A stretch of 64,000 bases of DNA from Siderastrea siderea (lineage: Eukaryota > Cnidaria > Anthozoa > Scleractinia > Rhizangiidae): assembly GCA_964030785.1 (NCBI GenBank), contig OZ034966.1, positions 2,543,701 to 2,607,700 of the forward strand, read 5' to 3'. The notes beneath the pieces were generated by a model that did not search any database, was not told where the DNA came from, and was given only the letters and a program-made list of their open reading frames with translations. Numbering within the stretch: position 1 is the stretch's first letter; each line of letters starts with the position of its first letter. The position numbers were made by a program, and so were the translations under genes. Shown here in pieces: positions 1-64,000 of this stretch.

Positions 1-196
1 CGCGTTTCTTTTTAACCATTTTTTACTGTATTAGAGTAAAGAACTCTTAAAAAATTTACTTTCCCCTCTCAAAACCTGAGTTTTCACTTCGTGGTGAAAT
101 CGATGAATATTTTTTGATACTGAAAAGGATGTCCGCTGACCTACTCTGCTCAGGTTTCCTCGGCCAGCTTATTGATGACTGTACAAAAGAAACAAC

Positions 197-3100
197 ATGG
201 CGTCTGCGGGGTCAAAGAAAAAGTCTTCGAAATCAGGAATTTTAGAAAAGGTTAGAACGTAAAACTAGTTTCTAAGTAAACTTACTTTATTTCCCTTATA
301 TTGGAGTGCAAATAGATAAATTTTTTCGTCGTTTGTTTGTTATTTCTTGTTTATTTAGTGGTCCATTGACTCAGATGAGCCTGTGAAGATTGATAAATGG
401 GACTGCAATGCTGTTAAAAATTCCCTTGATGACGCTGCAAAGAAGGTAGTCGTTCATGCTTACTCGAACCTTTATGCGGCTTCGCTATTTTACAGTGTTC
501 AGAACTCAAGGAATCATGTCTATTTAGTTCCTTACCACAGCCATGGTATAATAATAATGGTGCACAACAATCAGTAAGCTTGAGCTTAAGGTGATTCCAT
601 CGAAAAAGAAGTTGTCAGGAGAATTTGTTGAAACTTTGCACAGTTACTAATTACACCTAGTTCATTAAAAAAATAAAATAAAAAGAGGGGGTCACCATGT
701 CTGATTTCATGCTACGGGGCTGTAGTATATAGGTACTTTGCTATCTTTAGACAGCAATGTTAAAAAAGCCTATCCTTGTACTAGAGACACCCATTACTTC
801 AACAAAGTTATAACTAGCAATGAAATATAAGCATTATTCTTATGACAGAAGAACAACATTACAGTAAAACGTCTTAAAATTGCCGTAACTAAACTACTTT
901 AAAATAATAGGCAAATCGAGCGTCTGCACGGTTGCAGTGAATCAACCGGAATTTTCCAAAGTTGAATAATGAAAAATTCTTCAGATTTGAATATATCATG
1001 TAAAGTCGTATTTTCCTTAAATAAATGGAATAAAAAAGTGGGGTCACCGACTTCGTTTGGGAGAAAACGACCATTTATTTCTCTGAACAGCTCAGCTTCC
1101 ACAGAAAACCTATCAAGAGAAGCACTCGCCTGTGGCTCATGTTCACCCTACACTTCTTTCAGGCTCTCGTCACTTCCTTGCATGCTTTATCACAGAACAA
1201 AGCACGGTTTTGGCTTTTTTATTTGTTAATTATAACAAAGTTTCGATATAACGCGCGCTCTGATTGGTTGAAACAGCATGCTTTATCAGAGAACAGATGC
1301 ACAGAGTAACCTGTGATGCCATTCTGCACGCGCTGGCAAGCTGAAAACCTTTCTTGCGCGCACTGCCAGCTATGAATAAACTTGTTTTCTTGAAAATTAA
1401 AGCCAATTTCTTTACAAATGTGAGCAAACCTATATTATAAAACAAATAAAAAAGCCAAAGCCATGCTTTGTTCTCTGATAAAGCATGCAAGGAAGTGATG
1501 AGAGCACTCAAGAAGCAGGGAGCAGCACTCGCCTGCAGCTCGTGTTCACCCTACACTACTTTTGTGCTCTTGTCACTTCCTTGCGTGCTTTTTCACAGAA
1601 CAAAGCATGGTTTTGGCTTTTTTATTTGTTAATTCACACTCAAATTTTTATGTACCCATGAAACTTTTTGCTGCCGCTCTTTTGTAGTCATTATCTGCAC
1701 AATTAGTAAGAACAATAAAGAATATTAATTTTGTATTTATAATCATATAATTTTAATTTGATCTATGTGAAATTGCTCAATTCTGATTGCGTCTCTGCAC
1801 ATCAATTTGTCATATAATTTGAACAGGGCCATGTGGGTGTCTAATGACAGCATTCAATTGCAATTTTTTAATATTGGATGTCTGTTATTGGACACCTTCC
1901 CTACTTGCATATCAATCAGGTGAAATTAACTTAGGCTGTGATCAGGCGAAATGGAGGCACAAGAAAAATCAGTGAGCAGGGCATCTGGGGAGGGTGAGGA
2001 AGCATTGATTCTAGCAAATTAGTGCACGTGTTACATACCAGATTCTTGTGCAGCCCCCAATCACTGATTGTTGACAAGTTTGTAAATGTAAAAATGTAAT
2101 TGTCCGGGTTAGTGCTGTCCTGAAAAGGACTGTTTGTGATAACATTGACTGACATTTCGACAACCTGGGCGGAAGTCATTAGGGAAGGTACATTTTTTCT
2201 TGGGGGGGAGGGCTGGGGAATTTTGGTATTTTTTTCCCAAAAAAGTGTTGGCCCTCCCTTGCATTTTAATAAAAAAACTCCTGACCCCCCACCTTTAGGT
2301 GACTGACAAAAGTGTGACCCTCCCCTCACTACTACATGGTATGTTCCATGCTGTAGAAACCTCAGAATGTTTCTCTTGTGAACGCAAAGTGTTTGAATAT
2401 GAATATATCTCGATATTGAATGTGTGCGCGCTGAAACAAGGAAAATGCAAACAATCAGTGTGGGATATTTACGTTTTGTAGCTGAAGTTTGAATATGGAA
2501 GTATTTGAGTATTATAAAAGTTTTGAACGTAAAATATCTAAGGGAAAATACACGCGCTTCTTTCTCCGACTAGCCGGGATTGCTGTTGGTTATTTTAACA
2601 GAAAGGTTTATTTGTTTAGCATGGGAAAACTGCCTCTCAAACACAAATATTTCCTACATTTCCGAAAGGGTAGAGTGCATTGTTGGATCTACTAGTAACT
2701 CTTCAGAACTGAACGACTCAGGAGATCAGGCAGCGGATAGCCAACAGCAAGAAGCTGAAGAAACGATACCTGAGTCAAGTACTTTTCGATACAGACGGAA
2801 AAGGACACCAGTCCTCCGAGAAAAACTATGTGCCATGGCATAATATACATGTAGAAATGTAACCTAGAACCTATAATAAAACACCAAATTAAATCAAAGT
2901 AGGTGAAAAGAAAAACTTAATCTGTAAGAAAATGGAAAGCAATATCACAAAAATTCTTATTAAAAAATTCTGTAGATGTGTGACCCTCCCTTGAATAGCT
3001 CACATGAGGTATGGCCCTCCCCTTTTGGTGCTCACTTTCACTGATGACCCTCCCCTCTGAGGCCCCAGTCCTCACCCCCCCTCCCCAAGAAAAAACATAC

Positions 3101-6100
3101 CTTCCCTTATAAGAGTCAAGTGAATTGTGAATCGTCAGTAGATGTTATAAGTCTCTGGTCATTGTTCTGGTAGAATGTATTGCCAACATTTAAGCTAACA
3201 TAAACTTTTCTATTTCAAATTTTGATTAATTGGTACCCTAATCATTGATTTAAAAACTACTTTCCTATTCACTCAACACTAAATTTAACTCCACTCAGTC
3301 CAATCACCATGGTGACCTACTTTATGTTTATCTATTGTTATGTTACAGGTGTTGACTCAGGGCTTTGGCTATGTAGAGGACCATAAAATAACAGATGTTC
3401 GCCTGGCTATCTGCACCATTTCTTGCTGCTTTGCCCTTGGTGCTTTGATATATGACTATCTTTTCCCTTTTCCAGTCTCACGGCCTATTCTCATCACGTG
3501 CGTGCTGTCGTATCCACACCAAAATTATTCATAATGTTTGTTTTCATTTTTTCTTAGAACATTTGCATTGAAGTCTGGTCAAGTAAATATACACTTGATT
3601 AAAAAAGCATTGTCGTATGATCAGTATAAACCAAAAAGTGTGAGTTCAAGGACTTTCTGGGCATTTGCTTAGTCAGCGAGTGATTGTTTTCATACGGTAC
3701 TGAAACAACGCATTATTTTCTTACTTCCAAATACTTTTCTAGCAAAAATTTAGTTTGTGAACGGATGCAAACTTTTACATATTTCACACTGTACTTTTCT
3801 GTTTAGTGGCCAAATTGACCCTTGTAATCATTTGGTAAATTTGGCCACTTTTAAGAAATGGCTCAAAGTGCACCACTTCCATTACCACATACAACTCCCT
3901 GCAATCAACATCACTCGTGACAGAACAGTCTTTTATTTTGAATATGCAAATGCTAATATACAGTCATCTACCCATAAACCCGTGAGGGCTCAGGGTTAAG
4001 GGTCATGACGATGCTTTTTCAATCGAGCGTATTACTTAGAACATTTGTCTAACAAATGCTGTTTTCAATGTCAAACTTCTTAACCACACGCTGAAAAATG
4101 GGCATCCTGTGAGACTTGTGTTCCGATTGCACATAAATCAATCTCAACAGGTTTGGGGCATTTTTCTTTAATTTCGTCTAGAAGGGGATGACCCAGATAC
4201 TCCTACAAAAAAGCTTGTGCACAGTGCAAACTTTAGAATGTGTGCTTTTTAGTGGGTGTACATTATTACACTTTGAGGAGAGGCTTGTCTGGAATGAAGC
4301 CCCTACCATGATGCCTACTTGTCATGTTATAAGAAATATGCTCCAAGGAATATCATCTCCCCTAATACAGTAGCTTTTACTAGAGCATTGTTAAACCAAA
4401 ACCAAAGCAGGTACTCTGGCCAATCACAACGTATGCAGACAATACAATGAACCTATTCAGACTCAAAACAAATACAAGCAATACGAAGAAACAAGTGCAA
4501 GCAAGTCGTGATTAGTTTTGGTTTTACTTCAATCTAATTGGTTAGAAGAGTGGCACTAGGTTTTTTAACCAAACAAAGAGTGAAGTAAAGCAAAAGTAAA
4601 GCAAATGTGAGTTTCTTTCGACACTCATATGAAAACCTCTCTAATAACAATGGTTACTTAACTGACCATTTATGAGGGGTGTTTTGGGGCAAACAAAACA
4701 AACAGTAGAAATGAAACTTAAGAACCCCAGCTGGCAGCTGGCTAGGAGGCAGACCAGTTGCTGTTACTGAGGAGTTGAACCCAGGCCTACTGACAAAATT
4801 AATAATCCCACTTGGTGGGCATAATTCCCAGGAAGGGGGGGGGGGGTACTCCCTACAATGGATTATATGGGGAGGCTCCGCCCGAAAGGGCTTCAGGTAT
4901 ATAAAAAGGTAGGGAATTCACGAGCTGAAGTATATGAAAGGGTAGGGAAATCTGTCATTTAAATATTTTAAAAGGCCTTTGATTAAAATATTTCGAGTAC
5001 ATAATAATAATATTGTTTTTTGGTTAACATCTCTTCCGGTAATACTGTTCTCTCCTAACATCGTTCATTATGTGAAAGGGGTACCATTTTTCAATAGAAG
5101 TATACGAAAGGGGTACCTTTTCTGTCAAAAATGGTATATAAAAGGGCAAGGGGTTGGACCTCAGGGTGGAGCCTCCCCGTATAAAACTTTGTTGAGTAGC
5201 CCCCCCGAGGCATAATTATGTGACAGCAAAATGATGGGGATCATTTGACTTTTTTCATTTTCAGACAGTGAATCTGAAGTTTCATCACAATACAGAGTTT
5301 TTCATTTCAAAAAATTCTATGTTTTTAGATTTTCAGGTTTTTGCATCTTTGACGGAAAAATGACATCACAAAATTGGTGCCATTTTGTTACTAAAAATAG
5401 CACAAAATGGAAGAATTTATTCAAGGTTTAAAACATTGTATCTTTTGATTGGATCAACCTATTTTGAAGGGTTTCAGATTGAGATCCTCATAGCATGTTC
5501 TTTTAGACACCATCATCAGATGTCCTGTAATGCTAAAAAATAAATTTGGTGCACCAATTTTGTGATGTCATCCCCCCTCCCCCCCTCCAAAAGAAAAAAA
5601 AACTGAAAATCTAATAGCATAGAATTTTCTGGAATGCAAAGTTCTGTATTTTAGGTTGATCATCTGAAAATGAAAAAAAAGTTAAATGAACCCTGTCATT
5701 TTTGCTGTCACATGTGCCCACTGCCAGGTAGGAGTCAGAGCGTGAAACCAACACCGACACCCTAACCCCTTGGCCGGTGAAGGTGCCTATACAGTTACGT
5801 AGTCCCCCGTAAACTGTAATAACATTTCTTAATCCTTAACCCTGTATAATTACCAGAAGTTTTTCTTTTGATCATTTGATTATATTTGATGACAGTTTAA
5901 CTCCTTAACAGAGTTACAAAGATACTTTGCATTGATGACCGTGTTGACAGCCTTCACAACTTTTGTTGAGAAAAATTACATTATGTTTGCTGTGCAAAAA
6001 GATGAAGCTGGAGTAGTAAGTCAATTTTATTGATTTAAGTTAGCTCATCATGTTTTCTCGACTTTTAATGACGTGCAAACTTTGAAGTTACAAAAACACT

Positions 6101-8144
6101 TAATTAATACATTTTGTAACAGAATGGGACCTTGGGAAGGCCTAAAAAACAGTTACAGGCAAAATTTGTGTGGTTTCGGGGATGTGAAAGCTGTTTGGAA
6201 CCCTGTAAAAGTTGGAAAACTTTTGGGAAACCCTTTGAGAGCCCATTAGAAATTCTTGGTAACCCCTCAAAACGTTTTGGAAACCCTTTAGAGACCCTTC
6301 AAACACCTGTTTTGCTTCAATCTTAAGGTTTTGTTAATCACAATTAATGGTAGCATACCATGTAGTCATTGGTTATGTTTTGAACTTAAACAATCAAACA
6401 TCATTACAGTACCGCTCAAATGTAAGTTGATATAGTGTCTTTAGAGTCTCAATCCTCGACTTGATTCTCGAAACTTGATTCTCGTGAGAATCGAGTATCA
6501 AGAATCGAGAACCGAGTAGGGAGAATCAAGTCAAGAGAAAATAATGAGCTTGTTGCTTGAGTGATTCCTCAATAGAATAAATCAAACAAAAGAATCACAA
6601 TATCAGGTCAATTCAAAGAATGCATGCTAACTGAATAATGGAGTTGGTCATTGCTGCTCGAAATAATGCATTGATACTCGGCGCATCATAAAAACTCTGA
6701 GTTGAACCTTCACCTTAAAAGACAAATCATTTTGCCGTTTCAATCGCTGCCTTACGCTTCGAAGAAACGAAGATGGCACTTTTTATGTTTTCAGTGATGG
6801 CTCAAAAGACAACTTTCATGAAAATGTTGTCATTCACACTTGCTGGCGTGTGCTTTAATTAAAACATACACTCTAGCTAGATCTCTGAACTCTTGCTTGG
6901 AAAGAAGTAAAGCGGTAATACTCGACATATCATGAAGACTTTGCCTTAAAAGTTTGCCTTTAAGGTAGAGTATTTTGCCGTTTCAATCACCGATTTATGT
7001 TTCGTAGCACTAAAGATATCACTTTTTTGTGCTATCGAATTGAGTATGCACAAACGAGAATGTTCGGCTTTGGCAAATCTCTCGAGAATTGAGTATGATA
7101 ATTGAGATTCTCGACTTGATTCTCGATCCTCGATTCCCGCAAGGATCGAGAAGCGAGTGTCAACTTACATTTAAGCGGTAAGTTAGTGTTATTTTTCACA
7201 GACACATTGAGTGATAATTTTCAGTACAGACAGAAGTGTAAAAGGTTTTTAGCTATTAATTAAACCTTCGGCTCTTTGTCTAAGTAGAACAAAATTATCT
7301 TCAGTGTGTGTAAAGACTGATTATTTTTTCCCACAGGGTCCTGATAATTACTGGAGTTTGCGTTCAACACTGAAACGCTACGATCAATACTACACTCTAA
7401 CTATTGCATACAAAGATGGTGTCACAAAGAAGGAAAGAGAGCAGAGTTTGAAAAAGTAGGTGTTGTGATATAGACATTAATGACTGTTGTTGCTGTTTTA
7501 TTTGAACTCAAAATTGTTGACTAGTTGAACTAACTGCCAGCCACATCAAGTCAGTCAGAAAAATCACCTGTGATGTACTCACACAGTGCCTTTCGTTATT
7601 TTTGTCATAAAGTATTTGAAAAATATTTACACCTGACCAGATGTGTTGAAAGTTGAAATTCACTCATCACAAGTTCTACTTAGTGGGAACAATTTTCGTT
7701 TGGGTGGGAACAGGAACAAAATTGCTCCAAACTCAAGAGGAAAGAGCCCAGTAACAAGTTTTGTAGTGTTACAGGGCACATGTGTATTATTCAGTGTTGT
7801 CGTGTGGGTTGTGTTATTTGTTCTTGTTCTTGCTTTAAGGGTTTATCTCTGGGTTCTACAGATTTCCTTTCTTCTCGAAAACCAACTTTTTTAAATTTGA
7901 TTTCCTCCAGATAGAGAAAACCTGTATCAAAACCACCCGTAGGTTATGTAGCCTTTCTCTCTATTTAACGTGATTCACTTCAGTAGTAAATTCAGCTATG
8001 TTCAGAGTGCTGATGTTTGATTGAATTCTCTTCAGGTCTGTTGCTTCATGGTTTGATGAAGAAGGGACCTTGCTGTTTGATGTTCTGGAAAAAGATGTCC
8101 GTGAACTTCATAATGGCATAGCATCAGAGAAGAAGGACAAGTGA
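197..8144 (+). CDS. SPCS2: Signal peptidase complex subunit 2 (six exons)
   Basis: Non-catalytic subunit of the ER signal peptidase complex. Exons read from splice signals and homology: 197-250, 359-445, 3349-3501, 5914-6015, 7337-7455 and 8036-8144, giving 624 nt and 207 aa (human protein about 226 aa). Seen: the N-terminal KIDKWDCNAVKNSLDDAAKK block, a first hydrophobic segment in exon 3 (LAICTISCCFALGALIYDYL), a second in exon 4 (YFALMTVLTAFTTFV), then the cytosolic part in exons 5-6 with LKRYDQYYTLTIAYKDG and a Lys-rich C terminus. All joins keep frame with GT-AG borders; exon 3 ends at TGC before gtgctg, and exon 4 starts after an acagag acceptor. A polyadenylation signal lies 48 bases past the stop. 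The gene looks intact. Introns 2, 3 and 4 carry several inverted-repeat transposons. Confidence 0.95.
1122..1634. repeat. Direct and inverted copies of a ~110-bp repeat in SPCS2 intron 2
   Basis: A ~110-bp unit (gcactcgcct...ttatttgttaa) at 1122-1231 recurs in direct orientation at 1524-1634. Its inner half recurs inverted at about 1441-1510 (aaacaaataaaaaagccaaa...). The first and inverted copies can form a foldback, so this looks like a MITE with a partial tandem duplication. No coding potential seen. Confidence 0.7.
2182..3106 (+). mobile_element. Harbinger-like non-autonomous element, copy A
   Basis: 925-bp element with terminal inverted repeats GGGAAGGTACATTTTTTCTT and its complement, flanked by a 3-bp duplication TTA (2179-2181 and 3107-3109). 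Three-bp TTA/TAA duplications are typical of PIF/Harbinger transposons. The same element, inverted, is at 20637-21533. Both copies keep two similar short open frames (about 2299-2481 and 2580-2843; the latter contains SELNDSGDQAADSQQQEAEE). I do not recognise a product and see no transposase. The element lies in SPCS2 intron 2. Confidence 0.8.
4834..5210. mobile_element. MITE with GC-rich ends
   Basis: Inverted arms: G-run, gtactccctacaatgga then ggggaggctcc at the left, answered at the right by ggagcctccccgtataaaac and a C-run. The inside has repeated tatataaaaggg motifs. It sits in SPCS2 intron 3. No coding content. Confidence 0.7.
5219..5713. mobile_element. Foldback MITE with ~190-bp arms
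   Basis: Left arm starts gtgacagcaaaatgatgggg and continues through ttttcattttcag and gacatcacaaaattggtgcc. The right arm carries the complementary blocks in reverse order, ending ...tttttgctgtcac. Nearly the whole element is palindromic. It lies in SPCS2 intron 3, directly after another MITE. Confidence 0.8.
6412..7178. mobile_element. TA-flanked MITE in SPCS2 intron 4
   Basis: Terminal inverted repeats CCGCTCAAATGTAAGTTG (left) and the near-complement ending AGCGG (right), flanked by TA on both sides, as for Tc1/mariner-type insertions. Subterminal segments near both ends consist of short palindromic tctcgattctcga-like repeats. 767 bp, no coding content. Confidence 0.8.
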
Positions 8145-8191
8145 ACTCTCACTCTAAGCTTGTTAACTTAACTTGTAGCTGTTAGAGCATC

Positions 8192-8197
8192 AATAAA
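8192..8197 (+). promoter_or_regulatory. Polyadenylation signal of SPCS2
   Basis: AATAAA 48 bases downstream of the SPCS2 stop codon, at the usual place for 3' end formation. Confidence 0.7.
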
Positions 8198-8370
8198 TTC
8201 AAGTACCGGTAATAGTGTTTGTTTGGAATGTTCTGTTGCCTTACTTCCCTTCGCTGATGACTGAGTGACAAAGGAATGAACTAGGCAGAATAAATATTCT
8301 GATGGCACAATAGAGAGACTCGGGTAGTGTCATGGATTTTAGTAGCAAATATTCGTCATTCTGTCAGTCC

Positions 8371-8625
8371 ATGTGTGGGGGTGCAGTGGTACAGTGATTT
8401 GTGCATTGAACTTCAGATCTGAAGGTCAGTGGTTCAATGCCCAGTTCCTGCCATCGTGTTGTTTTCTTAGACAAGAAACTTCACTTTGCACTGTCTCTCT
8501 GTGCAGGTGTATAAATGGGTACCGGCGACATATTGCTGGGGTAACCCTGCAATGGACTAGCATCCTATCCAGGGGGGAGTAGCAATGCTCTCAGATGCTT
8601 CATGCTACAGAAACCAGCCCTGTGT
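8371..8625 (+). mobile_element. tRNA-derived SINE
   Basis: Starts with a tRNA-like part (gcagtggtacagtgatt as box A, ggtcagtggttcaatgccc as box B), followed by the widespread invertebrate SINE body with ggtgtataaatgggtacc and gcaatggactagcatcctat. It lies just downstream of SPCS2. Exact ends are not clear. Confidence 0.75.
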
Positions 8626-8999
8626 GCCTCCTTGGCTCGTGTGCAACTTAAACCTACCTCACCTACAACAGTCCATCTTCGCATTCAATTGGCCATGGTT
8701 ATTTTCCCCAAGGACCACTGCCACAGCATTTGATGGGGAATATGTTTCCACATTTCTTGGCCACATCTATGGAGTGTTTTTTTTTGTATCTAGCGAAGTA
8801 CAACACTATAGCTTTACCTGCTTTTTTAGTTCACATCCTGCATGTAATTAACCTTGTGACAGTATCTAGTCTAGGTTAGCATTTTATCAGGGCTCACGAT
8901 AATCAGATGACTGTCTTGCTTGTCTTAACGACAGTGCGTCATTTTGTTACTGCCCATACGTTCTGCGCATCTGGGTGTCTTAAGGAATTTGCCTACTTA

Positions 9000-10224
9000 G
9001 GGAGGGTTCATAATTTATGTAGAGAGGGGGCTATGGCGATTTTTAGGGGGGGGGGGCATGATTTTTTCTGTTAGGTTTTAGGGGGGCTATCGAAAATTTG
9101 TCCCGGTGTGAAAAAAGATATAAGGGAGGGCCATCAAAAAAATTCCATAAAAACTGCAACCATCAGTTTACTCATATTTAGTAGAAGGATCTGTAAATGA
9201 AGTTCTAGTATAGCTGGAGCTTATAAATAGCAGTCGATGTCAATGAATTAAAAACTCAGACTGATGCTTGCTTTCTCAGAACATTTATTTGTAATTCGGT
9301 GTTCCTCTCTTCTCTGCAGAGGACTCTTTGCATCACTAAGAGGCAAACATGGGGAAAGAGGAGGGAGACCACGCCTTTCACTCTTCCCATCGTCTGTTTT
9401 AATTTTTATTTAAAATTTTATTTATGGGATACCAGTGGGGGCCTCTGTGAAGGAGACAGTCCGTGTTCTTAAGTTTATATTCCAATTGATGGTGAAGCTG
9501 GATGGCATCGAAATGTGCCAGCTGAAGCTCAGAGATGATTTACTGGATGATACTGCATGGCCAGTTATAATGCAGCTGTTTGATGAAGATCAGAATAAAT
9601 AAATTCTCACCTTTATGAAACCCAAGCATTTCTATCAAACCAATTTCTGCTTTATAACTGGCTGTACAGCTAGTGTAGACCACATTAGAAATGGCCGCAA
9701 TTGACTCCATTGCAAGATAATATTTTAAACCTTATTTGTACAACCTTAAGGTATTTTAGAAAGCTAAATTCTATTTGTATGAGGATAGCACACTGAATTT
9801 GTATCAACACATTGTGTGTGTATTTTTCACCTGAAATACTACTGGAATGATGCCTCAACTTAGCTGGTTTAGAAGACTGCAGTGAATGTAAGCTGTATCC
9901 TTTTATTTATCCTTATCAGTTTGATAAATTTAAGTTTTTCATTCTCAATTACCAATAAGAAGTAGTTTTGCTTATTAACAATTGTGATAATGTGGTTAAT
10001 TTCAAGACTAGATATGTCTTGTTTTAGTCATCAGGGATTTTTGGGTGGTGGTGGTGGTGGAGGAGGGGGGGTCATGGTATTTTGCCCATGGTTGTGGGTT
10101 ATGCAATGAGGGGGGACCAGGGAAAAAAACACACCAAATAATAAGGGGGCTTCCAAAAACTGCAAGGGAAAAAATCTGAAATCACCATAGCCCCCCTCTA
10201 CATAAAATTATTATGAACCCTCCC
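9000..10224. mobile_element. Harbinger-like element C (related ends)
   Basis: Inverted ends GGGAGGGTTCATAATTTATG (left) and the near-complement at the right (10177-10224), with TTA before and TAA after. The first bases match the ends of elements A and B (GGGAAGGTAC), so they are probably the same superfamily. 1,225 bp. The inside contains a short open frame at 9423-9602 and a GGT-rich run near 10045. Confidence 0.65.
9423..9602 (+). other. Open frame of 59 codons inside element C, unrecognised
   Basis: An open frame with protein-like composition (LKFIFQLMVKLDGIEM, then LRDDLLDDTAWPVIMQLFDE) ends at TAA 9600-9602. No ATG exists near its start; the first internal Met is about a third of the way in. 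It may be a captured host exon or a decayed transposon domain. I do not recognise the family. Confidence 0.3.
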
Positions 10225-13097
10225 TAATACAAAGGTATTTTGCGTGGTTTAGGAAATTATATGTCAAAAAAGAAGATTTGGGCTACCAATATCCAAAAAG
10301 AAAATTGGGGGGTAACTACATATTTTTCACAAATAATTGAGCTTAAATTTGGAAAGAAAATCCAATATATTCTTTGTATTTTAAAGCTTTTTTAGAATTA
10401 TGGTTGCTTAATTATCTCTAAAAAAATAAGTGGTTACCCATGTGTTTCTTTTAAGGTTCCAGTAGGTCTTGCTAAGATCTGCTTTTTCCCCATAGTCATA
10501 ACCTTAAAAATACCTCTGTATTAGGAGGCACCATTCTTAAATAGACTATTTCACAATGCATGTCTTGTTGTGGGGGAATCAGAATCAACCTAATTTCTTA
10601 CCTTATGACAGCTTACAATACCACTTACAGAATGTCCCTGTGAAACCACTTTCACGCGATGCCATTTGGTATGCCTTTCATTTCCAGTAGTTCAAAGGAT
10701 AGAAAACTTTATCCAGTGTAGTAGTAAGAGGTATTAAATAAAAAAAGTAAATAAATAACAGTGACTGGGTGTGTTCAGAAAAGCCTTGTGTAAAAGTTGA
10801 ATAAATAAATGCAACACAGACCTTTAAGACAGAGGAAATTATAGCACTTACCAGTACCAGTAATAAACAATAAAAGTTATGTTAGTTTTACAAGGACTAA
10901 ATTAAAAAAAAAAAAAAGAAAGCAAGTACTGATAAAGGCCCTTCATTTAGTGCAGTTGGAGGACATTTCATTTCATTGTCTGAATAGTTGTTTACCTGCT
11001 AATTAGCAAGTTTGAACAATGAAGGCTTGATGTTTAAATTTAATTCTAAGTTCCTATTATCAAAATTCTAAGTTCCTATTATAAAGTTTACTAGTTTTAG
11101 AAACTACTGAAGTGAATCGAAAGAATATTGGTGAAACTCAGTTGAAATAATTCCCGTCATTCACTTCAAACTATATGCAAGTCTTACGGTTAGTTTAACT
11201 TACTGAAGCTTCCATATGCTTGGATCAGTGATATATTACAAAACTGAAGAGGCTAATGGAAAAGTCTCCCAAGTGAATTTTTGGGTCAAATTTTTTCTTT
11301 GCTCATACAAAGTGTCTGAATTTTTGCATGTGGCCTTCAATGATGTTCTTAGAATATTAAATAATTTATTCAAATAACAATGCCCCGATTTTTTTCCCAC
11401 TGATTTGAACTTAGCTTTCCAGAAAAATGGGCCAAAAAATGCAGTCAGTGTCTTTTGTTTTCTTTTGTTCAAAACAGAAACAAAATAAACTGATTAATTT
11501 CTCTCTTTTGTGAAACAACAGAATCAACTTTAATTAAAACCCACAAAATGAGTCAAATGTGAAAAATTCATAGTGTTGCAGACCACTGCAGGTATGTGGG
11601 TTAATATTACTAGGCATTTTGCAGTACTGTACATACCCAAATGTATTATCAATCTTCATAAATGATAATTATTAAATAAAAGCAGGGGCAGGGGCAGGGG
11701 GGGGGGGGGGTGGTTAAAAAAATCCAGATCTTGAATCAAAGAAGCAAAGTCCCTTTTCAGTAGAAGCAATGAAAAGAAACAGTATAACATTAGAGACCAA
11801 ATAAACCAAGTCATGAATCAACAACCATTTTAATCATTTCATTTCATGAAAAAGTGCCTTCACTTCCTCAAATAGTGAAAAATAGTGTTACACATCTTTA
11901 TTCACATCATCAATTGTACCCTAATTTAAATTAATGCTTGTTAAATCTACCAAAATTTGATAAAACTACCACAGTTACCATCAGTATTATACAATCCATA
12001 TGACCACATAATAAAGAACAAAACTGATCCTAATTTTCAGTTTTGACGTGATGCAGAAACTCCATTATAAATAATAACAAATTTCACTTGAAAAATATTA
12101 AACTGTCTTATTTTCACTAATTTTTGTCAGTACTTAGAGAAAAGAGGGTTCATTCATAGCTCAAAATTTTGCATAAGTGTGGCCCTCTTTTGTTCACTTC
12201 TCTTCCTTTATCACAAAAATTGTGAAATTAAGACCTGTGAAAATATGTAACAGCAAGATAGCCAAAACATACAATTATGATTTACATTATCACTGTCCAG
12301 GAAAATTCAGTCCATTCTGAACCTGTTTACAAATTCAACTTCACTTTTGTGACTCCTAGCATTTTTTAACTGTTTAATAGAAAACTCACTTGTCCAGTAC
12401 AATATGAGATCAAAACAAAAACAGTATAATCGACTCATGGTTAGTTATCGAAATTCTTAACAGCACATGAAGAGGTACATTTATGTTTACGCATAAAGAC
12501 ACATTACTATTGATATATACTTGTCACAAAATTCCACTTCGCTTCACTTCTCTGACAGTATGTTTTTAATCAAGGAGAATTTTGATACTACACCAAGTGG
12601 AAGCATCCCATCTGATAAGAACTTTAATTTAATGTTTCTTTTGTGACTATTCCAGAATAGGAGTATGCAGAATAAAATTATGGTAGTCGTGTTCTTTTGG
12701 CACCTATTTCCGCTTTTGGGATGAACCGAGTATACCGGTAGTTTCCATTCATTCTGCATCCGATGGCAAAATGAATGGAAGAGTGGGAAGACAAGTCTAA
12801 CTGGGATAACCAGACTGACTACATCTGGAAAAGTCTTTGGATTGCTCTGAGTACCAAAATCGCATTCTTTGGGAAACTGATATTCTGTGTATTCTGTGAA
12901 CCCTAAACCTTAACAGAAGAGCCACAATACAGCCAAAAGAATGCACCCTTCAATAACACAACAAACTTAACTATTGGTTACAATTTTAATTGATATAGAG
13001 TATTCTACTAAACTTGTTTGTAAGGAGGTTACCTACTTTTTTAAAATTTCATGTGTTACCTTTTACTGTTATACCAGTGATAGGTTCTACAAGAAGT
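10225..13097. other. AT-rich gene-free stretch, partly PITP 3' side
   Basis: No convincing exon on either strand. The part next to 13,098 is probably the 3' UTR and downstream region of the PITP gene on the minus strand. Features seen: A-run near 10,905 and a G-run near 11,695. Open frames at 11236-11472 and 12544-12759 have no recognisable product and skewed AT-rich composition. Confidence 0.5.
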
Positions 13098-13916
13098 TCA
13101 TTTTTCCGACATTCCTCGAACAGGCCCATCCTGTCGCATTTTGTCCAGATCTTCTTTGGTCTTGTCTTCAAGCTCTCGTATGTCTTCCATAGTCATGCCA
13201 AACCACTTATCAATCCAACAGAACAACTGGCGATGAAAGTTGGTGAGAAGACGTTTAACTGCTTTGAAAACGACACTCTGTACTTTCGTCTGTAGACCCC
13301 ACCATTTGAACTGAACGCGATATAACTTGTAGCAGGTCATTTTGGGATAGTCCTCGTTCTTCTTCCAGCTTGAGGGGTTGTCGTCACCAACATGAAGAAG
13401 AGGTCCCCTTCCGGTCTTCTCTGATTTGAACTTGGTTGGATCTTCGTCTTCCTTGTAATCAGCAGGAGGTACTCTGTCAGTAATATCTATGTTAACGATT
13501 TCTCTCTTGTTCAGTTCTTCGCCCTTCAGTTCGTGAACATTGTATATATCACCAACGCCTTCCTTATGCCAAGTATCGATAAGAATGAAAAAGTTCTCGC
13601 TCATGTACGGGTTTGAATATTCCGTTCTACAAAACGGATAAGCATTCCACGCTTTTTCATGAACTTCTAGAGAACCTGATGGAGCTAAAAGACGAACAAA
13701 CGCTGGAACTTTCTTGGCTAAATGGAAAACTTTATGGGTGTATTGTCCGCTGCCGTACTTCTCGTGGTTTTCGTAAGGTTCGTTCACTAACACTTCAATA
13801 CCTTCGCCTCCTCCCGTTTCGTTTTTGCTTGCTTCTGCAACGGCATACAACTGAGCTATCTTGTATTCATCTACAGAAATAGGCAGAGATATTCTGTACT
13901 CCTTGATTTCAGCCAT
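13098..13916 (-). CDS. PITPNA/B: Class I phosphatidylinositol transfer protein, single exon
   Basis: 272-aa START-like lipid carrier that exchanges phosphatidylinositol and phosphatidylcholine between membranes. The whole family is recognisable end to end: [13 protein letters not shown] at the N terminus, [19 protein letters not shown] (the lipid-headgroup region), [13 protein letters not shown], the [12 protein letters not shown] phosphorylation/inositol region, [32 protein letters not shown] (helix G and membrane-docking Trp residues), and an acidic C-terminal helix. I chose the Met before AEIKEYRI because family members start there; the open frame runs 25 codons further upstream. There is no intron in 819 bases, unlike vertebrate PITPNA/B genes, so this could be an old intact retrogene or an intron-poor ancestral copy. 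No frame damage. Confidence 0.93.
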
Positions 13917-14760
13917 CGTCAACTGAATATCCCAAGTAATTGTATTGAAAGTCTTTTTTGCCGGTAAAACTAAAATGTCGGCCGCTCGCAATGTGCTCGA
14001 GCGGCTTCACGCGTGACGTAAGTGAAACGAAGTGAAACCACAAGTCATTGCAAAATTTGCTTTGTCATCAGCATGCGCAAGGTTAAGGGAACGATAGCCG
14101 CTGATCAAGAGGACAGTAGCCTTGTCAGTGCCAGTTCGTTGTGAGGTGTAACGGTGCAGTCAGTTTCCTGAGTCCTCCTCCCCGAGCAGTACCGTAGTCT
14201 CTCATTCCGCACAAGGATATGGTCGAGCAAAAAGGATGCACTAGCGAGCGCGAAACGTGAAAGGCTTATCACGCGCGTGTGTCACGTTTCCACGAGGCAA
14301 GCGATTTTCGTCAAAAGTTGAATAGACCGTGTAGCGCATATGTGGAAGTAAAAAATTGAAAGTTCTTGACACGTAAGCTAATTTTAAAGGTTCAAACACC
14401 AGACGTTAATCGCCCACTGCCTCTTTCCCAGTAGACTAGAAGCAACTGAAAACTACAAAGTTTGGACCATATGAAATTCGAATTGGATGCGATTAATTTG
14501 ATGCCTTGTTTGAGAGCAATTTTAAATCCAAATGGAATACCACCTGAATACCACCACCATTTTTCTTAGTGTGAATGTCTTATGGTCCAAATTAATTTGC
14601 GCGCGCAGTCTTTGACAGTGTTGTGGACGCAAAATCCGGGCATAATTTGGAAAAACGAGCATAATTTTTGCACTTTTTCAGGAGCATATCACGTAATAGG
14701 CTTCTGACTTTTTGTAATTAAACGTAGCACTGCTAGCATAGCTGGCATATATATATATAT
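13917..14760. other. PITP upstream region and relic transposon end
   Basis: About 840 bases without a gene. The first 300 are the likely PITP promoter side (minus strand), with CG-rich segments. Near 14,640 the motif gcataatttggaaaaacgag appears; a close copy recurs near 17,300, so these may be the outer parts of the hAT element between them. Confidence 0.45.
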
Positions 14761-15003
14761 CTACCCGGATTTTTGAAAACGGTACCGCTCGGTTGAGGTG
14801 TCCGAGCGGTGTGTCGCGAGCACTTTTTTGTCGTTCAGAAACTATCTCCAAAGTAGGCAATATAAAAATTATGAGTGCCAGCAGTCCTTTTTTCTTCTCC
14901 CCTCTCTCCCCTCCCTTCTCTTTTCTCTCCCGTGTGGTTTCTAGGCTCATGGGAGTCCAAAAAACCCAGTTTCGGTGTCGTTCCGTTTCAAAAATCCCGG
15001 TAG
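14761..15003. mobile_element. 243-bp MITE flanked by (TA)n
   Basis: Inverted ends ctacccggatttttgaaaac (left) and gtttcaaaaatcccggtag (right), inserted within a TA dinucleotide run that is now on both sides. It lies inside the hAT relic. Confidence 0.7.
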
Positions 15004-15373
15004 ATATATATATATATATAATTTTTTTTTTTTTTTGAAGGCTGCATTACCAGAGTCATGACTTGCTGGTCTCTAAGATTGATTATTCATTATTTTCAAA
15101 TTCTGTCCATGGTTCAATCTATTTTCATTCGTCTGGGGGAGGGGGGAGAGCAATACTGCGTCGTTCGTCGTCTAGAGGACTGGGCACACCGGAAGTAAGG
15201 ATTGCGTCGGTCCCAGTTCCCGCTTTCACAGGCAACAAAAAGGCGTCGAGCAACTTACAGATGCAAGGAGACGAACAGCCGCCCGGGCGCGATAGGCCAG
15301 AACCCGCTCAAATTGCTAGAGACCGGACCCTGAAGCAAACCAAAAGCAAATACAAGACCAGGGGGCATCTGAC

Positions 15374-17086
15374 ATGAAAAAAGTCCCATTACGTGGTCGC
15401 ATCAATCAGTTTCCAGGTCAGCATCTATTTAGAGGCAACAAGGATATCTTGCACTGCTTGAAAAGAAGTTATTTCATCAAAGAAAAGCATTTTGTCATCC
15501 CATTGCGCCAGTGGGAAAGAAAAGATCAAGAAGTGGAAGTTGAAAGGACAAACTCATTTCCAAAGCACTTAGTCAAGATTCTCGACCCCAGTGCTTACGC
15601 TTTTGACTTCGCGCGCAAAAGAGAAGAGCTCTGGGGTAGAGAATGCACCGAAGCCACCAAGACAGCACATACCGACATGAAGTAGAGGAGGAGTGTTTGA
15701 GGACAGGGATTCCCATCGGTAAAATAGACAGGCTTCAGCCTCTGCTGGAGAAAAGTGGCTATCGACATACCAGTAGCACCAATCTCAAGCAGTACATAGC
15801 CCTCATTTTCAAGCAGGAAGTTGCTAGGATAGAGAAAGAATCATCTGTGCCAGGAGAGGTAGAGATGACAAGGGACGTATCGGTAATTTTTGATAGAAGC
15901 ACTAGACAAGGCGAGGCAATTGCAGTGATCGTTCACCTCATCCATGACGGATGGAACATAACGCCGGCGGCGCCTCATACGATTTAACATCTGCTCCAAG
16001 TCAGTAATTTCAGAAGGCTGGCAAGTGTTCTCAACGAAACACTGTGTGTTGAATTGGAATAAAGGGAAAGTTGTTGCCTGCAGCGATGAGGGATGGGACA
16101 AGTGTGAATCAAGCAGCGTTGAGTCGGATGGCATTCGTCTTTCATCGACAATGTAGGCAATCATCTGGATATTCCTACTCTTCTGGAGTTTGGAAACCTG
16201 TGGATCCGGCTCTTCAGTCACAGCCACAAAGCAGACCCTAATCGGTCGCAAGCCAAAGTCATACAGTGAAACACGCTGGTGGTCAAAATAAGAGGTGTTA
16301 AGCAACTGTTAGAGCAGTTTGAAGATGTTGTCTGAGCAATTTTTACAAGAGGCTGAAGTAGATAGAATCGCTCCCCATATTGTTTCTCACCTTCAGGTCC
16401 AGAGTGCCTTGTCAATCTCAAGCTCGAGCTGGCTGCCACGGAGTGCATTTTGTCAAGACCACCTACGACGTGGAAGGAGATGGCCCTCTTGTGTTTTCGT
16501 GCTACGAGAGGTTGAAGGCAACAGTGTTGCAGAGGCCTACAAGACTCCACATTTTCATAATAGACGTGCAGTTGCTGTTGCAGTTGCCAATGAAGATGCT
16601 ACACAGATCGCCGCGACTCTTGAACCGAGGGCCAAAGCGTGTGTAGACCAGCTATACGGTGATTCTTGCGGAAGTTTAATGTGGAGCTTTATGACACAGT
16701 CTCGGCCTTCAAAGCTGCAAGAGTCATGTGCCCAGTCAATGTCCAGTGGTTGAGACCTACCCCCGCTACAGTAGACGCCCTCAGGATCTTCCCGTTTCGC
16801 AACAGTGAAGCAACCATCAATGGCCTGATCAGAGAGCTACCGCAGTACGTCGCCGCTGCCCAAGAAGTGGTGATTCAATGCGAGGAAAAGAAGGTGGTGG
16901 GAGCTCCACGCAGAGCGATTTTCTTATTGGTCCTCCACTGTCAAGAAGATGTTACTGGTTCAGCCATCTTATGCTGCTTCAGAGAGAGTTTTTAGCCTAC
17001 TCTCAGACTCGTTCAATGATCAGTATTATAGTGCACTGTCAGATTACCTACAAGCGAGTGTGATGCTGCAACATAACAAGCTCTAA
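15374..17086 (+). pseudogene. Decayed hAT-family transposase
   Basis: Pieces of one transposase in several frames. First piece about 15374-15685 (LRGRINQFPGQHLFRGNKD, a degenerate BED-finger region). Second, 15643-15987 (IDRLQPLLEKSGYRHTSST, then DVSVIFDRSTRQGEAIAVI, the start of the RNase H-like core). Third, 16666-16900 (AARVMCPVNVQWLRP, LPQYVAAAQ). Last, the hAT dimerisation tail near 16945-17086 (QPSYAASERVFSLLSDSF ... SVMLQHNKL) ending at TAA 17084-17086. Frameshifts separate all pieces, so it is not functional. Subterminal gcataattt...aaaacgagcataa motifs flank it at about 14,640 and 17,300. Confidence 0.8.
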
Positions 17087-17459
17087 GCTGTATCGGAACA
17101 TATTAAATGTGATACTAACATCGTACATTTTGACACATTAAGTTTCTGCTTCTCGTCTGGAATGAAGTGCAGTAGTTAGTTGTGTTTTATCAGAGCAAGT
17201 GTGTTACTCAAGATAAAGAAGATATCATGCTTTATTAACAAGAAATATATAATTTTGGACCTGTGTTTTTTATGTGTTATTACTTTCAGAAAACGTAGCA
17301 TAATTTTCAAAAACGAGCATAATTTTAAGCATGCATAATTTGGAAAAAAAATCAGGCACTACTAGTAGCATAATATGCTACTTTTACTAGCACAATCGAT
17401 AAGGGTCTAAACGAGCCTCCTCTTGAGTGAAATATTAGTTGAGTACATGCGATGACAAA

Positions 17460-18290
17460 GGGGAAAAAATGAACTCTCTGAACTCCAAAGTATGTGATTT
17501 TGTATGTAATACTCTGGTCTGTCTCTTAATTCAATTCGTAAGAAAAGACGACCAACACTTTTCACAATGGATCAGTGGAACTTGAGTGTATGAATATCAC
17601 TAGATGTTATCTGTCAACTATTTCCCCGATGTACTTATTTTTATTTGTTTCACTGTGGACACTGAGCAAAGGGTGCCAATTTTGCTCACCTCCATTTAAA
17701 GCCAACTGAGCACAATCGGATTAGATTATAAAAATTAAACGTATCTAAAAAGATAAAAATATTTTACTACACCAACCATCCACTGTGCCATCCGGTCAAA
17801 AAAAGTTTATGTTTATGCAAGTACTTATCACCTATCGTTCTTCTGACATCAGGATCACTTTGTTTACATTTGGCAACGATCAGCGAATAATATAGGAGCG
17901 TTGGAAGGAAAGGTGAACCATGCGCTTAGGAAATGTTTCGAAAGACATCGCGCAGCTCATTGGTAGGGCCTTGCGATAATCATGTCGAGATTTTCAGTAA
18001 GGTACCAAGTGAAGTTCAGCGAGGGTCGGCTGACTTCGTTTTAAATTTCGCCAAACAAAAAAAAATCGTTTTTGCTATAGGAAACGAGCCACCTGTTGAG
18101 AGAAACATTATTTGAATGCATACGAACACATATGAAAAAATACCACCCTCTGAACTCCAAAGTATGTCATTTTGTATTTGATCCTCTTGTGTGTCTCTTA
18201 ATTTCGTAAACATAAACAACGCTTTCCACAATAGAACTCGAATGTATGAATATCAGTAGTTGATGTCAACAATATCCCCGCTATATTTAT
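17460..18290. repeat. Diverged ~160-bp direct duplication
   Basis: Segment 17465-17640 (ctctgaactccaaagtatgt ... tgaatatcactag) recurs diverged at 18143-18290 (ctctgaactccaaagtatgt ... tgaatatcagtag). The bases between and around show no gene. Function unknown; likely remnants of one dispersed repeat. Confidence 0.6.
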
Positions 18291-19540
18291 TAAGACGGGC
18301 CGTGAGGGCGCCGTTTTTTTGTCAGTCTGTCAAAGTTTGGTCGTAGTAAGTTGTTCAAGGTCAGGATGGTTGATCTGTTGCTTACTGATATTCTGTAGGG
18401 GCGGGGACAGGAGAAGGCTGATGTTTAGACCGTGGTTTTCTTGGGGACAGAGCTAGGTTTAATGCAATGCCTCCGCCACGCTTATATTTAGGGGTTATAG
18501 GGGATCCTTTGAAAAATGGTGGCCCGACTGATTGTTGTACGCAACAATTTTCAGGAGGGTTTTGGACATTATACGGATCAAAATAGGCCATTTAAATGGT
18601 GAAAACAAATGGAAAAGCTCTGGAAGTCTCGATTCCTATGAGCAGAACAGTGAAGGGCTCAAAGCTGCTCAAAGGAACGAATCAACTGTTCCAAGACAGA
18701 ATATAGCATTTCCTCAAAGAGAAGGCTTATCCGAATGTCGAGAAACAAGACAGGGGTGTACATATGCAGGACACCCATACTATAAGCTAACATGTGGCAA
18801 AAGCTTCTCCCATTTCTGGAAATGTTTTGTTAGTTTGTTCCGCCTTATTGCTATCCTTTTTTCACTTGGTATACAGCCCTGATCTTTGCCCCTCATAAGG
18901 AGGGATTCACAATATTCAATTTACACTTATAGATATAAAACTTAGCTGTCAGTACCAGATGGTTTCAAATGATAAAATCATCTTCCGTATTGAAAACTCC
19001 AGAAAAATAAATGTTGGAAGGATTTAACCTCTCATGTTTACAAAAGGTACATAAAGGCGAGTCTGTCGTTTTTCACCTAACTCTTTTCATTTGCCAATGC
19101 TATACTATAAAGTAAAGAAAAGTTCCTCCAACTGCTCAAAAAAAGTTTAAGGAGAACTGATTTCTAGTTTCCGCTTGGCAGGAATGAAATATACTCCTTG
19201 CCTTTTGCAGCAATTTGCAAAGCACTTTTAAAGTAATTTGGACGAGACCTTTGACAAAGCTACCTCAGAATTTTCCATTTTTAAATAAATTGTGTCAACA
19301 ATATGCGAAGGGAGGTGCTGTGTGCTTTGTCTAATGATCTGTCTCCATTCACAAGGGATTGCGTCAACGATGCTCATTAGATGTGCATTTAACACCTGTT
19401 AACATCCTTTAGGCAAAGATTTCCAATATCAGAAAGAATGTCATCGATCGTAACAATTCCTTTAGAACACAAATGTTTTTCGAAAAGCGAGTGCTTTTGA
19501 ACAGTAATATTTTTCGAACAGTAATTTTGTGAGCACCTCG
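18291..19540. other. Gene-free stretch
   Basis: No recognisable exon or RNA. An open frame at 18532-18882 has no similarity I can name and mixed composition. The rest is AT-rich unique-looking DNA. Confidence 0.4.
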
Positions 19541-19559
19541 GGGAGACTGTTACCCGCTT

Positions 19560-20633
19560 ACATTACCTAGAACAACTCGTACAGTCCACCAACCGGCGTT
19601 TGTGGAAGCAAAAGCTCAGAACAGCTCAGGTCCGGAACAACGGGTGCCAGGTCAGCATGAAGTTCCCATCCGAATCATCTTATCGTTCAAAGATCAGAGA
19701 TCGGCAAATTCAGTGGGAAGACAGCTCAGTGATCTTATAGCCATAAGATTGGTACCGAAATTCGTCCCGTCTATACCAGCCGGAAAATCAAAGAATAGGT
19801 AATGGATGAGAAGCCCCCCATAGTTGACCAGCAATGCGTTGTCTGACCTGTGCGATACAGGTTATGTTTGCTATGCATGCAGACATTTGCATCAACGCAT
19901 AGAGGAGCACAAGAAATGGGATACCATCGAGCAGCGAATCTCAATCTCAAGTAGTTTAAGGCCTGGGTTTAAAGTCTGTTCGGAAAATATGGTTCACACT
20001 TAATATCTTCGGCTAGGTTGCCTAGACCAGGTTGAAATTTTCCCTGAATGTTAATCTTGACGTCTTCTTCTCCCTTAACACATAAGTTTGGTCACATGAC
20101 ATGTCACGTGATCAAAATGTTAAAATTAAGCAAATCGGCGATATGGTAGTGAATTTTCTTTGCATAGTTAAATAAATTAGCTTTTTCGATGGCAATTTAA
20201 CATATTTAACCTTCTACGTTTGGAATGATTGTCCTTGAGTTTCACAATTACAGTTATAGATAATCAAAGGTTGAATTTTGGACTTAAATCAGAAAAGCGT
20301 TTTTATTTTATGTTTCCTCTTGACCCCGTCGCCAATTCGTCAAATATTTGCTATTTTAAAAAATGACCACGTGACATGTCACGTGACTTATGGGAAAGCT
20401 TATTATACTTCAAAATGTTAAGGACAATAAAACCTTTCCATGTGCCAAATTTCGATTCAGTTCTATTCCGTTTGTTAAAATTATCATGAATAAACTGTTT
20501 TCTTTTTTTTTCAGGGTAAGGCCTTTGACCCACTACTTGAGATTTTGAGAAAGTGCCAGAGCAAAGTGGATTGCCTTACATACGAGATGCTTTTTATTCG
20601 GCAGCTAAAGCCGAGTTGAACAAACAGAGTGAC
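19560..20633 (+). pseudogene. Penelope-like retroelement, GIY-YIG end fragment
   Basis: Fragments typical of the C-terminal GIY-YIG endonuclease region of cnidarian Penelope-like elements: 19660-19800 (FKDQRSANSVGRQLSDL, then a second frame with IRPVYTSRKIKE), 19850-19925 (YACRHLHQRIEEHK), and 20517-20615 (LRKCQSKVDCLTYEMLFIRQ, LKPS). Several frame breaks exist. The last piece is preceded by a T-run and CAG, so about 580 bases between pieces look like an intron or an insertion. The end is interrupted by Harbinger-like copy B. A 3'-UTR-like motif (gatcagtcgaaacgtcg) of the same element type follows beyond copy B near 21,790. Confidence 0.6.
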
Positions 20634-20636
20634 TAA

Positions 20637-21533
20637 GGGAAGGTACGTTTTTTCTTGGGGGGGGGGGGGAGGGCTGGGGCCTCAGAGGGGAGGGTCATCA
20701 GTGAAAGTGAGCTATGCAAGGGAGGGTCACACATCTTTTCCAGAATTTTTTAATGAGAATTTTTGTGATGTTGCTTTCCATTTTTCTTACAGATTAAGTT
20801 TTCCTTTTCACCTACTTTGATTTAATTTGGTGTTTTATTATAGGTACTAGGTTACATTTCTACATGTATATTATGCCATGGCACATAGTTTTTCTCGGAG
20901 GACTCGTGTCCTTTTCCATCCGTATCGAGAAGTACTTGACTCAGGTATCGTTTCTTCAGCTTCTTGTTGTTGGCTATCCGCTGCCTGATCTCCTGAGTCG
21001 TTTAGTTCTGAAAAGTTACTAATAGATCCAACAATGCGATCTACCCTGTCGAAAATGTAGGAGATATTTGTTTTTGAGAGGCAGATTTCGCATGCTAAAC
21101 AAGTAAGCCTTTCTGTTAAATTAACCAACAGCAATGCCGGCTAGTCGGAGAAAGAAGCGCGTTTATTTTCCCTTAGATATTTTATGTTCAAAACTTTTAT
21201 AATACTCAAATATTTCCATATTCAAACTTCAGCTATAAAACGCAAATATCCCACACTGATTGTTCGCAATTTCCTTGTTTCAGCACGCACACATTCAATA
21301 TCGAGATATATTCATATTCAAACACTTTGCGTTCACAAGCGAAACGTTCTGAGGTTTCTACAGCATGGCACATACCATGTAGTAGTGAGGGGAGGGTCGC
21401 ACTTTTGTCAGTCACCTAAAGGTGGGGGGTCAGGAGTTTTTTAATTAAAACGCAAGGGAAGGCCAACACTTTTTTTGGGAAAAAATACCAAAATTCCCCA
21501 GCCCTCCCCCCCCAAGAAAACACGTACCTTCCC
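20637..21533 (-). mobile_element. Harbinger-like non-autonomous element, copy B
   Basis: 897-bp inverted copy of element A, with ends GGGAAGGTACGTTTTTTCTT and its complement, flanked by a 3-bp duplication TAA (20634-20636 and 21534-21536). It inserted into the tail of the Penelope-like fragment. Its two internal open frames (20871-21134 and 21233-21415) match those of copy A with few changes. Confidence 0.8.
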
Positions 21534-21536
21534 TAA

Positions 21537-23456
21537 TTCGTTTATTTTATTATAATTTTTTTCTCAGTGTTCTTATTAGTTTTAGCTATTTACAAGGATA
21601 AGGGTTTTTTTTACATTTTTTATCAGTCTACAAGTATGTATTATAACTTCTTTTAAATTTTTTATTGTCACATTTGTAACGCCTTCCAAAGTAGTTCTCA
21701 AAAATTTTAGTTCCCATCTTTCATGATTGCATTAAATTATATGTGCTAATTTTTTACTGAAGGATTCCAACTTGAAAATAACTGACGATCAGTCGAAACG
21801 TCGTTCTTTTTGAGCGTTCTTTCTTATCACTATTGTTATTATTTTTTTGTTCCAAATATCCTGATGAACAACGTCCCCATACTCCCCCCCTCACATCTCC
21901 CCCGGACTGAGTGCCTAATATTAGCGACCTTCGGATCCGAACTAAGAGTACGAGATTGAGTACGTCTACGACTTTTGAATTCCTGTCACGGGCTTTCGGT
22001 TGTGATCTGTCCTGTGAATATTTATATCTAATCGGTATCTTTTACGTTCGTCCTGTCGAGATCATGTGTAGTGACTCGAAGATCTGTTTTCCAAGTTTTG
22101 TTTACAGGTTCCAGGTCACCTCGGGTTATTTTCCCGCCATGTCACATTATGTGCATAATTATTTCTTACAGCCGGCCAAGTGAAATTTTCTCACACTTTT
22201 GGAATGCGGAATTATCAAAACACTTGAGCTGATAACTCAAAGTTCCTTTTCTTCTTTCGAAAAGTCACGAATCAAAATAAATTCAGAAAATATAATGCAA
22301 TAAAGAAGTGTGGGAACAGAGCTTCTTTGCACTTATTTCTCCTTTTTTGACCATCTTTATCATGTAACGAGGCAGGGGCAAATTCGAGACACCAAGACTG
22401 AAAAATACACCCTAGACACTGGACTCTGGACTCTGGACTCTGGAATGCAACATATCGGAGACCAATTTCATTTAAAAGAATAATAACGAAAGGCCAACGT
22501 ATAAACCCGGTTGTAAGACGTACTCCCCCCCCCCCCCCCCCACCTCTCGATTCCTGAGTCGTTGCCTGCTTCCTTTTTTCGGATGTTTACAAGTTTTAAC
22601 TCATCTGAATCAGCTCAACCAGGAGCCCATTATGGCTTCTGGCTCAACTCATAATCACCCTCCTAAAGGTATAATACTCTCCCGGTTTCTGTAGCACAGA
22701 GTGACTTGGATCACTACTCCCCCACCCCTCCCCCTCCGCCTCCCTCCGAATGAGATGCCAGTCTACCGCTAAATTACCCTCTTTCCTCCCGGCTCAACAT
22801 TTTGTAAGGGCTTAGGCCAGGCCTCATTCCTGAAAACCCGAGCTGCTGAAGTCGCTGCCAGATATTGGATTTTTTTTCTCTGTTTATGCAGTTTATATCT
22901 CACTTTCCTTCTTTCAGGCCTACCGACCGATCTTTCCGCGCGAGAGAGCGAATACAATTTCTTTTTCTGTAAAAAGATCGAAAGTCAAGAATCCAGGTTT
23001 CAGACGAAAGTCCAACCCAAATAATTTTAATAAATTGGTTTCATGTTTTGTAGCACGTTCCCGCCGTAATTTATTCATGTGTTAAAATGGTCCTCATCTT
23101 GCGGAACTTGTGAACAACATTTTTTGGGAGTGCCCTCACAGGGACGATCCTGGCTGTCACAAAACATCTGATCATTAACTTCATTATAGTCAGTAAAATT
23201 TAGTGTGCTTCCTTAAAATAGTAAAAGACGGACTAGTTTGCAGAGCTTTTGTTGCAGCGTTTATCGGCACTGAATATGATCCAAGTTCAACAGATATTTT
23301 CTGATAGCTATACTGTTTGTTAATATTTTGACACCCAATTATGTATGCATGTATTCAACTAGTTTCAACCAATCGCAGAGTGCCATTCGTGAGCTGTATG
23401 TCAGTGCAAGTTGGAGTAGGTACAGTTCAAGTTGGGTGCACCTTGCGAAATACGGT
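21537..23456. other. Penelope 3' tail and upstream region of the nvd gene
   Basis: The first 300 bases resemble a Penelope-like 3' UTR (gatcagtcgaaacgtcg near 21,790). Later come C-runs near 22,525 and a tggactctggactc triplication near 22,430. The last few hundred bases are the presumed promoter region of the desaturase gene. No other exon seen. Confidence 0.4.
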
Positions 23457-26400
23457 ATGCGGTCTTCAATGGCGTCCACAAAACTCCTTTGCTTTTCTCT
23501 TTTCTTGGCCGTCGTTGCAGCTGCTTCGCCAATGCTTCTTAAGTTACACGATTTCTCTAACTCAGTCTGGGGAGATATGTTGCCGCTGGTAACGGCGAAG
23601 ATGCAAATCGTAAACCCCTGGTTATTGGCCGTAGGAGCTCTTCTAAGCTGTTACTTCTTGCAGAAACTTTGGAAGCTCTTCTTTGCACCTTTAGAACTGC
23701 AACGGAAACTCCACGAAATTGGCTATATGTCGGAAGAGAAAAGGTCATTAAAAGACATAGCGAACGAAATTCGAAAGCGAAGGCAATGTGGAGACGTTCC
23801 ACCTGTTTACCCAAATGGATGGTTCCATGTACTCGCTTCAAACGAGTTGCCTGTCGAGGAAGTGAAATATATCTCCATGCTTGGCGAGCAGCTTGCTGTG
23901 TTCAGAGGATCTGATGGTGTGGTGCATATTGTGAATGCTTATTGTCCTCATCTGGGAGCTAATCTTGCAATCGGAGGCAAGGTTGTAGCTGATTGTATAC
24001 AATGTCCATTCCATGGTTGGAAATTCCGAGGAGAGGACGGCAAGTGTGTAGAAATTCCTTACAGCAAGAGCGTTCCCGATTTTGCAAGAACCAAAGCTTG
24101 GCCGTGTTTAGAGATGAACGATGCTATTTATTTGTGGTACCATGCAGAAGGAATCGAACCTACATGGATTCCGGACGAGATAGAAGAAATTAAGAATGGG
24201 AAGTGGACATATCGAGGATATACACAACACATGATTAATGCACACATTGAGGTAACCTAGTTTTTTTGTGTGTGTGTTTTGGTTACATTTACTATTAGCC
24301 TTAAAAAAAATTGCGATCGTATTCCTTAATGTTCTTTTTGCACTTTCAAAAGCATTGCAATCTGTAGTTTGATCGGCGGTGACTTGTTAATTGTAACGTA
24401 ACGGCACAGTTACGTCAGTTGTCGATCACGCTCTAGTACCTTATGTCACGAAACGAAAATTCAGTAGTAAAAATTTCAGGTTTATAAACTTTGCTAGTTA
24501 AACTTGGTAAGTTCTTTTTAGCTTTCTCACAACGAATCCACAGGACAGGTTTTTTCTTTCTTTCATTTCAGAGGTGAATTATTTAAAATGCGGCGTTACA
24601 TGCTTATGCAACAGTCCGCGAAATGTTATAAAATGTCTAGTACCCCCTAAGAGTCAAAAGGGAGGCTCTGAATAAAGTTTTATTCTGGTTATCAAAATAC
24701 TCTAGGGTCGACTAAACGAAAAGAAAAGAAATCAGCCACGACGTAGTTTATTTAGCGTTTTCGTTTTGGTAACATTGCCATAGTGACAGATTGTTTATAT
24801 CCGCTTTGTAAATTGCGCGATAAATAAACCAAACTTACACGAAAGACAATCTGATATGATTGATTAGAACAAATCATTGGCGCTCTTCTATGTGTCGGTC
24901 CCGGGGGAGATACCGATTGTTTTATGCTAAATTATCAGCGGTCACCCACGCAAAAACCAATATGGCGGCAGCGACGGAGTAAACAGACATTGAACCACGG
25001 AAACTACAGGTTAAACTACTAAGATCGATAAATAAGCATACAAAAGCCTAAGGATGACCTCCAGATCAGTCTTCGCCTAAATAACCAGATACTTTGATAC
25101 ATCTTCAAGCAGTAGATCTCGCTGTTTTCTTGCGTTGTCCGGAAGAAGTCTGGATGAAGATTTTTTCATCTAGAAGGTTTTTAACTATTAAGCTTAAGCT
25201 TAAGTCTTATATGTTGAGTTGATATTTTTTCTCTGTGGGCTTGGTGACAATTCCGCAAACGCCATACATTGATAATTTATGCAGACGTTTTAATTTCTAA
25301 CTCTTAGCTCTATAAGGGACTGCTCTTTGTTTGTAAGAAAAAGTATATAATATGAATGCAGGTGAATGCATAATTGAAGGCTCAGGACAAGAACGTCCTA
25401 AGTGACGTTTTGGGTCATTTTTTTTCGCTCCAAAGTGCCCAAATTTTTGCATGTTCTGTACTAAGGCTGTGCAGAAATTTTAGTGTAAACTAAATTGCTT
25501 TTGATGATGTAAACGCCTAGGTGCATACCGTGTCAATGCCACACCGAAGAAATACTTAATCTTCTAGGAAATTGTACGCCGAAAACTGAAACCCACGCCG
25601 GAGATCTTTGGCGTAGTCCTCATAAAATGCAGCCTGGTGTAATAGTTGTATTCTTCTATGTATATTTCACTTTTAAAACTTATAGCATGCATGCAGATGA
25701 TCCCTATTTCCATTACTTTGTGCAGTAAAGGGATGCCTGCATGTAAGGTCATCGCTAATGGTGTTCCAGTATCTTGCTCCCTTTTCCGTGTGGAGCAAAG
25801 GAAATGTGAGATATCTGCACGCAGGCGATATGGCACTTAAGGAGCTTCGCAACAGTTTTTTTGACCTTAGAGTGTATCTTTTGAAGTCAAAATTTTGCGT
25901 AGAAGATAAACTTCGATTTCCTTGATAATACACCACCTTTTCAACATATAACCAAAGTTTATTTCATCATTGGTTGCCTAGAAACAGCTGTCACCATAGC
26001 AGCGGTAATGCATAACCCCTCATTTTAAATAATGTCAAATATCTCGAAAACTAGTCAGACACTTAATGATGAAGATAAAACTTAACACTTTCTCTTTTCA
26101 GTTGAAAGATCTTTTATGATAGGAAAACATTCTTAATGTACATTGAGTTTCCTAGGTGGCTGCGATTTTAAGATATTTATATTTAAAAACTGCTAAAATG
26201 CAGCACAAATCAGTCCAAAAGTTCGTAATTTACATAAATAGAAAATAATATTTCTGAACTGCCCTTACAGATATTTCTTTTAAATTGATTGCCATTAGAA
26301 TAATAATTCTTTTTGATGTTCCAGTGATTTTTAGGCTGAATAAACATTTCTGTTATTAGATAAGAAGGCTGAATCTCGGTCAAGTTTCAGTAGTGTGTAC

Positions 26401-29400
26401 ACCTCAAGTTTCAGTCGTGTGCATCTAAAATTACCATTCTAACATTTCATTTTCATTTATTCCAAATTTATCAAGGAAGTTCCAGAAAATGGCTCCGATG
26501 TAAGTCACCTTGGTCATCTACATAGCTCCCCAATTATCACTGGAGCAGATCTGAGATATAACTTTTTAGACTGGTGCCATGTTGCTGAACACAAATGGTC
26601 TGCTAACTGGGAACCGCTTGAAAATGAGGACAAGCATGTTGGCTTCCTGAAGTTGACTCACACGTTGTTCCTATTTGGATACAAAGTACCATTTACAGAC
26701 TTCCATTTAACTGCCAGGCAGGTTTGTATTTAAGGAGCGCTGATGTTCCAGACTATATCTTGTCCTCTTGGGTTTTGTTGAGTAGGCAAACATGTCAATT
26801 AGATTGGTGTTTTTTACAATGAATGCAGGATGCGGCATAATTCAAATAATTTTAAAGAAAAATTTTGACACAAGATTTTCATACAAGCAATTTAATTTGG
26901 TTTGCCTTTATCCAATAGGTTATGCCATCAAAAACTTCAACACTGAGACTGCAAATTTCTGATACTGCCAAGATAATTGAAAAAAGGATTGCTTAAAAAT
27001 GAGAGCGTACTTATTGACAGAGTGGGCGGGCCAGACAGGAAAATATTTCGCTTGAGGTCATATGGGATACAGACCTCACTGCACTCAGTCTGTTACGCCA
27101 TGGCTGACAGCCAAATATTTTCTAGTCAGGCACAAACTAACTGAGTTAATAAATGTTTTATCGTCCATAACATTATAGGAAAATGTCAAATGAAGCTGAT
27201 GATGCAGTAGGGCCAGAGGGCTTTTTCTGGTCCGGCTCATGTTGACCCATTCAACCCTGTACATGTCAACTGCCAATGTCTTTTCTATTGAACTGGGGAC
27301 CAGTCATTATTTAGAGGTGGGGGAGGCTGATGTGAATAGGGGGACTGTGTCAGTGATTTTTATGCAGGAAAAAGGGTGGCCACATAAATGTATGCGTGCA
27401 TATTAGGGAGCTTTGTTATAGAAAGGGGGGTAAGGGGAGAGGGTCAGCAAAAAATGTGGTTCAAAAAGGGGAGGGTCCAGAGAATTTGAACATAACTTCC
27501 CTCCATTTGTACCAGCCCTCCCCCTAAATATTGACCCATCCCTTGTGTCAGCAAGGCTGTACGGTGGTCTAATAATAGTAACTACAGGAGATTTGTTAAC
27601 CAGGAAAGAGTTTAATAATAATTTAATTATTATTTGTTTTAGTTTTGAACTGTTCATTAATAAGTGAAAAAGATTTCAATTCTAGTGGGATAACCTTGAC
27701 CAATGTAATCAAGAGATCATATTTACAGCACAAAACACAAAAATGTCATCACTTCTCAGGGCTAATTAACTTGCTTACTTTCCTAGAGCCTGAATTTATC
27801 CGCTCATAATTTGTGGAAAGTTTTTAGAAAACAAACTCAAGATTGCAAAAGAACTGGAGTCTGTTTCCTGGAACTTCACCAAGGTTGTGAATTTAGTCAT
27901 CTCACCACTGTGCTTGACAGTGTAAAATTGCACAGTAAGCCACTCACAGGATGGTAAAGCTGTGGTAGAGCTGAATTTTTTTTTTTATCTTTTCATTTTA
28001 GACTGGTCCTGGCCTTGTGTTTATGAAATTTAAGAGTATCTTTGGTGATGGTATTTTTCTTCAGTCCCTCACTCCTAAAGAACCTCTTCTGCAGAACATG
28101 CGTCACCGTCTGTATGCAGCCAAAACAGTTCCCACAATTGTGGCCAAGTTTTTCCTTTATGCAGAAGCTATACAGGTGCGTGGAAACAGAACAAAATAAA
28201 ACAAATTACATCGATTTGACTGAAGTTTTGTTGATGGAATAATGATTGTATGGTAGTACTCCCAGGTTTTACCTTTTGCATTTAGTATAATGGCACAAAT
28301 ACAGATATCATAAACTGCTGCTTATAAGCCCCCCCCCCCCCCCCCACTTTTAGGCCCATCTACCTGTAAACAAAAAAATACATCTGGTTATAAGCCCCCC
28401 CAGATATAAGCCTTCCTCTAGTTGTCCTTGTTTCCTTAATATCAAGTACACTCACAGAACGCTGGGAAGATGAACTCTGAGCTTCTGTTTTGTTACATTC
28501 CGGTTACCTTTGTGCTGTTACAGTTTTGATTTTGTTGTTAAAATTGATATGACTTCAATTTATTATCATGATGTTTCAAAGGTTAGTTAAAGACTGGTAA
28601 ATTAAAAACGTATTTCAATCAACACTGCTGTGGCTCATTTCGAAACGTTTTTTTAATATATATTAAGCCCCCCTAAAATGTAAGCCCTCCGTGTATAAGC
28701 CCACCCTAAACCCCTTACGAAGTTGTATAAGCCCAGGGCTTTAATGAGCTGCAGTTTATGGTAATATAATTTGGTACTTGGGTTGAAATGTGACTGAAAG
28801 GTGTAGAGGATATTGTCAGTGTGACCACTCGGAAGAAAATAGACCAATCACAAAGCTAATTGAGAACAAAACATAGAAAGCTATTTTCGTAAACAACCAA
28901 TAACGCTGAAGCATCCAGACAATACAGGTTCGAAAAAAATGGAAACTGTGTCCTCTGATCATGACCTCTCACGAAACTGCTATGTCTATGATTGGTTACT
29001 TTCGATTATTTCCCATAAACAAACCTTAAAGAATACTCTCGCTTCAGCAGGCTAGTACAGCTAGTGCCTGAGTATGTTTGTAGAAGAAACCTTTTCAGAA
29101 AAGAAATTCAGTAACGCAACAAACTTGCTTAATTCTGAGAAGCGTTCGCTCACTGCAGCGAGTATAATATAAACAAACACAGTCAGTCAATCGATAAATA
29201 TCGACATTTGTCTGCTTTAATCATTCATATTGTTGATGGATTAATTCTGGCTTCTGCAGCCCTTTCAATTCACAGCTGTGGTCTCAATACTGCAAGGAAA
29301 TCCAAATCCCTTATGGGAGCTTTTAGTTCTGTTTCAGTGTGGTGCAAGTCTGAAACGTAATCTCGTAATAGCTGGGAATGTTGCTGGCTATTGCTGTATA

Positions 29401-30455
29401 TGCTTCCTTCTCGATTCAGTCTTACCTGTATTTTCTGGGCAAAAACCAGTTTGGAAACATTTACATTTACCATAGGCTTATAGCGTACGTAGCACGTACA
29501 AACAATCCGCGAGATATTTTCAATCACATCGAGTCAACACAGCACCATTTGAAAATGATCAAAAGTCACCAATGAAGCTAACCGATGAAAAGATTAGACT
29601 ATTTCCCGAGATGTCTGCAGAATTAGACAGTTTCAAATTTATATGGAGATCTATGTATTGTCTAGATCCTTCAACGTTATTGGTCAGCTTATGAAAAAAT
29701 GTTGGATTCTTTTGTTCTCAATTAAGGCTGGGATTGGTCAGTTTTCTTCCAAGTGGCCCGGTCCACGTAGTCACACTGTAATTGGATTTGCAATAATTGA
29801 AGAACTGATCTCGGAGGGGTATATTAGAGATTTAACGTTTTGGCCAGTATTCTTTGGATAGTATGCCTATATTCCAGCCGATGGCAGGTATTTTGGTAGG
29901 TTTTTAGTTTATAAATTAATACCATTTACAATTTTTGTTTATTTCATTAATGTTTCAAACACAGAATAAAACAGATATCTGTGCTACATGTTTTAACTCA
30001 CGTGTAATTTTTGATTCAGGAACTGAATATATTTTACTGAAGAGCCTATTCAGGAATATTTCAGGCAATGTTGTTACCATTCATCTCACTTTGTGCATAC
30101 GCTTTAAATAAATAAATACTGATGATGTGGTTTCTCACCTACAGCCTTAAGCGCATAATTAAATTTTTAATGTGGAGTTTTTCTTAAAAGTTGACCTGTC
30201 TTTTGAACCTGTGTGGTAATCTACTATGTTTATACTGGCAATTTTTTTGTCATATTAATACGGTTTGAGATCTACATTCCTTACTTTTAATAGGTTGAAC
30301 GTGACGTCATGATATGGAATCATAAGACATATATTTCAAGGCCACTGTTGGTAAAAGAAGATCAGTTAATAAAGAAGCATAGACGATGGTACTCACAATT
30401 CTTCTCTGAGAACAGTCCACGCCTTACAATGAAAAAAGAGACATTGGATTGGTGA
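23457..30455 (+). CDS. nvd: Cholesterol 7-desaturase, neverland/DAF-36 family (four exons)
   Basis: Membrane-anchored Rieske oxygenase; family members convert cholesterol to 7-dehydrocholesterol, first step of ecdysteroid or dafachronic acid synthesis in ecdysozoans. Exons: 23457-24251, 26476-26721, 28002-28175, 30294-30455, all GT-AG and phase 0, giving 458 aa. Exon 1 has an N-terminal hydrophobic segment ([14 protein letters not shown]), a second membrane segment ([19 protein letters not shown]) and the Rieske 2Fe-2S motifs CPHLG and CPFHGW. Exon 2 opens with the non-haem iron motif E-x3-D-x2-H-x4-H ([13 protein letters not shown]). Exons 3-4 complete the catalytic domain, ending KKETLDW. 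The frame is open 43 codons further upstream (23328); I prefer the Met pair at 23457/23469 because a signal-like segment follows and the length then fits the family. Looks intact. Confidence 0.9.
27301..27545. mobile_element. Short MITE in nvd intron 2
   Basis: Left end cagtcattatttagaggtgg with gggagg; the right end has the diverged complement (cctccccctaaatattgacc). About 245 bp, G-rich arms, no coding content. Confidence 0.55.
28308..28761. mobile_element. TA-flanked MITE in nvd intron 3
   Basis: Ends TCATAAACTGCTGCTTATAA (left) and the near-complement gctgcagtttatgg (right), with TA on both sides. Several ataagccccc blocks face each other. 454 bp, noncoding. Confidence 0.65.
28817..29778. 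mobile_element. ~960-bp inverted-repeat element in nvd intron 3
   Basis: The left end cagtgtgacca followed by cggaagaaaatagaccaatc is matched inverted at the right (gattggtcagttttcttcca ... gtcacactg). The right arm has a 15-bp extra piece. No coding content recognised. Confidence 0.6.
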
Positions 30456-31215
30456 TGTCAAGTCATGGATTTGCTCTCTCTCTATTTTCTTATCTTTAAT
30501 TTGTGTTTTTACAGTTTCATTTTTGCTTAAATGATGTGATCCTTTTAGGTGGTTTAATACATGTATGCATGTCCTCCATGTGAAATTCAAAACTTGTCAT
30601 GTCCCATATCTTGGCTGGTTTCCATTTTCTTCTTTTAGGGACTCCACTAAATGGGCACTAGGGCATTTTAAAAGGCTGCACTTTCTATAATGATACTGTA
30701 TTTACTGGTCTTGTTTAACTACATCTTCAAATTATAATTTACCCTTATAATTATCTTATAACAGCCAGGTGGGGAGGTTTTTTGCTGTATGTAACACAAC
30801 ACTGTTGAGGCAAATAAGGGATTGATCACTGCCAGTATTCTGGAATGCAAAACCTTGATCTAGAGGAATATATTAATAATTAATTGCATTAATTAATTAT
30901 TGGTTACAGTCTAAACCATATAAAAACCAAAGTAAGAGCTAATGATCCTGGGTTTTATAAGAAAGAAAATTAACTCAGATCGTTTTCATGGTTCAAGAAA
31001 ATACAATTTCTGACTGTTAAACTTTGTTTGTTTGTTTCTTAATTCATCTACCCTTGTAGGAACACTTTTTCACTAAATGCCCAAAGCATAATTTATTTAA
31101 GAAAATATGGTACCTAAGCTTTTTAATTTTAAGGCCAAGTTAGTCATTGAATTACTGGATGCGGTTTTTACCACAATTTTTAATGCATAAGAATTTAAAG
31201 CCGGTAATGTACATA

Positions 31216-32047
31216 CAGTCGAACCTCTGCTAACGGCCACCTCCCTACAATGGCCACCTCTCTGCAACGGCCACTTTTTATTGTCCCGGCGGAAGATCCA
31301 TACATTTGCTCTTATTTTGACCTCCCTACAATGGCCACCTCTCGACAACATCAATGGCCAGTAAAACATGTCCTCAACTTCCCAAATAACCTCTCCATAA
31401 CGGCCACAAAACAAACAACTGCGGAATAATTGTGCTTTTAAAGTACCACAGTAATGCTGTTGGGCTCAGCAGAGGTCACGAAACTTGGGGCGTGCAGTGT
31501 CGGGTACTTGGACTTACGCGCATGATGAGGATAAAGAAAAGATTCTGATAGCGAGTGGTCTGCAGATCAATACTTTTTCAAACAGCACCTCTTTTGAACA
31601 ATTTTTTTTCATTCGTCTTCTAGTGAAAAGTCGTGTTTAAAGCCTTAGTTTTAGTACACTGCAAACTTTGTTAACACTAAATGTGGTGTTTGTATTGTAC
31701 TTGTGCCTTTATTTCCACAAAGAAAGGGGGAAGCACCTAGACGGACGACGTACATAGTCGACATGGGCTCAGGTTCACTCTCAGAAAAGAAGAAATTATT
31801 TCAATTATTGGCTTTGTTTTGTCGACATTTTCGCTAAAGACCTTTCGCACTTCTTTTTCGAGTTGTAATGTCATTGACTAACACTGATTATCTTAAGGTT
31901 AGATTACAAGCAATTAGAATAATATCACGACTGTTTAATTGAATTCTCGAGTGTGGTGTCATATTACATCCCTACCTCCCCATAATGGCCACCTCAGCGG
32001 CCAGTAAACTCTGTCCCCTGGGTGGCCGTTGTAGAGAGGTTCGACTG
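31216..32047. mobile_element. pogo/Tigger-like MITE with TA duplication
   Basis: Ends CAGTCGAACCTCTGCTAACG and the near-complement (cgttgtagagaggttcgactg) with TA on each side. CAGTNGAACCTC ends with TA duplication are usual for pogo/Tigger-type elements. Inside are repeated caatggccacctc blocks. 832 bp, no transposase. Confidence 0.75.
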
Positions 32048-33635
32048 TATGTTTGGCTTAAATAAAAATATATAGTGTGAGGATGCACAACATTCAATTT
32101 TTAGTAAAATGTTTAAATTGCAATAATGCAAAATTTGGTAGTAGAGTTAAAAATACATAATGAACATGCTTTAATTGCTGAAGTACACTGTACTCTTAAC
32201 TAATACACAATTTTCTTAATAATATTTTCTACTTATATTTAGTGTACAAAAATTAGGATAAAAAATTGCAACCAAGGGGAAAGTCACCAATTGATAACAT
32301 ATATGCCTTTTAACTTACAGTGAGCATTCAAAACCAGATGTTCATTAAAACTAATTAATTTTAAAATGCACCACAAAAAATAAGCTGTAGTCTACTAAGT
32401 GCTGTGTATAACACATTTAGCTGATAAACCTTGATCAGAGCAGGGATGGGCCACTGCTAACAGGCAAGGCCGGTGTGTCCAGGGTTTCAGTTGTGGATTT
32501 GGCAGCTTACTTTGGTTGTCAGTTTAATTTGGTGTCAGTTCTCGACCTGGCTCCATAGGTCTTTCTTTTGCTTTGCTGTTCATCACTATAAATACTGGAG
32601 CCACAGGTATAATGATCAAATTTCTTAACTAAGACTTTCTTACTCTTCTTAACTCCCTGTATAAGTGAAATGATCATCATCATCATCATCATTCCTGTTG
32701 TTGTTGTGACGGTATATACTAGGTTTTGCAATAAATAAGTGATAATTTAAATTCAATGTTTAATTTAAGTAAATTATTTTACGTGTGGTGTCGTGTAGTA
32801 TGTTCCATGTAATATTCTGTCAGAACCCAAACTGTGCCATGTGGTGGTTAAGAAGCTCTTTTTTTGTTGTTTTTGTCACCTGAGGTCTTACCCATAGTAA
32901 TGTTGGATAAGATCTCCTCGGTTGAGTGGATAAGACCTTCTTCTCCCCCTCCTTCCGTTTCCTCGATCTTAAGGGTAAGTGCAAAACATTGGCCCCCTTC
33001 CGCAAGCCTTTACCCTTGTTAGGCTCCCGCTGCATTCCCGATTTTTCACATGCCTCTACTATACTTAAAGAAAAAATAATGACTGCTGGAATTTTACTGT
33101 ACACCAGGGGGTATTCCCTTATATGGCCTATACGGGGATGTGCTCTTGGGAAGGGAGGATAACTCGGAAAATTTTTGCTGGGGGCGTGCCGCTGGGACCC
33201 TTACCCTATACCAGACCACTTTTTGCAGCTCCATTTTGCAATCCTATATATTCTAGACTAGATGCCAAAAATTCCTACCCTATCCCAGACTAGCTATCTT
33301 CCAGAAATCTTCTGTTCAATATATCCACAAAGTGTTTTCAATGGAAAACCATCTTTCGATCAACAAAAAGTTGCCATGATTAAATTTACATTTATTTCCG
33401 AGAATGTCATACCCTATTTTGGTCTAAATTTGTCATGTCACTTAGCAGTTTCCCGGAATTGAGTATTCGCCCACCCTCCGGAACAGATGTAAACAGGGAG
33501 AGGGTAAGGGCACTTTCTCGCTTTTAATACCCCCTCCCTGCTTACGCCTGCATGCTGGGTAGGCAAGCTGGAACAAAGGGCGAACAAGTAACCTCTACTT
33601 TCTTGCAGGGTAAGGCAATTCCTGGGGGGGGGGGG
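32048..33635. other. Gene-free stretch with a (CAT)n tract
   Basis: AT-rich DNA; short atc/cat microsatellite at about 32,672-32,693; a repeat-like block with ccctacc/gggagag motifs at 33,100-33,540. Open frames at 32820-33104 and 33262-33462 are not recognisable. Confidence 0.4.
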
Positions 33636-34013
33636 GTATCCTATGTGAAAGGGACGGGGATGCTCGTCGGAAAATTAGAATTTAAACCCTAAAGGAGACC
33701 AATCAGGGCGTGGCTCAGGCTTTATTTGACCCCTAAAGGAGACCAAGCTAAAACAGACAACCAAATAAGAGCTATGGTGATTTAAATTGCGCTAAAGATG
33801 TTTACATCAAATGCTGTATTCTATTACTAGTTTTTAGAAACATTGTCATAAATCTTTAGTTTTTGTTCATAGTCCACCCTAAGCGATACCTGTATGAGTA
33901 AAAATATTGGCTTTCTGTCCTGAACACCCTAGGTGAGACCAAAATTACACCCCTAAGCGAGACGACGAGCATCTCCGTCACTTTCATATGGGAGTCACCC
34001 CACCCCCCTCGGG
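33636..34013. mobile_element. MITE with ~35-bp arms
   Basis: tatcctatgtgaaagggacg then gggatgctcgtcg at the left is matched inverted at the right (cgacgagcatctccgtcact ttcatatggga). About 380 bp between G-run and C-run. No coding content. Confidence 0.7.
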
Positions 34014-35957
34014 AGGCAATTAAAGCCTTCCGAATAGATATTTAGCAAGTCGATCCGTTGGGGGCTCCTGATGAGTGCTTGTAGTTTTGTTCTTTTTGCA
34101 AACTATGAACATTGGCCTTAGGCCCGGGCTGAAATTTCGGTCCACCCAACAGGCTGAATTCAAAGCTAGCGAGTTTCAGCCAGGGCGCAATATTTAGGCG
34201 GGAAAATTTGCCACCTTTTGCAGGAAAGCGTTGTACATCGAAAACACAATAGCTCAACCGCTAAACTTCGCCCTCGCACACGCAATCCCGCCAGCTACGC
34301 AGGCTAACGGATCTAGACCCCCTTTCGCAGAGTTAGGACCCCTTTATTTTTACTTTTATAACGGCGGGTTGTGTAGAATAGGGCCATCAGTTTCGCGGTA
34401 TGTTTTTAGAACGAGGAATATACATTTCATTTTTGCTTTCAAGCGCGTGAGATTTTTAATAAATTAGTTTCTGTGTATGTCGAGGTAATGTGACGTCTAC
34501 CTTACGGTATTTTAAAAGCCAAAAGAATGGTTTCTTGGCAAGATAATTTCGGTGGTTTATATGCAAATAGCCATATTCTCTTTTGAAGTTTCTTACGAGG
34601 GGTCCAAATCCGCAGCGAGTCTAGCCCCCAAAGTTTTTCGATGGGGTCTTTTCCCCATTTCTGGAGGTCGATATTGTCATATACCCACCCCCCTCCCCGG
34701 GCCAGAGCTCTGAGCTGTATAATAGTACTAGAGGATAAAGGGTATCAAAAAGTTTGTTGCACATAGATATGTAAATTACTCGATTTCGCTACTTTACTTT
34801 TGTAGTTGTTTTTTCTCTTTCCCTATCTCTTTTTCTCTTTTCTATGTACAATACCATTTGTAATTGGGAATGCAAATAAAATGTTGTTGTTGTTGATGAT
34901 ATCGGGAGTTTATTTGAGTGGAGAAATTTCTTGGACGCAAATGTTGATCTGCTAGTATGCAATACCATCTATGTATATGGGAGTGCAAATATTTGCTAGT
35001 GGGTTTGGACCGGGGGATTCCAGTTCTAGAGGGGTCCAAATCCGCTAGGACACCTGAGGCTGAAATAATTCGAATAAAACTATAAAGAAAAAAAGCACCA
35101 AAGGAAAAAACCACGAGCGAATTGTTCCATTCATTGATCTTGTCAAGTGATTTAGTTTGATGAGTAGGAAATTAAGTAAACATCTAAATCAGAGCGTGAT
35201 AGGATTCGCAAAAGTTACTGTAACGTGTCAATCAAAACAGGGATTGTTTTCGTATGTCAGCTTGTGATTTGGGGACTCGAATATATACCATGAGTGAGTG
35301 AGTTGAGAACGTTGTGGCAGTGGGACGATTCTTTCTTGTGATTAAACTTTTCTCAACTACTGTGGACTCCCTACAATTTAAGAATTATTAATGAAACAGT
35401 TGAATTGGTCAGTGTGTACGCGTCATGCCTATAACGTAATTGGACAGTACGCATCAGAGGGCGCTCTAATGGACCAGTTACACCTGAATTAGTTCTTTTT
35501 TACGTACGCATCTCGCAATTAAAACTGTTGTCTAATCCTTCTCCCGAAAGTTTTTCTCCTTTTTCTTTCTCGAATTTTGTTACAGATATGACTAATTGGT
35601 GACAGGACTCGTGATTAAACAAATCGGACTTCTGCTACGCTGTCATCGGATTTCGTTAATCACTCGTATGGTTACAGACAGAGTTGGACTCCACTCAGTC
35701 CCATAACCATTATTAATTCCCAAACCCAACTATTCGTTTTTATACGATAATATTTTGTTTTCAACCAGTTTGACCGAGTCAATTCGAATGCGAGAGTATA
35801 AATGTTTATTGAGAAAAGAGTGGGTCTTGCAGTAACCCGGGGCAGGGCAAGGTATTTCCGACAATGCAACAACAACAACAACAATTTATTTGCATTCCCA
35901 TATACATAGATGGTGTCTAATAAGGCAGTGATTTAATAATCAATGAAGCAGTAATCA
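34014..35957. other. LINE tails and unique DNA before the DIRS element
   Basis: Two oppositely oriented non-LTR-type 3' tails: 34,838-34,897 (caataccatttgtaattggg ... aaatgttgttgttg) and 35,866-35,915 (acaacaacaacaatttattt gcattcccatatacatagat). Each ends in a GTT/AAC trinucleotide run. No exon seen in the rest. Confidence 0.45.
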
Positions 35958-36352
35958 ATAGTATTCTATTTCCCAACACTCTCACTTGCACTCATTGTTT
36001 AATAGAGGTATGGGAGCATTGATCGAGCGCCAAGGAGAAGGTGCAAACCTTCTAATGATAGAGTTCGACCACGAATTTTAAGCGATTAGGGTAGGGTGGG
36101 AGGGCCGTTGCCGTCTTCTCTCGTGGGCGCTTGATCAAGTTTGAAGGGCAGAATGCAGTCAGAGTCATCTTTTAAACTTTATTCCACCTCCCTAGAGAAC
36201 ACTGATCTCACAGGAATGCGTTGAAACTAGATTGGGTGTGAATACCTCTATGATGTAATCTTCGCGCTTCATTTCGAGTGTTGAGAATAGTATTCTATTT
36301 CCCAACACTCTCACTTGCACGCATTGTTTAATAGAGGTATGGGAGCATTGAT
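35958..36352. repeat. 66-bp direct repeat near the DIRS 3' side
   Basis: atagtattctatttcccaac ... gggagcattgat at 35958-36023 recurs at 36287-36352 with about one change. It lies beyond the end of the recombinase gene, where DIRS/PAT-type elements keep their terminal or split repeats. Assignment to the element is inference. Confidence 0.55.
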
Positions 36353-36535
36353 CTCGCCTCTTCTCCCTCTGGTTTCCACCTCAGGGAACAAATATAGACC
36401 CATTCCCTACAGGCTAAAGCCTCCCAAACCTCACTGCCAAAACTACAACCCCTATCACTCAAAACAAAACTATTAAGTAGACGAAGCCTGGGATATCAAA
36501 AACCCAGTAGTGTTTAAACAACAGAACCGATTCGC

Positions 36536-37830
36536 TCAAGGCGGCGAAGATCCCTCAGTTTGACGTTTCGGTGAAACAGCAACGGGAAAGGCGGAAACAA
36601 AACGTTTCAATTCATTCAGATTCTCCCATTCTGATGTAACGGAATTCAGGTCAACTTGAGCTAACCGAGCTGACGCCCCTGCTAGGTTGAGAGCTTTAGC
36701 CAGTTGTAAGTACTAAAAAGCCGTATGTCGCTGAGTCCAACCCACATGATCCATCACTTCTGACAACTCGATCCCCGAAAGGGCCAGGGTAATCGCACAT
36801 CCAGATCGAAAACCATGAAGGGTTTCACCGATATCACTCCCCATTTCCTTTAGATATGTTTTTAAACGCGCTTCAGCCGCCGATGAACTAAATGGTTCAT
36901 TCACTATGGCTCCTTGAGGGTTTCGTGGGACGGAATAAGTAGCCACTCCTTAGATCAACTCTGAGTTGGTCAGAAATGGCCAAATACTGCTCGATGCCAC
37001 GAACAGGGCAGAGGTTGGATTGGGGATTTCGCTGAATTCCGAATATATTGGAGTTTCCGTCTCGCAGCGTCTTCCCCCATACATGATTAAATAACAGCTC
37101 ATCGTTATTGGGAAAACGAAGAATCTCAGGGACCTTAACTCATGTCACCTGGTCTATCTCCGCTAAAAAACACCGCCTTGAAATACGCTTGGTCCCTAGC
37201 TAAAATGAAACGCTGAGTTGGGCTAATCGAGGGTGACTTCATCGATTGTTCAATGTGAGTCACCAGCTTGTCAATAAAGAACGGAGTCGCTTGATTTGGT
37301 TGCACTCGAGCTTGTAACTGCTCTATCGTGACTACACGAAGATAATCTTTCAGAGCCTTGTCAGTTGCCGGGTTACCCATATCGAGCCTCTCATCCCATT
37401 CGCCAGTTCTTCCAAGCGCATGAAAGATAGCTCGCAATTTCCCGATATAGGAATCGACGGTTTTGTACGATAGTCTCACAGGGCAACCACATTGATGAAG
37501 CCCTCTTTGTCCAAGAAAGGAGCAACTGTTTTTATAAACTTGAGTCCTTCCATTCTGGTCTTTAAATACAAGAAATCGGCAAATATCACGTGGGATAACA
37601 CTCATCAGGGTGGGACAACCAGGGAGTGAACCAAGAAAACGCTCCAACTCTTTCTGAAGGGAGTCTTTCTGTTTAGAATAACTTGTAGCTTCAGAAAACA
37701 AAGACAGCTGGTGTAGCCGCTCGTCAATCGCCTGGAGGGTTCCACTGTTCAGAAAAGTAGACTCGCATGGAGTTACCACCTTTCTCTTATACCCGCAACG
37801 TTGGCAGAACCGAAAATCAAAGTCATTCAC
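36536..37830 (-). pseudogene. DIRS tyrosine recombinase, broken
   Basis: Integrase of a DIRS element. N-terminal zinc-ribbon-like cysteines (FCQRCGY, with a further CPCC just upstream of 37,830), then the catalytic domain: Arg in FFSGDRPGDM, HxxR in LHGFRSGCAI, His in VMDHVGWTQRHT, and a C-terminal NELKRFVSAFP block ending TGA 36536-36538. Breaks: the first frame stops at 37,135 and continues in another frame (FNHVWGKTLRDGNSNIFG), a second shift occurs near 36,905, and a TAG lies at about 36,713 right where the nucleophilic Tyr pair is expected. Not functional. Confidence 0.8.
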
Positions 37831-38048
37831 ATGACTACAACATGGGCATCTTACAGACGCAACAAACAGCTTAGCTACCCTTGGAAGGTCCTACAAGAAA
37901 ATGGCTCAACAATGACAAAAGGGACAACATAAGAACATAAGTTTATATTACAGACTTTACAAGAACCGACGATGACAGAAACAAGTCTTCACCGGGCTAT
38001 CAGTCCATCATAGCTGTCTTCCATGAAATCGTAACGCCATTATAGGTA

Positions 38049-39275
38049 TTATACAAAAGTAAGCGAAAAAGCCCACAAGTCTCCCGGGATCCCCGGATGA
38101 TGTACCCAGCCATCTCTGGAGGGAACCAGCAACGCCCGTGTATCCCCCGTCTCGGCCAGTTTCATAGATTTGGAAGAATATCTGTTGACCAGCGGCCACG
38201 AGTACTTCTTGGGGTAGGTAACTAAAGTGACCAAAGTGTAGTTTCTCTTGTGGCTCGAGAGGGAACGAAGCACAGGACCAACTAAGGGAAGAGGCGGAAA
38301 AAGGTATGGTCGAGCTACGAACGCACTCTCCTCACTCAGATCTTGGGCAAACAGATTCACCCCACGTGAGGCCTGTGTGGGATAAGGAGAAAAGTGCGGC
38401 AGAGGAGTTCCATCTCGGTCACACATTACATTGGAGTTCAACGCCATAAGGTCACACGTGTGACCAGTCGGGCCCCAAACTCGCTTTGGACCACACTCCA
38501 GAAATCAGGGTGAAGTTTGCTATCGAGAAACGACAGCCGTCGGGATGGAGCATCTGCTGGGTTGTCACCAGACGCTACGTAACCTACGTGAAGCGAGATA
38601 TTCAGTCGAGACGTGGTAAAGAACAATCTCTTCAATACTCTGCTCAAGGACGCACTCCTTCCTCCCAGGCTGGACCATGCATCCACTACGGCCCTGTTGT
38701 CTACACGCGCGTCCACCCATGCGTTTTGCAAAAGGTTAGAGAAAGACGCAAGAGCCTTATCCAAAGCTAAAGCCTCCCTGGAAGCAATGTCAAATTCTCT
38801 CTCCTCTTCAGTCCAGTAGTCTGATATGGTAATAGTTTCACTCAATTTCATCGTGGCCCCCCAGCCAGATCCCGATGCGTCTGCGGAGAGAGATATCTGT
38901 AGGTGACGTTCTTCTTTCCACGGAAGGGGATCATCCCAAGTCTCAAGGAAAACCCAATGAGCAATTTTGTCACGGAGATTCTTATCGATCTTAACCAAGC
39001 GATTAGTACGCATGCCTTTGGAAATGGCTAAGTTCATCACCCTGGTGAACAAAAGTGCTGCCGGAATGGCCAGGGAAAACGAAACACACTTGCCCACAAG
39101 ACGATGGAGGGTCTTTACTGACACAGCTGAACACCCCAAAACCTGCCGCACCAAAATGAGGAATTTCTCTTTCTTAGCCGGGATGAGGCGAAACGCTCGC
39201 CTAGTAGAGTTCGAGAGAAAGCCCAAGTATGGGACCACCTGAGCTGGGCACAATATAGACTTGGACAAGCCTAGA
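38049..39275 (-). pseudogene. DIRS RT-RNase H, C-terminal part
   Basis: Continuation of the reverse transcriptase interrupted by the Polinton. Frame 39275-38438 carries the thumb, then RNase H (LSADASGSGWGATM with the catalytic Asp, REALALDKAL, WVDARVDNRAVVDAW, GDNPADAPSRR). A one-base frame change near 38,465 separates it from the usual DIRS tail (LMALNSNVMCDRDGTPLPHF ... LPLVGPVLRSL) read down to about 38,049. At the Polinton border the codons meet those of the 61,270-62,381 part exactly in frame after removing the element and one CCTAGA. Confidence 0.85.
39270..39275. repeat. Left 6-bp target site duplication of the Polinton (CCTAGA)
   Basis: CCTAGA directly before the left terminal repeat, identical to 61270-61275 directly after the right one. 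Six-bp duplications are the Polinton/Maverick hallmark. Confidence 0.95.
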
Positions 39276-39441
39276 AGTAGTAAGGGGCGACACTCTGGTG
39301 AAATGAATCGAAAAGACCCACCCCCCTCACTTTTTGGACCAATAAGAGACTAGTGCTAGTCCTTTTTATCATGTGATCCCGGTCAAGGGAATGGACCAAT
39401 GGGAGAAGGGGTCAAAGGTCACTTTAGATAAGTGGGTGTGG

Positions 39442-39462
39442 TCACGTGACGAGGTCACGTGG
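39442..39462. promoter_or_regulatory. Paired TCACGTG motif in left terminal repeat
   Basis: tcacgtgacgaggtcacgtgg: two CACGTG palindromes 12 bases apart, about 170 bases from the terminus. Could bind bHLH factors or an element-encoded terminal protein. Functional role is inference. Confidence 0.35.
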
Positions 39463-40153
39463 TTTGTGATGGGTAACCGCTGAGTATAGGGGGGATAAGA
39501 GTTCAAAAACAAGACAGAGAGATTCTTTTCAACAAGTTTAATAACAAGATCAACAACTTTGTTCTTTTTCAAGTTCATCATCAAGGAAGACAAGACAGAC
39601 GACCAGACAGTCTTTCTAGATCTTCTGACAAGCAGCGATCCTGGTAAATGAGTTCGCTTCGATAGGTACCTGGTGTACATCGGTTCCACATGAAGGAGTC
39701 AAGTTCCCCATCAAACGAAACCAGTCTAAAGGAAGAGATTGGCGAGACCTGTGATGTGGTGTGTCCTGCAAGACGGAAGTCACCGAGGTGGTAGCTCTGT
39801 GTTAGGAGAACATGGTTGGGGGACCTGCAAGAGACAAGTGGAAGCCATGACGGAGTGGTGTACCGTCAATACCGATCATCAATTTGAGGTGGTGAGTGCA
39901 GAAATGGAATAACAAGACATGTCCTTTGTGTCAATGCAACACGTCGTAACATATTGGGAGAAGAACAAAGTCACCAGGATAACAAATGATTTTTCTGCCA
40001 ACTTTGGAAGAAGCACATGCAATTGTTCCTCCACGCGAACTGTACCATCCGATTCTATGTCTTATGGAAGGCGATGAAACTGGTATGTCGATGTTGATAC
40101 GCCCAAACTAAAAGGAATTGGCATACGAGAGCAATTATCAGGGCGATGGTGCG

Positions 40154-40501
40154 TCACAAATTTACCGCGAGGCTGTCAACAGAGTAACGAGCAGATATGG
40201 TATGTAGACGTGACATCGTCGTTATGGTATAACCAGAACCTCGTACGCAACAACACATGTCCAAAAGAGGAGATGGCGGATTACTTGCTGATTCAGTTGA
40301 TTCACCAACATTTTCATGGCCGTTTTTACCACCTGATATGTTATCTGTCAAGGAAAACAGAAGCGTGGACGCCTTAAACGTTTTGGCGATGCCACTGAAA
40401 GACGTCAAGTACGAGGTCGACAACAGAGGAGGAGATGGCGGATTGCTTGCTGGTTCATGGAGGTCAAGAATGTGCTCGTAAATGGTGGCCGGCAACTCCA
40501 C
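40154..40501 (-). other. Open frame of 115 codons in left terminal repeat, doubtful
   Basis: Identical in length on both ends (see 60076-60423). Contains an internal duplication (EPASNPPSPPLL and ESASNPPSPLLD). An overlapping frame on the other strand (40257-40481) is equally open, so coding status is unclear. Unrecognised. Confidence 0.25.
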
Positions 40502-40547
40502 GTCGATGGATTTGATCCAGAAATGGCTATGAATTCAATGGATGTTT

Positions 40548-41005
40548 CTATTTGAATTGGCTGGTAAAGGCTTCTTCTTCTTTTTTGTCGTGATCAAGAA
40601 TGGTTTTGACATGTTCGGTAATGTCGTCCAAGTTATGTCCGAGAACACTTTCACGCAATTTGTTAACTTTGTGTCGTCGTTCAAGTCTCCTTTGTAAATT
40701 TCTTCAAAATACTGGTCTCGTTCAGAAGCCTTGTGGGTGCGTCCTGCTAGTTCCAAAGGAAAGACAATGGTATTGTTTCTGTCAATGACGGCTAGATTGT
40801 CCAAATCTTTTTGGATTTGTTTTTGGAGTTCGTTGCGTTGGGTACTTTTCATGATGGCGGTGGCTTCATCTTGAATCAATTCTTTGTAGTGCTCGGTCAC
40901 GTCCTCGAGATCATAACCAGCTTGTAGACCTCGTCGAACCAGTTCTAATATGTAATCATGAGTGTTGTTGAAGGTTTTGGGATCCAAATTCTTGGCATAG
41001 TCCAT
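40548..41005 (-). pseudogene. Terminal-repeat gene, left copy (frameshifted)
   Basis: Left copy of the gene that is intact at 59571-60029. About the first 102 residues agree (MDYAKNLDPKTFN, then RRGLQAGYDLEDVTEHYKEL), with N-for-T and H-for-Y changes. One base is missing in a T-run near 40,698, so the C-terminal third is read out of frame. The original stop corresponds to about 40,548. The start codon lies at the very inner edge of the repeat, and upstream sequence is unrelated GC-rich DNA, so it may also have lost its promoter. Confidence 0.8.
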
Positions 41006-41040
41006 GTTGCGCCTCCCACACGACCCGCCGCCGCCGCTGC

Positions 41041-41072
41041 CGCCCGCCGCCGCCCGCGCTCACCGCCGCTGC
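41041..41072 (+). repeat. GC-rich inverted repeat, left partner
   Basis: 32 bases (cgcccgccgccgcccgcgct then caccgccgctgc) whose complement recurs at 42379-42413 with two changes and one extra triplet. The pair brackets the tandem repeats, 1.3 kb apart. Confidence 0.65.
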
Positions 41073-41312
41073 ATCACGAGGTGGTGACGTCATCAGAATG
41101 GAATGTGATTTTTCTCGACTCTGATTGGTTACACGCTATATCGACGCCCCTTACTACTATGTTCAATGGGGTAAAATGAGGGATTGCCTTATGTAATTCC
41201 GGACTGACTACTCAGACATCGATAGGCAGTGAGGGAGGAACATAGTCGGCCCCTAGACCATGAATGACTATGCCCTTGTCCATCAGATGGACTACCTCGA
41301 TGTCAACGAGCC

Positions 41313-42130
41313 GTTACAGTCAGCACATCGTTGGACTGTGGAAAAAAGAAATACAGAGAGTGAGTAAAAATAAATCAAATAGTCTTTCGGGTAGAAAATG
41401 ATTTTTTCACAACAACGCGGGGAATGGGAAAACATTGGCGGCCAGAGCGAAGACACCATGGTAGAGGTCAAAGGTCAAGTTGGGTTAGGGTTAAGGGTTT
41501 GAGGATGCAACCGGCGCGTTAAGCTTTCGCTGTTTTCAAAAAAAAAGCCGCTCGCTTTCTTCCCGGAGAAAATGCGAGTTGTCATCTCGCTTGTCTCACC
41601 GCGTTACAGTCAGCACATCCTTGGATTGTGGAACAAGAAATACAGAGAGAGTAAAAAATAAAGGAATAAAATATTCTTTCGGGTAGAAAAGGATTTTTTT
41701 CACAACAACGCGGGGAATGGAAAAACATTGCGAGCTAAACAGAACCGCGATGGTTCGCTTAAAAAATATTTTTAGCCGGCAGCAAAAAAAAACAACACTT
41801 ACCTCGTGTTAAGCTTTCGCTGTTTTCAAAAAGCCGCTCGCTTTCTTCTCGGAGAAAATGCGAGTTGTCATCTCGTTTGTCTCACCGCGTTACAGTCAGC
41901 ACATCGTTGGACTGTGGAAAAAAGAAATACAGAAAGTGAGTAAAAATAAATCAAATAGTCTTTCAGGTAGAAAATGATTTTAGCCGGCAGCGAAACACAA
42001 CACTTACCTCGTGTTAAGCTTTCGCTGTTTTCAAAACATCCATTCGGCGGCTTTTACAGATAAAAATCTCCCACTTTTTTCGCTGAAATCTTAGCTGTCA
42101 TCGTTTTGTTTGTAAAGCCGAGGGTTGCTG
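41313..42130 (+). repeat. Three tandem ~288-bp noncoding repeats
   Basis: gttacagtcagcacatcgtt starts at 41,313, 41,603 and 41,889 (periods 290 and 286). Each unit has a part with tttcgggtagaaaatgattt and cacaacaacgcggggaatgg, and a part with gttaagctttcgctgttttc and gcgagttgtcatctcg. The third unit lacks the cacaacaacgcgg part. No coding potential; periodicity and position next to the terminal repeat suggest a cis-acting role. Confidence 0.8.
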
Positions 42131-42291
42131 GGGTAAAGCGATGCATAAATCTGTGAAATAACTGTCGTAAATCTCCCTAACCTTCCTCCATCTTGAAAAA
42201 AGTGAGAATTTGGGCGTAAGTTTGCTGCTTATATAGCAAACAGTATGACCTTATTTGGTTAGGATTGGTTGTGATTGGTCAGTCCCATTCA

Positions 42292-42348
42292 GGCCATGGT
42301 CAAGGTCCAAGGCCATGGTCAAGGTCCAAGGCCATGGTCAAATTCCAA
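42292..42348 (+). repeat. Three tandem 19-bp repeats
   Basis: ggccatggtcaaggtccaa twice, then a third copy with two changes. Could be a protein-binding iteron array; inference only. Confidence 0.75.
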
Positions 42349-42378
42349 TCAGAAGCAGAGCGCATGTCTACGCGGGCG

Positions 42379-42413
42379 GCAACGGCGGCGAGCGCGGGCG
42401 GCGGCGGCGGGCG
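42379..42413 (-). repeat. GC-rich inverted repeat, right partner
   Basis: Near-complement of 41041-41072. Similar GGC-rich sequence continues to about 42,460. Together they could end a small nested element or form a long-range stem. Confidence 0.6.
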
Positions 42414-42482
42414 CGCGCGGGGAATCGGCGGCGGCGGCGCGCGCTTGGCGCGCGCTGTGGGGGAAACCAAGATTTTTTTTAG

Positions 42483-42510
42483 TGTGAGTTCGAATCCCGG
42501 TCGGGGTGGA
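42483..42510 (+). other. tRNA-like 3' fragment
   Basis: tgtgagttcgaatcccggtc followed by ggggtgg resembles the T-arm and acceptor end of a tRNA, with a T-run shortly after. No D-arm or anticodon arm is found upstream. Possibly a tRNA relic, relevant because a nearly complete tRNA-like gene lies at 49723-49804. Confidence 0.35.
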
Positions 42511-42739
42511 AAAATTTTTTTTTGAAAAAAGCATGGAAATTTTTTTTTCGGGTCGAAGCGAGTAGGAGACAATGGAATGAAGAGTGTTTCTTGGGGATTT
42601 GGCTGGGAGGTTTTTTTGGGTTAGAAGCGATCGATCGAGTTCGGCTCGGTTTGAAAACAAAAATCCTTTTTTAAAAAAACAGATAGTTTATTGGTTTTAC
42701 TTGGATGACATAGGTTTTTTATTCATGTCAAGGGAAAAA

Positions 42740-43185
42740 GGATCGCGGGCTCAGATCAGAAAAGAGAGGTACAATTACATAGGGAAAATCATAGGGAATA
42801 CATAGAGAATACATAGGGAATACATAGGTAGTACATAGGGACTACATAAGGAAAAAGGGATCGCGGGCTCAGATCAGAAAAGAGAGGACATTTCGTGACG
42901 CTTACATGACGTAGGTAAATAGCCCTCTGGCTAGGGTGGGAAGCCGCTGACCGGTGATGAAAAAAGGATCGCGGGCTCAGATCAGAAAAAGAGAGGTACA
43001 ATTACATAGGGAATACATAGAGAATACATAGGGAATACATAGGTAGTACATAGGGACTACATAAGGAAAAAGGGATCGCGGGCTCAGATCAGAAAAGAGA
43101 GGACATTTCGTGACGCTTACATGACGTAGGTAAATAGCCCTCTGGCTAGGGTGGGAAACCGCTGACCAGTGATGTAAAAAAGGAT
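42740..43185 (+). repeat. ~220-bp tandem duplication with tacatagggaa microrepeats
   Basis: ggatcgcgggctcagatcag occurs at 42,740, 42,858, 42,966, 43,073 and 43,182. Two composite units of about 220 bp alternate a tacataggga-type microrepeat tract with a tgacgcttacatgacgtagg tract. It reaches into the end of the truncated gene at 43146-43448. Confidence 0.8.
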
Positions 43186-43448
43186 CGTGGGCTCAGATCA
43201 GAAAAGAGAGGACAATTACGGGGTGTGATAAATTTGTTTCGGTCAATGACAGCCAGATTATGCAAATCTTTTTGGATTTGTTCCTTGAGTTCTTTGTGTT
43301 GTGTGTTTTTCATGATGGCGGCTGCTTCTTCTTGGATTTTTTCTTTGTAATGTTCGGCAATGTCTTCCAGATCATAACCTGCTTGCAGACCTTGTCGCAG
43401 CAGTTCTAGTGCTGATAAAGATGGTTTCAAGCTTGAGACTGGATCCAT
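43146..43448 (-). pseudogene. Third, truncated copy of the terminal-repeat gene
   Basis: Residues ELLRQGLQAGYDLEDIAEHY, then KEQIQKDLHNLAVIDRNK, clearly match the gene at 59571-60029 at about 70-75% identity over 60 residues. The downstream part is replaced by translated repeat DNA (from about 43,225), and the upstream part overlaps the end of the 43427-43942 gene. This shows an older duplication of the terminal gene. Confidence 0.7.
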
Positions 43449-43942
43449 TGGTAAAACAAATAGGTTTCTTGTTTGGGACAATGGTGGGTGGGTTTCGCGT
43501 GACGACCGCAGGTTAATCCTACATCAAACCCCATGGCGATGAGTTTCTCGACTTTAGGACATCCAAAGTCTTCCAAGTTAACGCAAGGAATCTGTAGCTC
43601 GTTTAGTAGATTCTTTTCCAAATATCCTCCCTTGTAAGCTACCATGTATTGGTGTTGCGTCCTGGAACGATGATAGGCTGACTCGATCATGGTTTTGACC
43701 AGATGTTGAGGTAAGGCTTTTTCTTGCTTGCTCGATTCAAAGCGTAAGCCGTGAATATGATGGTAGACATAGTTGACCGTTTTACGATCTCGCTTTTCCA
43801 ACGAGAGGTAAGGCAACTTGTTTTCCAAGAACCAGCTGAAACTCCCGTGCTGTAAACTGTAAACACCCATTTCCCTTACAATAAACGGTTGATGGTTCAC
43901 TTGATACCCATCCAAATCGACAATCATACAGATTTGTTCCAT
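43427..43942 (-). CDS. Polinton-associated exonuclease-like protein
   Basis: 171 aa. Conserved-looking blocks: MIVDLDGYQVN near the N terminus, YMVAYKGGYLEKNLLNEL near residue 110, CVNLEDFGCPKVEKL, CGRHAKPTHHCPKQE and a C-terminal YQWI. The arrangement (Asp-rich strand, KGG helix with Leu pair, then H-C-P motif) resembles an RNase H-like/DEDD exonuclease family I remember from cnidarian and insect selfish elements; the catalytic assignment is inference. A TATTTAAGG element lies about 50 bases upstream. It ends inside the truncated third copy of the terminal gene. If an exonuclease, it could serve replication or recombination in an element lacking its own polymerase. Confidence 0.5.
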   Translation of the reverse strand: MEQICMIVDLDGYQVNHQPFIVREMGVYSLQHGSFSWFLENKLPYLSLEKRDRKTVNYVYHHIHGLRFESSKQEKALPQHLVKTMIESAYHRSRTQHQYMVAYKGGYLEKNLLNELQIPCVNLEDFGCPKVEKLIAMGFDVGLTCGRHAKPTHHCPKQETYLFYQWIQSQA

Positions 43943-44370
43943 GTTGTCTTCTGTCTAAAAACAGAATTGATTTGGTTTAACTGTCACACCTTAAATAGGT
44001 ACAGACTTGCCCCATGACGTCATAACCGTCTTTGTCGGTAGATTGCTTGTCGGAACATGTCGAAACATACCCGTTGACATCACAATCCACACCCACCTTT
44101 CTAAAGGGAAAGATCAAAGATGCCCGGTTGTTTTCTCTATATCTCGTCAAGTTTTAAGGATTGGTTTCTTTACAAGACACACTTGTACCTGTGTAAGCAG
44201 TTGTATGAACCTACTAACTTACCGGAACCGACAGACGATCCTTTACAGGCGATTGAACTCTGTCAAGGGAATATCGGGCGTTGGATCGTGTTTATGGTCT
44301 GGTTGGAAACCTGTCCGAGCGCGTTTTCTTGTTTTTAAGGAGCCTTGGGAGGTCAAGGTCCTTTCATAGG

Positions 44371-44379
44371 TATAAAAAG
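44371..44379 (+). promoter_or_regulatory. TATA box of penton-like gene 1
   Basis: TATAAAAAG 36 bases before the chosen start codon at 44,407. Confidence 0.7.
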
Positions 44380-44406
44380 GCAACCATGGGCTATTTTGTT
44401 GTCACC

Positions 44407-45459
44407 ATGAGTTTCTACATCACCCTCCTCAGTGATCAAGCGCAAGGCACGGGGCAAAAATTTACTGCCAGACTTCCTCATTCACACTATCTGGTAGAAG
44501 ATGATTGGGAAGCGGCCCTGGTTCATATCTCACACCCTGGTTTTAATCAACAATTGGAAGATCAAACCAAGCAGAATTGGACGCAAGAAGATAGTCAAAA
44601 ACATTGGATGAAAACAGATATCAGATACATACCAAAACGTGGCGATGGAACGGCTCCCATTCAAGTCACCAAACAAATCCATTTACCCCCAGGGTATTAC
44701 CACAATTTGAAAGAAGCATGGATCGCCATCGCGTACGAAATGGAAAAACAACACATGGAAGTAATGATGGATATAGCCAAAATGGACGTGGACGATCAGG
44801 CTAAACGACAACAACTAGCCACTCTCAACCTGGCTCAACCCTACGTGAAAATCACCAATGCAGGCATTGCCTCCGAATTAGATTCCTTGTATGTACTCAT
44901 TCCAGCCAACATGCAATTTGAAATGGAATGGAAATTCGCTCAACTGATGGGACTTGTGAAAGATGGAACGCCAAGTGAACGCATCGTCCAAGAAAAAAAT
45001 TATCTGGTGAAACATATCGTCGATTACGACGATCGACACAAATGGACACCAACCGTCGGTCCTGTCAACAAATATCCACCGCATGGCATCGTCTCTGTCA
45101 GTTTTACTCATCCCGATTTCGATTATTACTTCTTCTTGGGTCCGAATCTCAGTCGGCAGCCATTTCCCACCACGCAAACTGTCAAACCACAACAAGGACA
45201 ACAACAACTCATGATCTATACGGATCTCGTCGCACAGAGCATTGTGGGAAATCAACAAAAAGGTTTTTTACGTGCCATGGATGCCGGCAATACCGATCAT
45301 CAATTTGATACCACTCAACGGATGTTTTTTCCTCTTGGTAAAACCATCTTTGACAGCATTGCCATTGACATTCAAACAGCTAATGGGCAGCCTGCTCCCT
45401 TCAAACAAGGCAGCACCATCATCACCCTTCAACTCTCCAGAAAAAGTCAACGGACATAA
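44407..45459 (+). CDS. Penton-like minor capsid protein 1
   Basis: 350 aa. Starts MSFYITLLSDQAQG, the conserved opening of the Polinton penton/minor capsid family, followed by ARLPHSHYLVEDDWEAALVH, the first beta-strands of a jelly roll. The middle has long charged helical stretches; the C terminus (GSTIITLQLSRK) matches the end motif of paralogues 2 and 3 (TIVTLHFKK). The open frame extends 42 codons upstream, but the TATA box at 44,371 lies inside that extension, so I start at 44,407. It is on the plus strand, divergent from the exonuclease-like gene and far from the other two penton genes. Predicted to sit at capsid vertices; that role is known for the family, not shown here. Confidence 0.8.
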   Translation: MSFYITLLSDQAQGTGQKFTARLPHSHYLVEDDWEAALVHISHPGFNQQLEDQTKQNWTQEDSQKHWMKTDIRYIPKRGDGTAPIQVTKQIHLPPGYYHNLKEAWIAIAYEMEKQHMEVMMDIAKMDVDDQAKRQQLATLNLAQPYVKITNAGIASELDSLYVLIPANMQFEMEWKFAQLMGLVKDGTPSERIVQEKNYLVKHIVDYDDRHKWTPTVGPVNKYPPHGIVSVSFTHPDFDYYFFLGPNLSRQPFPTTQTVKPQQGQQQLMIYTDLVAQSIVGNQQKGFLRAMDAGNTDHQFDTTQRMFFPLGKTIFDSIAIDIQTANGQPAPFKQGSTIITLQLSRKSQRT

Positions 45460-45614
45460 AAACAGGACGTGGTTGTTTTTTTTATAGAGAACAAAGGTCC
45501 CGGGGAGGAGGGAATGGACCAATCACCTATCAGGGACATGGGGTCCCCCAGGAGGGGGGACCCCCTCCCCCCTCTCTGAGGTCCCATCAGGCCTAGCGGG
45601 GAACGACGAGAGAC

Positions 45615-45624
45615 CATAAAAACA
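45615..45624 (+). promoter_or_regulatory. TATA-like box of a small plus-strand ORF
   Basis: CATAAAAACA 30-39 bases before the ATG at 45,654. Confidence 0.5.
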
Positions 45625-45653
45625 GAGGGTGCGCCTGGCTGGAGCATCTTATC

Positions 45654-45803
45654 ATGACCACGAGAAAATTATTGGAAGAGTTTGAAACATTCGAAGACGA
45701 TTTAAAGGTGGAGCAAATTTTGAAGAAGGTGAAGGCAGAACGTGTCCAAGACAAGAGTCTTGCTGAACAATTAGAGAAGAGAGAGCAGAGGGGAGGTGTG
45801 TGA
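45654..45803 (+). CDS. Small charged helical protein (49 aa), end uncertain
   Basis: MTTRKLLEEFETFEDDLKVE followed by a Lys/Glu helix, likely coiled coil. The frame stops at TGA 45801-45803. A different frame just downstream continues with protein-like sequence (VCDFLKHMSPDEWEQLRCG) to TGA near 45,864, so the gene may be longer and broken by a one-base change, or ribosomal frameshifting may be used. Unknown function. It has its own TATA-like box and lies between convergent genes. Confidence 0.45.
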   Translation: MTTRKLLEEFETFEDDLKVEQILKKVKAERVQDKSLAEQLEKREQRGGV

Positions 45804-45981
45804 CTTTTTAAAGCACATGTCCCCTGACGAATGGGAACAATTGAGATGTGGACGATCCGTTTGATTTGGATGATTTTGTTTCTTGAACCAAAAAAAAAAG
45901 ACAGGTGCAAACATTTTCATTTTGTTTTATTTTCTCCCAAAAGAACACAACATGGGCTGTAACACGAGGTGATTAAAACAA

Positions 45982-46338
45982 TTACAATTTTAAACGTTTC
46001 TTGGCTTGCATGATTTTTTTGACCACGCGTTCCGTCTTGGTTTTCTTGCCGGGTAACCGATCAATGGCTTGGATCATCTTGATATCAGCTTTCCATTTAT
46101 CTTGCAAATTCTTGGCACGGCTGTAATCAATGTCATGTTGTTTGGCGATCTGGTCCAAGCGATTGATCCCGGGATCCCCACGTTTCAGACGTTTGGCTAA
46201 ATGTGTCCCGGGTCCCATGTACTGATAGCCAGGCCAATGAAATTCTTTGCCGGTTTTAGCGATCCATTTTTGTACATCCACTGCCCCACCGGATTGGCGG
46301 CGTTTCCGTTTGACACTCCTTCTCCTCTTGGTGGGCAT
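45982..46338 (-). CDS. Parvovirus-type phospholipase A2 domain protein
   Basis: 118 aa. Basic N terminus (MPTKRRRSVKRKRRQSGG), then the PLA2 core: calcium-loop motif YMGPGTHLAKRL and catalytic helix IAKQHDIDYSRA, with the His-Asp pair and the Tyr of the HDxxY motif present, followed by a Lys-rich helix. Parvoviral VP1 proteins use this domain to leave the endosome, and similar domains occur in some Polinton-type viruses. The preceding basic tract with RRQSGG matches other small proteins of this element and is a candidate processing site for the adenain-type protease. Three bases separate it from the upstream gene. Confidence 0.8.
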   Translation of the reverse strand: MPTKRRRSVKRKRRQSGGAVDVQKWIAKTGKEFHWPGYQYMGPGTHLAKRLKRGDPGINRLDQIAKQHDIDYSRAKNLQDKWKADIKMIQAIDRLPGKKTKTERVVKKIMQAKKRLKL

Positions 46339-46340
46339 GT

Positions 46341-46988
46341 TTAGTCACTGTCGTCGTAATCCAACCGACGTCGTAACTTTTTGCCACGAGCCCAATCTTC
46401 CCAACCGGGTAAAGGTTTCAATCGTTCCACTTCTCGGGCAGGTGCTTTGCCTTTGCCTTTGCGACTCTCGGCTATTTGTTTTTCCAAGGTCTTGCGCTGT
46501 TCTCGAATGGCTTCTAAACGACGACTGAGATCGTCTCCTCGACTAGTGGAAGGCCTCTCTTTCTTGAGAATGGGAATTTTACTGGTGGTGGCCGCTCCTT
46601 TGCCTTTCTTGGTTGTAGGGGTAATGGGGCGTTTGGGAGTCGACGGGCTGCCTTTTATCATGCGCTTCAACCATTGTTCCACGGGTCCCGTCACCAAATC
46701 CCCGGCTTCTTCCTCACCTTCTTCGCCTGGCGGGCCACCGGGTGCCCCCACACCCACGCCTCCAGGAAATTGACGAATGCGTTTGGTTAACTTGGTTAAT
46801 TCTTGACTCAACGGTTTAGTTTGGGCATTGACGAGGGCGGGTGGGAGTTGAGGGTCGGCTAACAACACATGTTTTTTGGCAGCTAACGTGGCGGCTTTGT
46901 TCAACAAAGCATTTTCGGTAATTTCTCCTTTGTAATATTGAATGAGTTGTTCAAAGTCCTTTTGGGGAATCATGTAGACCTCGTCCAT
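46341..46988 (-). CDS. Polinton structural-type protein with YYKG-ITENALLNKA motif
   Basis: 215 aa. N-terminal block MIPQKDFEQLIQYYKGEITE and NALLNKAATLAA belongs to a protein family I associate with cnidarian Polintons, of unknown function. Then KLTKRIRQF, a Gly/Pro/Glu-rich linker (residues about 75-97), a Ser/Thr/Lys-rich middle, a coiled-coil-like EAIREQRKTLEKQIAE stretch, and an acidic C terminus (RRLDYDDSD). Probably an internal virion protein. It overlaps the upstream gene by 19 bases, out of frame. Confidence 0.65.
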   Translation of the reverse strand: MDEVYMIPQKDFEQLIQYYKGEITENALLNKAATLAAKKHVLLADPQLPPALVNAQTKPLSQELTKLTKRIRQFPGGVGVGAPGGPPGEEGEEEAGDLVTGPVEQWLKRMIKGSPSTPKRPITPTTKKGKGAATTSKIPILKKERPSTSRGDDLSRRLEAIREQRKTLEKQIAESRKGKGKAPAREVERLKPLPGWEDWARGKKLRRRLDYDDSD

Positions 46989-47506
46989 GGTTGACTACAG
47001 TCGGGACAAAGTTCCCCGTCTTCCACAACACGACAGCTCTCACAAAGACGGGCCTTTAAGATGTGTTGGTACTCTCGATACAACAGGTGATATTTATGCT
47101 TCCAATAAGAACACTCGTCTTTCCACTTGTCGGTGGCCCGATTGGCCTCTTGTAATAGAGTGATCCACGTGGCCAGGGTTAACGGGTCGGTCGAGCACAT
47201 TGACATAACACCTCGTGAAGTCCTTGAAACAATCCGCGTCCTTTTTTGTTGGACTAACCACTGACGACGTTTTTTGACGGAATGTTGACGACGTCCCAAA
47301 TCACGTAGCACCTTTTTATAGGGTTGAAGTTTAGCTAGGATGGGTGGGGTGACGGGAATCTTGTTTTTTAAGAAGTTCAAGACCAATTCACTCACAGCAT
47401 TGATTTGATCGGCATTGGCATGTTGTAACAACTCTTGACGTTTCAAACCATTGGCTTCTTGTAACACCGACCGTAAAAACGGTAATTGACGTCGGAGTCG
47501 TTGCAT
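46970..47506 (-). CDS. Polinton basic helical protein with C-terminal zinc ribbon
   Basis: 178 aa. Residues 1-86 (LPFLRSVLQEANGLKRQELL, AVSELVLNFLKNKIPVTPP, SVKKRRQWLVQ) match a small helical family common in cnidarian Polintons, which usually ends soon after this point in a Gly-rich tail. Here a second part follows with CESCRVVEDGELCPDCSQ, a CxxC...CxxC zinc ribbon. At the A-run CAACAAAAAAGG (about 47,248) another frame gives KGRGLFQGLHEV, so a one-base change may have fused two reading frames, and an internal Met at 47,206 could start the zinc-ribbon protein alone. A GTATAAAAC box lies 51 bases upstream. Confidence 0.6.
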   Translation of the reverse strand: MQRLRRQLPFLRSVLQEANGLKRQELLQHANADQINAVSELVLNFLKNKIPVTPPILAKLQPYKKVLRDLGRRQHSVKKRRQWLVQQKRTRIVSRTSRGVMSMCSTDPLTLATWITLLQEANRATDKWKDECSYWKHKYHLLYREYQHILKARLCESCRVVEDGELCPDCSQPWTRST

Positions 47507-47509
47507 CTT

Positions 47510-47686
47510 TTATCGGTGACGGCGACGATACCGTTGGTTGGCTTTTTGAATCGTGCGTTTTATACGTTTATCCGTTTCCAAGGCCACGGCTTTCCCTAAT
47601 CCTGCCATGGCGGGGACCAATAGATTTAAAAAACCGCCTCGTTGACGACGACGACGTCGTCGTCTTCTTCTCCTCAAGGATACCAT
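47510..47686 (-). CDS. Arg-rich pX/Mu-like core protein 1 (58 aa)
   Basis: MVSL, ten consecutive Arg, then QRGGFLNLLVPAMAGLGKAV, and a basic C terminus (RYRRRHR). The pattern of basic tract, RQRGG, then a hydrophobic Gly/Ala segment is the same as in 52394-52585 and resembles adenoviral pX-type core peptides. It starts inside the last 13 bases of the upstream gene; a CTATAAAGAG box lies at 47743-47752. Short but well supported by its sister protein. Confidence 0.65.
   Translation of the reverse strand: MVSLRRRRRRRRRRQRGGFLNLLVPAMAGLGKAVALETDKRIKRTIQKANQRYRRRHR
47557..47565 (-). promoter_or_regulatory. TATA box of the 46970-47506 gene
   Basis: GTATAAAAC on the minus strand, inside the preceding small gene, about 51 bases before the start codon. 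Confidence 0.5.
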
Positions 47687-48018
47687 GGACGATTCGTCAA
47701 TAGACGTTGAAGAGCTTTGTTTTGTTTGATCACGTCTCGCGACTCTTTATAGCCTTGACGGGTGTTGCGTTTGAAATCTTGCCACCACCCACTTCCTTTT
47801 TGAGGTCGTTGTCTGTAATACTGTACATTATCGGTAATGCCTTTCAAGGCTTGAGCGCCTAATTTGCCTAAAGCGAGGCCAAACCCAGGCGCTGGACCCG
47901 ATAGAACCATACCCAGGCCATGGGCTATTTTATCCACCAAACGGGGTTTGCGACGCATTAATGCCCCTGCTCGTTGACGTCGTTTTCTTTGGGTGGTTCT
48001 TTTTCGTCGGACGGCCAT
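47674..48018 (-). CDS. Small basic virion-type protein (114 aa)
   Basis: Starts MAVRRKRTTQRKRRQRAGAL, again a basic tract with RRQRAG. Then a Gly/Leu hydrophobic helix (KIAHGLGMVLSGPAPGFGLA) and a basic tail. Function unknown; composition suggests a core or internal capsid protein processed after the AG or GA-L site. It overlaps the upstream membrane protein gene by 61 bases in another frame, and a GGATAAAAAG box (48051-48060) lies inside that overlap region. Confidence 0.65.
   Translation of the reverse strand: MAVRRKRTTQRKRRQRAGALMRRKPRLVDKIAHGLGMVLSGPAPGFGLALGKLGAQALKGITDNVQYYRQRPQKGSGWWQDFKRNTRQGYKESRDVIKQNKALQRLLTNRPWYP
47743..47752 (-). promoter_or_regulatory. TATA box of Arg-rich core protein 1
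   Basis: CTATAAAGAG on the minus strand, 57-66 bases before the start at 47,686, inside the upstream gene. Confidence 0.5.
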
Positions 48019-48629
48019 GGTTCTAGGAGTGTGGGACTGGAGGGGGGCGGCTTTTTATCCTTTTCCGTCCAATAGCTTTTCGACATGAAGGGACGAGCAC
48101 ATCCATCCACGTAACATGGCGCTTCCACGGGTTGGTACACAAAACGACGATGGTAATCTTGCACACACCGTTTGGGTAACGGAGGGGTGAAATCCACAAT
48201 GGTATCATCTAAGGTTTGCATCTTGATTAAAAATCGTTCCAGATCCTCCAAGGGAACACCCCGCACATGGGTTTTCAATTCGGTCAAGGCTTTGGCATAC
48301 GTGGTAAACGCAAACCGACTCATGGTCACTTTAAATCGGTATTGTTTAAAATCATTCCATCCTTTGACCACGGTCCCCACGGCCGCCAAACAGGCTACCA
48401 ACGTACTGTTTTCCAAAAGGGGCCCAGCAATCATGCCTGCAGCCATCAGGAGTAACGCCATGCCATTGAACAAGGCATTGATACACTTGTAATGATTCAA
48501 CATTTTTCGATAACACCACCATTGTTGATGATAAAATGCATACAAGGAATCCATGCGTTGTAATAATTCCGGGGGGAAGGGAATACCATGATGTTTCGAT
48601 CCATTCAATAACGACACAACGGTTTTCAT
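47958..48629 (-). CDS. Two-helix membrane protein, SLATT-like topology
   Basis: 223 aa. N-terminal helical part with YHQQWWCYRKMLNHYK, then two adjacent transmembrane segments (INALFNGMALLLMAAGMIAG and TLVACLAAVGTVVKG) with a short loop, followed by a cytosolic helical region (FAFTTYAKALTELKTHVRG) and a Pro/acidic tail. A paired helix followed by coiled helices resembles SLATT-type effector proteins; this is topology-based inference. Similar proteins occur in Polinton-like and giant viruses. I start at ATG 48,629 rather than the GTG two codons earlier. A GTTATAAACA box lies at 48681-48690. It could be a membrane or egress factor. Confidence 0.55.
   Translation of the reverse strand: MKTVVSLLNGSKHHGIPFPPELLQRMDSLYAFYHQQWWCYRKMLNHYKCINALFNGMALLLMAAGMIAGPLLENSTLVACLAAVGTVVKGWNDFKQYRFKVTMSRFAFTTYAKALTELKTHVRGVPLEDLERFLIKMQTLDDTIVDFTPPLPKRCVQDYHRRFVYQPVEAPCYVDGCARPFMSKSYWTEKDKKPPPSSPTLLEPWPSDEKEPPKENDVNEQGH
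48051..48060 (-). promoter_or_regulatory. TATA box of the 47674-48018 gene
   Basis: GGATAAAAAG on the minus strand, 33-42 bases before the start at 48,018. Confidence 0.55.
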
Positions 48630-48680
48630 CCTCACGGCGAAACACGGGACGAAGACGTTTGTACGCTGGGTGCTCCTCCC

Positions 48681-48690
48681 TGTTTATAAC
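48681..48690 (-). promoter_or_regulatory. TATA box of the membrane protein gene
   Basis: GTTATAAACA on the minus strand, 52-61 bases before the start at 48,629. Confidence 0.5.
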
Positions 48691-48734
48691 TGGTCACAAT
48701 GCTATTGGTCATGGTGACATTTCACGTCCTTGGG

Positions 48735-48995
48735 CTAATTGTTCTTGATCTTGTAACAGCATCCGTAAACGTCGTTGTAAATCTGCTTGACGCAAGGTGC
48801 GAGGCTGTCTGCCAGGACTCCAAGATCCTCGAGGGGTGGCTGGATTGGAGGCAGGACGTCGAGAAGGCCTTGGTCTCCCGACAAATACAAATCTTGGAAG
48901 GCGCTTATGGACATTTGATTGCTGGTGGACGCCCCAACCCCCGCAGGGGCCACGGTATCGTACGATTGCGGAGGTTGACGGTCATCATCTGCCAT
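48735..48995 (-). CDS. Small acidic protein of unknown function (86 aa)
   Basis: Starts MADDDRQPPQSYDTVAPAG, then SAFQDLYLSGDQGLLDVLPP, ending CVKQIYNDVYGCC. A PPxSY-type motif near the N terminus might recruit WW-domain or ESCRT proteins; speculative. The first ATG after the TATA box at 49026-49034 is used. It follows the ATPase gene by 33 bases. Confidence 0.5.
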   Translation of the reverse strand: MADDDRQPPQSYDTVAPAGVGASTSNQMSISAFQDLYLSGDQGLLDVLPPIQPPLEDLGVLADSLAPCVKQIYNDVYGCCYKIKNN

Positions 48996-49025
48996 GGTCG
49001 CTCTCTTTTTCCTGTTCAAATGGTG

Positions 49026-49034
49026 CCTTTATAG
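49026..49034 (-). promoter_or_regulatory. TATA box of the small acidic protein gene
   Basis: CTATAAAGG on the minus strand overlapping the ATPase stop region, about 31-39 bases before ATG 48,995. Confidence 0.6.
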
Positions 49035-49682
49035 TCGTTTTTGATAGGTGCGAGTCCATCCTTCGTCTTTTAACAGGTGACTCAACACACGTTGTTGATC
49101 GGAGGAGGCGGGGTGTAAATCCAAGACCAAATACCCATACGGTCGTGTGGTGGCCTGATGAAATGTCTCCAACGTGTCTTTCCAAGTGGTAGGAAACGAT
49201 TGAAGCATGACATTGCGTACCCCTAATTGATCTCGGGGGTTCTTGAACGCTACAATGTAATGGGCATTGCGGGAAATACTTTTCGCATAGCGACCCACGG
49301 GAAACATGTCTTGGCACAAGTATAGGACGGTCACCCCTTGATGATGCGAATGTTTGGTGAATAAATCCAAAACGCGTTTATCGTGACTCCCTTCATCCAT
49401 TAAATCATCCAAGACCAGGACCCCATGTCCTTCAGGAAACCATTGGACCAACGCCTCATGATCGGGAATGCCTTCGTGAAACACGATCCCTTGATTTTGC
49501 ATGCTTCGAAATCGATCTTGCCAGGCCCCATAACAATAATGTCGTTGGGTCGGTGGGGTGTGAAACAACTCTGGGTTGTCTACCAAGAGTTTTTCCGTGA
49601 AGACGGTTTTACCACATCCCGAAGGTCCCACCACCAAGATAGAGGAAGGAGTATGAAAACGAAACGGTTTCCCCGTTTGCAT
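49029..49682 (-). CDS. A32/FtsK-HerA-like DNA packaging ATPase
   Basis: 217 aa. Walker A GPSGCGKTVF near residue 20, Walker B GVLVLDDLMDE, a sensor Gln in LYLCQDMFP, and a C-terminal YGYLVLDLHPASSDQQRV segment: the standard order of the genome-packaging ATPase of Polintons and their relatives. Length is typical. It uses ATP to move DNA into the capsid; this is known for the family. No damage seen. The promoter (AATAAAAAGG at 49713-49722) abuts the tRNA-like gene and its T-run, so Pol II and Pol III signals overlap here. Confidence 0.9.
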   Translation of the reverse strand: MQTGKPFRFHTPSSILVVGPSGCGKTVFTEKLLVDNPELFHTPPTQRHYCYGAWQDRFRSMQNQGIVFHEGIPDHEALVQWFPEGHGVLVLDDLMDEGSHDKRVLDLFTKHSHHQGVTVLYLCQDMFPVGRYAKSISRNAHYIVAFKNPRDQLGVRNVMLQSFPTTWKDTLETFHQATTRPYGYLVLDLHPASSDQQRVLSHLLKDEGWTRTYQKRL

Positions 49683-49699
49683 GATGATACTACCCAGTT

Positions 49700-49709
49700 A
49701 AAAAAAAAA
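49700..49709 (-). terminator. Pol III terminator (T10) after the tRNA-like gene
   Basis: Ten T on the minus strand, 13 bases beyond the tRNA 3' end. A run of four or more T is enough for Pol III termination. Confidence 0.65.
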
Positions 49710-49712
49710 GGC

Positions 49713-49722
49713 ACCTTTTTAT
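49713..49722 (-). promoter_or_regulatory. TATA box of the packaging ATPase gene
   Basis: AATAAAAAGG on the minus strand, directly adjoining the tRNA-like 3' end and 31-40 bases before ATG 49,682. Confidence 0.55.
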
Positions 49723-49804
49723 TGGAATGGGTGGGACTCGAACCCACGACCCAATCGCTATCTTGGATCAAGTCCAAAGGCTCTACCAACTGAGCTACCA
49801 CTCC
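49723..49804 (-). tRNA. tRNA-like gene with unusual anticodon/variable region (candidate anticodon TTG)
   Basis: 82 nt. Acceptor strands GGAGTGG and CCATTCC pair over seven positions (one G-T). D-arm GCTC-AGTTGGTA-GAGC and T-arm GTGGG-TTCGAGT-CCCAC are perfect and contain normal internal promoter boxes. The middle is odd: the best hairpin TTTGG/CCAAG has loop ACTTGAT, giving anticodon TTG (Gln) but with C at position 33 instead of T, and 14 nt follow before the T-arm. That would be a long variable arm without an obvious stem; alternatively the middle is rearranged. No CCA encoded beyond CCA at the end. A T10 tract follows. It lies between protease and ATPase, same strand. Could be functional, a decoy, or a relic. 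Confidence 0.6.
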
Positions 49805-49834
49805 GACACCGTTTTTTCCAACGAACTTTTTTAT

Positions 49835-50374
49835 TTAAGCATTACATTGATGATACGGATGACAACAAAGTTGATACCATCTGGCTTCTTGACCTACAAT
49901 CAATTGTTGAAGGCGTTGACCCGCTTGATGGTCATTCCTGACATAATCATAATCCGAAAACTCATTTAAAAAATCTTGCAAGGTCCGTCCACGGGCTTTG
50001 GCTTTCAAGTACAACAAGGCGTAATCACCACAACTCTTGCTTGAAATGGCTTGGAGGGACTTGCCATTGGTCACCACATACTTCCAATGGTTGACAATCC
50101 AATCTCGTAACGGGGTAGCTTGCACGTACGTGTCCATGGGCAAAGCATAACTGTCCAGGACTTCACACACCTTTCCATCCGTCCACACCGCTAACCAATG
50201 TTGTCCCGGTTGATCGTGTGGGTCGGTATTCACAATGTACCCTTGAGGGGCAGTCTTGACAGGCCTCTTGGGTAAACGATCACAGGCCACTGTCCCGTAA
50301 AATACCGGTTTCAATTGCGGGTCGTCTCGGGCTAAATAATCCAACTGCACATTATTCAAGGCCACATGTTCCAT
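49835..50374 (-). CDS. Adenain-type maturation cysteine protease
   Basis: 179 aa, Ulp1/adenovirus-protease fold. Catalytic elements in order: His in GQHWLAVWT, Asp in EVLDSYALP, oxyanion Gln in SLQAISSKSCGDYALLYL and the nucleophile Cys in SCGDY. Length is somewhat below adenoviral protease (about 204 aa), normal for Polintons. Its start overlaps the stop of the MCP frame by one base (TGATG), which would allow coupled translation. It is expected to process internal capsid proteins; the RRQRGG-type sites of the small basic proteins are candidate targets. Intact. Confidence 0.88.
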   Translation of the reverse strand: MEHVALNNVQLDYLARDDPQLKPVFYGTVACDRLPKRPVKTAPQGYIVNTDPHDQPGQHWLAVWTDGKVCEVLDSYALPMDTYVQATPLRDWIVNHWKYVVTNGKSLQAISSKSCGDYALLYLKAKARGRTLQDFLNEFSDYDYVRNDHQAGQRLQQLIVGQEARWYQLCCHPYHQCNA

Positions 50375-51772
50375 CAGTGCTGGTAAATGTTATACAACAC
50401 GGCTCCGTTCCTGTCAATCTCCAGCAAGTTCTCAAATTCTCCATACACGAGCACGGTTATATTGACACCGGGTGCGGCTCCAAATTCCAAGACCAGTTGT
50501 AAATCGCCTGTTTGCTTGGGGTTGAGGTTTTGACTGTCAGCACATCCATTGGCCACATTGTCAAACATGTACAAGGTACAATTTTTAGCTTGGCCCCAAT
50601 CCAGCAGTTCTACCATGTTGCCTTTCTTTTTACACCAAGCACCACTGGCTTGCAGAAAACGGAAGTAGCCTAGATTATCTCGGGTGCCATTGTTGTGCAC
50701 TAACTGTAGGGTTTCATAAGGGTATTCTTCTCCTTTGACAATCTGTCGAATGGAGGTCAGACCAAATTTCTGGAAACAGAAAGGATCTCGGGTCACATCT
50801 CCATTGAAGGCACGGCTGTCCAGTAACCCCACAATCAATCGGTCAGGTATTCTGTTTTGAAACAGGTTCGGGATATCAAAGCGGACCAGGTTGCCTTGCA
50901 TGCTGAAGGTCCGGATTTCACTGCGGACGGTCGGGTAAGCCGCCACTTCTCCTTCATTGTGTCTTTTTTCAGATAAACTCTGGTAGATGGCGTCATTCAA
51001 ACGCAGTTGGCAGAGATGAAACCGTAGTTTGACATCCCCTTCCATCAATCGGCCAGCTAGAGCCACTCCATTGAAAAACAGGCTGGGGCCATTGAAATGA
51101 AATTTCATCTTGATTTCGATGCCAGGCACCAACAGTTTGCCAGTGTGAAACACTTCCAAGTGCGGGGTAAACACCAGACTGTGGGTAAGACCTCCAGCAT
51201 ACTTCTCCACTTCGTCCACAGAGGTATTGAAGGCTGCTTTATGATTAGCACTCAGATCTTGCCAATGTTGATGGTTTCCTGCTTTGTCTGTGTTGGTGGC
51301 AGTCCATTGGGGTGGGAAATCCACTTGATTGTACCAGCCTTGGGGTCCTAACACAGTCTTGCCATCTTCTCGATCATAATTCAGCAAGGTTTCCAGGTAG
51401 GCTTTGTAATGATAGGTGTCGGATTGTGGACTGATCAACGTGCCATTCAAATTCAAGTCAATTTGTTTGATGATGGAATGGGCCAAATTGTTGACGGGCC
51501 ACAATTTTTGAGCGGCGTCCAAGTCATCGTTCGTTCTTTTGCAATCTCAATTCCATGGTAAAGTAACTGCGTCCCAAATCCACAAAATCGTCCAACCCCG
51601 GAATGATGAATTCCATGGGATTGATACCCGTGGTGGTGGGTTGGATGGTGACCATGCGATAGGCATTGATGCTAATGTCGGTCGGTGGCACCTTGAAAAT
51701 CCGTAATGCAGGGTTGACAGTCCCTTCGGAACGCTCGTGAGCCGGGGCGGTTTGCGTACTCACGTCAGGCAT
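50374..51772 (-). pseudogene. Double-jelly-roll major capsid protein, split by a frame change
   Basis: Two frames together cover one MCP of the family often annotated as F54H12.2-like. Frame 1, 51772-51524 (82 aa): IFKVPPTDISINAYRMVT, PMEFIIPGLDDFVDLGRSY, ending at TGA 51524-51526. Frame 2, from about 51,545 to 50,374: PVNNLAHSIIKQIDLNLNG, AYLETLLNYDRED, and the long second jelly roll to the C terminus. The family normally reads through this point, so one base separates the two frames at 51,520-51,545. Everything else looks intact. Options: inactivating mutation, sequencing error, or +1 frameshifting at CGA-TGA. A TATAAAAA box (51818-51825) precedes the start. Total length about 465 residues. 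Confidence 0.85.
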
Positions 51773-51774
51773 GT

Positions 51775-51999
51775 TTAACGTCGTCGTCGAGTGGTACCCC
51801 GTCGTCGTCGTGAGGGGTTTTTATAGCGTCGTCGTGCTAAACGTTGTCTCAAATCAAACCCGGGGACTCTCATCACCTCGGGACTTAACCATCCACCACG
51901 TTGTCGTCGCATGAGTTTCCAAAATGGATACAGTCCACCCCATTGAGACAACCCTCGATCACTACGAATCCGTCGAGGTCGTGAAGGCACGGGATCCAT
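51775..51999 (-). CDS. Arg-rich small virion-type protein (74 aa)
   Basis: MDPVPSRPRRIRSDRGLSQW, then LMRRQRGGWLSPEVMRV, and a C terminus of Arg/Lys/Thr runs (SRRRRGTTRRRR). Strongly basic, likely DNA-binding core protein. RRQRGG-W matches the motif shared by other small proteins here. The frame opens with a GTG two codons before the chosen ATG. Two bases separate its stop from the MCP start. Confidence 0.65.
   Translation of the reverse strand: MDPVPSRPRRIRSDRGLSQWGGLYPFWKLMRRQRGGWLSPEVMRVPGFDLRQRLARRRYKNPSRRRRGTTRRRR
51818..51825 (-). promoter_or_regulatory. TATA box of the major capsid gene
   Basis: TATAAAAA on the minus strand, inside the preceding small gene, 46-53 bases before the MCP start. 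Confidence 0.6.
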
Positions 52000-52001
52000 G
52001 T

Positions 52002-52337
52002 TCACACTCCAAAAATATCACGTGCACGTTTGGTTTGTTTGGGAAACAAAGCACTGGCCACACGCACGGCGTCTTTCACGCTCTTATGACTCAAGGCTTT
52101 CTTGGCTTGTTTGGTGATTTCTTTTTTAATGACGTCTTCGGCTTTGCGTTTGATACCTCGTGTCAAACCCGTTTCCAATCCTCTCTTGATATTACTAGGC
52201 AGTTTTAAAGGATTTCGCGTGCTTTTAAGGCCTTGGAACCCCCCACGCAAGAGATCCGTCACCAACCCTTGTCCACTTTGACCCTGTTGATCATACCACT
52301 CGTCGGTCCGAAATCGTGTCAAACTTCCCCCACGCAT
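52002..52337 (-). CDS. Basic minor virion protein (111 aa), pVI-like context
   Basis: MRGGSLTRFRTDEWYDQQGQ, then SGQGLVTDLLRGGFQGLKS, a helical basic centre (GIKRKAEDVIKKEITKQAKK) and a C-terminal VRVASALFPKQTKRARD. MRGG-S fits the adenain consensus (M/I/L)xGG-x. Amphipathic helix plus basic tail between core and capsid genes recalls adenoviral pVI, but identity is not shown. The start is placed at the ATG after the TATA box at 52379-52387; the upstream GTG would fall too close to it. Confidence 0.6.
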   Translation of the reverse strand: MRGGSLTRFRTDEWYDQQGQSGQGLVTDLLRGGFQGLKSTRNPLKLPSNIKRGLETGLTRGIKRKAEDVIKKEITKQAKKALSHKSVKDAVRVASALFPKQTKRARDIFGV

Positions 52338-52378
52338 GGTGTCGTCTTCACGTTTGGTTTGTGTCACAGGACTCGTCT

Positions 52379-52387
52379 CTTTTTATA
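52379..52387 (-). promoter_or_regulatory. TATA box of the 52002-52337 gene
   Basis: TATAAAAAG on the minus strand, about 42-50 bases before the start codon, at the border with the upstream gene. Confidence 0.65.
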
Positions 52388-52393
52388 CCGTCA

Positions 52394-52585
52394 TCATCGT
52401 CTTCTTTTCCGAAAAGCGGCTTCCAACCCTTTTTTAGCCCCGTAACTCGCGGCACCACCCGCGGCACCCAACGCCACGGCTTTTCCTCCAGCGATCAAGG
52501 CAGGAATAAGGGCGGCCAGTGGGAATAAACCCCCTCGTTGCCTTCTTCTCCTTCGTCTCGTTCGACGCACTCTTGTCTTGGGCAT
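52394..52585 (-). CDS. Arg-rich pX/Mu-like core protein 2 (63 aa)
   Basis: MPKTRVRRTRRRRRRQRGG, then a hydrophobic Gly/Ala segment (LFPLAALIPALIAGGKAVAL) and a basic end (FRKRRR). Clear paralogue in design of 47510-47686. Resembles adenovirus pX-type precursor peptides: basic head, GG site, hydrophobic tail. It has its own ATAAAAAGGG box at 52613-52624. Confidence 0.65.
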   Translation of the reverse strand: MPKTRVRRTRRRRRRQRGGLFPLAALIPALIAGGKAVALGAAGGAASYGAKKGLEAAFRKRRR

Positions 52586-52612
52586 CTTGTGATTGGGGCA
52601 CTCCGTTGGCCA

Positions 52613-52624
52613 CCCCCTTTTTAT
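52613..52624 (-). promoter_or_regulatory. TATA box of Arg-rich core protein 2
   Basis: ATAAAAAGGGGG on the minus strand overlapping the stop codon of penton-like gene 2, 28-39 bases before the start at 52,585. Confidence 0.65.
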
Positions 52625-53670
52625 GTCTTTTTGAAGTGTAACGTGACAATGGTATGACCTTCACCAAACTTGACCAAGTCTCCTCCTCTACCAATCGTTT
52701 CAGCCACTTGAACGTGAATCATTTCCACCACCTCGTTACGAAGAGACATGTATTGAATGTGCAACGGTTCAAAGTACAGGTTGCCGCGTGCTTCTCGCTT
52801 GTACTGGATTTCACGTAACAAATCAGTCACGCGATTGCCCACCACAGTGCTGCCTGCCACGTCGGAGTACACGTGCAACGATCGTGTGGGTTCACCCACC
52901 ACCGCCCGAAATGCTACATTCAAGTTGGTGAAACGCCACCCACAACTCATACTCAATTGTAAATAATCCGGTAAAATGGAACGCACCGTCCAAAAGACCG
53001 CGTTCCCCTGACCGTCGGTGACATCGTTCCAATCATTGTCAGCGGGTTTTGTCATGTTGGGGATTTGATCCCCCATGAATTCTTGTTGTAAGTTTGGCCC
53101 CAAAATCAACACATTGTCAATTTTACGTAACCATCCCATCTTGAGAGCCAACTTGGTGTAGATGGTCAGGGCTGGCGTGTCGGTGCCGCAATGGCAGATA
53201 TTCGTGTTGTCGATGAGCAGATCCTCGCCTTCCCAACGAAACTTGACGTAGGTATGTTTGCCTTGATCATTGGTAAACCGACCACCTTGAACGGCCATTT
53301 GCATACGTTGTTGTTCCAAGTGAGCAATGGTGGCTTTCATGAAACTCACGCCATCCACCACCCAATCCAAATCTTTCACGTCATTGATGATGCTTCGCGC
53401 GGTGTCTACTCGCGAGGTCATTTCCCCGTCTTTTCCACCCGGTTTGGGATAGGTTTGGCCCCAGGACACCCCCATGACGTACCCATTTTTCTTCACCAAC
53501 TCATACAAATTGACGCGAGCATCCGGTAAGGAAATGGCACTCAACCCTACTTGCCATCCACCTCCTGTGAGCTGTAACGGTTGAGGTAAACGAATCTTGA
53601 AGGAATTGGCTTGGTTGTTGGGAAATTCACGTCGGTTGGCATGACTCGGTAACGTCACGTAGAACGACAT
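52621..53670 (-). CDS. Penton-like minor capsid protein 2
   Basis: 349 aa. Starts MSFYVTLPSHANRREFPNNQ and has RLPQPLQLTGGGWQVGLSAI, the shared jelly-roll opening. Later blocks LHVYSDVAGSTVVGNRVTDL, FEPLHIQYMSLRNEVVEMI and GEGHTIVTLHFKK are closely matched in protein 3 and loosely in protein 1. I start at the SFYVTL Met because all three paralogues share it; the frame extends 23 codons upstream from a TTG. A CTTTAAAAGGG box at 53698-53708 lies in the end of the upstream penton gene. Confidence 0.8.
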   Translation of the reverse strand: MSFYVTLPSHANRREFPNNQANSFKIRLPQPLQLTGGGWQVGLSAISLPDARVNLYELVKKNGYVMGVSWGQTYPKPGGKDGEMTSRVDTARSIINDVKDLDWVVDGVSFMKATIAHLEQQRMQMAVQGGRFTNDQGKHTYVKFRWEGEDLLIDNTNICHCGTDTPALTIYTKLALKMGWLRKIDNVLILGPNLQQEFMGDQIPNMTKPADNDWNDVTDGQGNAVFWTVRSILPDYLQLSMSCGWRFTNLNVAFRAVVGEPTRSLHVYSDVAGSTVVGNRVTDLLREIQYKREARGNLYFEPLHIQYMSLRNEVVEMIHVQVAETIGRGGDLVKFGEGHTIVTLHFKKT

Positions 53671-53683
53671 TTTGTCTTCTTCT

Positions 53684-54727
53684 TCACACCACGACTTCCC
53701 TTTTAAAGTGGAGGGTGAGGAGGGCATGCCCTTCACCAAATTTCACCAGATCCCCATTGGTTTCGGCCATCTGGGTTTCTACGATTTCCACCACTTCGTT
53801 GCGTACTGGGACATATTGAATATGTCGAGGTTCAAAGTGGGTGGTGTTTTGAGGCTGGTACTTGATTTCTCGTAAGAGATCCGTGATGCGACCCCCTACC
53901 ATACTGCTGGTCCCTACATCACAATACACGTGCAAAGGACGCGTGGAGGGAAATTCCAACGAGGGACGAAAGGTCTTGTTCAAATTCACAAACCGCCAAG
54001 GGCACGATAGACTCAATTTCAGATAATCCCCCTCCACTTTCCAAAAGAGGGGCTTGTTGGCAGCATCGCGGACATCCGTCGGGGTAGGAATGGTGGAAAT
54101 GCCTTGAAATTCTTGCAAGAGATTCGGGCCCAATCGATACTGGCCGGGGGACACTTGTTCAATCCATCCCATTCTCAGAGCCAAGGTTCTGCCCCATGAC
54201 ACGTGCGCTACTTGTCGTTTGTAATCCACATTGGTGGTATTCAACAACAAATCCCCTTCGGAGGTCCATTCAAAGGTCGGATACAATTTGATGCCATTGT
54301 CCTCCGCCCATTTGTTTTTGGGGGCGGTTTGTTTCGCACGGCTTTGCTCGTAACGGTACACCAGTTGATGAAAAAAGTGCGATCCCGTCGACGAGGCCAT
54401 CTCCTTTCTCATATCTCGACCGTAGACAGTGAGTTCGCGACGTTCATGGTACCACCGATCGTTCCCTTGATCGTCTTGGGCATACACCCGTTCGTGCCAT
54501 CGTACATACAACAGAGGATGGGAATCGCCCACGCCTCCTTCTTCCGTTATCACTGGAATGATGGGTAAGGATAAACTCACCATACCCACCATCCATCCTC
54601 GTCCCACAAATCGGATAGGTTTAGGCAATCGGTTTCTGAAATGATGACTCTTGTTCCCAGGAAACTCTTTGGTACTCGCATGACTCATCAACGTCACGTA
54701 AAACGAAGAGTTGGGGACGAACGTCAT
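53684..54727 (-). CDS. Penton-like minor capsid protein 3
   Basis: 347 aa. MTFVPNSSFYVTLMSHASTK, RLPKPIRFVGRGWMVGM, then LHVYCDVGTSSMVGGRITDL, FEPRHIQYVPVRNEVVEIV and GEGHALLTLHFKR. Adjacent tandem paralogue of 52621-53670 (13 bases apart). The middle differs in length and sequence, which suggests divergent surface loops. Follows the integrase gene by three bases. No clear TATA box was found directly upstream. Confidence 0.8.
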   Translation of the reverse strand: MTFVPNSSFYVTLMSHASTKEFPGNKSHHFRNRLPKPIRFVGRGWMVGMVSLSLPIIPVITEEGGVGDSHPLLYVRWHERVYAQDDQGNDRWYHERRELTVYGRDMRKEMASSTGSHFFHQLVYRYEQSRAKQTAPKNKWAEDNGIKLYPTFEWTSEGDLLLNTTNVDYKRQVAHVSWGRTLALRMGWIEQVSPGQYRLGPNLLQEFQGISTIPTPTDVRDAANKPLFWKVEGDYLKLSLSCPWRFVNLNKTFRPSLEFPSTRPLHVYCDVGTSSMVGGRITDLLREIKYQPQNTTHFEPRHIQYVPVRNEVVEIVETQMAETNGDLVKFGEGHALLTLHFKREVVV

Positions 54728-54730
54728 TGT

Positions 54731-55870
54731 TTAGTCACGTCGTCGTCGTCTTTTGGGTGGACTTGTCTCTTTGGGTGGGCTTTTCCTCTTGGGTGGTTGG
54801 AGAGACGTCACGTCTTGGCTTGCTATCCAACTATTGTACTTGTCTGGCCACCCTTTCCACTTGACCAACCAACGATCTTTTTGTCGCTTAAGTACCTTTT
54901 CGATCCGAAACACGTCGGACACATGGACTTTTTGTAAATCCTCTTCATAAAACGTACCTTGGACGGGGGTATCATCCCATTCGTGAATCTTATACGTGGG
55001 CACAGGGCCAGGGACCACACGATGCACCACAAACACTTCTTCGGTCCAACCGGGTAGATACCCTTTTTCAAAGGTACGATGAATCTTATTGAGACGTACA
55101 CGATCTCCGACTTTGAATTTAGGTTTTTTCTGACCTTTCAATCGTTTGCTGTACAATCGTTTCCACACGGCTTCATCGTTGTCCCACGTCACGTCTTGAG
55201 GGGCCATACCAATACTTCGATGACGGGTGGCATTATAGCCTTGCACCAACTCGGGTAAGACATTGTCAAATTTCAACGTGTTGGCGGCGGTGAAATAGCG
55301 GTACAAACGTTCTTTCAAGGTGCGGTTAAATCGTTCCACTATACTGGCTTTCGCATCCCCTTCCGTCGAAAAATGTTGAATGCCTTGCTCGTCAAGCCAT
55401 CGTTGAAAGGTCCGATTGTAAAATTCCTTCCCTCGATCCGTTTGCAATCGATTAGGGTGACGTCGTCCTTTCAAAATCTTGTCAAAGGCATGAACCAACG
55501 CCACCCCGGTTTTGTCTTTCAACGGTTGTACCCACGCATACTTGGACAACACATCCACGACGGTCAACAAGTATCGTATACCCCGATTATACTTGGCCAA
55601 GGGTTGCACTTCCACTAAATCCGCAACCCATTGATCATCTAAACCTCCCACAATCACGGGCAAGGTTGGAAAACGACGACGTCGAGGTTTATGCAACGTG
55701 TAGGCCAAATCCCGTTCCAAGACGCGTTGGGCTTTTTTCAAGGGGAGGTGATGGGCCTTGGCAAACCGTTGCACGCCTCCTAAACTGCCGGGGGCTCTAG
55801 GATCGTGGTAACGGGTCAACCATGATTGCGAGACATCGAGTTTGGTTCGTTTGGTCTTTCGAGGCGCCAT
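54731..55870 (-). CDS. Polinton integrase (rve core with C-terminal chromodomain)
   Basis: 379 aa. Retroviral-type integrase: catalytic Asp in QWVADLVEVQ, second Asp in RLQTDRGKEF, and Glu in ASIVERFNRTLK, with 33 residues between the last two. An SH3-like part follows (KFKVGDRVRLNK), then a chromodomain (IEKVLKRQKDRWLVKWKGWP, YNSWI), and a Lys/Arg-rich tail. The chromodomain may guide insertion to methylated histones, as for other chromo-integrases. Start at ATG 55,870, four codons after a GTG; the first 55 bases overlap the upstream gene in another frame. Intact, and consistent with the 6-bp duplication found. Confidence 0.93.
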   Translation of the reverse strand: MAPRKTKRTKLDVSQSWLTRYHDPRAPGSLGGVQRFAKAHHLPLKKAQRVLERDLAYTLHKPRRRRFPTLPVIVGGLDDQWVADLVEVQPLAKYNRGIRYLLTVVDVLSKYAWVQPLKDKTGVALVHAFDKILKGRRHPNRLQTDRGKEFYNRTFQRWLDEQGIQHFSTEGDAKASIVERFNRTLKERLYRYFTAANTLKFDNVLPELVQGYNATRHRSIGMAPQDVTWDNDEAVWKRLYSKRLKGQKKPKFKVGDRVRLNKIHRTFEKGYLPGWTEEVFVVHRVVPGPVPTYKIHEWDDTPVQGTFYEEDLQKVHVSDVFRIEKVLKRQKDRWLVKWKGWPDKYNSWIASQDVTSLQPPKRKSPPKETSPPKRRRRRD

Positions 55871-56187
55871 ACTTTCTGACACTCATCCAACAAGGTCGGT
55901 ATGGGAGGGATGGTGTTGGGATGCGCCTTTTGAATGATTCGATACCATCGCCACGCTTTCGGGTGGGATTTTAACCATAACACAAACACTACCCATCGAT
56001 ACAAGTTGAGGTCCACATGGGTTTCTTCAAAGACTTGAAGAGGAGGCATGTCCTCGGGACATGGGGGAATGGGTACTTTTTCACCTGGTTGGTAGTCATA
56101 TAACACTTGGCAAAGGGCTTGATGGCATTGCCATTGCACCAGGGACAACAAACCCTCCCACGCATAACACAACCACACAGACTCCAT
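55816..56187 (-). CDS. Unknown Trp-rich protein upstream of integrase (123 aa)
   Basis: MESVWLCYAWEGLLSLVQWQ, DMPPLQVFEETHVDLNLYRW, VVFVLWLKSHPKAWRWYRII, ending near MSRNHG. Rich in Trp and aromatic residues; family not recognised. Support comes from a TATAAAAGG box at 56225-56233, tight packing, and an open frame overlapping the integrase start by 55 bases. Confidence 0.5.
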   Translation of the reverse strand: MESVWLCYAWEGLLSLVQWQCHQALCQVLYDYQPGEKVPIPPCPEDMPPLQVFEETHVDLNLYRWVVFVLWLKSHPKAWRWYRIIQKAHPNTIPPIPTLLDECQKVWRLERPNEPNSMSRNHG

Positions 56188-56224
56188 GGCCACACTAATA
56201 AAAATTTTATTCTTACAACATCAG

Positions 56225-56233
56225 CCTTTTATA
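56225..56233 (-). promoter_or_regulatory. TATA box of the 55816-56187 gene
   Basis: TATAAAAGG on the minus strand, 38-46 bases before the start codon. Confidence 0.65.
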
Positions 56234-56381
56234 GATTTCACAAGTCAAAAAACTCAAAAGAGCGCGTGTATTTCATTTTACCGGCGCCCCGGTCGATCAT
56301 GCTCTTTTTTCCGGACCTGCTTTTTCATTTGTTTTTATCATGTATCATAATCATTGTTCATTAAAAACAGTTCGTGTGTCT

Positions 56382-57059
56382 TTACTTGGTCGTGTCTTGT
56401 CTTTGTTTTTTTCGGTTCTTGGGTTTCAAGGGTTTGTCGGCCCATTGAAAGAAAGGACATCGATCCTCGGGTGTTTCTTTGCATGTGAAATAAGGACGGT
56501 TGGGGTTGGCTTGGGATCGGCTGATTCGTAAGACCACGGGTTCTTCACGGTCACACACCAGGGTTCTTTTGAGATAATCAGGATGGAGTTTTTCATTAAT
56601 GATCTTGAGATAAGTGGCGATTTGATCTTGATGACAAAAGAGGCCACATTTCTTTTCTTGGCATTTGATGTAAGTGTCTCCTGTGGTTTGGGCTTGAAAG
56701 CAAGTTAGGTCTGTTTGATGCATAGGACAGACAACGGATTGACAAGCTTGTTCCATAGGCGGTAGTTGTACTTGATAACTAGCAGCAGGCGGATTTAACA
56801 AATTGAGAATATTGTCACCATTGAATAAGTCATCCATATTGATGAGCGGTGGTGGTGGCGGCGGCGGTACTGGTGGTGGTGGTGACAATGTGGTTGTTGT
56901 AGGTGTTGACGGTACTGGTGGTGGTGGTGAAGAAGGATCCACTTGGGGTGGTTTTTTGATTTTGATTTTTCTCTCTTTTTTGGACTTTTTCTCCGTCGGT
57001 GTAGGCGGTAAAGCAGTGACCATCTCTTCGAGTTGTTGCAAAGGTCTCTTCGTGGCCAT
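56382..57059 (-). CDS. Zinc-finger protein with C-terminal GRF-type finger
   Basis: 225 aa. N-terminal Lys-rich stretch (EKKSKKERKIKIKKPP), Pro-rich runs (residues about 40-72), then a first metal-binding cluster (VVCPMHQTDLTCFQ ... YIKCQEKKCGLFCHQ) and a second at the C terminus: CDREEPVVLRISRSQANPNR, YFTCKE, DRCPFFQWADKP, matching the GRF zinc finger pattern (C, then N-R-x-Y/F-x-x-C, then C-x-F-F-x-W). GRF fingers bind single-stranded DNA in topoisomerase III and APE2. A role in replication or recombination is likely but not proven. CCTATAAAAT box at 57101-57110. Confidence 0.65.
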   Translation of the reverse strand: MATKRPLQQLEEMVTALPPTPTEKKSKKERKIKIKKPPQVDPSSPPPPVPSTPTTTTLSPPPPVPPPPPPPLINMDDLFNGDNILNLLNPPAASYQVQLPPMEQACQSVVCPMHQTDLTCFQAQTTGDTYIKCQEKKCGLFCHQDQIATYLKIINEKLHPDYLKRTLVCDREEPVVLRISRSQANPNRPYFTCKETPEDRCPFFQWADKPLKPKNRKKQRQDTTK

Positions 57060-57100
57060 GGTGAATTGAAGAGAGAGAAAGAATGAAGAAAGAACACGCT

Positions 57101-57110
57101 ATTTTATAGG
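57101..57110 (-). promoter_or_regulatory. TATA box of the zinc-finger protein gene
   Basis: CCTATAAAAT on the minus strand, 42-51 bases before the start at 57,059. Confidence 0.65.
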
Positions 57111-57170
57111 CGATGATGACGTGATGTTGACGTGATCTTAGCTAGGATTGGTGGAGACAAAAAATAGGGG

Positions 57171-57755
57171 TCAACGGTCTGGGCTGTTAGGTATGTCGAT
57201 GCCCGCCCATTCACGCTCTCGCAACGTGTCACGCGCCCAGCCAAAAATGTTATCCACGTCTTCATGCGTCAAACCCAAAAGTTCATAGGTGAACGTACTA
57301 AATTGGTGTCGAAAAGACACGATTTCTTCTAAAATTTGTTCTGTCACGATGTCGGGGCTCGTGATGTGCACGATGAATTCGATGTCGTTAGGTTGCCAAC
57401 ACGGGACGTCCATGTGATATTGGGTCAGTAGATTGCGCCACGATTGATACACCAAATCCAAAGACAGATGGCGTAACCCTTCTTTGATGGCCTCATTAAT
57501 ATGACGCCTTTGAAGTAATACTTCTTCACTGTAAACGGGTTGAGTGGGTGGTTTTAGATCGTGCACGTGACGATGAATATGTTTGAGAATGGCCACGATC
57601 CAACATCGTTTCCATCGGCATTCGACCATTTCTTGATAAAAACGAGTGTTATAATCGATATTGCCGCTTGCAGTAAAAGGTGATTCCATTTTAGGGACTT
57701 GTTTGTTTTTGCTTTTACCAAAAACACGATTCCATGCACGCAATCGTCTCTCCAT
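57171..57755 (-). CDS. Unknown protein (194 aa) divergent from the PolB-N-like gene
   Basis: MERRLRAWNRVFGKSKNKQV, YNTRFYQEMVECRWKRCWIV, INEAIKEGLRHLSLDLVYQS, DNIFGWARDTLREREWAG. Mostly helical, mixed charge; family not recognised. The frame extends 25 codons upstream through a hydrophobic stretch, but the tatatata element at 57801-57808 lies there, so I start at 57,755. Shares a ~130-bp intergenic promoter region with the plus-strand gene at 57,884. Confidence 0.55.
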   Translation of the reverse strand: MERRLRAWNRVFGKSKNKQVPKMESPFTASGNIDYNTRFYQEMVECRWKRCWIVAILKHIHRHVHDLKPPTQPVYSEEVLLQRRHINEAIKEGLRHLSLDLVYQSWRNLLTQYHMDVPCWQPNDIEFIVHITSPDIVTEQILEEIVSFRHQFSTFTYELLGLTHEDVDNIFGWARDTLREREWAGIDIPNSPDR

Positions 57756-57800
57756 ACACTGAACAAATAAAAAGTGATGAAAAAGGATGAGTGGTGCCTG

Positions 57801-57810
57801 TATATATAAG
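57801..57810. promoter_or_regulatory. TATATATA element, likely promoter of the 57171-57755 gene
   Basis: tatatataag 46-55 bases before the minus-strand start at 57,755. Symmetric enough to serve either direction. Confidence 0.55.
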
Positions 57811-57837
57811 AAAAAGAAGCTGTCAATCAAAACAGTC

Positions 57838-57844
57838 TATATAT
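57838..57844 (+). promoter_or_regulatory. TATA box of the PolB-N-like gene
   Basis: TATATAT 40-46 bases before ATG 57,884. Confidence 0.5.
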
Positions 57845-57883
57845 CACCTCTCTATCTTTTCAACGCATCATTTTTTTGTTAGC

Positions 57884-58411
57884 ATGGCAAGTAACACCGA
57901 GTCCGACGATGATCTTAATGACTTTATGGATTTATGGGAACAGCAAGGTGGTGCTGTACCGCAACGACGCGACCATTATCAATTTCGACGTGTTAAATTC
58001 CGAGAACGTCAAGCCAAGAGCTATGGAATCACACGTACAAGCTATCACTTACGCGTGGAAAACCCGCCAGAGAGTTTTCCAGAAGGGCATGGCAATATTG
58101 TGCGCGCGTTTGAAGAAGGATTGGCGGATCAAATCGAAGATCTCACGCGTAATATGCCGGACAATGACAGAATACAAATCTATTTATCTTCCAACCGACT
58201 TCAATCGGCCCACACCTCAGCCAATGTAACTATCGGCGATTGGCGAGACCCCTTATCCGGGGCCCGCCGCATTTTGCATCAGATTAGTAAAATGTTGAAC
58301 TCAAATGAGAACTTTGAAGTCGACGACAGTTTGCAGTTGGATGTGACGCACATCACCATGCCAGATGGTGTAACACCTGTAGAGCTCGTTTCGAGACGGA
58401 AGAGGATATAG
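57884..58411 (+). CDS. PolB N-terminal-domain-like protein, polymerase domain absent
   Basis: 175 aa. QQGGAVPQRRDHYQFRRVKF, then NIVRAFEEGLADQIEDLTRN, DRIQIYLSSNRLQSAHTSAN, RRILHQISKMLNSNENFEVD and LQLDVTHITMPDG. In my memory of Polintons and adintoviruses, this order (DRIxIYL ... lead-in, repeated SN helix, then LxVxxIxxP-G) is the N-terminal region of the protein-primed family-B DNA polymerase, which continues for about 1,000 more residues. Here the frame ends SRRKRI at TAG and nothing resembling exonuclease or polymerase motifs follows. So either the polymerase was deleted, or the domain lives as a separate protein. The plus-strand gene is otherwise undamaged, with a TATATAT box. Confidence 0.5.
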   Translation: MASNTESDDDLNDFMDLWEQQGGAVPQRRDHYQFRRVKFRERQAKSYGITRTSYHLRVENPPESFPEGHGNIVRAFEEGLADQIEDLTRNMPDNDRIQIYLSSNRLQSAHTSANVTIGDWRDPLSGARRILHQISKMLNSNENFEVDDSLQLDVTHITMPDGVTPVELVSRRKRI

Positions 58412-58481
58412 AACTTTGTTCGAGCTGTTCACGTCGAATACAAAAAGAACCCCACGTTGAACACACCTTAATTATTTAACC

Positions 58482-59003
58482 ATGCCGACGAGTCACTACC
58501 ACATCTACAGCGGAGGAGCCATTGGCATCGACGAATATGCAGAACAATGCGCTAAAGAATATGGCATGCAGATGCATATTATCATACCACCCCAACACAG
58601 TCGAAGCAAATTTATCACACCACTCCGTCAACAAGATCTCAACGAAGCCGAGCCGCACTTAAAACGAGCCGGAGAAAGAAGTGGCAAACACTTGTTTACT
58701 CCAAATACGTTTTCACGCCATCTTCAACTACGCAATTTTCACATCGTCAAACCTGCCACCATCGTGTACGCTTTTGGTTATTTCCAACACACAAATGACA
58801 TTAACTACACAGCAGCACGTGACATTTACCATGACACCACCTTGAAAAGGCAAAGCATTCAAGGAGGAACGGGATGGACGGTGCAATTGGCTGTCGATCA
58901 GCACAAACAAATTTATTTTTACAACATACCAGAAAAACGATGGTACGAAAACCATCAAGATCAATGCAAGGATCACCCACGCTTCATAAACACAGCGCCG
59001 TAG
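58482..59003 (+). CDS. SLOG/Rossmann-like nucleotide-binding protein
   Basis: 173 aa. YSGGAIGIDEYAEQCAKEYG near residue 9 is the glycine-rich SGGAxGxD motif of the SLOG (DprA/LOG/YspA) superfamily; then HIIIPPQHSRSK, NEAEPHLKRAGE, LRNFHIVKPATIVYAFGYF and GGTGWTVQLAVDQHKQIYFY, the second GGT-type loop expected opposite the first. SLOG proteins bind nucleotides or nucleotide-derived ligands, and many act in stress or conflict systems. I have seen related proteins annotated as unknown in cnidarian Polinton-like loci. Function in this element is open: nucleotide signalling sensor, DNA-uptake-like ssDNA binding, or nucleoside processing. It occupies the place where PolB would continue. Confidence 0.6.
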   Translation: MPTSHYHIYSGGAIGIDEYAEQCAKEYGMQMHIIIPPQHSRSKFITPLRQQDLNEAEPHLKRAGERSGKHLFTPNTFSRHLQLRNFHIVKPATIVYAFGYFQHTNDINYTAARDIYHDTTLKRQSIQGGTGWTVQLAVDQHKQIYFYNIPEKRWYENHQDQCKDHPRFINTAP

Positions 59004-59123
59004 TAGGAACAAGACACCCCCCACCAGACACTTTGGCCGAAGTCAAAAGGCTCTTTCAAACCACCAGTTCTTTAGAAAACATTGTTGATAAAAACAGTGA
59101 TCTTTACAGTCACATTCAAGAAC

Positions 59124-59378
59124 ATGGCGACTGAAGACCACAACACCACTTTCGAACAAATGATGGATGACATCACTCAAAACGAAGATCTGTCATTCGA
59201 ACAAAAAATGAAACGCATTGGTCACTGCTTTAAAAAAGAAATGGAACGCATCAGTCGCGACTTTCAAACCCGCCTTCATCAAGACATGGAACACGAACTA
59301 CAATATCTCCGCACTCAACTCAAAGACATATGGAAACCTCACCTCACATGGAAACCCCAGTTACAATGGAAACGATAA
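59124..59378 (+). CDS. Small coiled-coil protein (84 aa)
   Basis: MATEDHNTTFEQMMDDITQN, EQKMKRIGHCFKKEMERISR, HQDMEHELQYLRTQLKDIW, then a Trp-Lys-Pro repeat (KPHLTWKPQLQWKR). Highly helical with heptad-like hydrophobics. Start at the ATG overlapping an upstream frame (stop 59,132-59,134). Unknown function. Confidence 0.5.
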   Translation: MATEDHNTTFEQMMDDITQNEDLSFEQKMKRIGHCFKKEMERISRDFQTRLHQDMEHELQYLRTQLKDIWKPHLTWKPQLQWKR

Positions 59379-59620
59379 AAACGGTGCATTTCCAAGAACA
59401 CGTGGTCCGTTACACTTACCAATACGATCCATCCGCCCCCCTAGTACAAACGTCACCCCTCATCGATGATCGATCTCATCACGTAACACCTTTCAGTATA
59501 AAAAGACAATACCTTAAAGCCAAACTTCATTCCACCCATCTACAACGCAAAGAACGACGACGACGTCAACATGGACTATGCCAAGAATTTGGATCCCAAA
59601 ACCTTCAACACCACTCATGA
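59366..59620 (+). other. Open frame running into the right terminal repeat, doubtful
   Basis: METIKTVHFQEHVVRYTYQY, then a basic end (KERRRRQHG). It overlaps the coiled-coil gene by 13 bases and the terminal-repeat gene by 50, and contains its TATA box. Possibly a real small protein; weak support. Confidence 0.3.
59497..59505 (+). promoter_or_regulatory. TATA box of the right terminal-repeat gene
   Basis: TATAAAAAG 66-74 bases before ATG 59,571, outside the repeat itself. The left copy has no equivalent box. Confidence 0.6.
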
Positions 59621-60029
59621 TTACATATTAGAACTGGTTCGACGAGGTCTACAAGCTGGTTATGATCTCGAGGACGTGACCGAGCACTACAAAGAATTGA
59701 TTCAAGATGAAGCCACCGCCATCATGAAAAGTACCCAACGCAACGAACTCCAAAAACAAATCCAAAAAGATTTGGACAATCTAGCCGTCATTGACAGAAA
59801 CAATACCATTGTCTTTCCTTTGGAACTAGCAGGACGCACCTACAAGGCTTCTGAACGAGACCAGTATTTTGAAGAAATTTTACAAAGGAGACTTGAACGA
59901 CGACACAAAGTTAACAAATTGCGTGAAAGTGTTCTCGGACATAACTTGGACGACATTACCGAACATGTCAAAACCATTCTTGATCACGACAAAAAAGAAG
60001 AAGAAGCCTTTACCAGCCAATTCAAATAG
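59571..60029 (+). CDS. Terminal-repeat gene, right copy (intact, 152 aa)
   Basis: MDYAKNLDPKTFNTTHDYIL, RRGLQAGYDLEDVTEHYKEL, QRNELQKQIQKDLDNLAVID, YFEEILQRRLERRHKVNKLR, ending TSQFK. Predicted nearly all-helical and highly charged, no domain I can name. It starts four bases inside the right terminal inverted repeat. The left copy is frameshifted and a truncated paralogue is at 43146-43448. Being in the repeat, the two copies can be homogenised during replication; the single-base difference suggests that has not happened since the damage. Confidence 0.65.
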   Translation: MDYAKNLDPKTFNTTHDYILELVRRGLQAGYDLEDVTEHYKELIQDEATAIMKSTQRNELQKQIQKDLDNLAVIDRNNTIVFPLELAGRTYKASERDQYFEEILQRRLERRHKVNKLRESVLGHNLDDITEHVKTILDHDKKEEEAFTSQFK

Positions 60030-60075
60030 AAACATCCATTGAATTCATAGCCATTTCTGGATCAAATCCATCGAC

Positions 60076-60423
60076 GTGGAGTTGCCGGCCACCATTTACG
60101 AGCACATTCTTGACCTCCATGAACCAGCAAGCAATCCGCCATCTCCTCCTCTGTTGTCGACCTCGTACTTGACGTCTTTCAGTGGCATCGCCAAAACGTT
60201 TAAGGCGTCCACGCTTCTGTTTTCCTTGACAGATAACATATCAGGTGGTAAAAACGGCCATGAAAATGTTGGTGAATCAACTGAATCAGCAAGTAATCCG
60301 CCATCTCCTCTTTTGGACATGTGTTGTTGCGTACGAGGTTCTGGTTATACCATAACGACGATGTCACGTCTACATACCATATCTGCTCGTTACTCTGTTG
60401 ACAGCCTCGCGGTAAATTTGTGA
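60076..60423 (+). other. Open frame of 115 codons in right terminal repeat, doubtful
   Basis: Right copy of the frame at 40154-40501. It starts 46 bases after the stop of the 59571-60029 gene, so it could be a second cistron, or its former extension. No family recognised; the opposite strand is open too. Confidence 0.25.
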
Positions 60424-61082
60424 CGCACCATCGCCCTGATAATTGCTCTCGTATGCCAATTCCTTTTAGTTTGGGCGTATCAACATCGACATACCAGTTT
60501 CATCGCCTTCCATAAGGAACAATTGCATGTGCTTCTTCCAAAGTTGGCAGAAAAATCATTTGTTATCCTGGTGACTTTGTTCTTCTCCCAATATGTTACG
60601 ACGTGTTGCATTGACACAAAGGACATGTCTTGTTATTCCATTTCTGCACTCACCACCTCAAATTGATGATCGGTATTGACGGTACACCACTCCGTCATGG
60701 CTTCCACTTGTCTCTTGCAGGTCCCCCAACCATGTTCTCCTAACACAGAGCTACCACCTCGGTGACTTCCGTCTTGCAGGACACACCACATCACAGGTCT
60801 CGCCAATCTCTTCCTTTAGACTGGTTTCGTTTGATGGGGAACTTGACTCCTTCATGTGGAACCGATGTACACCAGGTACCTATCGAAGCGAACTCATTTA
60901 CCAGGATCGCTGCTTGTCAGAAGATCTAGAAAGACTGTCTGGTCGTCTGTCTTGTCTTCCTTGATGATGAACTTGAAAAAGAACAAAGTTGTTGATCTTG
61001 TTATTAAACTTGTTGAAAAGAATCTCTCTGTCTTGTTTTTGAACTCTTATCCCCCCTATACTCAGCGGTTACCCATCACAAA

Positions 61083-61103
61083 CCACGTGACCTCGTCACG
61101 TGA
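61083..61103. promoter_or_regulatory. Paired TCACGTG motif in right terminal repeat
   Basis: Mirror copy of 39442-39462, about 170 bases from the right terminus. Confidence 0.35.
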
Positions 61104-61269
61104 CCACACCCACTTATCTAAAGTGACCTTTGACCCCTTCTCCCATTGGTCCATTCCCTTGACCGGGATCACATGATAAAAAGGACTAGCACTAGTCTCT
61201 TATTGGTCCAAAAAGTGAGGGGGGTGGGTCTTTTCGATTCATTTCACCAGAGTGTCGCCCCTTACTACT

Positions 61270-61275
61270 CCTAGA
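61270..61275. repeat. Right 6-bp target site duplication of the Polinton (CCTAGA)
   Basis: Perfect copy of 39270-39275, showing integrase-mediated insertion into the DIRS gene. Confidence 0.95.
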
Positions 61276-62381
61276 AAATAACCCAACTGAAACAAAAAAT
61301 AGCAAAGCAAAACGATGGCCGAGTTAGTAGCCGCTAAATTCCGTTCGTCCATCGTTTGCAGCTGAGAATAAGGCCCGCGATCAAGATCTACCTGTAGCTG
61401 ACCATTATGGCGATCATCAATGTACAACAGACACGGGACGCCTAGTGAACGAAAGAAGTTGGTTGCCACTAAACCTGTCGATTGATAGACAAAAGGTGAA
61501 ATCTTCCAACCGAAAGGAAGTGTGTTGTACTGGAAAAACCAGCCGCCCCACTGGACCCCAAAACAGGTTCGACTTTCTTCAGCCAACAAAAGGTGGTCAT
61601 ACCCTAACTTATCGTCAAGGACGGTTTGAAAAGATTGCCAGCCAACATATCGAGGCAAGTAGGAGAGACTGTCTAACTTGAAAGGAGCATCAGCCATCCA
61701 AAGATTAAGGAAACGGGCATCGTGACACAACCTAGGTTTCGTTGGTTCAACAGTCAATGGTAACACGACGTGGGGTGGACGAACCTGACCAACGCGCCCC
61801 AACAAGGATATCGCACCAGAGTGGATTCTATCAAGCAATGTCTTGCGTACAAACTTAGCGAAAGGTCGACACGAAGGATTATTTTTAAATTGAGTGGGTG
61901 GCGGGAGAGCCGAATCATACACTTTCCCTTTGAAATTACCCCTAAAGGGACGAAAAAAGTCCCCAACCGATACTTCATTCCGAATCCAACGCAAGACCCG
62001 AAGTTGTTGGGGACCAGGGTTATCGCCCAAAATCTCTTCCCAGCTTTTCACGTGGTTGTGTAGTTCCCCAGCTCGAAAATGATCTGGGTCTCTAAACTGT
62101 AATTCTGAGACACTCCCAAGGACATCACCCTGAATGACTTTCTGGAGTCTCTCCTGCGGTATCGTTGTCACCCCCGTACTGGCCCCGGAGGGGTTTCCCC
62201 TCCAGTCAATCCAATGAACACATTGAGGTGAAGAATGAACAACAGCTAAGAGAGCAACGTCGAAAGATTGGTCGAATTCCCATTCCCATGCCAAATGAAA
62301 AGTACCCAAGAAAAAAGACAAAGGGTAAAAAGGTTTGAGTGAGGATGTCAAACAAGTACAATGGCAACAGCTATAACGCAT
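61270..62381 (-). pseudogene. DIRS reverse transcriptase, N-terminal part (cut by Polinton)
   Basis: About 370 residues, in one frame: a linker region (WIRNEVSVGDFFRPFRGNFK), fingers/palm (PLTVEPTKPRLCHDARFLN), FQTVLDDKLGYDHLLLAEES, FGVQWGGWFFQYNTLPFGWK and the catalytic box PCLLYIDDRHNGQL (YIDD as in DIRS elements). The coding sequence reaches the insertion point at 61,270 and continues in frame at 39,275. The open frame runs a further 10 codons into Polinton DNA. Confidence 0.85.
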
Positions 62382-62607
62382 ACAAAAAGGGGGAAACCTA
62401 GAGGTCAGCAGGGGGTGACAATTGTGACCCAGAATGACTAGCAGGGTTTGTTAAAGTTACCCCGTTTTCGCAATTGTCACTCACTGCAGCCCTAAGGGTG
62501 AGAAAAGAAGACTGGTGATGATGATAGTCAAAGAAAACAAGCATTTATTTCCAAATATCACTCATGAAGGAGTATTTTGTACACAAACTAGTACTAGTTC
62601 ACTACAA

Positions 62608-63128
62608 CTACTGTTTTTCGCCATCAGTAGTTGCACCATTTGCCCTACCCGGGGGCATGACACCCAGATCTCTCTTCCTTTTATAACAAGTCGACCTGGT
62701 ATGACCAAACCTCTGGCAATAATGGCAACGAATAGATCTTTTGGGGGTGGGCCGGCCTCAGATCTCGGTCTGCTGAAACCCCATCCTTGACGGTTTCGGT
62801 TACTCTTCTCAACCTTCGCCATAATATCTAGGATCTTTTCCTGATCCTTATCCCCTAACAAAGGTAAAAGGTATTGGCGGAACTGGGCATCAGATCAGCT
62901 ATGTAGTTTGGCACGGAGAGTCTCACACGTCAGTCTGTAATAATTCGCGTTCTCATTCTTGCTGTCATGAGCGGCATTCTTTATGGCTTCCAGCAGTTCC
63001 ATCGCCTCAAAACGCGAGAACTCGGCAATCGGACGAGAGGCCAAGTTTCTTATTCTTCCCAGTAGATTCTCCAAGGAAGATGTGGTCAAAGATTCCACCT
63101 TCCGTTTGACCTCCTCAAGGTTCCTCAT
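62608..63128 (-). pseudogene. DIRS gag-like protein, broken, with CCHC zinc knuckle
   Basis: First frame 63128-62895 (MRNLEEVKRKVESLTTSSLE, REN-type helical region, CETLRAKLHS) ends at TGA 62895-62897, then reads on in the same frame (FRQYLLPLLGDKDQEKILD). At CCCAAAA (62739-62745) the frame changes by -1, giving RSIRCHYCQRFGHTRSTCYK, a CX2CX4HX4C knuckle at 62685-62727, and ending at TAG 62608-62610. The in-frame TGA argues for decay; the heptamer is a proper -1 slippery sequence, so the frame change may be original. Confidence 0.65.
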
Positions 63129-63254
63129 CAGTGTCTAAAAACAAAACCAACAAAGGCGAAACGTCCATAAAACCCACCACAACATAGTAAAGACAATAAT
63201 AAGGCCAAGCCAAAGTTAAGGGAGTCGGTCACACAAAATTGGAGAACGGCTATT

Positions 63255-64000
63255 AAACAAGCGTTCAATGTAAATACCACTAGAAAACCCCTTCGCTTAA
63301 AACACAGTCGTCATTTCGAGCCCACAGAAATTCATGTAAACATTAACAAGTGATCACCACAAGGTCTTTCACCAAAAGAATAATATCGGTAAGTTCCAAC
63401 AATAAATACTGTCATATACTGTAAAACCCCATTATAAGACCATCATTTAATAATTACAGAAAACTCGCACTTCAGCGATTCTTAAACGGCCCCTCGCCGG
63501 AAAAACCATGTCACAAACAAAAACAACCATAGTTGTGCGCTCCAAACAACAACACTGTAAACACTGAATAACGATCAAAAGGGGTCTTGCCAAAGGGATC
63601 ATATCACTAAGAGAACAAACATAATCCTACGCTCCAAACAATAATTCCTGCAAACACTCATTAGTGATCATCAAACGGTCCCTTGCCGAAAGAATCACGT
63701 CACTAAGAGAACAATGATAATTCTGCACTTGAAACAAGCGTTCAATGTAAATACCACTAGAAAACCCCTTCGCTTAAAACACAGTCGTCATTTCGAGCCC
63801 ACAGAAATTCATGTAAACATTAACAAGTGATCACCACAAGGTCTTTCACCAAAAGAATAATATCGGTAAGTTCCAACAATAAATACTGTCATATACTGTA
63901 AAACCCCATTATAAGACCATCATTTAATAATTACAGAAAACTCGCACTTCAGCGATTCTTAAACGGCCCCTCGCCGGAAAAACCATGTCACAAACAAAAA
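63255..64000. repeat. 477-bp tandem repeat, cut by the window edge
   Basis: aaacaagcgttcaatgtaaa starts at 63,255 and 63,732; the second unit runs identically to the end of the window, so more may follow. Inside each unit, smaller diverged ~110-bp blocks recur (gctccaaacaa ... tcactaagagaacaa at about 63,540-63,612, 63,631-63,710). Could be a satellite or the repeat region of the DIRS element. Confidence 0.75.

Follow-up and report, generated by a model that had tools for sequence, protein, structure and literature searches.

Protein-primed DNA replication requires a terminal protein (TP), a polymerase and matching DNA ends. Published structural work identifies the N-terminal domain of the family-B polymerase PolB as the TP that primes replication. 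For Polintons, cleavage by the vOTU protease has been proposed to release the polymerase from its TP, whilst in adenoviruses the TP is separate from the polymerase (PMC11071308). A TP (D1) domain is characterised by a four-stranded sheet with two helices, resembling the little finger of Y-family polymerases, and by a linking Ser or Tyr located between helix 2 and strand 4 with Gly or Pro close by; TPs become covalently attached to the 5' ends of the DNA. Other groups offer further points of comparison. Most Polinton-like viruses (PLVs) are without PolB and encode other replication proteins, and mavirus has a PolB of its own. In cryptophyte PLVs, SLATT genes are common and widely distributed (PMC12220804). 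Some meldviruses have neither a recognisable PolB nor an integrase, the example described having a primase-helicase and a tyrosine recombinase (PMC11071296). At least one large survey required PolB to lie next to the integrase (Barreat and Katzourakis, PMC8097293), so that polymerase-less families would have been filtered out unseen. A search of the literature (titles and abstract openings, mostly of open-access papers) brought up no Polinton family that lacks a polymerase and has a free TP, and none is named in passages of PMC8097293, PMC4028283, PMC12721341 and PMC6431247.

The window analysed here is a stretch of 64,000 nucleotides from the coral Siderastrea siderea (C1:2543701-2607700 of the 831-Mb assembly). 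It contains an element flanked by a 6-bp target duplication (TSD; CCTAGA at 39270-39275 and 61270-61275) and ending in inverted repeats (TIRs) of 1734 bp on the left and 1703 bp on the right, which differ by two mismatches and 33 gap positions. TIRs and a 5-6-bp target duplication are hallmarks of Polintons/Mavericks, as is the integrase, whose PF00665 match exceeds the cut-off. In common with members of that group that have a protein-primed PolB the element has TIRs, a 6-bp TSD and a chromodomain integrase, together with a putative ATPase, a putative protease and presumed capsid-type genes, which are 85-97% identical to genes of a PolB-bearing element of the same genome; unlike them it has no PolB, and the TP domain stands alone as a gene of its own at the other end of the element. 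Because a protein-primed family-B polymerase is absent, we file it as a Polinton derivative and not as a canonical Polinton. Its features are given below, with identities to two PolB-bearing relatives from the same genome, element A (on C1, in pieces L057, L056 and L044) and element B (L047, L054 and L055).

39276..61269, no strand: whole polymerase-less Polinton-type element, bounded by the 6-bp TSD and inverted repeats
39276..41009, no strand: left TIR, carrying a TIR-borne ORF at 40535-41005
41330..42730, no strand: subterminal region, with pieces 68-92% identical to DNA upstream of the cognate PolB gene (see below)
42790..43219, no strand: tandem repeats, two 43-45-bp pieces of which are 86-91% identical to repeats inside the element A TIR
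43427..43942, minus strand: 171-aa protein, called exonuclease-like in the initial annotation, with 43% identity to a neighbour of the L047 PolB gene
44281..45459, plus strand: third penton-like gene, 24% identical to penton 1, in the position held by PolB in the syntenic relative L047
45982..46338, minus strand: phospholipase A2-like gene (PLA2; PF08398, E 3.8e-11)
46341..48018, minus strand: three small genes (215, 178 and 114 aa), common to PolB-bearing relatives by tblastn
47958..48635, minus strand: SLATT-like protein (PF18181, E 2.1e-4) with a hydrophobic stretch by hydropathy
49029..49682, minus strand: packaging-type ATPase (PF04665 Pox_A32, E 9e-4, under cut-off), 97% identical to the L056 gene
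49723..49804, minus strand: tRNA-Gln gene (Rfam tRNA, E 1.1e-8; ARAGORN)
49835..50374, minus strand: adenovirus-type protease (PF00770, E 0.0028, under cut-off), 95% identical to L056
50374..51760, minus strand: presumed major capsid protein (MCP) gene, body 91% and N-terminal part 95% identical to L056
52621..54727, minus strand: two tandem genes, presumed penton-like, 44% identical to each other and 85-89% to L056
54731..55882, minus strand: retroviral-type integrase with chromodomain (PF00665, E 3.3e-13; PF00385, E 7.3e-6), 92% identical to L056
56382..57059, minus strand: GRF zinc-finger protein (PF06839, E 2.8e-7)
57171..57755, minus strand: 194-aa gene, divergent from the TP gene and adjoining it in 30 of 30 loci, the window's own included
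57884..58411, plus strand: predicted free-standing TP domain of PolB, 175 aa, from homology to the PolB N-terminus
58482..59003, plus strand: SLOG (DprA/YpsA-like) gene (phrog_768, E 8.4e-10)
59567..61269, no strand: right TIR, carrying a TIR-borne ORF at 59571-60029

Seventeen frames of at least 170 codons lie in the whole element, against 1.18 expected in simulated sequence; the TP and SLOG ORFs are unremarkable judged by length alone. We take the genes at 50374..51760 and 52621..54727 to encode MCP and pentons, for which there is no Pfam profile match. The initial annotation stated that all structural genes and the integrase are present. That statement needs qualifying: the presumed MCP reading frame shifts between 51527 and 51546 in the window copy, whereas it is a single frame in two PolB-bearing relatives. 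For the integrase, a search of phage records gave no match, and the 171-aa protein has no assigned family, with no match in a Pfam scan and an unusable structure prediction (pLDDT 35). The tRNA-Gln gene sits between the protease and ATPase genes, and between the same two genes PolB-bearing L056 carries a tRNA-like gene (7597-7684, plus strand) whose anticodon loop is unusual. The TIR ORF has a diverged third copy in the left part of the element (43149-43523; 175 bp, 82%).

The element is inserted into a reverse-transcriptase element, as seen from RVT_1 in the right flank (E 1.4e-5) and RT_RNaseH in the left (E 9e-4), both matches being under the profile cut-off. Genes for a phosphatidylinositol transfer protein and a Rieske protein are among those flanking it. 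Adjoining the interrupted retroelement is an ALOG-domain protein (window 37138-37830, minus strand; PF04852, E 2.3e-21), perhaps its recombinase part.

Two lines of evidence bear on the absence of a polymerase. Pfam scanning of 132 ORFs of at least 64 aa identified no DNA polymerase at E better than 0.034 among the best 25 of 65 families (132 of 134 ORFs, the other two straddling the element's edges), and among all 21 families matched by 124 ORFs of 44-63 aa there was likewise none, the latter scan covering the right TIR in place of the left, which has the same sequence. By the same procedure, six of eight 69-70-aa pieces of the PRD1 DNA polymerase matched PF03175. The second line comes from ten PolBs of the same genome (stretches L043-L052; 894-1480 aa counted from the first Met), which when compared with the whole window gave E below 0.01 at 57875-58357 only (ten of ten, E 7e-4 to 5e-16); the cognate PolB (C5:27144398) has its sole match at 57845-58366 (E 2e-66). 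Weak tblastn matches at 40013-40123 (four of the ten PolBs, E 0.033-0.098) were not accepted as PolB, nor were weak PHROG rows for phrog_414 RNA polymerase (E 0.015) and phrog_5846 clamp loader (E 0.062). The element has no recognisable vOTU, exonuclease and palm domains, and on the ORF scans and same-genome comparisons, within the limits given, we reject a hidden or decayed PolB. They bear out the earlier description of a Polinton with capsid genes and no polymerase, the profile search proposed for 39276-61269 having given no polymerase match better than E 0.034 in 256 ORFs.

A PLV-style alternative replicase was also looked for. The matches listed include no polymerase, primase or helicase family, bar a match of the ATPase ORF to PF00910 RNA_helicase (P-loop; E 1e-3) and one to PF23343 REP_ORF2-G2P (E 0.13). 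An unrecognised replicase could still be sought among the genes with no assigned family (171, 178, 194 and 215 aa), the 194-aa gene being found beside TP in all 30 loci, but we regard this as the least probable of the alternatives considered here, since these products are short for a replicative polymerase, none of the four has a significant profile match, and the 178- and 215-aa genes are also present in PolB-bearing relatives. Replication by the GRF-finger or the exonuclease-like protein, suggested in the initial annotation, has no support: GRF genes are also present in both PolB-bearing relatives, and the exonuclease-like gene in one of them.

The one region that the PolBs do match encodes the 175-aa protein. 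In all ten PolB loci its match is to the N-terminal domain (25-29% identity, E 7.5e-11 to 2.3e-18) and precedes the vOTU motif, from which the vOTU boundary was judged. Among the matches listed, the closest PolB to the window protein is C5:27144398, with a frame of 1340 aa (1331 aa from the first Met) that contains DTDS, the vOTU motif and a PF03175 match (E 5e-40). Over residues 1-161 its TP domain and the window protein share 71% identity; the similarity stops there, before the vOTU, in agreement with the earlier remark that the protein resembles the N-terminal region of PolB and ends cleanly. The free protein is clearly homologous to this domain, and a role in priming is predicted for it. 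Two serines, Ser140 and Ser149, occupy the helix 2-strand 4 interval in which a linking residue would be expected, and the aligned PolBs conserve both; their loop is without Gly or Pro, the nearest being P160 and G162. Published stand-alone TPs have helical extensions, and in the window TP these are weakly predicted. Foldseek with the TP model gave no match below 0.001, Cas7 chains ranking top. Against viral models it returned two abalone herpesvirus proteins (E 2e-4 and 6e-4; TM 0.37-0.39), which were set aside, the TP model being weak. BLASTP against the PRD1 TP gave a best E of 2.9, and NCBIfam has no match for TP or SLOG. Viral contigs scanned with three proteins, one alignment and three patterns yielded no relative: the pattern stretches (3 and 32) were unconfirmed by tblastn, and 12 viral-contig loci gave no match to 20 element proteins at E 0.01.

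Where PolB would be expected is indicated by synteny. Element A has, in the same order as the window, the integrase (92%), pentons (89 and 85%), capsid (91%), protease (95%) and ATPase (97%) genes, continuing with the SLATT-like (86%) and PLA2 (96%) genes and then PolB. Its GRF gene is 39% identical to that of the window and a SLOG gene lies at its other end (39%, E 1e-33). In the more distant element B the order is exonuclease-like gene, PolB, PLA2, the window counterpart of which is exonuclease-like gene, third penton-like gene, PLA2; element B too has a SLOG-like gene (24%, E 3e-7). Synteny with both elements thus puts the PolB place at 43.9-46.0 kb, with TP and SLOG at the opposite end. 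The initial annotation had SLOG standing in place of PolB, a reading that we reject: both PolB-bearing relatives read carry SLOG, and the PolB slot holds the third penton-like gene. Between SLOG-like gene and TIR, L054 has a protein-kinase gene (9486-9998, minus strand; PF00069, E 5.6e-29).

PLA2 is 92-97% identical in seven of ten PolB-bearing loci over at least 100 aa, and blastn pieces of at least 150 bp against 16 stretches (L043-L058) cover 45969-52588 and 52618-56212 only, so that on nucleotide comparison both ends of the window element appear exchanged or diverged relative to those stretches. The window element and element A, whose ends were inferred from its inverted repeat, both start AGTAGTA; the element A TIR matches the window in short internal repeats only. 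Comparison of the window TIR with the cognate PolB locus (L089, a stretch in which no end of that PolB element was seen) gave no blastn match.

The SLOG gene itself is real, as first proposed, on the evidence of phrog_768 and of phage homologues. Eleven phage records (some duplicates) match at 25-31% identity with a best E of 1e-13, 14 columns are invariant between the window protein and seven phage sequences, and we assign the protein from its sequence to the SLOG superfamily as a genuine member, its Pfam PF02481 match being under cut-off. Two of the top phage matches fall within very large genes, of which one carries the annotation virion RNA polymerase. According to a 2022 survey, SLOG was found in tailed phages and giant viruses only (PMC9503650), and a literature search retrieved no paper joining Polinton and SLOG. 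With PADLOC, SLOG matched ShosA (E 7e-4, over 26 residues) and PsyrA (E 0.053), and the SLATT-like protein had no match. As its PF18181 score is 21.8 bits against a curated cut-off of 26.3, the latter is called SLATT-like only.

Further evidence comes from other copies of the TP gene. A search of the coral's own genome with the window TP gave 150 rows (150 of 1438 candidates scored), of which at least 101, at 97 places, are 58-100% identical and 49 are 30-34% identical. At least 92 of the 97 places are short frames (up to 239 aa); five are in longer frames, one full length, and for the longer frames at C3 and C1 there is no counterpart at 75% or more among the PolB rows listed. Thirty loci of 3.5 kb each were inspected (L059-L088, L059 being the window's own). 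All 30 have the gene order GRF gene, 194-aa gene, TP, and none has a PolB joined to TP, an absence which in sister copies covers about 1.5 kb on each side of TP, the window copy alone being read at full length. Downstream of TP is SLOG in 21 loci, an exonuclease-like fragment with the TIR ORF in seven and neither in two; parts of the window TIR (158-390 bp, 83-99%) are found in 18 of the 29 other loci. Short PolB-like stretches were noted in two loci: one of 22 aa in L080 (465-530, E 2e-6), flanked by SLOG and the TIR ORF and running antisense to TP, and one in L064 (2887-2955, E 1e-3), away from TP.

The TP frame is free of stops in 28 of the 30 loci. After residue 161 the C-termini are of three kinds (20, seven and one of the 28), each beginning just beyond one common boundary. 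Comparison with the window TP gave dN/dS of 0.15-0.26 for 15 of 17 copies, and the remaining two have no more than four differences; these comparisons, which are not independent, used 17 of the 29 other copies, 12 having been dropped for a different length or a stop. Since TP is free-standing in all 30 loci and has changed mostly at silent sites, the copies point to an amplified polymerase-less family. Sister copies with the same arrangement over the 3.5 kb inspected lead us to reject a recent deletion in the window copy, the outcome that had been named as the alternative when the comparison was proposed. A different possibility is that the elements are deletion derivatives that are no longer viral, copied by the integrase or by host replication, with TP in another role such as end binding. 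The capsid frame change in the window copy and the failure to find a polymerase would fit this. Set against it are the free-TP places, at least 92 in number, the three C-terminal tails just past one domain boundary, the low dN/dS and the nearly identical TIRs, and we consider it unlikely.

Candidate helpers exist amongst the PolB genes of the same genome. A search with PF03175, in which 74 of 2638 candidates were scored, gave at least 204 matches, often two per gene and many of them within open frames 860-1482 aa long. With the rest of the cognate PolB as query (41 of 2836 scored), at least three places are 75-100% identical and the remaining matches listed 49-57%. Among the matches listed, only C5:27144953 is a full-length, stop-free cognate PolB, the two at 75-77% being interrupted or partial; an intact cognate helper therefore appears to be rare in the assembly. 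Among the PolB matches listed, a distance of 25 kb or less separates a PolB from just one of the 92 free TPs: on C11, 3.8 kb lies between the free TP at 24235688 and the PolB at 24239474 (frame 1369 aa; 49% identical to the cognate PolB), and C11:24235688-24242824 is possibly one element carrying both. As the PolB lists are incomplete, more free TPs may lie near a PolB than this case.

Two further explanations were considered. The free TP could be mainly an interfering decoy that competes for PolB or for DNA ends, the family spreading in virophage-like fashion as a parasite that lowers helper replication; it would still need PolB in trans. The TP domain that it closely resembles belongs to a single PolB lineage, few and mostly damaged members of which are seen, whilst free TPs are common. 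A pure decoy, however, would not need the TIRs, integrase and virion genes that the element retains, and we think this rather improbable. Alternatively, TP-bearing and PolB-bearing elements might move as the partners of a divided virus and not as satellite and helper. Identity to element A is 85-97% across the capsid-type, ATPase, protease and PLA2 genes, and the C11 TP is 3.8 kb from PolB, but PolB-bearing relatives own a fused TP and a full virion module and would have no need of a partner, which makes such a division very improbable.

We favour the reading in which this polymerase-less element, having kept a separate gene for a predicted TP, is a satellite copied by the polymerase of a related element, and put its probability at roughly 60%. 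The element has its own ends and a predicted TP, and a PolB released by vOTU could take up a free TP, as in adenoviruses; of the proposals in the initial annotation that of a helper fits best. Under the satellite reading, the free TP would act like other TPs and prime synthesis at the TIRs of the element. It would be accepted by a PolB provided in trans and freed from its own TP by the vOTU protease, most likely one of the cognate lineage (71% in the TP domain). Capsid proteins of the element or of a relative would package the copy, and the element's integrase would insert it. Several observations count against the satellite reading, namely the rarity of intact cognate PolB, the proximity of TP and PolB on C11 and the interrupted capsid frame, together with the lack of a TIR match in L089, the limited sharing of the element A TIR, the PolB-like stretches in L080 and L064, the weakly predicted TP helical extensions and the Foldseek result. 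We see about even odds that a large family of Polinton satellites has split primer from polymerase, the free TP being the only recognised replication gene kept and capturing the vOTU-released PolB of autonomous Polintons, with virion and integration genes of its own retained by the family. Such a family would be a protein-primed DNA satellite defined by its primer.

The predicted satellite would share features with several described systems. Like adenoviruses it has TP separate from polymerase, but adenoviruses encode the polymerase in the same genome; to our knowledge they have no integrase. As with virophages and satellite viruses, part of its replication would depend on another virus, although unlike mavirus it keeps virion genes and a primer without a polymerase, and the helper would be a relative and not a giant virus. 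Like most PLVs it lacks PolB, and it has a SLATT-like gene, but it differs from them in having no other recognised replication protein and in retaining a retroviral-type integrase. With meldviruses it shares presumed adenovirus-class virion genes without PolB and, unlike them, it retains integrase and TP.

Polintons count as self-synthesizing since a polymerase is among their genes. In this one genome there are at least 92 free TP places and, among the matches listed, one full-length cognate PolB frame. The family offers a naturally occurring case in which primer and polymerase stand apart although their lineage has them fused. It makes testable a step implied by adenovirus evolution, namely whether a Polinton polymerase, once cleaved by vOTU, can use a primer provided in trans.
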